Positions 1 through 39,794 of a stretch of DNA of 39,794 bases are shown piece after piece. The position numbers were made by a program, and so were the translations under genes. Each line of letters opens with the position of its first letter. Position 1 is the first letter of the stretch. Source of the stretch: Candidatus Mediterraneibacter avicola (GTDB taxonomy: Bacteria > Bacillota > Clostridia > Lachnospirales > Lachnospiraceae); NCBI GenBank assembly GCA_019115385.1, contig DXDR01000002.1, positions 1-39,794 of the forward strand, in the 5' to 3' direction. The notes beneath the pieces were generated by a model. That model was given only the letters and a program-made list of their open reading frames with translations, was not told where the DNA came from and made no database searches.

Positions 1-531
1 AGGATCATAGTCAACACTCGTTGCATAAAGGTCAAGAACCTGTCGATACATAACCTTTTCAGACGAACGTATATCCCGTATGCGGTCTAACAGTTCTTTC
101 CAGTAATTACCACCGCCCAGATTTTTCAGCCGCTCATCATCCATTGTAAAGCCTTTTATCATGTACTCTTTTAATCGTTCGGTAGCCCAGCGACGAAAAT
201 TTGTGGCAATTTTTGATTTCACTCTATACCCAAGAGAAATGATCATATCAAGATTATAATGTGTTGTATTATATTTTTTCCCGTCAGCAGCAGTTGTTCG
301 GAATTTCCGAACAACTGAAGTTTCTTCCAGTTCGCCTTCTTCAAAAATGTGTTTAATGTGCTCACTGATATTGGATTTACTGGTTTGGTAGAGTTCACAT
401 AATTGCGCCTGTGTAAGCCAAACGGTCTCATCTTCAAACTTAACGTCAATTTTTGTGTGCCCATCTTCCGTCTGATATATGATGATTTCGCTTCCCATAA
501 TATTTAAATCATCTTTGTTGTTCTTCACCAT
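1..531 (-). CDS. RhuM-family protein, 3' part cut off by the window edge
   Basis: Reading the minus strand from the ATG at 531 gives 177 uninterrupted residues running off the left edge. The start has a strong ribosome site (AAAGGGGGC) about 6 bases upstream. The protein begins with a short beta-rich stretch, then a winged-helix-like segment (VWLTQAQLCELYQTSKSNIS, about residues 36-55), then EGELEETSVVRKF and YNLDMIISLGYRVKS, which are hallmarks of the virulence RhuM family. Family members are usually about 330 residues, so roughly half is missing here. RhuM proteins are common on mobile elements and next to restriction or abortive-infection genes, but their biochemical role is not established. 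It lies 37 bases downstream of the STAND gene on the same strand and shares its AT-rich composition, so the two are probably co-transcribed. Confidence 0.85.
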   Translation of the reverse strand, partial: MVKNNKDDLNIMGSEIIIYQTEDGHTKIDVKFEDETVWLTQAQLCELYQTSKSNISEHIKHIFEEGELEETSVVRKFRTTAADGKKYNTTHYNLDMIISLGYRVKSKIATNFRRWATERLKEYMIKGFTMDDERLKNLGGGNYWKELLDRIRDIRSSEKVMYRQVLDLYATSVDYDP

Positions 532-568
532 TCAAGCCCCCTTTCTATTTTTTTCATATATTTTCAAA

Positions 569-3500
569 TCACCCTCTTAAAATTTCATCAATTTCTTCAG
601 ATTCAATTTGCCTTTTTAAATAATCAATTTTTGTTTCGATATATTTTTTATGTTTAATCCATTTTAACCCAATTAAACTTGGAAGCAGTGATTCAAGATA
701 TTCAATCCACGCTGAATACATAGGCACTGCACTACCTGACCAACTCCAAGAAATAGGTGTTAATGGTATCCTTTCAAAATCTTCAACCGATGGATTATTT
801 TCGAGGAGCAGCAAAACATATTCCTTTTTTCTTTCGATTTTTAATTTCGATATAACTGAAAATAGGCAGTACATTTTTGTTTCATCATTGGAACACAGTT
901 GAATACATTGCCGAATCCACTCGTCTTGTTTTTTCAATAGATTTTGCTTATTTTGGATTGGTAATAATAAAGACTCCAAAAAATATGGCACTGACATCTT
1001 GGGAAATCGACAATTCTTCAATAGCTGTTCAAAAATCTTATTATATATTTCTATAAAATCGTCCAAATCGAAAAAGCAACGATGTCTCTCTTGATGGTCA
1101 CTAAAAGAGCTCTCATTTTTATTTATTAAATAACCTATATATTTGTCCAGCAAAGACGGTCTAACCAAATATATTTCTCTCAAAAACTGCCCGTTATAAT
1201 CAAAGTGATTATCATACGATAGCATGGCACAATAAATTTCTTCAATCAATTCGAATTTACAATTATATTTTTGAAGTACTTCCTGCGGTGTATTATGATA
1301 GCCATTAAATAGCAAATCAAAATAAATATGCACTATAAAGGGTGAATACTCCATCTTAGCTAAAATAATTTTGCTTCCAGTTATTAATGCTTGCTTATCT
1401 ATCACATTATACTTCTCAAGAAAATCCACATCACGCATTGAGGCTGAAGTAATATCTTTGTCAGAAGTATCTTCCAAAAAGTTATAAAGCCCTTGCAGAT
1501 GTTTTGGGGCAATTAGCTCCGGCGGCAGTTCATGATAATAAGCATATAACCAGGTATTTTTCTGACTATATTCCTTACTAACAATAATTTGATACACTTC
1601 CTGGTCACACAATAAAGAAAACAGTATGTCGATTAAATGATACGGGTGTAAATTGCCTGGTGTATCTTTTTCTATGTAATACTTAATTGCCTCAACATAG
1701 CAATCTTTTTGAAGAGAAAGGGCATCAAAAGCAATTCCTAATCCTTCTCCAACCTCCCAAGATGCATAATCATCAAGTTCAGAAATATCATTACAAACAT
1801 TGATTAATTTCTTAAACATTTCTAAATCACAATTAGAAATATATTGCTTAATTGCTTGCTGTTTTCGTTGTTTGCGTTCTTCATAACCAACTTCTTCTGA
1901 ATAATCCGATCCTTTAAGAAGCAAATATAGTTGAAAATATTCTCCTACAAAATATTTGGCAAATACTGATTCACAAGAAGAATTTAAAACACTAAAAACT
2001 TGCACTATTCTGTTCACTAAAAGACAATTTTCTAATTTATCTGGTGGAAAATGCAATTCCAAAATTGATTCGATATATTTTAAGTCAAATTGTAGAACCG
2101 GAAGACTTATATCCTCGATAATGCCACCATAAGAACTAAGGATTTTTCTAACTTTTGCTCTATACTTTTCAAATTCACACAAAGAGGATAAAGATTCCCA
2201 AATTAGCTTTCGATATTTTTCAACACCTTCTGATATGGCTAATGGAATTTGATATATGGTAAATGTGTTCTTTCGTCCTGCCTCTGCTGGTGTAAAATGT
2301 AATTTTAAAAATTCTTCTGCTATTTGTAAAAAAAGAGTAGCAACTGATTTTTGTTCCCAATTATCTGAATATTCTTTTATCTTCTCAAAAAAAGTTACTT
2401 GCGTATAAAAACCATAGTTTGCAGAATCTTTATTAATACCAAAATATAGATTAACTGCATGATAAAATTCCATATATAAATCTGGTCGCTTAAAGTAATA
2501 CTGAAAAAACAAATCACAGGCTGTTGGCAAATCAGCCATGTCTGCAAAACCACCAAGAATTTTGATGATATCATCTGTTACATTCTGATAGTTTTTTCCT
2601 TTCTCAGTATCAATATCATTCCATCCGCAAATTACTCCTTCTTCAGATTCAATTTTATTTTGCAAAATCAGAAGTGTTTCGGTTGGATTAATTCGAAAAA
2701 ACACTTTAACAAATTCGAAGAAAGCCGGCGATTTTTCTATTGATAATTCATCCCATAATAATTTTATTTCTTTCTCAACAAAATTGAAAAGAGTTTCATT
2801 TCTAAATATGTTAAGCAATGTATTAACGGAAGAAATGGTTCGCTCCCTATAACTTTGAAAACAAGCCTTAATTATTTTCGACAAACCAATTAATTTTTTA
2901 TCAAAGAAAACGTACTTCAATAAATAATTAGATAAACATTGATCAGAAAAACGAACGGCTTTATCATTACAAATATCTACAATTTCTAGCTCGTGAAGTA
3001 TATGTACGTTTTCAATAAAATCATCTCGATTTAATCCTTTTTGCTGTAATATCGGCAAAAACGCATCAATATGTTCCAAATGGATTGCCTCTAGAAAAGC
3101 AACTATACCAGCGGTTATACATATGTTTTTGTTGCCCAGTAATTGATCCTCCTCTAAAGAAGATCTATAATAATCTTCATATAATTGTGACACATCATTA
3201 ATAGAGTCCAAACGATTCGAATTGCATGCTACTTTCCCTGCGAGTATAGCAATACGAGCATTTCCTTCTGCGATTCTTATGATTCTTTCTTGATATTCTT
3301 GATTTAGAATACCCAATGAAATTTCAAGCAATTTCTTAATCTCATCATCTGAAAAAGCATTTATGTTTACGATTTCATACGAAGTAATTTCTCGGACATC
3401 CTTTATTACTTTTTGAAGCGCATAATCCCTCACTGTAATAAGTATTTTCACATTATACCCCTCTGGCTTCATACAAACATATCGAATAATATGCTGCAAT

Positions 3501-4312
3501 CCTGACAGTTGATTTGCATCATCAATAAAAAGAAAATAGTTTCCTGGCTTGTCTATAAAAAGTTTTAAATCCTCATATATTGGTAAAGCATTACTGTGAA
3601 TGCAGTAAACCTTTTCATTATTAGTATCTGGGTGATTTTTTACATAATGCAAAGCCAAACGAGTTTTTCCAGTACCTGCTGAACCGGTGAGTATAACAAC
3701 ACCTGCTTTCAAATAAGCATCGCCAATATCTTTAAATTCCTTTTCTCTAAACAAAAATTTAGTATCAATTGGTGCTGCCATTCTATTTGAATTATAACTA
3801 TTAATAAAATCATCATACGATTGAATTTGCCCCGTACTTATTGATATCCCCAAAAAATCACGTGAAAGATTATGATGGAAAAGATATATGTCTTCTGCAA
3901 GCTTATCAATCCCGATAACTGTAAGCTTTATTCCAATATTTTCGCATAAAGCTTTTATCTCACTATCTTGAAGGGGTGTAAGATTTGATGAAGTATGGCA
4001 ATAAATAATTTCAGAAATTTTATCATACGGAATACCTGTCCTTGACGTATCAAGACATTTTTTAAGGTCATCCTTAATTTTTGCAAATAACTTTATCTTT
4101 TGAGTTGTGTATTCTACAAAAACATACTTCCCATTTGACGCAATAAAATAAGTATCCGGTGTACCCAAAGTGGTCTTTCGTGTACCCGCCTCTCCGCCAA
4201 GAGATACTATATTAGGATAGCCTATTTTATATAAATAAGAATCACAAAGATTTTGAAATGACCCTGCATCCAGTTGAAGTATTTTTTGTTTGATACTTTC
4301 AATATTAGCCAT
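569..4312 (-). CDS. PD-(D/E)xK-like nuclease / STAND NTPase fusion, candidate anti-phage protein
   Basis: This 1247-residue protein has three visible parts. Residues 1-160 look like a restriction-endonuclease fold: a FQNLCDSYL helix (19-27), then GTPDTYF with D53 and VFVEYTTQK with E67, a D...ExT pattern in place of the usual D...ExK. Residues about 185-400 form a P-loop NTPase: Walker A GSAGTGKT at 210-217, Walker B YFLFIDD at 259-265, and an arginine in ILITVRD (R295). This resembles nSTAND3-type NTPases. The remaining 800 or so residues are leucine-rich and apparently all-helical, consistent with a TPR-like sensor. This nuclease-NTPase-sensor order is that of Avs-type defence proteins; the role here is inferred. 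The ATG at 4312 is preferred because AGAGGTG (4319-4325) sits 6 bases upstream; a GTG at 4321 would overlap that site. The gene follows rlmCD closely and no clear promoter lies between them. A sampled 60-base line (2401-2460) has only 16 G or C. Confidence 0.8.
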   Translation of the reverse strand: MANIESIKQKILQLDAGSFQNLCDSYLYKIGYPNIVSLGGEAGTRKTTLGTPDTYFIASNGKYVFVEYTTQKIKLFAKIKDDLKKCLDTSRTGIPYDKISEIIYCHTSSNLTPLQDSEIKALCENIGIKLTVIGIDKLAEDIYLFHHNLSRDFLGISISTGQIQSYDDFINSYNSNRMAAPIDTKFLFREKEFKDIGDAYLKAGVVILTGSAGTGKTRLALHYVKNHPDTNNEKVYCIHSNALPIYEDLKLFIDKPGNYFLFIDDANQLSGLQHIIRYVCMKPEGYNVKILITVRDYALQKVIKDVREITSYEIVNINAFSDDEIKKLLEISLGILNQEYQERIIRIAEGNARIAILAGKVACNSNRLDSINDVSQLYEDYYRSSLEEDQLLGNKNICITAGIVAFLEAIHLEHIDAFLPILQQKGLNRDDFIENVHILHELEIVDICNDKAVRFSDQCLSNYLLKYVFFDKKLIGLSKIIKACFQSYRERTISSVNTLLNIFRNETLFNFVEKEIKLLWDELSIEKSPAFFEFVKVFFRINPTETLLILQNKIESEEGVICGWNDIDTEKGKNYQNVTDDIIKILGGFADMADLPTACDLFFQYYFKRPDLYMEFYHAVNLYFGINKDSANYGFYTQVTFFEKIKEYSDNWEQKSVATLFLQIAEEFLKLHFTPAEAGRKNTFTIYQIPLAISEGVEKYRKLIWESLSSLCEFEKYRAKVRKILSSYGGIIEDISLPVLQFDLKYIESILELHFPPDKLENCLLVNRIVQVFSVLNSSCESVFAKYFVGEYFQLYLLLKGSDYSEEVGYEERKQRKQQAIKQYISNCDLEMFKKLINVCNDISELDDYASWEVGEGLGIAFDALSLQKDCYVEAIKYYIEKDTPGNLHPYHLIDILFSLLCDQEVYQIIVSKEYSQKNTWLYAYYHELPPELIAPKHLQGLYNFLEDTSDKDITSASMRDVDFLEKYNVIDKQALITGSKIILAKMEYSPFIVHIYFDLLFNGYHNTPQEVLQKYNCKFELIEEIYCAMLSYDNHFDYNGQFLREIYLVRPSLLDKYIGYLINKNESSFSDHQERHRCFFDLDDFIEIYNKIFEQLLKNCRFPKMSVPYFLESLLLPIQNKQNLLKKQDEWIRQCIQLCSNDETKMYCLFSVISKLKIERKKEYVLLLLENNPSVEDFERIPLTPISWSWSGSAVPMYSAWIEYLESLLPSLIGLKWIKHKKYIETKIDYLKRQIESEEIDEILRG

Positions 4313-4349
4313 AATCAACACCTCTGCTATTTGAAATCCTTTTGTTTCA

Positions 4350-4630
4350 CTAAATCATCTTAAAATATCTTAACGCATTTTCGATTGCCTGTTCCTTTTC
4401 TGGTGGCACTTGTGGAACTTTTGGTTCTTTTTCACCTAAATTAAAATTGATTCGTTCTATCAACCCATGTTTTCTTTTAACTCGTGCTATATATAATTGA
4501 GATACCTTAAGCCCTGTCTTATCTAACACATATTGCTTTATTTCAGCGTATGTTGCTTTACTCTCTGCCGCCGTCAAATCAAGCTCATCCATCTCTAATT
4601 CCACATCAATATGTTTATAAGTTTTAAGTT
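4350..4630 (-). other. AT-rich acquired 3' end of rlmCD, presumed element boundary
   Basis: The composition of rlmCD changes inside the reading frame. The 60 bases at 4441-4500 contain 16 G or C, against 37 in 5641-5700 of the same gene. The switch lies near 4600-4640, where a normal RlmCD would terminate (codons for CLLSKLK). The simplest reading is that an element integrated in the 3' end of rlmCD and supplies a new C-terminus; the original 3' end would lie beyond the far end of the element, left of the window. The crossover is probably within or next to the CLLSKL codons. No second copy is visible to confirm it. Confidence 0.55.
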
Positions 4631-6041
4631 TGGAAAGCAGACACACAACTTCAACATGCACCGTCATCGGAAATTGATCGACCACTCTCACCCGTTCCAG
4701 CTCATATCCGTTCTCGCACAACATTCTCAAATCTCTCGCCAGCGTCGCGGAATCGCAGCTCACATACACGACTCGCTCCGGCGCCATCTTCACGATTGTC
4801 TCCAGCACCGCAGAATCGCAGCCCTTCCTGGGCGGGTCGACAACGATCACATCTGCGTGAGCATCTGCCAGCTTATCATCTCCATGTCCCCACTCACTCC
4901 GTCTATAATATTCCGGCAGCACTTCTTCCGCTTTTCCCACAAAAAACTCCGCATTTTCAATTCCGTTTATCCGTGCGTTCTGCCGCGCGTCCTCAATCGC
5001 CTGGGGCACAATCTCCACACCGTACACTTTTCCCGCCTTCTGCGCCAGAAAGAGAGAGATCGTTCCGATTCCGCAGTAGAGATCCCAGACCGTCTCGCCG
5101 CCTTTAAGGTCTGCATATTCCAGGGCAAGGGAATATAGTTTCTCCGTCTGTACCGGATTCACCTGGTAGAAAGACAGAGGGGAAATCTGGTATTTAACAT
5201 CACCGATATAGTCTGTAATATAGCCCTGTCCCCAGAGCACCTGATAGGTCCTGCCCATGATAACATTGGTCTGTTCTGTATTCGGGCTGACGGAAATGCT
5301 GGTCATGCCGTCTAAAACGCAGAGTTTTTTGATCAGCCTGTCCGCCCGGGGCAGTTTTTCTGCATTGATCACCAGGCACACCATGATTTCTTTTGTTGCA
5401 AAGCCATAGCGGATCAGCGCGTGACGGATGATTCCCGTCCCGGTTTTCTCATCGTAGGATGGAATATTATTTTCTTCCATGTATTTCAGGATAATTTCCA
5501 GGATCTCCCGGTTCTGCTCCACGCCCAGGGCGCAGTCCGTATTAGCTATAATGCTGTGGGTCCGCCCGGCGTAAAAGCCGGTGACCGGTCTGCCTTCTTT
5601 ATCCGTGCCAAAGGGAAACTGGGCCTTGTTGCGGTAGCCGAAGGGATGTTCCATGCCGACTGCCGGCTCCATTATCCGGTCCAGCAGCTGCGGGGCAAAA
5701 CCGCCGATACGCTCCAGGTTTCCCCGGACTTTTCCGGCTTTGAATTCCAGCTGTTTTTCATAAGACATTTCCTGGATCTGACAGCCGCCGCACTGCCGGG
5801 CAAAATTACATCTCGGGCTTACACGGTCCGGAGACGGACGCAGGATTTTCGTCAGCTTCGCATATCCATAATTCTTCTTTGCCTTTATGATCTTTGCCTC
5901 CACCTGATCGCCGATCACAGTGTCTTTAATAAACAGCGTATAGCCGTTCACTTTTCCTATTCCCTCTCCGTTTACCCCCACATCTGTGATTTCTGCCGTC
6001 ACAGTCTGGTTTTTCTGCATTCCGCCTTTTTCTTTCTGCAT
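4350..6041 (-). CDS. rlmCD: 23S rRNA (uracil-5-)-methyltransferase of the RlmCD/RumA family with a C-terminal extension
   Basis: The enzyme methylates C5 of uridines in 23S rRNA using SAM. An N-terminal TRAM domain covers about residues 10-68. The 4Fe-4S cluster cysteines are C78, C84, C87 (CGGCQ) and C170. The SAM fold includes DLYCGIGTISL (about 320-330), then VVDPPRKGC and the catalytic cysteine C429 in YVSCDSATLARDL. Family proteins normally end shortly after the VEVVCLLSKL strand, here residue about 472. This one continues for about 92 more residues (ESKATYAEIKQYVLDKTG, YIARVKRKHG, ending ENALRYFKMI). The extension is encoded by AT-rich DNA while the core is GC-rich, so the gene is a mosaic. 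The start at 6041 has AAAGGA 8 bases upstream. Assignment to the family is firm; which uridine it modifies is not deducible. Confidence 0.93.
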   Translation of the reverse strand: MQKEKGGMQKNQTVTAEITDVGVNGEGIGKVNGYTLFIKDTVIGDQVEAKIIKAKKNYGYAKLTKILRPSPDRVSPRCNFARQCGGCQIQEMSYEKQLEFKAGKVRGNLERIGGFAPQLLDRIMEPAVGMEHPFGYRNKAQFPFGTDKEGRPVTGFYAGRTHSIIANTDCALGVEQNREILEIILKYMEENNIPSYDEKTGTGIIRHALIRYGFATKEIMVCLVINAEKLPRADRLIKKLCVLDGMTSISVSPNTEQTNVIMGRTYQVLWGQGYITDYIGDVKYQISPLSFYQVNPVQTEKLYSLALEYADLKGGETVWDLYCGIGTISLFLAQKAGKVYGVEIVPQAIEDARQNARINGIENAEFFVGKAEEVLPEYYRRSEWGHGDDKLADAHADVIVVDPPRKGCDSAVLETIVKMAPERVVYVSCDSATLARDLRMLCENGYELERVRVVDQFPMTVHVEVVCLLSKLKTYKHIDVELEMDELDLTAAESKATYAEIKQYVLDKTGLKVSQLYIARVKRKHGLIERINFNLGEKEPKVPQVPPEKEQAIENALRYFKMI

Positions 6042-6195
6042 CTTTTCGTTCCTTTCCCAAGCAGCTCCGCAAAGCAGCTGTCCGCAATCCTTCCCGTATT
6101 CTGCGATTTGCCGCAGACAGCGGAAGGGTGTATGAAACAGCAGCCTCAGATCTGCTGTCTGCCGACTGCGTTTTCTCTATCTGATAAAACTGATA

Positions 6196-6233
6196 AAACG
6201 GGGACGCAACCCCGTTTCTCTGTTACGTCCCCG
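6196..6233 (-). terminator. Hairpin terminator after yhaM
   Basis: Two alternative stems overlap here. AAACGGGG/CCCCGTTT (6196-6203 with 6210-6217, 6-base loop) is followed on the minus strand by CCGTTTTATC, a terminator-like end. CGGGGACG/CGTCCCCG (6199-6206 with 6226-6233) spans a larger loop and includes the last codons and stop of yhaM. The competing pairings could be a simple terminator with extra pairing or a remnant of a dispersed repeat. Confidence 0.6.
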
Positions 6234-7167
6234 ATGTCCTTCTCAAATTCGACTCGAAAAGTCTGTTAAATCCCAGCCACTCTGTGCCTGTCTTCCCTTT
6301 GAATATCTCTGTCAGCGTCTGCAGCTTTGCATCTGCATTGTCCGCCAGATTCAATGCCAGAGCCTCTGCAAGTGCCGGTTTTTTTGGAGAACCGTATTCC
6401 AGTTCTCCATGGTGGGCAACCACGCAGTGTTTCAGTTCATTAGCCAGCTTTGACGGAAAATCCGGCTGCTCTCTGAGAGCCTCGTCGATCATTTCCACTC
6501 CGATCACAATATGGCCGATGAGCTGTCCTTCATCTGTGTAATCATTGTCCGGAAATGCAGACAGTTCCCTTGTTTTCCCGATATCGTGGCACAAAGCCGC
6601 GGCGATCAGCAGATCTCTGTTTAAAATGGAATACGCTCCCGCGAAATATTCGCACAGATGCACTACGCTCAAAGTATGTTCCAGCAGTCCTCCTGAAAAA
6701 CTGTGATGTACAGTCTTCGCCGCCGAATGTCCCTTAAACCGGCGGATAAAAGTCTCGTCTTTTACAAAAAAATATTCCAGAAGCTGCCGGATCCGGGGAT
6801 TTGAAATCTGCCGGATATACGCGAGCAGTTCCTCATACATCCCGTCCACGCTCTTATCTGTCGTAGGCATATAGTCCGCCGGGTTGTACTCACCCTCCTC
6901 AGCTCTGCGGATCTGCCGGATATTGAGCTGCAGGTTCCCGTTATAGCTGATCACATCTCCGAATACTTCGATAAAATCTTTTTCACTGTACTCTGAAATC
7001 CCCTGAGAGTTCGGATCCCACACTTTCCCGTCCAGTGTTCCTGTCTTATCCTGCAGGAGCAGGTTATCGTAAGGCTTGCCGTTTCGCGTCTCCGCAGAAC
7101 GCTTTCCTTTGCACAGATACACATTTCTGATCGTCTCGCCTTCATGTAGTCCGCTGATATATCTCAT
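6223..7167 (-). CDS. yhaM: 3'-5' exoribonuclease YhaM family (OB-fold plus HD domain)
   Basis: This 314-residue protein matches YhaM in length and order of domains. An OB-fold nucleic-acid-binding domain occupies about residues 1-90 (LLLQDKTGTLDGKVWD). An HD phosphohydrolase domain follows with H164 (GGLLEHTLSV), the H194-D195 pair (ALCHDIGKT) and a later VVAHHGELEYG segment that completes the metal site. YhaM is a cytoplasmic metal-dependent exonuclease that trims RNA and single-stranded DNA 3' ends. AGAGGA lies 5 bases upstream of the ATG. It begins 24 bases after the HtrA-like gene on the same strand, so they likely share the promoter at 8632-8660. Confidence 0.9.
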   Translation of the reverse strand: MRYISGLHEGETIRNVYLCKGKRSAETRNGKPYDNLLLQDKTGTLDGKVWDPNSQGISEYSEKDFIEVFGDVISYNGNLQLNIRQIRRAEEGEYNPADYMPTTDKSVDGMYEELLAYIRQISNPRIRQLLEYFFVKDETFIRRFKGHSAAKTVHHSFSGGLLEHTLSVVHLCEYFAGAYSILNRDLLIAAALCHDIGKTRELSAFPDNDYTDEGQLIGHIVIGVEMIDEALREQPDFPSKLANELKHCVVAHHGELEYGSPKKPALAEALALNLADNADAKLQTLTEIFKGKTGTEWLGFNRLFESNLRRTSGT

Positions 7168-7191
7168 GTCATTCCTCTTTCTTTTCTATTT

Positions 7192-8613
7192 TTACTTATG
7201 CCCTGCCGTCACAGTATATTCAACATCCACATAGCCGTCGGCTCCAAGGCGCATTCCTTTAACCTGTATCTGCTGTCCTGCCCGGATTTCCAGAACCGCT
7301 TTCTGATAGGTTACAAGGTTTGTCACCTTTTCCCGATTTATTTCGCAGATAATATCGCCGCTCTGGATTCCCGCCGACATGGCAGGTGAATCCGGATCCA
7401 CATCAATCACATAGACGCCTTCCGGCATCCCCTGTTCTTCCTTCAGCCTGGACGTGACCGCTGTCCCGTACACGCCGATATATGGCACATTTTCTCCGTT
7501 TGCCAGAAGCTCGATCACTGATTTCAGATCAGAGATGGCATAGGCATTTGCCGTATTTGTCTCTTCCTCTTCCCAGATCGAGGACAGTGCCAGTCCCACG
7601 ACTTCGCCATCCAGATTAAACAGCACTCCCGACCCTTCCTTGGAGGCGGAAATGTCGGTGGCGATCACGCCGCATTCCCCGTCATAAAAGGTCTCCTTAT
7701 AATCAGTTGAACTGATAATACCGTAACTGATGCCGTCCGCATAACTGAACGTATTGCCAAGGGCGATCACCATATCCCCCTGCTTGACGAGATTAGAATT
7801 TCCGAGAGACGCCACTTTTACGGAACTCCAGGTAGATGCGGAAATCCCGCTCTGGGAAACGCTGAATACAGCCAGATGCTGGTTCTGGTCCCGCATCTTC
7901 AAAGTGGCTGTATATTGAGATTCGTCGGCAAACGTAACGGTCCAGCTTTTTTCTTCGCTGCACACAGAATCCGGCGCAAAGATCAGAAGTTCCTGTCCGT
8001 TGTCTGCCGTAATGATTCCTGTTACAGAATCTTCTATTCCTGTTGTCTCGTCGGTCCAATCCTCCCCGCCTGACGTTCTGCTCACAGTGGCAATGCTTTT
8101 TTTCGCTTCGCCGGCAATATTATAGATAGAAGCAAGCATTTCCTCATAACTCATGGCGTCCAGCCTTTTGTCCTCTTCCTGGCTCTCTGCCTCCTGTACT
8201 GCCGCCTCTTCCTCCGACGGTTCCTCGTCTTCTGGAATGGTCACAGGCTCAGGCTCCCCCCGGAACATCCGTTCCGCCCATGGTTTAAGCGCAAAAAAAC
8301 CCAGACAGGCAAAAAGGCCCAGAATCACACCGCAAAGGGCAATTCTGGCAGAATGCCTGAAAAGTCTTTCCCGGCTCAGGGGCTCGGGTTTTATTGTCTC
8401 CTGCAGGAAGGAATATTTTTCTGCTTTATGGTTTTCTCCTGTGCTGTCATCTGTCTGAGACATTTTATTCTCCGTTTCTGCCTGCGCCTCGTCTGCATGT
8501 GGCTCGTCTGTATGAGCGCTCTCTTCCTGCAGATTTTCTTCTTTCCTATCCACTGTGTTCTCCGAAGCCTTTTCCCGGCCCGGATCCCGGTTTTTCCTGT
8601 GCAGCATAGGCAT
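7192..8613 (-). CDS. Membrane-anchored HtrA-like PDZ protein, probable pseudoprotease
   Basis: The 473-residue protein starts with about 85 acidic, low-complexity cytoplasmic residues, followed by one transmembrane helix (about 89-109) and an extracytoplasmic acidic linker (120-150). A trypsin-like domain covers about 170-370 and a PDZ domain about 375-470 (YIGVYG, then SPAMSAGIQSGDIICEI). The fold matches HtrA/DegP: SLGNSNLVKQGDMVIALGN and GVLFNLDGEVVGLAL align well. However, the segment where HtrA has its catalytic histidine (TNNHV) reads IFAPDS, and the DLAV aspartate position reads HLAV. Only a serine in EGSGV (S328), at the GNSGG position, remains. Proteolysis is therefore unlikely; binding through PDZ is plausible. 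AAGGAGA lies just upstream of the ATG. Confidence 0.85.
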   Translation of the reverse strand: MPMLHRKNRDPGREKASENTVDRKEENLQEESAHTDEPHADEAQAETENKMSQTDDSTGENHKAEKYSFLQETIKPEPLSRERLFRHSARIALCGVILGLFACLGFFALKPWAERMFRGEPEPVTIPEDEEPSEEEAAVQEAESQEEDKRLDAMSYEEMLASIYNIAGEAKKSIATVSRTSGGEDWTDETTGIEDSVTGIITADNGQELLIFAPDSVCSEEKSWTVTFADESQYTATLKMRDQNQHLAVFSVSQSGISASTWSSVKVASLGNSNLVKQGDMVIALGNTFSYADGISYGIISSTDYKETFYDGECGVIATDISASKEGSGVLFNLDGEVVGLALSSIWEEEETNTANAYAISDLKSVIELLANGENVPYIGVYGTAVTSRLKEEQGMPEGVYVIDVDPDSPAMSAGIQSGDIICEINREKVTNLVTYQKAVLEIRAGQQIQVKGMRLGADGYVDVEYTVTAGHK

Positions 8614-8631
8614 AATTCTCCTTCAGACTAT

Positions 8632-8660
8632 AGTATAACCGATTCATTTCGATTGTTCAA
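8632..8660 (-). promoter_or_regulatory. Sigma-A promoter for the HtrA-like/yhaM unit
   Basis: On the minus strand TTGAAC (8655-8660) is followed by a 17-base spacer and TATACT (8632-8637), ending 18 bases upstream of the start codon at 8613. It is divergent from the mutS2 promoter. Confidence 0.75.
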
Positions 8661-8678
8661 TCGGAACTTTCCCCGCTC

Positions 8679-8707
8679 TTGTCACAGAGAAAAGATTGGG
8701 GTAAAAT
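8679..8707 (+). promoter_or_regulatory. Sigma-A promoter for mutS2
   Basis: TTGTCA (8679-8684), a 17-base spacer and TAAAAT (8702-8707) lie 41 bases upstream of the mutS2 start. The ribosome site (ACAGGTG) is weak. Confidence 0.7.
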
Positions 8708-8748
8708 GATTACATCTATCTTATTAAAAATAACAGACAGGTGAATTT

Positions 8749-11124
8749 ATGAATCAGAAAACTCTGACCAAACTTGAATATAACAAAATTATCGGTCTTC
8801 TGGAAGAGGAGGCCTCCTCTTTCCGCGGGCGCCAGCTCTGCCGGAGGCTGAAGCCCATGACCGATCTGGATAAGATCAATATATTTCAGGAGCAGACCGC
8901 AGCCGCTTATACAAGGATCATCCGCAAAGGACGGTTTTCCTTCGGGGATGCCGCCCCTGTTGAAGAGTCCATGAAACGGCTGGAGATTGGGGGAGACCTG
9001 AGCATTTCCGAGCTGCTGCGTATCTGCCGTCTTCTGAAAAACACCGCACGGGCCAAAGCCTACGGCCGGCACGATACCCAGGAGGATTCCGCCGACTGTC
9101 TGGACGCTTACTTTGACTGTCTTGAGCCGCTGACTCTTCTGGCAAATGAGATTGACCGCTGCATTATTTCCGAGGAAGAGATTGCAGACGACGCCAGCAG
9201 TACCCTGAAGCATATCCGACGGAATATCAACGCTGTCAACGACCGCGTACACGCTACTTTAAACAGCCTCGTAAACGGATCTCTTCGCTCCTATCTGCAG
9301 GATCCGATCATCACCATGCGGGGAGACCGCTACTGCCTTCCTGTAAAATCAGAGTACAGGGGACAGGTACAGGGACTGATCCACGACCAGTCCTCCACCG
9401 GATCCACTCTATTTATCGAGCCTATGGCTGTAGTGAAACTGAACAACGACCTGAAAGAGCTCTACGCAAAGGAACAGGAGGAAATCCAGGCCATCCTCGC
9501 GGACCTGAGCGCACAGGCCGCGTCTTATGTAGAGGCGATACGGGATGATTACCGTGCAATGACAGATCTGGATTTTATTTTTGCAAGAGGAGCACTGGCT
9601 CTCACCATGCGTGCCAGCCGTCCGGTCTTTAATCAGGAAGGGCGCATCCATATCCGCGAAGGGCGTCATCCTCTTCTGGATCCACGCACCGTTGTACCGA
9701 TCACCGTTTCCCTGGGAGATGATTTTACTCTTCTTATCATTACCGGTCCGAATACAGGAGGAAAAACAGTCTCCTTAAAAACTGTGGGACTGTTTGCACT
9801 GATGGGGCAGGCCGGGCTTCACATCCCTGCCGGGGACCGCTCAGAGCTTTCCGTTTTCCGTCAAGTATACGCGGATATCGGGGATGAACAGAGCATCGAG
9901 CAGAGCCTGAGTACCTTCTCCTCCCACATGACCAATATCGTTTCTTTCCTGAAAAAAGTGGACGAACAGTCTCTGGTGCTGTTTGACGAGCTGGGAGCCG
10001 GGACCGATCCTACAGAGGGCGCTGCTCTTGCGATCGCCATTCTCTCTTATATGCATAAGAGAGGCATCCGCACAATGGCCACCACACATTACAGTGAGCT
10101 GAAGGTATACGCCCTCTCTACGGATGGGGTGGAAAATGCATGCTGCGAATTCGATGTGGAAAGCCTGCGCCCCACTTACCGGCTGCTGATCGGCATTCCC
10201 GGGAAAAGCAACGCATTTGCTATATCTGGAAAGCTCGGACTGCCGGAATTTATCATCGAAGATGCCAGAAAACGTCTCAGCGAGCAGGATATTTCTTTTG
10301 AAGATCTGCTCTCCGACCTGGAGGCCAGCCGCCGCACGATCGAACAGGAGCGGGCGGAGATCCAGGCATACCGGAAAGAAACTCAGGAATTGAAAGCCCA
10401 GGCTGAGCAGCGCCGGCAGAAGCTGGAGGAACAGCGCGACCGGATTATCCGGGAGGCCAACGAAAAAGCCAGTGCCATTCTCCGGGAGGCCAAAGAAGTG
10501 GCGGACGAGACAATCCGTAATTTCCATAAATTTGGCAAAGAAAACATTTCCGCAGCCGAAATGGAAAAGGAACGGGAACGTCTCAGACAGAAGATAAAAA
10601 ACACACAGGCAGATGCCGCCGTAAAACCGGTGAAACAGAAAAAGAAATACAAAGCAAGCGACTTCAAACTGGGAGAGTCCGTAAAAGTTCTCAGCATGAA
10701 CCTGACCGGAACCATCGGCTCGCTCCCCGATGCAAGAGGAAACGTAACCGTACAGATGGGTATTCTCCGCTCTCAGGTCAATATCTCCGACCTGGAGATC
10801 ATAGAAGAGCCATCTCCGTATACAGCGAAAAAATTCAGCCGCACCTCAAAAAGCAGCATGAAGATGGGAAAATCACTTACCGTCAGCCCGGAAATCAACC
10901 TTCTGGGCAAAACTGTAGACGAAGCCGTGGCGGAACTGGATAAATACCTTGACGACGCAATCCTGTCACATCTGAACACCGTCCGCGTAGTCCACGGAAA
11001 AGGAACCGGCGCTCTCCGAAAAGGCATCCACGAATACCTGCGGCGCCAGAAACACGTAAAATCCTACCGGCTCGCTGAATTCGGAGAAGGGGATGCCGGC
11101 GTAACGATCGTAGAATTGAAGTAA
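8749..11124 (+). CDS. mutS2: MutS2 (RqcU) ATPase with C-terminal Smr domain
   Basis: At 791 residues this is a full-length MutS2. The core and clamp helices precede a MutS ATPase domain with Walker A GPNTGGKT at 333-340, Walker B LVLFDELGAGTDPTEG and a following TTHYSELK. A long charged coiled coil (about 520-625) leads to a KOW-like segment and the Smr domain (about 713-791). In Smr the HGKGTGALRKG loop is intact, while the usual LDLRG motif reads INLLG. MutS2 suppresses homologous recombination and, as RqcU in Bacillus, splits collided or stalled ribosomes. It sits divergent from the HtrA-like gene and is followed by a hairpin and a two-component system. Confidence 0.97.
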   Translation: MNQKTLTKLEYNKIIGLLEEEASSFRGRQLCRRLKPMTDLDKINIFQEQTAAAYTRIIRKGRFSFGDAAPVEESMKRLEIGGDLSISELLRICRLLKNTARAKAYGRHDTQEDSADCLDAYFDCLEPLTLLANEIDRCIISEEEIADDASSTLKHIRRNINAVNDRVHATLNSLVNGSLRSYLQDPIITMRGDRYCLPVKSEYRGQVQGLIHDQSSTGSTLFIEPMAVVKLNNDLKELYAKEQEEIQAILADLSAQAASYVEAIRDDYRAMTDLDFIFARGALALTMRASRPVFNQEGRIHIREGRHPLLDPRTVVPITVSLGDDFTLLIITGPNTGGKTVSLKTVGLFALMGQAGLHIPAGDRSELSVFRQVYADIGDEQSIEQSLSTFSSHMTNIVSFLKKVDEQSLVLFDELGAGTDPTEGAALAIAILSYMHKRGIRTMATTHYSELKVYALSTDGVENACCEFDVESLRPTYRLLIGIPGKSNAFAISGKLGLPEFIIEDARKRLSEQDISFEDLLSDLEASRRTIEQERAEIQAYRKETQELKAQAEQRRQKLEEQRDRIIREANEKASAILREAKEVADETIRNFHKFGKENISAAEMEKERERLRQKIKNTQADAAVKPVKQKKKYKASDFKLGESVKVLSMNLTGTIGSLPDARGNVTVQMGILRSQVNISDLEIIEEPSPYTAKKFSRTSKSSMKMGKSLTVSPEINLLGKTVDEAVAELDKYLDDAILSHLNTVRVVHGKGTGALRKGIHEYLRRQKHVKSYRLAEFGEGDAGVTIVELK

Positions 11125-11126
11125 AA

Positions 11127-11153
11127 TTCAAAAGGGGTCTGACCCCTTTTGAA
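11127..11153 (+). terminator. Palindromic terminator after mutS2
   Basis: A perfect 13-base-pair inverted repeat with a single central base (arm TTCAAAAGGGGTC, mirrored by GACCCCTTTTGAA) begins 3 bases after the mutS2 stop. The TTTTGAA arm gives a short U-rich end and the structure is nearly symmetrical, so it could act on either strand. Confidence 0.65.
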
Positions 11154-11194
11154 GAAGTTGTCTGGCAATTCTGAATAAGGAGGGATATGAACCT

Positions 11195-11896
11195 ATGATT
11201 GGGAAACAGAAGATTCTGATTGTTGATGATGATGAAAATATTGCCGAACTGATTTCGCTTTATCTTACAAAAGAGTGTTTTGATACAAAAATTGTGTATA
11301 ACGGAGAGGACGCTCTGTCGGCATTTGAATCGTACCATCCGAACCTGATACTACTGGATCTGATGCTTCCGGGTATTGACGGCTACCAGGTATGCCGGGA
11401 GATCCGGGCCAAGTCTGCCACGCCGATCATTATGCTTTCTGCAAAGGGCGAGGTGTTTGACAAGGTGCTGGGTCTGGAGCTGGGGGCCGACGATTATATT
11501 ATGAAGCCTTTTGACTCCAAGGAAATGGTGGCCAGAGTTCGGGCCGTACTGCGCCGCTATCAGCCTGTCAAAACCACCGCGGCCCCGGACGAGAAGACCA
11601 AATATGTGGAGTATGACGGTCTGGTGATCAATCTGACCAATTACTCTGTCCTCTGTGACGGGAAACAGGTCGAAATGCCTCCAAAGGAGCTGGAACTCCT
11701 TTACTGTCTGGCCTCCTCGCCGAATCAGGTATTTACACGCGAACAGCTTCTTGACCGGATCTGGGGCTACGAATATATCGGCGATACCCGAACTGTGGAT
11801 GTCCATATCAAGCGTCTTCGGGAGAAGATCAAAGATCATCCTCACTGGAAATTAGGTACAGTGTGGGGGATCGGCTATAAGTTTGAGACAAAATAA
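11195..11896 (+). CDS. OmpR/PhoB-type response regulator
   Basis: The receiver domain (1-120) has the acidic pair at D11-D12, the phospho-acceptor D55 (LLDLMLPG) and the conserved lysine in YIMKPFD. A winged-helix DNA-binding domain follows (about 135-233: PKELELLYCLASSPNQVFTR, then DRIWGYEY, TVDVHIKRLREKI). The length, 233 residues, is typical. GGAGGG lies 10 bases upstream of the ATG; an earlier ATG at 11187 runs into a stop after three codons. The kinase gene begins 17 bases after its stop, so they form a pair. The target genes cannot be told from sequence. Confidence 0.93.
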   Translation: MIGKQKILIVDDDENIAELISLYLTKECFDTKIVYNGEDALSAFESYHPNLILLDLMLPGIDGYQVCREIRAKSATPIIMLSAKGEVFDKVLGLELGADDYIMKPFDSKEMVARVRAVLRRYQPVKTTAAPDEKTKYVEYDGLVINLTNYSVLCDGKQVEMPPKELELLYCLASSPNQVFTREQLLDRIWGYEYIGDTRTVDVHIKRLREKIKDHPHWKLGTVWGIGYKFETK

Positions 11897-11913
11897 CACC
11901 GGGGTACTGACCA

Positions 11914-13323
11914 ATGAAAAGCATTTTGCACTTGAAATTTATTGTACTGTATATCATATTTGGGTTTTTGTGCATTTTCACGACCGCAACTCTGGGCGAT
12001 GAACTGATACAGAACCGCCTGGAATACGATACTTCGCGAACACTCTACCGGGAGGCTACGCTGATCGCCAGCGACTATCTGCCATCTTATTTTACAGAGG
12101 ATTCTTCTGTCCAGTCGGTTCAGGCCCAGCTTGCAGCCATGAGGCTTTATCTCGACTCTTCGCTGTGGTTTGTATCCAGCGACGGCACTCTGATCACGTC
12201 CTCCAACCTGGAGGGCACCTCTTCGCCCAAGGCGATCGAGGACTTCGATCCGGCGGAGATCGGGGGGAACCAGTATATCACAGGAACCTATCACGGATAT
12301 TTTGACGAGGATATGATCACCGTCATGGCCCCTGTCACTCAGGGCTTTTCCACAAAGGGCTATCTGCTGATCCACTCTCCCATGTCATCCATTGAGGAAA
12401 ACTGTTCTGACATTATGTTTTCTGTTTATATCTGTCTGGCGGTCATCTTTCTGCTGTCGCTCATCTTTCTGCTTGGCTTTCACTATTTTGTGTATATGCC
12501 CCTCAGGCAGATCTCGGAGGCTGCAAAGCAGTACGCGTCAGGAAATCTGGACTATGAGATTCCCGTGTACACCCACGATGAGATGGGATATCTGTCCGCC
12601 TCCTTAAACTATATGGCCGTCCAGCTCAAAGACATGGACGATTATCAGAAAAAAATCGTGGCAAATGTATCCCACGACTTCCGCTCGCCTCTGACCTCGA
12701 TCAAGGGCTATCTGACCGCAATGACCGATGGGACCATTCCGCCGGAAATGTATCAGAAATATCTGAATATCATTCTTTTTGAGACTGAACGCCTGACTGA
12801 CCTGACAAAAGATCTTCTTACACTGAATGAATTTGATACAAAAGAGCTGCTGCTGGACAAATCCCGTTTCGATATCCAGGAAGTGATCAAAAACACCGCG
12901 GCATCTTTTGAAGGAGTCTGTACGCCGAAGCATATTTCCATTCAGCTGCTTCTCCTTCCCGGCGCCATCCTGGTCAATGCTGATATGCGCAAAATACAGC
13001 AGGTGCTCTATAATCTGATCGATAACGCGGTTAAATTCAGTGAAAATGAAACTACCATTACCGTAGAAGTTACGGAAAAGAATGAAAAAGTATTTGTCTC
13101 CGTAAAAGACAGGGGTATGGGAATCCCCAAAAAAGAACTGAACAAGATCTGGGAACGTTTTTATAAATCTGATCTGTCCCGGGGCAAAGATAAAAAAGGC
13201 ACCGGACTGGGGCTGTCCATTGTAAAAGAAGTTATACAGGCACACGACGAACACATCAACGTAGTAAGCACAGAAGGAGTCGGAACCGAATTCATCTTCT
13301 CCTTAAGCAAGGCGGATGTGTAG
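11914..13323 (+). CDS. Membrane sensor histidine kinase
   Basis: This 469-residue kinase has two transmembrane helices (about 8-28 and 167-193) enclosing an extracytoplasmic sensor of about 138 residues. A HAMP domain (194-245) is followed by the dimerisation domain with the phospho-acceptor H254 in NVSHDFRSPLTSIKGY. The catalytic ATPase domain shows the N box (NLIDNAVKFS), G1 (DRGMGIPKKEL), the F box (IWERFYK) and G2 (GTGLGLSIV). It partners the preceding response regulator. The ribosome site is poor (CCGGGG), so translation may be coupled. The signal sensed is unknown. Confidence 0.93.
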   Translation: MKSILHLKFIVLYIIFGFLCIFTTATLGDELIQNRLEYDTSRTLYREATLIASDYLPSYFTEDSSVQSVQAQLAAMRLYLDSSLWFVSSDGTLITSSNLEGTSSPKAIEDFDPAEIGGNQYITGTYHGYFDEDMITVMAPVTQGFSTKGYLLIHSPMSSIEENCSDIMFSVYICLAVIFLLSLIFLLGFHYFVYMPLRQISEAAKQYASGNLDYEIPVYTHDEMGYLSASLNYMAVQLKDMDDYQKKIVANVSHDFRSPLTSIKGYLTAMTDGTIPPEMYQKYLNIILFETERLTDLTKDLLTLNEFDTKELLLDKSRFDIQEVIKNTAASFEGVCTPKHISIQLLLLPGAILVNADMRKIQQVLYNLIDNAVKFSENETTITVEVTEKNEKVFVSVKDRGMGIPKKELNKIWERFYKSDLSRGKDKKGTGLGLSIVKEVIQAHDEHINVVSTEGVGTEFIFSLSKADV

Positions 13324-13422
13324 GGAACCGGAGGGGGATAACCGTCTGAAAACAGATAGCCGGAATTCCCCGCCGGCCGTCTCCAAATACACCTTCAAAA
13401 AACTTCCGTTTTCATCCTCTTA

Positions 13423-13839
13423 TCACAGATTCCACTTCTTATCCTGGGCCAGCCTCAGCCGGTTCATTGCCCGGGCCAGCGACGCCTGCGTATGATAATA
13501 CTGCTGGATGCTCCGTTTCTGGCGCATCTGCTCCTGAGCCCGCTCTTTCTGTTCCTGGGCGCGGCGGACGTCGATATCCTCCGGCCTCTCCGCCGTATCC
13601 ACGAGAAGCGTGACGCGGTTATTTACAATCTCTGCAAATCCCGTTCCCACGGCGATCTCGCTCCACTCCCCCTCTTCCACCTGCATACGGGCAATTCCAA
13701 CTTCAATGGCAATGACCATATTTTCATGGTGGGGGAGAAGCCCCACCTCTCCGTCCGGAGCCGGGATCACAAGGTTGCGGCATCTTCCCTCGTAAAACAC
13801 TTTATCACTTGCAATAATTTTCAGACCAAATGTATCCAT
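13423..13839 (-). CDS. atpC: ATP synthase epsilon subunit
   Basis: The 138-residue product has the N-terminal beta-sandwich (FGLKIIASDKVFYEGRC, IPAPDGEVGLLPHHENMV) and the C-terminal helical hairpin that can inhibit ATP hydrolysis. It is the last gene of the operon, 15 bases after atpD. I chose the ATG at 13839 (MDTFGLK), which has GGGAG (13849-13853) 9 bases upstream; an ATG at 13845 is too close to that site and a TTG at 13848 nearly abuts it. It is convergent with the histidine kinase gene; the 99 bases between them show no clear intrinsic terminator. Confidence 0.93.
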   Translation of the reverse strand: MDTFGLKIIASDKVFYEGRCRNLVIPAPDGEVGLLPHHENMVIAIEVGIARMQVEEGEWSEIAVGTGFAEIVNNRVTLLVDTAERPEDIDVRRAQEQKERAQEQMRQKRSIQQYYHTQASLARAMNRLRLAQDKKWNL

Positions 13840-13854
13840 ATACATCAACTCCCG

Positions 13855-15261
<1,407 letters not shown>

Positions 15262-15280
15262 TCACTTTCTTTCTTCAAGA

Positions 15281-16171
15281 CTAACTTCTGTTCTGCTGGG
15301 CCCTTGCCCCGCCGCAGACTTCTGTGATCTCCTGTGTGATCGCCGCCTGCCTTGCCCTGTTATACACAATGGACAACTCCCTGATCAGGCTCTCGGCGCT
15401 GTCCGTGGCAGACTTCATAGCCATCATGCGGGCATTGTGCTCGCTGGCATATGCCTGTACAAGACAACCGTATATCATACCTGTAATATAATTCGGCACG
15501 ATTGCCTTTATCACGGCTTCCACCGACGGATACAGTGCGATCGCCTCCCTGTGCACATTAAGAGGCATCTTCATTTCATTGAAAGAACTTCTCTCAAGGG
15601 GCAGAAGTCTTATCGTCTCGGCATCCGCCTGCACAGAATTCTCCATTCGGGTATAAACGATATGGATCTCGTCAAGCCCGCCATGTCTGAACTCGTCAAT
15701 GAGCACACCGGATATATCTCTCGCCCTGTGCATGGTCGGATTCTGTACGGTATACTGAAAATTTGTCTCTATCTCAACTCCATGCTTTGCAAAATAATGT
15801 CTTCCAAGTTCTCCTACAATGTACAGTTTATGGTGCCCCGGCCTTTCCAGAATTTCCTCAGCCAGTTTTATCACATTATGATTATAGGCCCCGGCAAGTC
15901 CTTTGTCTGCTGTTACTACGATCGTGCCGATCTTTCTTTCATTTTCGGGGATCTTCTCCCGCATATCAAAGAAAGGATGTTCCAGATCCGGCACATGCCG
16001 CAGGATCCTTGAGATTTCTCCCTGCAGCGCATAGAAATACGGCTCTGTATCGGCCAGTTTCTTTCTGGCGTGGGTCATCTTGGAGGATGAGATCATGTAC
16101 ATGGCATTGGTAATCTTCATTGTGTCTTTCACACTGTTGATCCTGCTCTGTATCTCTCTGATATTTGCCAT
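15281..16171 (-). CDS. atpG: ATP synthase gamma subunit, central stalk
   Basis: This 296-residue protein has the two long terminal helices of gamma: MANIREIQSRINSVKDTMKI at the start and ELSIVYNRARQAAITQEITE near the end. The middle is the Rossmann-like region (VVTADKGLAGAYNHNVIK). Gamma rotates inside the alpha3beta3 head and couples it to the c-ring. CAGGTGA precedes the ATG. It starts 15 bases after atpA. Confidence 0.97.
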   Translation of the reverse strand: MANIREIQSRINSVKDTMKITNAMYMISSSKMTHARKKLADTEPYFYALQGEISRILRHVPDLEHPFFDMREKIPENERKIGTIVVTADKGLAGAYNHNVIKLAEEILERPGHHKLYIVGELGRHYFAKHGVEIETNFQYTVQNPTMHRARDISGVLIDEFRHGGLDEIHIVYTRMENSVQADAETIRLLPLERSSFNEMKMPLNVHREAIALYPSVEAVIKAIVPNYITGMIYGCLVQAYASEHNARMMAMKSATDSAESLIRELSIVYNRARQAAITQEITEVCGGARAQQNRS

Positions 16172-16186
16172 AATATCACCTGCTTT

Positions 16187-17692
16187 TTATAATCCTTCCT
16201 TAAATTCCCGGGCCTTTTCCACGATCCTGTCTATCAGTTCATCAGACAGCACTTTCTTTTCTTCAATCTCCTGTCCGATCTCTGGATATTTTGAATCAAA
16301 ATAGCGGAGCATATCTGCCTGGAATTTCTTAATCTCCTGCTTTGGAGTTCCCAGCAGTATCTTATGCGTAGCCGCGCACAGTGTAATTACTTTTTCGTGG
16401 AGGCTTAAAGGCTGTCCCAGGGGCTGCTTTAACAGTTCCATCAGTCCGCTTCCGTATTCCAGCTGCTCTTTGGTAGCTGCATCCAGATCAGAACTGAACT
16501 GGGTAAATACTTCCATCTCCCGGTACTGTGCAAGGTCGATACGAATGCTCCCGGACGCTTTCTTCATGGCCTTTGTCTGTGCCGCGCCGCCCACACGTGA
16601 GACAGAAAGTCCCACATTTACAGCCGGACGCATGCCGGATGCAAACAGACCGCTCTCCAGGAATATCTGCCCGTCTGTAATGGAAATCACATTGGTCGGA
16701 ATATAAGCAGATACATCTCCCGCCTGGGTCTCGATGATCGGAAGGGCGGTGATCGATCCGCCGCCCTTTTCGTCGCTTAAGCGGCTTGATCTCTCCAGAA
16801 GTCTTGAATGGAGATAAAATACATCTCCCGGATATGCCTCACGTCCCGGGGAACGTCCGAGCAGCAGAGACAACGCCCGGTATGCGACCGCGTGTTTTGA
16901 CAGATCGTCATACACGATCAGAACATCTTTCCCCTGATACATAAAATATTCTGCCATGGCGGTTCCCGCATAAGGCGCAATATACTGAAGGGGCGCGCAG
17001 TCGCTGGCTGTGGATGAAACCACGATCGTATAGTCAAGAGCCCCGTAGTTTTTCAGAGAATTTACCACCTTTGCCACAGTGGAAGCCTTCTGTCCGATGG
17101 CAACATAAACGCAGATCACGTCCTTGCCCTTCTGGTTCATAATCGTATCCAGCGCAATAGATGTCTTTCCAGTCTGACGGTCACCAATGATCAGCTCCCT
17201 CTGTCCCCGTCCGATGGGGAACATGGCGTCTATGGAAAGAATTCCGGTTTCCATCGGCACACTGACAGATTTTCTGTCAATAATACCCGGCGCCTCTCTC
17301 TCTACCGGATAATAATCTTCCGACTCAATCTCGCCGCGTCCGTCAATAGGCTCTCCCAGAGCATTTACGACTCTGCCCACAAAACCTCCGCCTACCGGAA
17401 TACCGGCGCGTTTTCCCGTGCGGGTTACCTTTGTGCCCTCACGGATCTGGGTGTCACTTCCGAACAGGATGCATCCGATCTCGTTTTTCCGGATATCCTG
17501 AACCATACCCTTCAGCCCGTTTTCAAAAGTGACGATTTCTCCGTACATGGCATGGTCAATCCCATATATGGTCGTGATCCCGTCGCCGACGGAGATGACA
17601 GTGCCCACTTCACTGTCCTTGCTCATAGCATCAAAGTTTTCTATTTCTTCTTTCAGTATGGAGATTATCTCATCTGAATTGATTGAACTCAC
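16187..17692 (-). CDS. atpA: ATP synthase alpha subunit
   Basis: The 501-residue product carries Walker A GDRQTGKT at 170-177 and the [13 protein letters not shown] and alpha-specific ISVTDGQ-like ([16 protein letters not shown]) segments. The alpha subunit binds nucleotide at non-catalytic sites and frames the catalytic ones. I favour the GTG at 17692 (reads SSINSDEII after the initiator), because GGAGG lies 8 bases upstream; the GTG at 17701 abuts that ribosome site and overlaps the atpH stop. Confidence 0.97.
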
Positions 17693-17697
17693 CTTGC

Positions 17698-18252
17698 TCA
17701 CCTCCAGGTTAACTTTTGTTTCAGTCTGTCAAGACGCCCTTTTATACTCCAGTCGTACTCGTCATTGCCCGCGCGGAGGATAAATCCTCCCATCAGGCTT
17801 TCATTCCGGCACACCTGGATCTCGGCCTTTTCGGCGCCGTATCTGCCGCACAGAAAGGTTTCCATCTTCTGAAGCTGTTCCCGGGAAGGAGGCTCCACAC
17901 AGGAAAGCACGGCAGTCACTACGTGAGCCTGCTCCCGGCAATACGCTTCATACGCCTCAAATATTTCCCCTGCGATATCCAGTCTCTGATGCCGGCAGGC
18001 CGTTTTGAGGAAATTCCGAATCTCAGGCGGAAAGATCCTGTCGATCAGACGGAACTTCTTTTCCCTGCTGACCACCGGGCTGTCAAACACCTGGCAGAGC
18101 ACAGGGTTTTCTGAAAAAATGGTCTCAGACTCCTGCACCGCTTCCTTCGGGATTTGCAGTTCATACAGCACCCTGGCATATCTCTCCGCGGCCAGAGAAC
18201 GATATCTTTTTCCGACGTTCGTCTTTTCCCTGCTATTTATCTGCATTGTCAT
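17698..18252 (-). CDS. atpH: ATP synthase delta subunit, peripheral stalk
   Basis: The roughly 184-residue protein has the six-helix N-terminal domain ([18 protein letters not shown]) and the conserved C-terminal motif ([28 protein letters not shown] spans it; note LMGGFILR). Delta joins the b dimer to the top of F1. The ATG at 18252 has AGCAGG 8 bases upstream; a GTG at 18261 is an alternative. Either start overlaps the end of atpF by about 20 or more bases, so translation is coupled. Confidence 0.92.
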
Positions 18253-18724
18253 GGTATTCACCTGCTTCTTTCAGAAACTGATCGTAGATTCCCTGGTTTC
18301 CGCCTGCCTGGCTTACAATCTTTTCCGCGGACGCGACAGCCAGTCCCGCGATCTCGGACTGCAGCGCTTTCATCGTTTTCTCCTTCTCAAGGCGAACAGT
18401 CTCTTTTGCGGATTCAATCATACTCCCGGCCTTCTCTCCGGCCTCGCCTATAATACGCTCATATTCTGCCTTTGCATCCACTCGCGCCTGCTCGATCATC
18501 TCAACAGACTCCTGTCTGGCGCCTTTTAGCGCATCCTGGTATTCCTGCTTCATTTTCATGGCGTCATCCTGAGCAGTCTGCGCGTTCTTCAGCCCCTCTT
18601 CGATAACTTTTCGTCTCTTTTCCATGATTTCTGTCACAGGACGGATCAGAAAATGTCTGAGCAGAAAATAAAGGACAACAAGGTTTATCATCTCATAGAC
18701 AAGATTCATGTCTAGTCTCAGCAC
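18233..18724 (-). CDS. atpF: ATP synthase b subunit, peripheral stalk
   Basis: At 163 residues this is a standard b subunit: one N-terminal membrane helix (NLVYEMINLVVLYFLLRHFL) followed by a long charged coiled coil rich in K, E and A that reaches delta. The GTG at 18724 (MLRLDMNL) is chosen because an MLR-D-NL opening is typical for the group as I recall it, with AAGGCGG about 9 bases upstream; the ATG at 18709 is the alternative. Confidence 0.93.
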   Translation of the reverse strand: MLRLDMNLVYEMINLVVLYFLLRHFLIRPVTEIMEKRRKVIEEGLKNAQTAQDDAMKMKQEYQDALKGARQESVEMIEQARVDAKAEYERIIGEAGEKAGSMIESAKETVRLEKEKTMKALQSEIAGLAVASAEKIVSQAGGNQGIYDQFLKEAGEYHDNADK

Positions 18725-18795
18725 CTCTTTACACCGCCTTTCTCTTTCATACCCGCTCCGTTTTACGCGTATCTTTTCTCACTATACCGTCCCGT

Positions 18796-19020
18796 TTATT
18801 TGAGGAAGAAAATGATCAGAAGGCCGATGATAAAGCCATAGATAGCTGTTGCCTCTGCAAGCGCACATCCAATGATCAGGGTTTTGCTGATCTTACCCTC
18901 TGCCTCAGGCTGTCTTGCGATCGCCTCTGTTGCCTTGGCTGTTGCCACTCCGATACCAATACCTGCTCCTATACCTGTTAATACTGCGATACCTGCTCCT
19001 ATTGCAATTAAAGTTTCCAT
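18796..19020 (-). CDS. atpE: ATP synthase c subunit (proteolipid ring)
   Basis: The 74-residue protein forms two membrane helices joined by the polar [10 protein letters not shown] loop. The ion-binding carboxylate is E56 in [11 protein letters not shown]. Compared with the Na+-binding c subunit of Ilyobacter tartaricus, the glutamine of helix 1 is replaced by isoleucine (I23) and the serine after the glutamate by alanine (A57), while the tyrosine is kept. That pattern favours protons as the coupling ion, an inference from sequence only. AAGGAGA precedes the ATG. Confidence 0.97.
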
Positions 19021-19073
19021 AATCTCAATCTCCTTTTATTCTTTATTATTGTTTTTATAATACCCGGTAATTT

Positions 19074-19730
19074 TTACTCCATCTCTTCATTCATAAACAG
19101 CGCCGTCAGGAATACAAACACGTATGCCTGAAGCAGTCCGTCAAAAATATCAAAATAAAAACTCACCGGAATCGGGATCAAAAGCGGCACGAGCGTTTTC
19201 AGAAGCTCCATAACCACAAATCCCGCAAGCATGTTTCCAAACAGTCGCATACACAGCGAAAGAGGCCGGATCACAACCTCCAGCACCATGATCGGCGCCA
19301 CTACCGGAACCGGACTGGCGAAGTGCTTCACCCAGTGCTTCAGTCCGTTTTTTCGTATTCCTGAAAACTCGATCAGGCACATACTCATGATCGCCAGCGC
19401 CGCCGTAACATTCAGATCCTTTGTGGGCGGTTTAAAACCCAGCAGCGCAATGGTATTGGACACTCCGAGAAAGAGAAGCACCGTGATCAGATATGGGATA
19501 TATCTTCGGTTTTGTTTGCCGATGATCCCTTCAAAAAAGTCCTGTGCCCAGCCGATAGCCGACTCCAGCACAAGCTGTACCTTTCCCGGATTTTCGATCT
19601 TCAGGCCGCGCGTCAAAAATATGGACACAATCACAAGAACTGCCATAATGATCCATGTCACAACCACGGACTCTGAAATTCCCCCCAGAACCGGAAGAGT
19701 AAAAACTGTCTCGCAGTTCAGTTCTTCCAT
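19074..19730 (-). CDS. atpB: ATP synthase a subunit
   Basis: This 218-residue membrane protein has five or six predicted helices, the family signature RPLSLCMRLFGNMLAGFVV with the essential arginine, and the C-terminal YFDIFDGLLQAYVFVFLTALF helix. It provides the ion half-channels next to the c-ring. It is the first gene of the operon; no atpI-like gene precedes it. The start is slightly uncertain: the only good ribosome sites (GGGAG, AGGAGGG) are 17 or more bases upstream of the ATG, but no other in-frame start fits them. Confidence 0.95.
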   Translation of the reverse strand: MEELNCETVFTLPVLGGISESVVVTWIIMAVLVIVSIFLTRGLKIENPGKVQLVLESAIGWAQDFFEGIIGKQNRRYIPYLITVLLFLGVSNTIALLGFKPPTKDLNVTAALAIMSMCLIEFSGIRKNGLKHWVKHFASPVPVVAPIMVLEVVIRPLSLCMRLFGNMLAGFVVMELLKTLVPLLIPIPVSFYFDIFDGLLQAYVFVFLTALFMNEEME

Positions 19731-19819
19731 CAGTGTTTCTGTAAGATCTCCCGTATCGCTCCCTCCTTTTTCTTCTGTCTTTTCCCGTATTATCCAGCAG
19801 ATTTCCCGTATTTTGGCGC

Positions 19820-19848
19820 AAAAAAAGCGAGAGAGCCGTTCTCCCTCG
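19820..19848 (-). terminator. Terminator-like hairpin in the atp leader
   Basis: On the minus strand CGAGGGAG (19841-19848) pairs with CTCTCTCG (19828-19835) around a 5-base loop and is followed at once after one C by seven T (19820-19826). This is a canonical intrinsic terminator. It sits about 60 bases downstream of the predicted start of transcription and about 90 bases before atpB, inside the operon leader. Confidence 0.65.
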
Positions 19849-19912
19849 AACCCGCTGTATAATACTGCTTTTCAGATTGTTTTTTATCCTGTTTTTCTGA
19901 AAAGTTGACTAA

Positions 19913-19941
19913 ATATTACGCCCGTTTTTTTTATTTGTCAA
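19913..19941 (-). promoter_or_regulatory. Sigma-A promoter of the atp operon
   Basis: A consensus TTGACA (19936-19941), a 17-base spacer and TATAAT-like TAATAT (19913-19918) lie upstream of atpB, giving a leader of about 175 bases. Confidence 0.8.
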
Positions 19942-20237
19942 CAATTTGAATTTTTACTTTTCCACCTGGATCCGTCCGGGTTTTTACTTCATTTTGCCTT
20001 CTTTTCTTTTTTGTTTATCTCCATTTTTGTGCACATTTCCATCCACTTTTAACAACTTGAATACGTTTCATTTATTTTCCTTTCGAAACTTTAAATTTTT
20101 TCTCAGCAATTTTTTATTTTTTTGTCAGATTCATGCGCAGAAATGTCTTTTTTTTTAACAAATTCAGCAGATACCACTAATCAGCGCAAAAGCTTCATCC
20201 CGTTTTTTTCAACAAGGTGAAAATTATACAAAGAACT

Positions 20238-20266
20238 TTAGTATTTCCGGCTTTTAGAGTTATAAT
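20238..20266 (+). promoter_or_regulatory. Probable promoter of the TMEM164/YwaF-like gene
   Basis: A consensus TATAAT (20261-20266) has a weak -35 (TTAGTA, 20238-20243) at 17 bases. Transcription would start within the hairpin at 20268-20297. Confidence 0.5.
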
Positions 20267-20267
20267 A

Positions 20268-20297
20268 TAAAGAAGGGACCCTATTGTCCCTTCTTTA
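20268..20297 (+). repeat. 12-base-pair perfect hairpin at the predicted mRNA 5' end
   Basis: The arm TAAAGAAGGGAC (20268-20279) is matched by its exact complement at 20286-20297 around a 6-base loop. It lacks a long T run. It could be a 5' stabilising stem, a terminator for stray transcription, or an operator. Confidence 0.6.
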
Positions 20298-20342
20298 TTC
20301 GTTATATACGTTTACAGATTATAAGATAATGGAGGCAGACAC

Positions 20343-21104
20343 ATGAACACCGTTTCTGCAAACAGAAAAAAACTTTTCCACCGTCCTTCCGACAGGCTCT
20401 TTTTCCTGTTCGGACTTCTTATGCTGTGCAGCGAGATCTGGAAACAGTTGACGCTCACCTTCCCGGTAGGACACGGGGTCTACAATCTGTGGTACTTTCC
20501 CTTTCAGCTCTGCAGCATTCCCATGTATATTTTCCTTGTTCTTCCCTTTGTCCGCCCGGAGAAAATCCGGCAGGCTCTGCTGTGCTTTCTCATGTGCTAC
20601 GCACTTCTGGGCGGAATCGCCGTATTTGCGGACACAAGCGGGCTGCACTACAGCTATGCCCCTCTGACAGTTCACTCCTACCTGTGGCATTTTCTGATGA
20701 TCGGCACAGCGCTCTTCTCCGGGTCTGTCTACGCCACAGAGCAGCCGGCAGGGTTCCCGGACTCTTTGGATGCCTCCCCGGCGCCTTGCCTATCCCGCCG
20801 CCTCTCTCTTAATGTATTTGCAGCAGCTACGGCGCTTTATCTTTTCTGCTGCCTGACCGCCACAGTCCTTAACCTGACTCTTGATAAATACGGCACGATC
20901 AATATGTTCTATATCAACCCGGATTATCCTATGCAGCAGATTGTCTTCCGGGACATCGCAGCCCGAATCGGCAATCTTCCATCTATCGTTATCTATATAG
21001 GCGCCACGATATCGGGAGCTTTCCTGCTCTTCCTCCTCTGGAATGCCGTTCTCCGCATACTTTCCGGCATAACACGCCGCAGGGCCGACAGGAAGCAGGC
21101 CTGA
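20343..21104 (+). CDS. Integral membrane protein of the TMEM164/YwaF type
   Basis: This 253-residue protein has about six or seven hydrophobic helices. The early segments LFFLFGLLMLCSEIWKQL and YNLWYFPFQLCSIPMYIFLV match the conserved core of the YwaF-like family of membrane proteins, whose function in bacteria is unknown. GGAGG sits 7 bases before the ATG. Its stop codon directly abuts the stop of the convergent gene (shared TGATCA), leaving no spacer. The family call is from memory of the motif pattern and is moderate. Confidence 0.7.
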   Translation: MNTVSANRKKLFHRPSDRLFFLFGLLMLCSEIWKQLTLTFPVGHGVYNLWYFPFQLCSIPMYIFLVLPFVRPEKIRQALLCFLMCYALLGGIAVFADTSGLHYSYAPLTVHSYLWHFLMIGTALFSGSVYATEQPAGFPDSLDASPAPCLSRRLSLNVFAAATALYLFCCLTATVLNLTLDKYGTINMFYINPDYPMQQIVFRDIAARIGNLPSIVIYIGATISGAFLLFLLWNAVLRILSGITRRRADRKQA

Positions 21105-22031
21105 TCATTCCTTCTCGTCTCCCGCCATTTTCCCATTTAACACTTTTTCCGATTCCTCTTTTTCTGCCTTCGTTTTTGCCGGTTCCTCTTCCATAACGAT
21201 CCGCAGAAAATCTCGGTCCTCATCCTTTCTCCGGGGAATAAATCTTCCGGCAACCTTCGCTTTTCCTCTGCTTTTTACGAAGAAAAAGCCGATCACAGAA
21301 AATACAGCCGCTCCGATAAAATTGACGATCAGATCCTGCATGGTGTCGATCAGGCCAATATCCAGATACCCTCCAAGGCCCAGCTCTTTTCCGTTTACTG
21401 CCGCGCTCGTGATGCCATCTATCACATAGGGCACATTGCGTCCTTCCGGATCCAGATTCACAGAACGTATCGCATGGATGACCGTATCTTTCTGCATATC
21501 AAGCCCTGCGAGCTGATCCATACCAAATTCAAAAAATTCCCAGACAACTCCTATGGTCATGGAAAAACAGAATGCCACGATCGCCGTAAAAACAGGAGAC
21601 AGGCTGAATGCCAGTTTCTCACTCCGGTTTAAAAGATCCACAAGAGAAAATCCGATCGCCGCCGCAAGAAATCCGTTGAGCGTATGCAGCACCGTATCCC
21701 AAAACGGGAACAGGAGATAAAATTCGCTGATCTCTCCCAGTATCTCCGCAGCAAATATAAAAATAAGTATAATAATTTCCAGGACGGTGGGCAGCTCCAC
21801 TTTAAATGTAACCTGTACAAAGCTCGGCACAACAAGAAGCAGGAGCGTCAGCCCGCACAAAAATACATTTTCATAGTTCCGGTTCAGCAGCTGGAGCACC
21901 AGCATCACGATCACGAGCAGCCGGAGAGTAAAATATACGATAAATGAACTTCTGTGCTCCCGCAATTCCATATAAAGTGCTTCCCCCAGAGTTTTCAGCC
22001 ATCCTTTTTTCTTTCTGTTATTTTCGTCCAC
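21105..22031 (-). CDS. Multi-pass membrane protein, YjdF/DUF2238-like
   Basis: About 309 residues with seven or so hydrophobic helices between a short basic N-terminus and a charged C-terminal tail rich in K and E. The core FWDTVLHTLNGFLAAAIGF, then VVWEFFEFGMDQL and DTMQDLIVNFIGAAVFSVIG, has the D-H...E-E...D-D-N pattern of YjdF-like (DUF2238) proteins. I chose the GTG at 22031 because GGAGG (22037-22041) lies 5 bases upstream; an ATG at 22163 would add 44 non-hydrophobic residues without a ribosome site. Function unknown. Confidence 0.7.
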   Translation of the reverse strand: MDENNRKKKGWLKTLGEALYMELREHRSSFIVYFTLRLLVIVMLVLQLLNRNYENVFLCGLTLLLLVVPSFVQVTFKVELPTVLEIIILIFIFAAEILGEISEFYLLFPFWDTVLHTLNGFLAAAIGFSLVDLLNRSEKLAFSLSPVFTAIVAFCFSMTIGVVWEFFEFGMDQLAGLDMQKDTVIHAIRSVNLDPEGRNVPYVIDGITSAAVNGKELGLGGYLDIGLIDTMQDLIVNFIGAAVFSVIGFFFVKSRGKAKVAGRFIPRRKDEDRDFLRIVMEEEPAKTKAEKEESEKVLNGKMAGDEKE

Positions 22032-22182
22032 ACTGACCTCCGTTTCTACGGCGCTTGTACGCCGGCCCTGTATTTGATATACTTTTCTACAGATTTTAAA
22101 AATATGCAGCAGAGAACGCTCCGGTGAAATTTCTTGTGTACAAACTCCCGGAAAAATTCCCACGCAGACATGAGGTGTTTTT

Positions 22183-22734
22183 ATGACTCATCCTTTTTCC
22201 TATAATATAATATACAGCCGCCGCAAGTCAATCGCCATCCAGATCACACGGGACGGCCGCGTGAAGGTGCGCGCTCCCTACGGATGCCCCAGCTCTGCCA
22301 TTGATTCTTTTCTCGCAGAAAAGCGGCATTGGGTGCTGGCCCATCTGGAGGAAGCCGAAAAGACTGCCTCCCTGTCCGGCCCGGCCCTCTCCGATTCCGA
22401 GCGCAGGCGTTATATCGAACTTGCGCGGGACATTTTCACACAAAAAACAGCCTGGTATGCACAGATCATAGGTGTCACGTACAACCGGATCGCGATCCGC
22501 GAACAGAAAACCCGCTGGGGAAGCTGCAGCAGCAAAGGAAACCTCAATTTCAACTGGCGCCTCATCTTCGCCCCTCCGGAAGTGCTGGACTACGTAGTCG
22601 TGCATGAGCTGGCCCACCGTAAAGAAATGAACCACTCCAAAGCCTTTTACGCTATCGTAGAATCCGCGCTGCCGGATTACAGAAAATGGCGCAGATGGCT
22701 GAGCGAAAACGGAGACACTCTTTGGAAAAGATAG
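22183..22734 (+). CDS. YgjP-like (DUF45) zinc metallopeptidase
   Basis: The 183-residue protein has the YgjP/SprT-like signature. HELAH at 141-145 gives two zinc ligands and the catalytic glutamate, and H151 in MNHSKAF is the likely third ligand. The upstream strand RWGSCSSKGNLNFNWRL (111-127) is diagnostic of the family. It is probably a cytoplasmic peptidase; substrates are unknown. TGAGGTG precedes the ATG by 5 bases. It is divergent from the YjdF-like gene and convergent with maf. Confidence 0.88.
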   Translation: MTHPFSYNIIYSRRKSIAIQITRDGRVKVRAPYGCPSSAIDSFLAEKRHWVLAHLEEAEKTASLSGPALSDSERRRYIELARDIFTQKTAWYAQIIGVTYNRIAIREQKTRWGSCSSKGNLNFNWRLIFAPPEVLDYVVVHELAHRKEMNHSKAFYAIVESALPDYRKWRRWLSENGDTLWKR

Positions 22735-22809
22735 ATTCGGATTCGTTGAAATGAACCTGACCGGTAAACCGTCCGAAAATGGCCGAAAGAGACTGGCGTC
22801 CCTTCTCAC

Positions 22810-23409
22810 TCATACAAATCCGAATTCTTTCAGCTTCTGATATATATAGGATACGGGCAGGCCCACCACATTGTAGTAATCTCCCTCAATTCCGTCGATA
22901 TACGCCGCAAATCTTCCCTGTATCCCATACGCCCCGGCCTTATCCATAGGCTCTCCGGTGGCGATGTACGCATCGATTTCATCCCTGGTCATGCCGTGTA
23001 CCATTACTTTCGTCTCCACTGCATGATTGATCACCTGTTGGTTCCCCGTGGTATCGTAGACGAGAAGCGCCGTCCCGGTATAAACCTGATGGGTCTTTCC
23101 CTGCAGCGCCGCAAGCATACGTCCGGCCTCCTCCGTATCTGCCGGTTTCCCCAGAATTTCCCCTTCAAACACAACGATCGTATCTGCTCCCAGCACTGCC
23201 ATGTTCTTTCTTTCATCCGCTGTCAGTTCCGACGCTACGTTTTCCGCTTTCATCAGCGCCAGTTCTTTCACGATCTCCTCCGGGATGCTGCTTTTGTAGA
23301 TTTCCTCTTTTCCGCTGACCCGCACCTCAAATTCCACGCCGATCTGGGAAAGGAGTTCCCTTCTTCGCGGGGACGCAGATCCCAGTATAATCTTCTTCTC
23401 CATTTTCAT
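22810..23409 (-). CDS. maf: Maf-family nucleoside triphosphate pyrophosphatase
   Basis: The 199-residue product has the Maf signature at its start (ILGSASPRRRELL), then GADTIVVFEGEILGKP and the late DKAGAYGIQGRFAAYIDGIEGDYYNVVGLP. Maf proteins hydrolyse non-canonical or methylated nucleoside triphosphates to monophosphates. The ATG at 23409 has AAGGA 6 bases upstream and its ATGA overlaps the stop of the amidohydrolase gene, indicating coupled translation. A longer open frame upstream of it is read-through of the neighbour in another frame. Confidence 0.95.
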   Translation of the reverse strand: MKMEKKIILGSASPRRRELLSQIGVEFEVRVSGKEEIYKSSIPEEIVKELALMKAENVASELTADERKNMAVLGADTIVVFEGEILGKPADTEEAGRMLAALQGKTHQVYTGTALLVYDTTGNQQVINHAVETKVMVHGMTRDEIDAYIATGEPMDKAGAYGIQGRFAAYIDGIEGDYYNVVGLPVSYIYQKLKEFGFV

Positions 23410-24671
23410 TCCATTTCCTTCCACGCATTCTCTATCCGTTCCGGCTCCCTCACCAGCCGCAGCGCGCCTGCTGCCATACATTCCGCAGCATAGAGCATTC
23501 CTTTCTGTCCGATGCTCATCCCCGCCTGAGCAGTGGCCGCCCAGTGGTGGAGCGGCGTTCCCCTGCACATGCAGGCAGCGCTCAGCATGATCGTAGGCAC
23601 CGTGTGGCTGACATCCGATACGTCTGTACCGATAGCAAGGGGAACCGGTTTCTCTTCCAGCGGTTCCAGACCGGTAAAATAGATCCCTTCATTTTCCAGC
23701 TCCGCTGCCTTTGTTATACGCTCTGCAAACTCCATTTCCTCATCCGTGTAGACGGGGGCAGGGATTTTTTTCATCTCCATGTAAAATGTTTCCGCCAGCG
23801 TCCGGTTTACCTTCATCTCCTTGTTGCAGGTCACCCGTTCGATCTCCACTCTGGTGCCGGTCATAAGCGCCGCGCCCCGGGCGCAGTTGTCCACCCGCTC
23901 CGACGCGTCCTTTGTCCTCTCCCACTGATTGGAACGAATGAAATAATTGGTAGACGCATAAGCAGGCACAATATTTGCCGGGCCGTCTGTGTTCGTATAA
24001 GTATAATGCATCCGCACATCGTCTGCCACATGTTCCCGCAGATAGTTCACTCCTACATTCATCAGTTCTGCCGCGTCCAGCGCGCTCCGCCCTGTCTCTG
24101 GATGTTTTGACGCGTGGGCCGCAGTTCCGTAGAACTTATAGTTCTTAATGTCCTGAGCCTGCCAGATATCATAACTGACCCGGTTCCTGTCAAAAGGATG
24201 CCAGGTAACCGCCACGGACAGATCGTCAAAGATACCTTCCTGATTCATGCGGATCTTGCCTATTACAATCTCTTCCGCCGGACAGCCGTATACCCGGATC
24301 GTGCCGGAAAGGCCTTCCTGCTCCAGCCGTTCCTTCAGCATACAGGCCGCTCCCGCGCAGGCTGTTCCCAGCAGATTATGTCCGCAGCCATGCCCCGGAC
24401 CGCCTGTCGGGGCGCAGGCGCACTCCGGCTCCTGCCCCAGACCGGGAAGAGCGTCATACTCTGCCAGAAATCCGATAACAGGCTTCCCGCTTCCCCATTC
24501 TGCCACAAAGGCCGTCTCAAAGCCTGCCAGGTCCCATCTCACCGCAAAGCCCTCACTCTCCAGGAACTCTGCAAGCTTTGCGGAAGACTCCGCCTCATGC
24601 AGAGAAAGTTCCGGATGCCGGAATATATAATCCGCCGTATCCTTCATCTTATCCTCAATCTCTTTACGCAT
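23406..24671 (-). CDS. M20-family amidohydrolase, AbgB-like
   Basis: A 421-residue metal-dependent amidohydrolase. It has the metal-site signature GPGHGCGHNLLG, the CPAEE glutamates, the TAAHASKHPETGRSALDA lid-domain histidine and a late DVSDVSHTVPTIMLS segment. The overall pattern matches the AbgB type, which cleaves p-aminobenzoyl-glutamate or other N-acyl amino acids; the substrate here is not certain. GGGAG lies 7 bases before the ATG. It follows the decayed MutS-related gene by 18 bases and overlaps maf by 4, so it is in one transcription unit with them. Confidence 0.9.
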   Translation of the reverse strand: MRKEIEDKMKDTADYIFRHPELSLHEAESSAKLAEFLESEGFAVRWDLAGFETAFVAEWGSGKPVIGFLAEYDALPGLGQEPECACAPTGGPGHGCGHNLLGTACAGAACMLKERLEQEGLSGTIRVYGCPAEEIVIGKIRMNQEGIFDDLSVAVTWHPFDRNRVSYDIWQAQDIKNYKFYGTAAHASKHPETGRSALDAAELMNVGVNYLREHVADDVRMHYTYTNTDGPANIVPAYASTNYFIRSNQWERTKDASERVDNCARGAALMTGTRVEIERVTCNKEMKVNRTLAETFYMEMKKIPAPVYTDEEMEFAERITKAAELENEGIYFTGLEPLEEKPVPLAIGTDVSDVSHTVPTIMLSAACMCRGTPLHHWAATAQAGMSIGQKGMLYAAECMAAGALRLVREPERIENAWKEME

Positions 24672-24689
24672 ATTTTCTCTCCCTTCGAT

Positions 24690-25999
24690 TTAGTCAGCCG
24701 TTTTCCCCGGCACGTCTTCCCCGGACGCCTCAATGATCTCCTCTGGAAATCCGGCGAATTCCAGCAGTTTTATGGCATTGTGGGACACGGATGGACCAGG
24801 CAGTATCTGGTAGGTGAAGCAGATATCATCCTCCCCGATCTCCTCGCTGAAATGATAATTGTCATAATCCGCCTCCAGAAGTTCCGTCAGCTCTCTGTCA
24901 TGGGTAGCTACCAGAGCGATGCAGTTCCTGTCCCTCAGATATTCCAGAATAGCCCGGGACGCCCGGATACGCTCTCCCGTATTGGTTCCCCTGAGGATCT
25001 CGTCAATAGCACAGATCGTCGTCCTCTCGTCACTCAGTCCGTCAAGGATCCTGCGCAGATACCGGATTTCCCGGATAAAATAGCTTTCCCCCGCCATCAA
25101 ATCGTCCTTCACGGCCATAGACGTGATCACCCGCGCACGGGGCATGACAAAACGCTTTGCTTCACATGTATAAATGCCCTGAGCCAGTATGGCATTGACT
25201 GCCACGGCTTTAATAAATGTAGATTTCCCTGAGGCATTGGAGCCTGTGATCAGACAGCTTCTCCTAAGATCCAGTGTATTTCCCACCGGGTCTTCAATCA
25301 GCGGATGGCAGACGCCTTCCATGAACACGCGCCTGTCCTCTGCGAATTCGGGGGTACAGTACAGAGGAAGACTCTCCCGGAAAGACGCGATACAGATGGC
25401 CGCGTCCAGTTCGCCGATCTGACGGTAAACCGCCATATATTCTTCCGACTTACGGCTCATCCTGTCGATCATCTTGTTGTAAGTGGTGATTCTGCACAGG
25501 GTAACACCCACTGTTTCCCGATTCTGTACTCTTCCACTGCGTCCATGTATGCCGGTATGTAATAGGAAGAAGGACTTTTTCCTATTTTCCACAACAGCCT
25601 CTCCACATCCTCCCGTTCCTTTTCGTTCTCTGAAAATGTACGGATCTTTTCTTCAAAAGAGACGCACTCTTCCGGCGTCATACCGTTTTTCCTGAGCCTC
25701 CAGTACAGGATTTCCTCTCCGGCCGAGGTATCGCAGGAATTAATGCGCTGGAACACCTGGTTCATAGACAGGTCGTTCCATGTGATATCATCCACCCAGT
25801 CTTCCTGTTCCCTCTCTTTCATCCATTCATAATAGCCTTTTACTTTCTCCTTTTCATCCCAGGCGCCAATGGGCGGGATCTTCCCGTATTTTTCACGCAG
25901 CGCCTGTTTTCTCAGACGTTTTTTCCGTATAAAGGAATGAATCCCCGCTCCCGCCGCTATTGCGAGAACCGCCGCTGTCAAAAAAATCTGCTCAGACAT
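24690..25999 (-). pseudogene. MutS-related ATPase, broken by an internal deletion and frameshift
   Basis: Two frames together resemble a membrane-linked MutS-related protein that is normally about 600 residues. The N-terminal part (25999 down to about 25510) has a hydrophobic helix at residues 5-20, then NDLSMNQVFQRINSCDTSAG and EEILYWRLRKNG, and ends at a stop at 25469. From about 25500 the other frame continues with TTYNKMIDRMSRK, GELDAAICIASFRES, Walker A GSNASGKST, Walker B CAIDEILRGTNT and ATHDRELTELL, up to 24690. The middle section expected in intact relatives, about 150-200 residues, is absent, and the frame changes at the same place. The N-terminal start has a good ribosome site (GGGAGG, 8 bases). 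The ATPase half alone has no fitting start, so the gene is probably inactive. A 7-base repeat (CAGAATC on the minus strand) occurs twice around the junction. Confidence 0.75.
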
Positions 26000-26016
26000 T
26001 GCTTTCGCCTCCCATG

Positions 26017-26038
26017 CTGTATTATTCTATTAATACAG
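26017..26038. repeat. Operator-like inverted repeat between brnQ and the MutS-related gene
   Basis: CTGTATTA (26017-26024) and TAATACAG (26031-26038) form perfect 8-base arms with a 6-base gap, just upstream of the ribosome site at 25999. There is no T run, so a protein-binding site is as likely as a hairpin. Confidence 0.4.
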
Positions 26039-26063
26039 TAATTCATTCTGTCTGAAAAGTCAA

Positions 26064-27422
26064 TCACATATCCTTCCTCTTTCCGGCTTTTACCGCCCTG
26101 AACACAAGGCCGATCACAAGGCCCGCCGCGGCCGGGCATACCCAGCCGAATCCCTGTTCCGCGAAAGGGATCGCCTCTGCGGCCGTCCGCGCAGCTCCTT
26201 CCATATGCAGCGCAGACGCTATTCCTTTCGGCAGAGCATTACAAAAATCCACCGCAGCCGCCACAGCCGTGCATCCGGTCACCCACCGGTAAACGCTCCT
26301 GTCATAACTGAAAAAACGTCCGAATAGAGTGAGGAGGATCAGCGTCACTGCCAGAGGATAGAGAAACATAAGTACCGGCATGGAACAGCCGATAATTGCA
26401 TTCAGTCCCAGGTTTGCGATCAGAAAGGAGAGCACGCAGAACAGCACCGCCCACACTCCGTATGACGGCCCCCTGGAAAACATTCTCTCAAATGTGGCCC
26501 CGCAGCTCGTGATCAATCCCACTGCGGTTTTCAGGCAGGCCATTGTGACAGTCACCGCCAGGATGACCGCCCCGGCAGAACCGAAATAATGCTCTGCGAT
26601 CTGCGCCAGCGCCGTCCCGCCGTTGGCAGAAGCCGGAAAGCAGCCTCTGCTCTGCGCCCCTACGGCAGTGACCAGCAGATAGATCGCCGCCATCAGAACA
26701 GAACTGAAAATGCCGGCCCGCACTGTATTTGCCGCGACGGCGTTTTCCTGCTCCACTCCCAGCCCGCGGATAACATTTACGATCACAATGCCAAATGCCA
26801 GGCCGGCCAGAGCGTCCATTGTATTATATCCTTCCAGAAATCCTTTAAAAAACGGCTGGGATGCGTAGGCCGCCTCTGGACTGCTGCCCGCGATCTCCCC
26901 CATCGGTGAGACAAGGGCGCGGATGATCAAAATTCCAAGGAAACATAAAAACAGAGGGTTGAGAACCTTTCCGATCCATGTCAGGATCTCGCCCGGCCGC
27001 AGAGAAAAGAACAGAACAACCGCAAAAAAGAGAAGGGAAAAGACAGGGAGAGCCAAAGTCCCTCCACCTTCCGGAAGGAACCTCTCAAGCCCCACTGCAA
27101 ACGATACGGTAGCGCACCGTGGAATTGCAAAAAAAGGCCCTATCGTCAGATAGAGCGCACAGGTAAAGAAAAGGCCGTACCGTCTGCCCGCTATGCTGCT
27201 CAGTTCCAGCAGTCCGGCTTTCCTGCTGACTCCCAGCGCTGCCACTCCCAGGAGCGGCAGCCCCACTCCTGTGATCAGGAAGCCGGCCGCTGCAGACCAC
27301 ATATTTCTTCCGGCAAGCTGTCCCATAGATACCGGGAAGATCAGATTGCCGGCGCCAAAAAACATACCAAACAGCATACTGGCCACAAAAATTGTCTCTT
27401 TCAGACTCAGGCTCTTCTTCAT
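26064..27422 (-). CDS. brnQ: BrnQ branched-chain amino acid:cation symporter
   Basis: The 452-residue protein has about twelve membrane helices. The N-terminal helix carries the family motif ETIFVASMLFGMFFGAGNLI followed by FPVSMGQLAG. The conserved GYNTMDALAGLAFGIVI is present in the middle. BrnQ imports leucine, isoleucine and valine with Na+ or H+. The ATG at 27422 has GGAG 7 bases upstream; a longer open frame to 27539 runs through the promoter and is not used. Confidence 0.94.
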   Translation of the reverse strand: MKKSLSLKETIFVASMLFGMFFGAGNLIFPVSMGQLAGRNMWSAAAGFLITGVGLPLLGVAALGVSRKAGLLELSSIAGRRYGLFFTCALYLTIGPFFAIPRCATVSFAVGLERFLPEGGGTLALPVFSLLFFAVVLFFSLRPGEILTWIGKVLNPLFLCFLGILIIRALVSPMGEIAGSSPEAAYASQPFFKGFLEGYNTMDALAGLAFGIVIVNVIRGLGVEQENAVAANTVRAGIFSSVLMAAIYLLVTAVGAQSRGCFPASANGGTALAQIAEHYFGSAGAVILAVTVTMACLKTAVGLITSCGATFERMFSRGPSYGVWAVLFCVLSFLIANLGLNAIIGCSMPVLMFLYPLAVTLILLTLFGRFFSYDRSVYRWVTGCTAVAAAVDFCNALPKGIASALHMEGAARTAAEAIPFAEQGFGWVCPAAAGLVIGLVFRAVKAGKRKDM

Positions 27423-27510
27423 TCCAATTCTCCTTTTCTCCATATACCGCTTCTGCCCGGAAGCCGTACTGCTCAAAAAGACAGATAAATCCCCCTGTTT
27501 ATCGGCCTTT

Positions 27511-27539
27511 ATGATAGCCATTATCAGGCTTATTGTCAA
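27511..27539 (-). promoter_or_regulatory. Sigma-A promoter of brnQ
   Basis: TTGACA (27534-27539), a 17-base spacer and TATCAT (27511-27516) lie 89 bases upstream of the brnQ start. Confidence 0.75.
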
Positions 27540-27558
27540 GAACAGCCTTTATCTACTG

Positions 27559-27587
27559 TGTACAAACAGTCCCAAACAGGGTATAAT
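27559..27587 (+). promoter_or_regulatory. Sigma-A promoter of mtnA
   Basis: TGTACA (27559-27564), a 17-base spacer and a consensus TATAAT (27582-27587) lie 43 bases upstream of mtnA. The site is divergent from the brnQ promoter. Confidence 0.65.
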
Positions 27588-27629
27588 TATTTTATCACAT
27601 GAATTTATCAAAGAGAAAGGAGGATTGAG

Positions 27630-28736
27630 ATGGACAACCAGGCAGCAAACCTGAAGGCAGTAACCCACATCAACAATGTCCGGCTTGCCGAAGACGGAAA
27701 AAGTGTAGTGATCATCGACCAGACAAAGCTTCCGAACACAACGGAATACCTCACGCTCAAAACAGCAGAGGATTTTTACGACGCGATTTTGGATCTGAAA
27801 GTGAGAGGTGCGCCGGCAATCGGCATCTGCGCCGCATACGGCATTGCTGTTCTCGCATCACAGATCGGCACGGATGACTTCGGGGAATTCTTAAAAGAGT
27901 TTCGGAAATACAAAGATTACCTGAATTCTTCCAGGCCAACCGCGGTAAACTTAAGCTGGGCTTTAAACCGTATGGAGCGGACAGTCCTGGATCACGGCGG
28001 CAAACCTGTGGAACAGATCAAGGCTGCTCTTCTTAATGAGAGCCGCAGCATACAGGAGGAGGACATGCAGATGTGCCGGGCTATCTCCGAGTATGGGCTC
28101 AGTCTTATCAAAGACGGCGATGGTATTCTCACCCACTGCAACGCAGGTCCGCTTGCCACTTCCAGATACGGCACAGCTCTGGGCCCCCTTTTCCTGGGGA
28201 AAGAACGGGGCATGAATTTTCACGTGTTTGCTGACGAGACAAGGCCGCTTCTCCAGGGTGCGCGTCTGACATCCTACGAACTGTACAAGGGAGGGATCGA
28301 TGTAACTCTGATCTGCGACAACATGGCCGGCATTGTAATGAAAAACGGATGGGTGCAGGCCTGCCTTGTAGGATGTGACCGTATCGCGGCAAACGGAGAT
28401 GCCGCCAATAAAATCGGCACAAGCGTGGTTGCTGTTCTGGCCAATTACTACAAGATTCCGTTCTATGTATTGGGACCCACATCGACGATTGATATGAACT
28501 GTCCCACAGGGGACGACATTGAGATCGAACTCAGAAGCCCAGATGAGATCCGCACCAAATTTTATGCGGAACCGATGGCATTAAAAGGTGTCTCCTGTTA
28601 CAATCCGGCATTTGATGTCACGCCCGCCGGGCTGATCACCGCTATTGTGACAGAACACGGGATCGCACGGGCTCCCTATGAGAAAAGTCTGAAAGAAATT
28701 TTCAGGAAAAAAGAAAGGGACGCGTTGCACGATTAA
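27630..28736 (+). CDS. mtnA: S-methyl-5-thioribose-1-phosphate isomerase
   Basis: The 368-residue protein keeps the diagnostic residues of MtnA: the RGAPAIG loop at 59-65, the catalytic cysteine C170 in [10 protein letters not shown] and the catalytic aspartate D250 in [11 protein letters not shown]. It also retains NKIGT, which separates MtnA from eIF2B-like relatives. The reaction converts the aldose phosphate from methylthioadenosine (or 5'-deoxyadenosine) to the ketose. AAAGGAGG precedes the ATG. It is followed by a nucleoside-type ABC transporter, which suggests that an imported nucleoside feeds it, though no kinase, phosphorylase or aldolase is in view. Confidence 0.95.
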
Positions 28737-28753
28737 ATGGCAGATGTTATAAT
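28725..28753 (+). promoter_or_regulatory. Sigma-A promoter for the nucleoside transporter genes
   Basis: TTGCAC (28725-28730), a 17-base spacer and TATAAT (28748-28753) overlap the end of mtnA, so the transporter can be expressed apart from mtnA. Confidence 0.7.
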
Positions 28754-28761
28754 ATCTCTTA

Positions 28762-28794
28762 ATAAGCGGATCAGAACTTATAAGTCCCGCTTAT
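28762..28794 (+). repeat. Inverted repeat in the leader of the lipoprotein gene
   Basis: ATAAGCGG (28762-28769) and CCGCTTAT (28787-28794) flank a 17-base segment that contains the palindrome ACTTATAAGT. It lies just after the promoter and before the ribosome site, so it could be an operator or a leader stem. No T run follows. Confidence 0.45.
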
Positions 28795-28821
28795 CACCAA
28801 CTAAAAGGAGGAGTGATACTT

Positions 28822-29976
28822 ATGAAAAAGAAACTTCTGGCAGCAGTTCTCTGCGCCGCAATGACCGCCATGCTTTTTGCAGGGTGCGGAAGCAATGAAG
28901 AGAAAAAGGACAACGGCGGAGCATCAACAGAGGAATCCTCTGACGCTCTCAATATCGCTATCGTATCCAGCCCCAACGGAGTGGACGACGGCTCTTTTAA
29001 TGAAGATAACTACAACGGCGTGCTTGCTTATATTGAAGAGCACCCGGACGCCAAGGTTACCGCGATCCGTGAGGAAACCGGAGTTCCGGCCACCGTTGTT
29101 GAGAAGATCACCGAGATCGCCGGCAGCTACGATGTCGTTGTCTGCCTGGGATTCCAGTGCGCGGGCATCGGACAGGTTGCCCAGGACAACCCGGATGTGG
29201 ATTTCATCCTGGTGGACAGCTATCCTACAGACGCTGAAGGCAATACGGTAGAACTGGACAATGTATACGCAATGCTCTTTGCAGAACAGGAAAGCGGATT
29301 TTTTGCAGGCATGGCAGCTGCGCTTGAGACAGAAAGCGGAAAAGTTGCAGTTGTAAATGGACAGCCTTTCCCGTCCAATGTAAATTATCAGTATGGTTTT
29401 GAGGCGGGCGTAAATTACGCAAACACAAAATACGGCACAACAGCAGAGTGCGTAGAACTCAGCTCCTATGCCGGAGTTTACAACGATGCAAATATCGGCG
29501 GCAACTACACCGGCAACTTCTCTGACGAAGCAACCGGCAAGGTAATCGGCGAAGCTCTGATCAAAGAAGGCTGCGATGTGATCTTTGTTGCAGCAGGGGC
29601 TTCTGGAAACGGTGTATTTACAGCAGCAAAAGAAGCAGGAAATGTTAAAGTGATCGGCTGTGACGTTGACCAGTATGACGACGGAGCAAATGGTGATTCC
29701 AACATCATGCTTACTTCTGTACTCAAATGCATGAGCATCAATGTGGAAAGACAGCTCAATGCGATCGCAGACGGCTCCTTTAAAGGGCAGAATATCACAC
29801 TGATGGCTGACACCGATTCTACAGGATTTGTTAAAGAAGAGGGCAGACATCAGATGTCTGACGACACGGTTTCAAAACTTGACGAGGCATTTGCACTGGT
29901 AAAAGATGGAACGATCGTTCCTCCTTCAAGTGCAGGGGACAGCACTCCTGAAGATTTTCCGGGGCTGAATGACTAA
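28822..29976 (+). CDS. BMP-family nucleoside-binding lipoprotein
   Basis: A 384-residue substrate-binding lipoprotein. The signal peptide has a basic start (MKKKLL), a hydrophobic core and a lipobox LFAGC with C22 as the lipidated residue, then a serine/glutamate-rich linker. The mature protein has the BMP/PnrA fold: DDGSFNEDNYNGV, CLGFQCAGIGQVAQDNPDV, AGMAAALETESGKVA, VIFVAAGASGNGV and VIGCDVDQY. Such proteins usually bind purine nucleosides. The ATG at 28822 is chosen over a GTG at 28813 because AAGGAGGAG lies 8 bases before it. Confidence 0.93.
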   Translation: MKKKLLAAVLCAAMTAMLFAGCGSNEEKKDNGGASTEESSDALNIAIVSSPNGVDDGSFNEDNYNGVLAYIEEHPDAKVTAIREETGVPATVVEKITEIAGSYDVVVCLGFQCAGIGQVAQDNPDVDFILVDSYPTDAEGNTVELDNVYAMLFAEQESGFFAGMAAALETESGKVAVVNGQPFPSNVNYQYGFEAGVNYANTKYGTTAECVELSSYAGVYNDANIGGNYTGNFSDEATGKVIGEALIKEGCDVIFVAAGASGNGVFTAAKEAGNVKVIGCDVDQYDDGANGDSNIMLTSVLKCMSINVERQLNAIADGSFKGQNITLMADTDSTGFVKEEGRHQMSDDTVSKLDEAFALVKDGTIVPPSSAGDSTPEDFPGLND

Positions 29977-29991
29977 CCGCTGATTTTTAAG

Positions 29992-30042
29992 AGGGATGGA
30001 CGGTTCACCCAGAGGTGATGCTGTCCATTCCCTTTCTTTTTT
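29992..30042 (+). terminator. Intercistronic terminator or attenuator after the lipoprotein gene
   Basis: AGGGATGGAC (29992-30001) pairs with GTCCATTCCCT (30023-30033, one bulged T), with an inner TCACC/GGTGA stem, and is followed by TTCTTTTTT. It would lower transcription of the ATPase and permease genes relative to the binding protein. Confidence 0.7.
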
Positions 30043-30063
30043 CAACAAGAACAGGAGTTACCT

Positions 30064-31602
30064 ATGTCGGAAGAATATATTATCGAAATGAGGCATATCA
30101 CAAAAAGATTTCCGGGCATTGTGGCCAACGACGACGTGAGCATCCAGATCAGAAAGGGTGAGATCTACGCCCTGCTGGGCGAGAACGGCGCCGGAAAATC
30201 CACTTTGATGAGTATGCTGTTTGGAATGTACGAACCAGATGAAGGCGAGATCTTTGTCAAAGGAGCAAAGGTCCGCATCACATCACCGAATTATGCGACA
30301 AAACTGAATATCGGAATGGTGCACCAGCATTTCAAGCTGGTATCCAACTATACCGTTGCGGAAAACATTATCATGGGCATGGAGCCTGTCAAAAAATTCC
30401 TCGGTATCTTTCCGCAGGTGGATATCAAAAAGGCCAACCGGGATATCCGCAAACTCTCCGAAGACTATGGGCTGGAGGTTGACCCGGAACAGGTGATCGA
30501 AAAGGTAAATGTCTCCATCCGCCAGAGGGTGGAGATTCTGAAAATGCTTTACCGGCAGGCGGAGATTCTGATCTTTGACGAGCCGACCGCCGTACTCACG
30601 CCTCAGGAAATCGAATTCCTCCTGCAGATCATCCGTAATCTGAGGGACAGCGGAAAAACGATCATCCTGATCACGCACAAGCTGGAGGAGATTAAGCAGG
30701 TGGCCGACCGCTGCGCCATCTTGAACCGGGGAAAGATCATTGATGTTCTGGATGTGGCCTCTACCTCCACCAAGAAGATGGCTAACCTGATGGTGGGCCG
30801 CGAAGTTTCCTTTAACGTCCAAAAAAGCGCTCCCCGTTTCGGTGAGACTGTACTGAAAGTGGAAAATGTAAGCGTACACAACCAGGATCGTTTTGAAGTA
30901 GTAAAAAATGTTTCCTTTGAAGTACACCGGGGCGAAATTTTCGCTATTGCAGGCGTATCCGGAAACGGCCAGGTGGAACTGGCGGACGCGATTGCCGGCC
31001 TGATGAAAATTTCTTCCGGCAAGGTTATTCTCAATGGAAAGGATATTACGAACGAATCCATTCGGAAACGAACAGAGGAAGGCATCTCGTATATACCTGA
31101 GGACCGCCAGGAATACGGACTTGTGCTGGACTTTTCCCTGCGGGACAACCTTGCTTTGAAGTCGTATTACAAAGAGCCTTTTTCCGGGAAAAACGGTGTT
31201 CTTAAAACGGCAGAGTTTGAGAGCTACGCTCAAAAGCTTATCCAGCAGTACGATATCCGAAGCGGCCAGGGAGCTGCCACACAGGTCCGCTCCATGAGCG
31301 GCGGGAACCAGCAGAAAGCGATCGTAGGCCGTGAGATTGAACTTCAGTCTGACCTTATGATCTTTGTCCAGCCCACCCGCGGCCTGGATATCGGCGCCAT
31401 TGAAAATATCCACCGACAGATCATCTCCGAGCGCGACAAGGGGAAAGCCATCCTGCTCATCTCCCTTGAACTGGACGAGATCATGAACTGCGCAGATACG
31501 ATCGGAGTCATTTACAACGGAGCGATAGAGAAGATCGCCCCGGCAGACACACTCACAACCAACCAGGTTGGCGAATTTATGATGGGGGTGAAGCAGAAAT
31601 GA
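30064..31602 (+). CDS. Nucleoside ABC transporter ATPase with two ABC domains
   Basis: This 512-residue protein has tandem ABC domains. The first has Walker A GENGAGKS at 39-46, the signature-equivalent VSIRQRVEILKML and Walker B ILIFDEPTAVLTP. The second has a degenerate P-loop (SGNGQVEL, no GKS lysine), signature MSGGNQQKAIVGREI and FVQPTRGLDIGAIE. This asymmetric arrangement is typical of the RbsA/NupA class. It energises the two permeases that follow. Its stop overlaps the next start (ATGA). Confidence 0.95.
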   Translation: MSEEYIIEMRHITKRFPGIVANDDVSIQIRKGEIYALLGENGAGKSTLMSMLFGMYEPDEGEIFVKGAKVRITSPNYATKLNIGMVHQHFKLVSNYTVAENIIMGMEPVKKFLGIFPQVDIKKANRDIRKLSEDYGLEVDPEQVIEKVNVSIRQRVEILKMLYRQAEILIFDEPTAVLTPQEIEFLLQIIRNLRDSGKTIILITHKLEEIKQVADRCAILNRGKIIDVLDVASTSTKKMANLMVGREVSFNVQKSAPRFGETVLKVENVSVHNQDRFEVVKNVSFEVHRGEIFAIAGVSGNGQVELADAIAGLMKISSGKVILNGKDITNESIRKRTEEGISYIPEDRQEYGLVLDFSLRDNLALKSYYKEPFSGKNGVLKTAEFESYAQKLIQQYDIRSGQGAATQVRSMSGGNQQKAIVGREIELQSDLMIFVQPTRGLDIGAIENIHRQIISERDKGKAILLISLELDEIMNCADTIGVIYNGAIEKIAPADTLTTNQVGEFMMGVKQK

Positions 31603-32747
31603 AAAAATTCTTTGTAAAAATTCTCGGAAACGAGAAGACCCAGAATATTGCCATCCCGCTTTTTTCTATTCTTTTGAGCCTGATCGTGGGAATGATCGTG
31701 ATCGGATCTCTGGGTAAATATCCGCTGACAGCCTATGCCAATCTGCTCCAGGGAAGCGGACTTCTTCCGAAACCCCAGTACTCTGCCTATCAGGGTATGC
31801 TTACAGACTTTACCAGCTTCCTTAATATGATGACTCCCATGCTGTTCGCAGCTCTGGCAGTAGCTGTTGCTCTTAAAGCCGGCCTGTTCAACATCGGCGT
31901 GTCCGGCCAGATGCTGGCAGCCGGATTTGTCGCTACTATCACGGTCGGCTACTCCTCGCTGGCCGCTCCAGTCGCAAAGCCGCTCGTTCTGTTGATCGGC
32001 ATCGCAGCAGGCATGGCGGTGGGCGGCCTGATCGGTTTTTTGAAATATAAATTTAATATCAACGAAGTTGTATCTTCTATTATGATAAATTACATTGTCC
32101 AGTACCTGACAAGCTTTTTCATTAATACAAGATACATAGACGAGATATCCCGCCAGTCCCGGGCCGTCAGCGATGAATCCCGCCTGACGCTTATGAAAGT
32201 GCCGATCGGCAATCTGAAAGTGGACATACCTCTCTGTATCATTCTTGCGGTTCTGGCTGCTGTTGTAATGAAATTTCTTCTGGATCGGACACGGCTGGGC
32301 TTTGAGATCAAAGCTGTTGGAGCCAGCCGGAATGCAGCCCGCTACGCGGGAATCAGCGTAGGGAAGACCATGGTTCTTTCCATGATGATCTCAGGCGCTC
32401 TGGCAGGGCTTGCAGGCGTAACCTATTACATGGGCTATCTTCAGTCCATCCAGCCAAAAGTGCTGGCGTCCACCGGATTTGACGCAATCGCCGTGGCCCT
32501 CCTGGGAAACAGCAACCCAATCGGCATCATCTTCTCTTCCTTCCTTATCACCGGGGTGACCAAAGGAAGCAGCTATATGAGCTCTGCCTCAGGGATTGAA
32601 ACAGAGATCGGCTCCGTGATCGTCGGCCTTATTCTTCTGTTCAGCGCCTGCGGCGCATTTATCCGCTACGAAGTCAAAAAGTGGAAATCTGAGCTGGAAG
32701 AAAAACAGGAAAAGAAATCTGACAACGCCGGAAAGGAGGTGCGCTGA
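31599..32747 (+). CDS. Nucleoside ABC transporter permease 1
   Basis: A 382-residue permease of the BPD_transp_2 type with about nine or ten hydrophobic helices. It has the family segments MTPMLFAALAVAVALKAGLFNIGVSGQML, of which the AGLFNIGVSGQ motif is diagnostic, and ISVGKTMVLSMMISGALAGLAG-like helices (GALAGLAGV). It starts within the ATPase stop codon (4-base overlap) and ends in a 1-base TGATG overlap with permease 2, so the three are translationally coupled. The C-terminal tail is highly charged. Confidence 0.93.
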   Translation: MKKFFVKILGNEKTQNIAIPLFSILLSLIVGMIVIGSLGKYPLTAYANLLQGSGLLPKPQYSAYQGMLTDFTSFLNMMTPMLFAALAVAVALKAGLFNIGVSGQMLAAGFVATITVGYSSLAAPVAKPLVLLIGIAAGMAVGGLIGFLKYKFNINEVVSSIMINYIVQYLTSFFINTRYIDEISRQSRAVSDESRLTLMKVPIGNLKVDIPLCIILAVLAAVVMKFLLDRTRLGFEIKAVGASRNAARYAGISVGKTMVLSMMISGALAGLAGVTYYMGYLQSIQPKVLASTGFDAIAVALLGNSNPIGIIFSSFLITGVTKGSSYMSSASGIETEIGSVIVGLILLFSACGAFIRYEVKKWKSELEEKQEKKSDNAGKEVR

Positions 32748-33706
32748 TGAATACGATTATCATTGACGGTCTGTCGTTTGCCCTGCCGCTCTTTGTCATG
32801 GCTATCGGAGGCATCTACAGTGAGAGAAGCGGCGTCACCAACCTGGCGATCGAGGGTCTCCAGGGATTCGGCGCTTTTGTGGGCGCCCTGTTCGTCGTGC
32901 TCGTGGCAGGAACACAGGGAACAGATTCTCAGACAGTATTTTACCTGTCCTTCCTCTTCGCCACCCTGGGCGGTATGGCCTACGCGCTGCTGCACGCCCT
33001 GCTTTGTGTAAAGTTCAAGGCAAATCAGGTGATCAGCGGCGTTGTCGTAAATATCCTGGCAATGGCTCTGACTGCATTTTTAACGAAACAGATCAATAAA
33101 AGCGTTTTCGGCGCTCCGTCCGACAAATTTCAGCTCGGAGTGTCAACCCGTTTTTCTGTTCCGGTACTGTCAGACATCCCGGTTCTGGGTGCATTTTTCA
33201 CTAATCTGTACCCGTTCGAGATCATCATTATCGTAGTCGCAGTAATCATGTGGTTCCTGCTGTACAAAACCCGCTTCGGACTCCATCTGCGCGCCTGTGG
33301 TGACAATCCCCACGCCGTGGATGCGGCGGGACGCAATGTAGGGCAGATCCGCACTGTGGCAGTTATGATCTCTGGAGCCCTCTCGGGAATCGGCGGCATG
33401 TGTTTTGCCTACTCGATCTCAGCCAAATTTTCCGAGAGCATCTACGTGGGCTACGGCTACCTGGCGATCGCGGCTCTGATCTTCGGGAACTGGAAGATCC
33501 TGCCTACTCTGGGTGCCTGCCTGCTCTTTGGATTTGCCCGCTCCGCCGGCTATCAGCTGGTTCAGATCCTGGAAAAGCCAAGCAGTTACTCCGATCTGGT
33601 AATGATCCTTCCTTATCTGCTCACGCTGCTCCTTCTGATTTTCTTCTCCAAGTACAACCGCTCGCCGCGGGCTCTGGGCGAAATCTATGATAAGGGGAAA
33701 CGGTGA
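32747..33706 (+). CDS. Nucleoside ABC transporter permease 2
   Basis: A 319-residue partner permease, shorter than permease 1 as usual for this class. It carries IGGIYSERSGVTNLAIEG, the counterpart of the permease 1 motif, and LHLRACGDNPHAVDAAGRNV before a GALSGIGGMCFAY helix. With permease 1 it forms the membrane channel. The cupin gene starts 2 bases after its stop. Confidence 0.93.
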   Translation: MNTIIIDGLSFALPLFVMAIGGIYSERSGVTNLAIEGLQGFGAFVGALFVVLVAGTQGTDSQTVFYLSFLFATLGGMAYALLHALLCVKFKANQVISGVVVNILAMALTAFLTKQINKSVFGAPSDKFQLGVSTRFSVPVLSDIPVLGAFFTNLYPFEIIIIVVAVIMWFLLYKTRFGLHLRACGDNPHAVDAAGRNVGQIRTVAVMISGALSGIGGMCFAYSISAKFSESIYVGYGYLAIAALIFGNWKILPTLGACLLFGFARSAGYQLVQILEKPSSYSDLVMILPYLLTLLLLIFFSKYNRSPRALGEIYDKGKR

Positions 33707-33707
33707 T

Positions 33708-34241
33708 ATGGAAAAGATATATAACCCGGACACAGCGGCAGAGATGTTGTCCGCCGAAGATGTCATACAGGCTCTGGGACTGACTCCTCTCGCCGGGGAA
33801 GGCGGCATGGTGGCAGAAACGTATTCCAGCGAAGAGCTGTACGAGAACCGCCGCTGCGGATCCGCTATTTATTATATGCTGACAGGAGATGCGTTTTCCC
33901 ATCTCCATATGCTCTCTGCTGACGAGATCTGGCATTTCTACTACGGGGATCCGGTGGAACTGATCCAGATCCGGGACTGCGACGGACAGAAGACCGTTTC
34001 TGTTCTGGGTACAAATCTGACGAAGGGGGAGAGACCGCAGATCCTTGTTGAAAAGAATTCCTGGCAGGGGGCCCGGCTGCTCCCGGGAGGGAAACACGGC
34101 TTTGCCCTGCTGGGTACGACCATGTCTCCTTCCTATCTGGAAGGGGATTTTATAAAAGCGGACAGAGAAAAACTGCTCCGCCGGTTCCCGCAGCACCGGG
34201 CGGACATCGAAAAAGTAACCGGAAACCTTATTTACCGCTGA
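33708..34241 (+). CDS. Cupin of the DUF985 (YML079-like) family
   Basis: A 177-residue single-domain cupin. The family segments are GGMVAETYSS, RCGSAIYYMLTGDAFSHLHML, SADEIWHFYYGDPVELI and VEKNSWQGARL. The histidines of HLHML and of IWHFY line the barrel. Members have a sugar- or nucleotide-binding-like pocket but no settled enzymatic role. The ATG at 33708 comes right after the permease stop, which argues for expression as part of the transporter operon; AAGGGG lies 10 bases upstream. Confidence 0.85.
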   Translation: MEKIYNPDTAAEMLSAEDVIQALGLTPLAGEGGMVAETYSSEELYENRRCGSAIYYMLTGDAFSHLHMLSADEIWHFYYGDPVELIQIRDCDGQKTVSVLGTNLTKGERPQILVEKNSWQGARLLPGGKHGFALLGTTMSPSYLEGDFIKADREKLLRRFPQHRADIEKVTGNLIYR

Positions 34242-34245
34242 CAGC

Positions 34246-34271
34246 GCAGCCGGGCAGGATTGCCCGGCTGC
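34246..34271 (+). terminator. GC-rich hairpin after the cupin gene
   Basis: GCAGCCGGGCA (34246-34256) and its exact complement (34261-34271) form an 11-base-pair stem with a 4-base loop. The following sequence is not a T run, so termination may be partial. Confidence 0.55.
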
Positions 34272-34318
34272 TGCATTCATCAGTTATATTTTCAATTATA
34301 AAAATCAGGAGGTAATCC

Positions 34319-35479
34319 ATGCGAAAAAATTTAACCCGGGGCGCGGCCATACTTGGCGCCGGCTTTATCTCCCACTCCCACGCTGAGGCTCTCAGATACT
34401 GCGGCGTCAGAATATGCGCCGTAGTAGACCGCACAGAAGATGCCGCACGGGCCTTTGCAGAAAAATGGGGGATTGAAACATACGGCACATCGGAAGAACT
34501 CCTCTTTTCAGATGAAGTTTCCTCCGTTCATGTGTGTACACCGCCCCACACTCACTATCGAATCGTAAAGAAACTTTTAAATGCAGGAAAGCATGTCCTG
34601 TGTGAAAAACCGCTATGCCTGGTTCCGGAGGAGGCGGAGGAACTCTCCGCCCTGGCTGATTCCCTGGGGCTTACGTGCGGCATCAACTTAAATGTTCGCT
34701 TTCACCAGATGTCCGACAGGATGAAAGAACTTGTCTGCGGCAGGGATTTCGGCTCCGTCCGTCTCGTCCACGGACAGTACCTCCAGCAGTTCCACCTGCT
34801 GCCCTGTCCTTACGGCTGGCGGTATATCCCCGAGGCCGCAGGTCCCATGCGGGCAGTAACCGAGATTGGAACGCACTGGTTTGATATTATCCAGTATATC
34901 ACTGGTCAAAGGATCACAGAGGTGTCCGCACTGTTCGGGAACTTTCACCCTCAGCGCGTCGTCCGGGACGGGGTTATGTATTCCCCGGCTATCAAAGATG
35001 GAGAAAAGACTAAAGCCCTCAAAAAGGGAAACAACGGCGCCCTGGTTGATTCCTGTGACAACAAGATTTGCAGAGAGGCAGAAGAGACGGTCACCGTAAC
35101 TTCAGAAGACGCGGCGTTGATCACATTCCGGCTTTCGGGCGGCGCCATAGGCTCTGTAACGCTTTCCGAGGTGTCTCACGGATATTCCAATTATCTTTCC
35201 TACGAGATCACCGGAGACCATATGACTGCCGGTTGGAATTCTCAGGAAAATAACTCTGTGTATTTCAGTTCCGGGTCCGGGCAGAAGACAGTGGAAAGCG
35301 ACGGATTTGGGAACGGATTTAACGATTCTTTCCGGCGCCTGATACAAAGCTTCTACTTTGGTTCCGCAGATACCGGTCTGCCGTCCTGTCCCACTTTTCA
35401 GGAAGGTGCGGAAATTGTCCGTATATGCAGCGCTGTATATGAAAGCGCGGTAAAAAGCGGAGGATGGGTGCAGGTGTGA
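34319..35479 (+). CDS. Gfo/Idh/MocA-family oxidoreductase
   Basis: The 386-residue protein has an N-terminal Rossmann fold (ILGAGFISHSHAEAL, then CAVVDR), the CTPPHTHYRIVKKLLNAGKH strand-helix and the catalytic EKPL motif (LCEKPLCLV). The C-terminal half (GTHWFDIIQYITGQRITEV and later beta strands) is the substrate-binding sheet. Family members are NAD(P)-dependent sugar, inositol or sugar-nucleotide dehydrogenases; the substrate here is unknown. GGAGG lies 7 bases before the ATG. The nucleoside transporter and mtnA upstream hint at a pentose-derived substrate, but that is inference. Confidence 0.9.
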   Translation: MRKNLTRGAAILGAGFISHSHAEALRYCGVRICAVVDRTEDAARAFAEKWGIETYGTSEELLFSDEVSSVHVCTPPHTHYRIVKKLLNAGKHVLCEKPLCLVPEEAEELSALADSLGLTCGINLNVRFHQMSDRMKELVCGRDFGSVRLVHGQYLQQFHLLPCPYGWRYIPEAAGPMRAVTEIGTHWFDIIQYITGQRITEVSALFGNFHPQRVVRDGVMYSPAIKDGEKTKALKKGNNGALVDSCDNKICREAEETVTVTSEDAALITFRLSGGAIGSVTLSEVSHGYSNYLSYEITGDHMTAGWNSQENNSVYFSSGSGQKTVESDGFGNGFNDSFRRLIQSFYFGSADTGLPSCPTFQEGAEIVRICSAVYESAVKSGGWVQV

Positions 35480-35500
35480 TGCACCTATCCTCCCCCTTTT
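35461..35500 (+). terminator. Terminator overlapping the end of the oxidoreductase gene
   Basis: AGGATGGGTGCA (35461-35472) pairs with TGCACCTATCCT (35480-35491; one G-T wobble) around a 7-base loop that contains the stop codon. CCCCCTTTT follows. Confidence 0.65.
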
Positions 35501-35517
35501 GCAACGCACCTCGATTC

Positions 35518-35597
35518 CCCGATTTCCCGTCCCCTGAATGCAGAAAATTCAAATGAATTTTCTCTTCGCATTCAGTTTTCCAGGACGGGGAAACGGG
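35518..35597. repeat. Nested inverted repeat of about 80 bases
   Basis: Four successive complementary pairs are nested. They are CCCGATTT with AAACGGG (35518-35525, 35591-35597, one extra A), CCCGTCC with GGACGGG (35526-35532, 35583-35589), CTGAATGC with GCATTCAG (35534-35541, 35568-35575), and AGAAAATTCA with TGAATTTTCT (35542-35551, 35554-35563). The whole would fold into one long interrupted hairpin on either strand. Confidence 0.7.
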
Positions 35598-35791
35598 TTT
35601 TCGGGTCTTTCTCATCCACCGTGCCAGCCAAAAAAAACAAACTACACAAAACCAGTATGGTAATCAGGTGGTAGCCATCTCTTAAAAAGAGCGGTATTGC
35701 GCTATTTTCCAATCTTTTCAGATGTTCAAAATCCTCATTTTCGCGCCAAACTATAACTCTTTACTCGTTTTAGACCATTCTGAACAGTCTT
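35598..35791. other. Non-coding stretch, no gene seen
   Basis: With the terminator and nested repeat before it, this completes a 312-base gap after the oxidoreductase gene. A weak minus-strand hairpin (AGCG/CGCT followed by CTTTTT, about 35684-35702) may terminate the small gene that ends at 35792. Nothing else is recognised. Confidence 0.5.
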
Positions 35792-36034
35792 TCATCCATC
35801 GCCATCCTTAAGGAGTCGTGGATAACAATTCAGAACATCCTCAATCCCTGTCATGTCGTTCTCCACAGGATCAAGCAGAACTGCCACAAAGCCATGCTCT
35901 CCTAAGTCCTTTACCATGAGGATTGCCTCGACTCTGTTCAGTATTTCCTGCGGTAGTCTGTACTTCTTACGGAACAGACCGTTTACACTCCTAAGAAGCA
36001 CCAACTGACTTTTTGTATATATTTTGATGTACAT
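35792..36034 (-). CDS. Unknown 80-residue protein
   Basis: I do not recognise this small protein. It starts with a basic segment (MYIKIYTKSQLVLLRSVNGL) that contains a possible helix and ends acidic (LLDPVENDMTGIEDVLNCY). There is no signal peptide or membrane helix. A very strong ribosome site (AAGGAGGTG) about 8 bases upstream of the ATG and sensible amino-acid composition support it as a real gene. It is isolated, beside the relic tRNA-Lys segment. Confidence 0.6.
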   Translation of the reverse strand: MYIKIYTKSQLVLLRSVNGLFRKKYRLPQEILNRVEAILMVKDLGEHGFVAVLLDPVENDMTGIEDVLNCYPRLLKDGDG

Positions 36035-36308
36035 TCTTCTTCACCTCCTTCTGCTACATCAAAAACATAATATACGTTTTAAAAATCTACAAAAAAATAA
36101 CAGCAGGTATCTTTCCAGACACATCTGCTGTCAACTCTGCAATTAATTTTCACTATCAACTTGGACTATTTATTTTGCTCGCGACGAACTCGCGACGGAT
36201 TTCGCGCCACATTTTTGTTTCCCTTCCAATTTTTCTTTTCGCCTTGCTCTGACTTGTTCTTTTTCTGTCGCAAGCATGGAAACCGCGCAAATCCGCCATT
36301 TGTGGCAG
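36035..36308. other. Non-coding stretch upstream of the unknown small gene
   Basis: It holds an AT-rich leader before the small gene and a stem at 36100-36131. The rest (36132-36308) shows no gene I can support. In the model of integration at tRNA-Lys, this is the original chromosomal flank downstream of the tRNA. Confidence 0.5.
36091..36131 (-). terminator. Minus-strand terminator-like hairpin
   Basis: On the minus strand ACAGCAG (36125-36131) pairs with CTGCTGT (36100-36106) and is followed by TATTTTTTT (down to 36091). It would stop minus-strand transcription coming from the tRNA-Lys side before the small gene. Confidence 0.55.
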
Positions 36309-36405
36309 AAAAAAACCGCCGTCCCCGCGGCTCGCAATGTCCGCAAAAACAGCGATTTTCAAATGCGCGATCAGGGGTTCGAACCCTGGACACCCTGATT
36401 AAGAG
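36309..36405 (-). repeat. Left direct repeat: tRNA-Lys 3' fragment plus terminator
   Basis: It includes the tRNA-Lys sequence from the anticodon loop to the 3' end (36364-36405) and the terminator (36309-36332: AGCCGC/GCGGTT stem and T run). Beyond 36405 the sequence diverges from the tRNA, so the 5' half is missing and this copy cannot make a tRNA. It differs from the right copy only at three bases just outside the tRNA 3' end. Confidence 0.9.
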
Positions 36406-36417
36406 ACATTTCATCCA

Positions 36418-38814
36418 TTATGCCAGTCCGTGCTCTTCCAGCCATACCATCCAGGTGTTCTTCCCTTCCTGCATTTTCCGTGCCCGCACAGTGAACTCCA
36501 GGATCGTAAGTCCTGTAAATACGAGGAACAGGATCAGCAGGAAAATGAGGCAGCCCCGGATACTTCCCCCGCCGCTTATGGCGCTGCGGAACGCTTTCAC
36601 CGTATAGGTAAACGGTACCCAGCCGTGAAGATACGGCACAAATGATCCTGACAGTTCATAAGGGTATGTCCCCACGGAACCTGCCAGCTGGATCACCATG
36701 AAGATCAGCATCAGGAAGCTTCCAACGCGCCCCAGCAGGCTGGTGAAGAAGTACATCACCGACATGAATGCAAGGGACGCCGCGCACGCTGTCAGGACTG
36801 TCTTTCCCATTTCCACAGGTATAAAACCATCGAATATATGCAGTGCGCCGATCATAACTACTGCCTGGAGCACTGCCGTCAGATAGAGCACAGACGCCTT
36901 GCTGATCCACCAGCGGAAACCGGATTTCATCTGCCCGGCAAAACTGGTCAGCGGATACATCAGACTGAACGCGATACAGCCGACCCACAAGCCTACGGAC
37001 ATCATATACGGCGCCATAGCATGGCCGTTGTCGGCCACCTCCGTAATCTGTGTCTCTTCCGCATCTATCGGTGCGGCAAACATATCCGCCGCCTGATCCG
37101 ATGTGTTCGTCTCCAGGATCTGCTCCGCTCCGCTTCCCAGTTCCTTTGACAGCGTCTCCGCGCCTTCCGAAACCTGCCTGATCCCATCGCCTAGTTCTCC
37201 GCTGCCGTCAACGAGTTGTCCCGCACCGCTGCTGATCTGGCCGGCTCCATCTGTTAGTTTCGCCGCGCCTTCCGTCAACGATTTGCTGTTCGAGGTAAGC
37301 TGCCCGGTTCCAGAGACAAGCGTATCCGTTCCATCTTTCAGCTTCGCGCTTCCCTGTGCCAGCTCTCCCAGACCGCTGTCCAGATCCGCAGCTCCTTTCC
37401 GGAGCGCCGATGTTCCCTGCTTCTGAAGCTGATCCGCCCCTGATGCAGCATTGGAAATTCCACCCGCCAGCGCCGGCGCCTGTTCCGCCAATGCGGAAGT
37501 GCCGGTCTGAAGCCGCCCTATCCCGTTCTTAAGGGAATCTGCACCACTCTGTACCGCGGAAATGCCGTTCTGAAGATCCGGGATCTCCGCTGCAATCTGC
37601 GCGCTCCCGTCCGCCGCTTCATCGACACCATATGTGTAGGCGGAAACACTTGCAGAAAATGTGTCCGCCTGCTGCTGAACTGCCGCGATCTGTGCCCGCA
37701 CTTCCTCCGGCACGCCTTCCTCTCCGGCGAGTGCCGAAAGCGCCTGACTGATCCCGGCCGCCCCGTCGCGCAGCGACTGGGAACTGGAAGCAGCAGACTG
37801 CAGGCCGGAACTAAGCGCATCAGCACCGGTCTTCAGGCCGGCCGCCCCTTCAGACAGAGATGCAATCCCGTCCGAGAGCTGCTGCGCGCTGTCACCTAAT
37901 GAAGCCGCGCCGTCATTCAGCGCATCCGCCGCATCGGGAAGGGCCGCCGCCTCCGCATTCAGTTCGGACAGTCCGGCATTGAGCATAGTCATGTTATCAT
38001 CTACATCCGCCGCGCCAGCTGCCAGATCAGCACCTCCTTTCTGCGCACCATTTACACCACTGTCCAGTGCATTTGCACCGCTTTGCAGCTCTTCTGCCCC
38101 TGCTGCAACCGCACTGGCTCCGTCTGTATACCGGCCAATCCCCACTTCCAGCTCCCGGCTTCCGTCCACAAATACTAAGGCACTGTCTGAAAGGGCCTGC
38201 AGATTGTCGGTAATCGTCTGATTTCCGTCGGCCAGCTGATCCGTTCCGGTTTTCAGTTCACCCGAACCATCCGCCGCTTCCTGCATTCCGTCACCCAATT
38301 CCGCAAGCCTGCCGAACAGAACTTCTGTATACGTTTTTGTAACCTCTTCCCGTACCGAGCTCTCCAGTTCTTTCATCGCTGTCTCGCTCATCTTGGACGC
38401 AATGTAGTTCGTTCCCGGATTCGTTTCATAAGCCAGCGTCATCTTCTCCGGATGCGCGTCTGTCAGCGTTGAGGCATGGGCCGAAAAGTCCTCCGGTATG
38501 GTGATAACCATATAGTACGTGCCGTCCTCAAGGCCCTTCCGCGCCTCCGTCTCTGACGGAAACTGAAAGTCCAGAGAATCGTTCTTTTTCAGTTCCTCCA
38601 TCAACGTTCCGCCAATGTCCAGCTTCTGATCTTCATAGGTGACCGGCACGTCATGGTTGATGACCGCCACCGGAAGTTTATCGATATTCCCGTATGGATC
38701 CCACATGGATCCAAGGAAAAGTGTGGTATAGATTGTCGGGATCGCGATGACCGCTACTGTAACAATCAGTAAAATCTTATTTTTGAACAGCCTGTGCCAT
38801 TCCTGTCTCAGCAT
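36418..38814 (-). CDS. YhgE/Pip-family membrane protein
   Basis: A 798-residue protein with the full YhgE/Pip layout. A membrane helix near the N-terminus (about 13-33) is followed by an extracytoplasmic domain (PVAVINHDVPVTYEDQKL, TYYMVITIPEDFS). A long region (about 165-575) then shows many LxxG-spaced heptad repeats such as LADGNQTI, LQSGANAL, LSDGIASL and LKDGTDTL. About five membrane helices end the protein. Relatives include the lactococcal phage infection protein Pip and type VII secretion-associated EsaA-like proteins; the role here is unknown. AAGGGG lies 10 bases before the ATG. Its stop lies 12 bases from the left tRNA repeat, so it fills the element tightly. Confidence 0.92.
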   Translation of the reverse strand: MLRQEWHRLFKNKILLIVTVAVIAIPTIYTTLFLGSMWDPYGNIDKLPVAVINHDVPVTYEDQKLDIGGTLMEELKKNDSLDFQFPSETEARKGLEDGTYYMVITIPEDFSAHASTLTDAHPEKMTLAYETNPGTNYIASKMSETAMKELESSVREEVTKTYTEVLFGRLAELGDGMQEAADGSGELKTGTDQLADGNQTITDNLQALSDSALVFVDGSRELEVGIGRYTDGASAVAAGAEELQSGANALDSGVNGAQKGGADLAAGAADVDDNMTMLNAGLSELNAEAAALPDAADALNDGAASLGDSAQQLSDGIASLSEGAAGLKTGADALSSGLQSAASSSQSLRDGAAGISQALSALAGEEGVPEEVRAQIAAVQQQADTFSASVSAYTYGVDEAADGSAQIAAEIPDLQNGISAVQSGADSLKNGIGRLQTGTSALAEQAPALAGGISNAASGADQLQKQGTSALRKGAADLDSGLGELAQGSAKLKDGTDTLVSGTGQLTSNSKSLTEGAAKLTDGAGQISSGAGQLVDGSGELGDGIRQVSEGAETLSKELGSGAEQILETNTSDQAADMFAAPIDAEETQITEVADNGHAMAPYMMSVGLWVGCIAFSLMYPLTSFAGQMKSGFRWWISKASVLYLTAVLQAVVMIGALHIFDGFIPVEMGKTVLTACAASLAFMSVMYFFTSLLGRVGSFLMLIFMVIQLAGSVGTYPYELSGSFVPYLHGWVPFTYTVKAFRSAISGGGSIRGCLIFLLILFLVFTGLTILEFTVRARKMQEGKNTWMVWLEEHGLA

Positions 38815-38848
38815 TGTCTACTGTCCCCTTTCTTTTTGCAACATTAAT

Positions 38849-38860
38849 TCTATTAATAGA
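38849..38860. promoter_or_regulatory. Candidate TetR operator palindrome
   Basis: TCTATTAATAGA is a perfect 12-base palindrome between the yhgE -10 box and start codon. Its position suits repression of yhgE by the divergent TetR protein. Confidence 0.4.
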
Positions 38861-38867
38861 TATCGTG

Positions 38868-38896
38868 TTGATTTTTTAAGCATCCTGAATTATAGT
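38868..38896 (+). promoter_or_regulatory. Promoter of the TetR gene
   Basis: TTGATT (38868-38873), a 17-base spacer and TATAGT (38891-38896) point to tetR, leaving a leader of about 95 bases. Confidence 0.6.
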
Positions 38897-38917
38897 AAAA
38901 TCATAAAAAAGATACAA
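38889..38917 (-). promoter_or_regulatory. Promoter of the yhgE gene
   Basis: On the minus strand TTGTAT (38912-38917), a 17-base spacer and TATAAT (38889-38894). The -10 boxes of this and the tetR promoter overlap, so the two probably exclude each other. Confidence 0.65.
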
Positions 38918-38937
38918 CCATTAATCTAACACTGCTC

Positions 38938-38961
38938 TGTCTGTTAATGGATAATCAGACA
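38938..38961. promoter_or_regulatory. Second candidate operator upstream of tetR
   Basis: TGTCTG (38938-38943) and CAGACA (38956-38961) are inverted 6-base arms separated by 12 bases in the tetR leader. Confidence 0.35.
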
Positions 38962-38998
38962 ATGTGGTGTCTATTATTTTTAAAGGAGGGAATGTTTC

Positions 38999-39592
38999 AT
39001 GTCAAAAAATATGGACCGGCGGGTTCGCAAGACAAGAGCCCAGCTCCGTCAGGGACTGGCCGAACTTCTGAAAGAAAAGAGTTTAAAAGAGATCACGGTC
39101 AAAGAACTCGTAGAAAAAGTGGACATCAACCGTTCCACTTTCTATCTGCACTATGCGGATATCTATGACATGATGGAAAAGATTGAAAACGAACTGACCG
39201 GAGACATCGAAGATCTGATCCATACCCATCCGGTAAGTCCGTTCAACGAAGACAGCTTTCCGTTCATCGAGGATATTTTTTCCATCCTCGCGGAAAACCG
39301 GGATATCTGCGCCGCTCTCCTGGGTCCCAACGGTGATATCTCTTTTCTGCACCGGATTGAGAATATCCTCTCCGAGCACAGCCTGAACGCCCTGAAAGAA
39401 ACATTTCCGGAGAAAATGGATGATCTGACATACTACTACGCCTTCTGTCTCTCCGGCTGTATCGGCCTGGTCAAGGCCTGGCTGTCAGATGGATCTTCCG
39501 TAAGTCCCCAGCATATGGCCGAACTTACATTTAAGCTCATCATGAACGCACTGAGGGGGTTCTATCCAGACTTTTCCGTAAGACATTCCTGA
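38999..39592 (+). CDS. TetR/AcrR-family transcriptional regulator
   Basis: A 197-residue regulator. The N-terminal helix-turn-helix domain (about 10-60) reads LKEITVKELVEKVDINRSTFYLHYADIYDM. The C-terminal ligand domain has the pattern of the TetR_C_8-like group (ILAENRDICAALLG, YYYAFCLSGCIGLVKAWL), which often accompanies YhgE genes. GGAGGG lies 8 bases before the ATG. It is divergent from yhgE with overlapping promoters, so control of yhgE and itself is likely. Confidence 0.9.
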   Translation: MSKNMDRRVRKTRAQLRQGLAELLKEKSLKEITVKELVEKVDINRSTFYLHYADIYDMMEKIENELTGDIEDLIHTHPVSPFNEDSFPFIEDIFSILAENRDICAALLGPNGDISFLHRIENILSEHSLNALKETFPEKMDDLTYYYAFCLSGCIGLVKAWLSDGSSVSPQHMAELTFKLIMNALRGFYPDFSVRHS

Positions 39593-39686
39593 TATTTACG
39601 GGGAAAATCTTCTCTGCGCTCTTTCTCTGCTTCCATTCGCAGCGCACACTTCGATTCCGCGCTCCGCGCTGCTCATTGCTTCACGC

Positions 39687-39710
39687 AAAAAAACCGCCGT
39701 CCCCGCGGCT
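39687..39710 (-). terminator. Terminator of tRNA-Lys
   Basis: On the minus strand AGCCGC (39705-39710) pairs with GCGGTT (39692-39697) and runs into T residues down to 39687. It lies 32 bases past the tRNA 3' end. Confidence 0.7.
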
Positions 39711-39783
39711 CGCAATGTCCGCAAAAACAGCGATTTCTAAGTGCGCGATCAGGGGTTCGAACCCTGGACACCCTGATTAAGAG
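39687..39783 (-). repeat. Right direct repeat: 3' part of tRNA-Lys plus terminator
   Basis: This copy matches 36309-36405 at 94 of 97 positions. Identity to the left copy stops at 39783, the first base of the anticodon loop, whereas the tRNA here continues with GTCAGGTGCTCT to the window edge. Confidence 0.9.
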
Positions 39784-39794
39784 TCAGGTGCTCT
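39742..39794 (-). tRNA. tRNA-Lys (anticodon CTT), 5' part outside the window
   Basis: Reading the minus strand, the anticodon stem CCTGA/TCAGG encloses the loop CTCTTAA, giving anticodon CTT. The T arm is CAGGG-TTCGAAC-CCCTG, followed by the 3' acceptor strand ATCGCGC and discriminator A at 39742. CCA is not encoded. The acceptor 5' strand and most of the D arm lie beyond 39794. Confidence 0.9.

Follow-up and report, generated by a model that had tools for sequence, protein, structure and literature searches.

Background

The closest described counterparts of the locus reported here are the cis-mobilizable elements (CIMEs) of Streptococcus, which, in the available parts of PMC7563491 and PMC5704250, have flanking att-like sites, lack integrase and transfer genes, and accrete at the 3' end of the target gene, next to an element that carries an integrase. 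The available part of PMC7563491 gives 1.2-13 kb for CIMEs of S. salivarius and counts 215 CIMEs at tRNA-Lys(CTT) among 303 genomes of S. agalactiae, so the principle of such elements at this tRNA gene is already known. Tandem islands bordered by copies of the 3' end of an RNA gene are also described at ssrA of Dehalococcoides, where, according to the excerpted text of PMC3146451, 15 islands have no integration module and are perhaps cis-mobilizable in the view of those authors. Searches starting from integrase genes easily miss integrase-free units, and in many cases tandem structures are the sole ground for inferring that they move. SCC-type cassettes depend on Ccr serine recombinases acting at rlmH.

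Here we analyse a two-gene unit in a stretch of 39,794 nt, referred to as the window, which is the entire contig C13. In our judgment, the most probable reading, at roughly three chances in four, is that positions 36406-39783 (3378 bp) form a recombinase-free, CIME-like element that was moved by the integrase of a helper island specific for the anticodon loop of this tRNA. Near-identical copies of nearly constant length, found in several species and both before and after the helper, provide a natural record of movement, and a unit of two genes is a model of testable size. The YhgE/Pip-type cargo with its adjoining regulator could change the cell surface of gut bacteria. Some members of this family are required for phage infection in other Firmicutes, as stated in the accessible portion of PMC4999554.

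Results

An earlier sequence-only reading of this DNA had described 97-base repeats with 94 identical bases around 36406-39686. Our repeat search of the window gave the same 94 of 97 matching bases for the direct repeats 36309-36405 and 39687-39783, and 96 of 100 for the extended pair 36309-36408 and 39687-39786. We judged a chance origin of a 97-base repeat at 97% implausible by far. On the minus strand the homology starts with the tRNA-Lys(CTT) anticodon loop (CTCTTAA), in agreement with the start at the first base of the loop that had been proposed. The proximal att-like copy (39687-39786, minus strand) comprises the 3' half of the tRNA, which begins at base 39783 in the anticodon loop, together with the tail and the terminator, and its core is identical at 44/44 positions among the four carriers compared. 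The distal att-like copy (36309-36408, minus strand) holds the tRNA-Lys 3' half only (core from 36405) with its tail, and is an incomplete tRNA gene. A terminator hairpin of this displaced tail is found at 36309-36364 (minus strand, in the direction of yhgE; -26.8 kcal/mol, z -5.66) and is followed by a T run.

No tRNA was detected by the ARAGORN scan of the window. The 3' part of the intact tRNA-Lys(CTT) at 39742-39794 (minus strand) matched Rfam RF00005 with 37.1 bits as a 5'-cut hit, and its 5' end is on contig C68. The last 131 bases of C68 are identical to the right end of C13, and a complete tRNA-Lys(CTT) gene lies at C68:11695-11767. Since this overlap supplies the 5' part, the tRNA gene of the right copy is complete, and the left copy amounts to no more than a 3' half; the 5' half that the sequence-only reading had placed beyond 39794 is thus accounted for. 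Paired tRNA-Lys copies recur in other species. The contig break at the tRNA is accompanied by an overlap of 131 nt here and 127 nt in norwichensis, which could reflect alternative paths in the sample or equally tails common to several species, and to which we gave no weight.

The gene yhgE (36418-38814, minus strand) encodes a YhgE/Pip-type membrane protein of 798 aa (TIGR03061, E 2.2e-60; TIGR03062, E 1.1e-53; TIGR03057 repeats; PF12698), and tetR (38999-39592, plus strand) encodes a TetR-type regulator of 197 aa (PF14278 TetR_C_8, E 1.4e-22; PF00440 under its cut-off). The other listed ORFs of at least 80 aa in the unit overlap yhgE, tetR or the repeat, which leaves these two as the only enclosed genes, as had been claimed; no integrase, conjugation or mobilisation gene was found within the unit in the ORF list or by family profile searches. 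The spacer between the yhgE stop (36418) and the distal core is 12 nt long (36406-36417), the length given earlier, and is identical among the five carriers except for one A/G difference. Unlike the island arm, the proximal arm (39601-39686) resembles native DNA that lies downstream of tRNA-Lys in related genomes, with 82.5% identity to L059 over 80 bp. Comparison to phage families gave nothing convincing for either gene: yhgE had one weak head-protease match and tetR had matches of unknown function. A defence role was also considered, and the weak PADLOC matches (the yhgE stalk and one zinc-ribbon-like island protein) were judged spurious.

The unit is present in five carriers, namely the window genome, Clostridium sp. 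Marseille-P3244, Ca. Mediterraneibacter norwichensis, Mordavella massiliensis and Ca. M. merdigallinarum. Of the 58 same-genus genomes, only 4 carry it, the window genome included. From core to core it measures 3378 bp in the first four of these carriers. In merdigallinarum (G053) it measures 3473 bp, with 95 bp extra in the proximal arm and with the proximal core cut by a contig end. Nucleotide identity to the window unit is 99.5% in Marseille-P3244, 99.2% in norwichensis, 99.2% in Mordavella and 97.9% in merdigallinarum. In the same order, differences from the window at fourfold sites are 3/444, 7/444, 5/441 and 15/428 in yhgE, and 0/82, 1/82, 0/82 and 1/82 in tetR. Fourfold-site divergence is therefore 0-0.035 within the unit versus 0.25-0.70 in neighbouring genes, the latter being comparable in three carriers. 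Judged by these divergences, the unit was evidently transferred recently between species and to Mordavella. The distal flanks of G050 and G053 are alike (98% over 219 bp) and their units differ by 2% and the 95 bp; from such flank similarity, some carriers may share one insertion. Two carriers are named strains (Marseille-P3244 and Mordavella An582) and one copy is internal to a contig of 2.6 Mb, which makes an assembly chimera unlikely. Among phages and plasmids, no record contained most of the unit; the blastn pieces were short and nearly all covered the tRNA/att part, and one piece of 138 bp coincided with a YhgE gene of a Roseburia plasmid. In viral contigs, no yhgE relative was confirmed, the expected circle junction of the unit had 0 matches, and the helper integrase had one weak 29% piece only.

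Among four carriers (six pairs), identity is 99-100% in the unit body and only 19-40% in the 99-250 bp beyond the distal core. In the 36 bp before the proximal core it is only 31-38% for the three pairs that include Mordavella, since that genome has an island end there in place of the tRNA 5' half. In Mordavella, the distal flank can be aligned (154-190 bp, 72-81%) with the sequence directly behind intact tRNA-Lys in 12 other genomes, and also with the end of the G010 array. Native tRNA-Lys flank thus lies beyond the distal copy in Mordavella, and the array begins proximally with an intact tRNA-Lys. In merdigallinarum, the longer arm belongs to a segment of 225 bp (tRNA half, tail and arm) with 97.3% identity to the native tRNA-Lys flank of G056. 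In the host flank, a dehydrogenase-like gene (34319-35479, plus strand) is syntenic with G022, a relative without the unit, in which tRNA-Lys is followed by an OpuAC-type transporter operon and then by the genes of the window. The host flank compared to G022:C86 has 82% identity over 27548-34981 and 79% over 35100-35500. The near-constant unit length, the sharp borders, the differing distal DNA and the relative without the unit all support the earlier proposal of integration at tRNA-Lys with att-like repeats.

The helper island encodes a tyrosine integrase (PF00589) and a Cch-like helicase. It is complete and tRNA-proximal in Mordavella, where the order is tRNA-island-core-unit-core; it is a 0.8-kb remnant on the opposite side of the unit in the window, where the order is tRNA-unit-core-island remnant; and it is absent beside the unit of Marseille-P3244. 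The remnant consists of a tRNA-side island end (35799-36308), which holds a truncated ORF (35792-36034, minus strand), and an integrase-side end (35509-35799), which is 90.8% identical to Mordavella beside its integrase gene. An internal deletion joins the two ends. Positions 35799-36408 are 97.2% identical to the Mordavella island and 96.6-97.7% to G010. Island-like sequence (67-83%) adjoins the unit in norwichensis and merdigallinarum. Before the core, the tRNA has GA; the unit and both islands (Mordavella and G010) have GT at this point. In the window genome we found no integrase near that of the island (best long match about 24% identity, none at E <= 1e-60), and a search at this threshold gave matches in 2 of 146 genomes. 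Pfam comparison detected no relaxase in the Mordavella island (13 proteins) or the G010 island (7 proteins), so conjugative mobilisation of a composite is only a possibility. G010 also has an inovirus-like prophage at the same core, with an Xer-like integrase of 296 aa, Zot and Rep_trans; its end is without the GT.

Discussion

The unit resembles CIMEs in size, in what appear to be att sites at both ends, in its lack of integrase, conjugation and mobilisation genes, and in its position at the target gene's 3' end, next to an element with an integrase. The arrangement needed for cis mobilisation can be read from the sequence as an island in tandem in Mordavella and as a remnant in the window. 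In view of the sizes and numbers of CIMEs cited above, the earlier statement that an integrase-free unit this small is unusual was too strong. The unit differs from CIMEs in that it has no trace of any ICE/IME gene, its proximal arm is chromosome-like, no relaxase was found in the neighbour island, and near-identical copies occur in several species and in Mordavella. It is also nearest to the tRNA in the window, whereas among S. salivarius elements those most decayed always lie farthest from the target gene. As in islands targeted to tRNA genes by tyrosine recombinases, insertion restores the tRNA gene and displaces its old 3' end; the integrase is found only in the neighbour island rather than in the unit itself. 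The ssrA islands of Dehalococcoides, as far as the available text of PMC3146451 describes them, use a serine recombinase (DsiB) and tmRNA in place of a tyrosine integrase and tRNA-Lys. The cargo here also differs from theirs, being one regulated membrane-protein gene. The helicase of the neighbour island resembles Cch1 of SCC-type cassettes (NF047345, 197.6 bits, below the cut-off of 700), but the same island has a tyrosine integrase at a tRNA gene.

In the reading that we prefer, the unit would have entered tRNA-Lys(CTT) at the anticodon loop by site-specific recombination and would have supplied its own tRNA 3' half and terminator, so that the tRNA gene is restored and the former 3' half is pushed to the far end. 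The recombination would be catalysed by the tyrosine integrase encoded on a helper island, which shares this site and is present next to the unit in complete or remnant form. Unit and island most likely moved as one composite circle, and the island would afterwards have been lost from Marseille-P3244 and have decayed in the window genome, where the unit now looks stranded. We infer both the circular intermediate and the route of the unit between cells. The proximal arm is chromosome-like and unlike the island arm, so an arm-binding integrase may fail to accept it. Also counting against this reading are the failure to find an integrase near that of the island in the window genome, the missing circle junction in viral contigs, the lack of a Pfam relaxase in the islands and the low number of same-genus carriers, some of which may go back to one insertion.

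Movement without any island, with the unit carried alone in trans by any recombinase that cuts at the core, such as the Xer-like integrase of an inovirus-type prophage, would agree with the core-only appearance of both unit sites, with the prophage at the same core in G010 and with the unit of Marseille-P3244 that has no island beside it. We consider it unlikely, since the Xer-like integrase occurs in 1 of 99 genomes (E <= 1e-40) and not in the window genome, island remnants or island-like sequence adjoin the unit as described above, and the GT is missing at the inovirus end. Homologous recombination, in which uptake of DNA spreads an ordinary chromosomal segment and the crossovers fall within the tRNA half and terminator, both of them conserved, is a still weaker candidate and in our estimate improbable. 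The transfers are recent and the core and tail are conserved across species, which gives about 44-100 bp of homology per end; however, the borders match the 44-bp core in the six pairs compared, the proximal neighbour in Mordavella is an island end without the tRNA 5' half, and non-carriers with a second partial copy number 3 of 58 in the same genus (G010, G013, G040) and have it at other junctions.

Two near-identical copies in direct orientation might also be produced by tandem duplication or by recombination between two tRNA-Lys loci. This seems to us extremely improbable, given that the distal copy lacks the tRNA 5' half and follows the same yhgE end in 5/5 carriers and that the unit is much less diverged than its surroundings. 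The distal 3' halves and the low unit divergence contradict tandem duplication of tRNA-Lys, and in none of the five carriers is yhgE-tetR flanked by complete tRNA-Lys genes on both sides. The sequence-only reading had offered three options for the unit; mobilisation by the recombinase of another element fits best, and recombination between two tRNA-Lys loci is unsupported.

The unit may have originated by decay of an earlier island. Relatives in vanvlietii and Claveliimonas adjoin an island-end remnant, which speaks for an origin by ICE/IME deletion, whereas the native-like tRNA-Lys flank that forms the proximal arm speaks against it. We hold tentatively, as less likely than not, the idea that a chromosomal gene pair was made mobile by bracketing, not by island decay, and became a bracketed unit with core-only, chromosome-like sites. 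The gene pair would originally have followed a native tRNA-Lys flank, which merdigallinarum retains whole, and an island integrase would have used a secondary site at the yhgE end, leaving the native site on one side and an island core on the other. Any integrase specific for this anticodon loop could then move the unit, and a circular composite with two equivalent cores would place it before or after the helper. The sequence after yhgE in Claveliimonas has a loose, weak resemblance to the core, to which we gave no weight for a secondary-site origin.

Structure and cargo of the unit

The window is the entire contig C13 of a genome of 2.58 Mb in 98 contigs. A repeat search of the window gave two copies, at 36309-36408 and 39687-39786, that are identical at 96/100 bases; the 97-base flanking repeats of the sequence-only reading are thus confirmed, with 94/97 identical bases as far as the anticodon loop. 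The right copy is part of a tRNA-Lys(CTT) gene that is interrupted by the contig end. The intact 5' half of this gene, expected beyond 39794, was found on another contig, C68, whose terminal 131 bases are the same sequence as the right end of the window and which carries the full gene at 11695-11767. The left copy, which follows the end of yhgE, consists of the tRNA half from the anticodon loop onward and the terminator. Measured from one of these att-like tRNA halves (cores) to the other, the unit spans 36406-39783 (3378 bp), and here yhgE and tetR hold as the gene content between the repeats. The displaced tRNA half has its terminator downstream of yhgE and in the same orientation, so that this terminator probably ends the yhgE transcript. 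In a profile search, YhgE gave matches to the YhgE/Pip models of both termini (N and C) and to the heptad repeats. An Enterococcus faecalis YhgE/Pip protein is reported to be required for phage infection (PMC4999554), and we can only guess at a role of the unit's YhgE in phage adsorption or envelope stress.

Carriers and recent transfer

The unit has been transferred recently between genomes and is mobile on the evolutionary scale. The YhgE search, which covered 99 genomes, returned copies of 97-100% identity in three genomes besides that of the window (Clostridium sp. Marseille-P3244, Ca. M. norwichensis and Ca. M. merdigallinarum), each with the distal tRNA-Lys half 12 bases past yhgE. A scan of named genomes added Mordavella massiliensis An582; the named relatives of the same genus are Ca. 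Mediterraneibacter species and allied names. At the nucleotide level the copies are 99.5% (Marseille-P3244), 99.2% (norwichensis), 97.9% (merdigallinarum) and 99.2% (Mordavella) identical to the window. Differences at fourfold-degenerate sites of the unit are 0-0.035 between the window and the carriers; for neighbour genes they are 0.53-0.70 in Marseille-P3244 (5 genes), 0.25-0.58 in norwichensis (10 genes) and 0.46-0.63 in merdigallinarum (4 genes). This control comprises these three carriers, with Mordavella left out (0/10 flanking genes found in its stretches compared).

Borders of the unit

The unit has the borders of site-specific recombination. The core-to-core length is 3378 bp in four carriers and 3473 bp in merdigallinarum, the latter including 14 bases beyond its contig end. 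In the six pairwise comparisons among the four carriers, identity is 98-100% for the proximal core and tail (on the side of the intact tRNA) and 99-100% for the unit body; it drops to 56-89% for the distal tail and to 19-40% for the following 150 bp. The clearest view of the proximal border comes from Mordavella, where an island end instead of the tRNA 5' half precedes the core. Past the distal core Mordavella has native tRNA-Lys downstream sequence, 72-81% identical to that of the 12 genomes which define the native flank, where it directly follows an intact tRNA-Lys gene. The unit combines its att-like structure and sharp borders with a displaced native flank and a site common to integrase-bearing elements. 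In a unit-free relative (G022), whose tRNA-Lys gene spans two contig ends, the gene is followed by the native tail, an OpuAC-type transporter operon and then the genes of the window in the same order. The window lacks this operon, and an island remnant adjoins the dehydrogenase gene.

Proposed helper island and other elements at tRNA-Lys

The Mordavella array reads tRNA-Lys, 9.4-kb island, core, unit, core and native flank. Its island has a 413-aa tyrosine integrase adjoining the core and also encodes a Cch-like helicase; most of the other proteins have no family, and among the 13 island proteins tested none gave a relaxase family. A second genome (G010) has an inovirus-like prophage, an island and the native flank. 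The two islands are 97% alike over 5 kb on the tRNA side and their integrases are 82% identical, whereas their helicases are just 34% identical. In both, a Cch-like replicative helicase accompanies the tyrosine integrase (L148 5515-7320; L101 5546-7378). The prophage (L100 12413-19650), integrated at the same anticodon-loop core immediately before the island, encodes an Xer-like integrase, a Zot domain and Rep_trans. In the window, a 0.8-kb scar at 35509-36308 fuses both ends of the 9.4-kb island after loss of about 8.3 kb from its interior; the scar shortens a 127-aa ORF to 80 aa.

Displaced tRNA-Lys ends in two further genomes, G013 and G040, start in the T arm rather than the anticodon loop (L113 ~1165; L114 ~8878-8959), which points to an integrase of different specificity acting on this tRNA gene. 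A tRNA-Lys att-like sequence also occurs near one end of two human-gut phage records that lack annotation (MT836479.1, MT836273.1; 10-11 kb).

Proposed mobilisation

Integrase-free, att-flanked elements moved by a neighbouring element, known as cis-mobilizable elements (CIMEs), are numerous and include some at tRNA-Lys(CTT) of S. agalactiae (PMC5704250, PMC7563491). The present unit would function likewise, although its CIME membership is incomplete as to derivation from an ICE or IME and mobilisation in cis. The literature matches listed for Mediterraneibacter (10 of 205) contain no report of such a unit, which is no proof of absence. The island integrase would cut the cores of the unit, a circle would form, and unit and island would move together. 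GT precedes the core in the unit and in both islands (the tRNA has GA there), a weak hint that one recombinase family may serve them all. Mordavella has the island before the unit and the window has it after, whereas in Marseille-P3244 it does not adjoin the unit. Both orders would follow from a composite circle that has two equivalent cores, and likewise from separate island insertions into either core. Another recombinase could possibly act in trans, because both sites of the unit appear to be core-only. The window genome has 18 integrase-domain matches, of which some are fragments of a single gene and none is close to either island integrase.

Origin of the unit

The unit may have arisen by island decay or from a resident gene pair that became bracketed; its proximal arm, which is native-like tRNA-Lys flank, speaks for bracketing. 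The merdigallinarum sequence from tRNA half through arm matches the native flank of unit-free G056 at 97.3% identity over 225 bp. It keeps a 95-bp stretch of native arm, between short repeats, that is missing from the other four carriers (L098 14499-14588; compare L109 9150-9239 in G056). Ca. M. vanvlietii and Claveliimonas monacensis have a tetR-yhgE pair of 92-94% identity adjoining tRNA-Lys and preceded by an island-end remnant of 60 or 225 bp, and no distal core was found at either pair. The linkage of tetR-yhgE to tRNA-Lys thus occurs more than once. Related but more distant pairs of 74-85% nucleotide identity occur at other loci in other genomes, for example behind a gene that is tuf-like by eye, or directly adjoining tRNA-Glu and tRNA-Gln genes (L105 12850-12922; L157 12524-12594).
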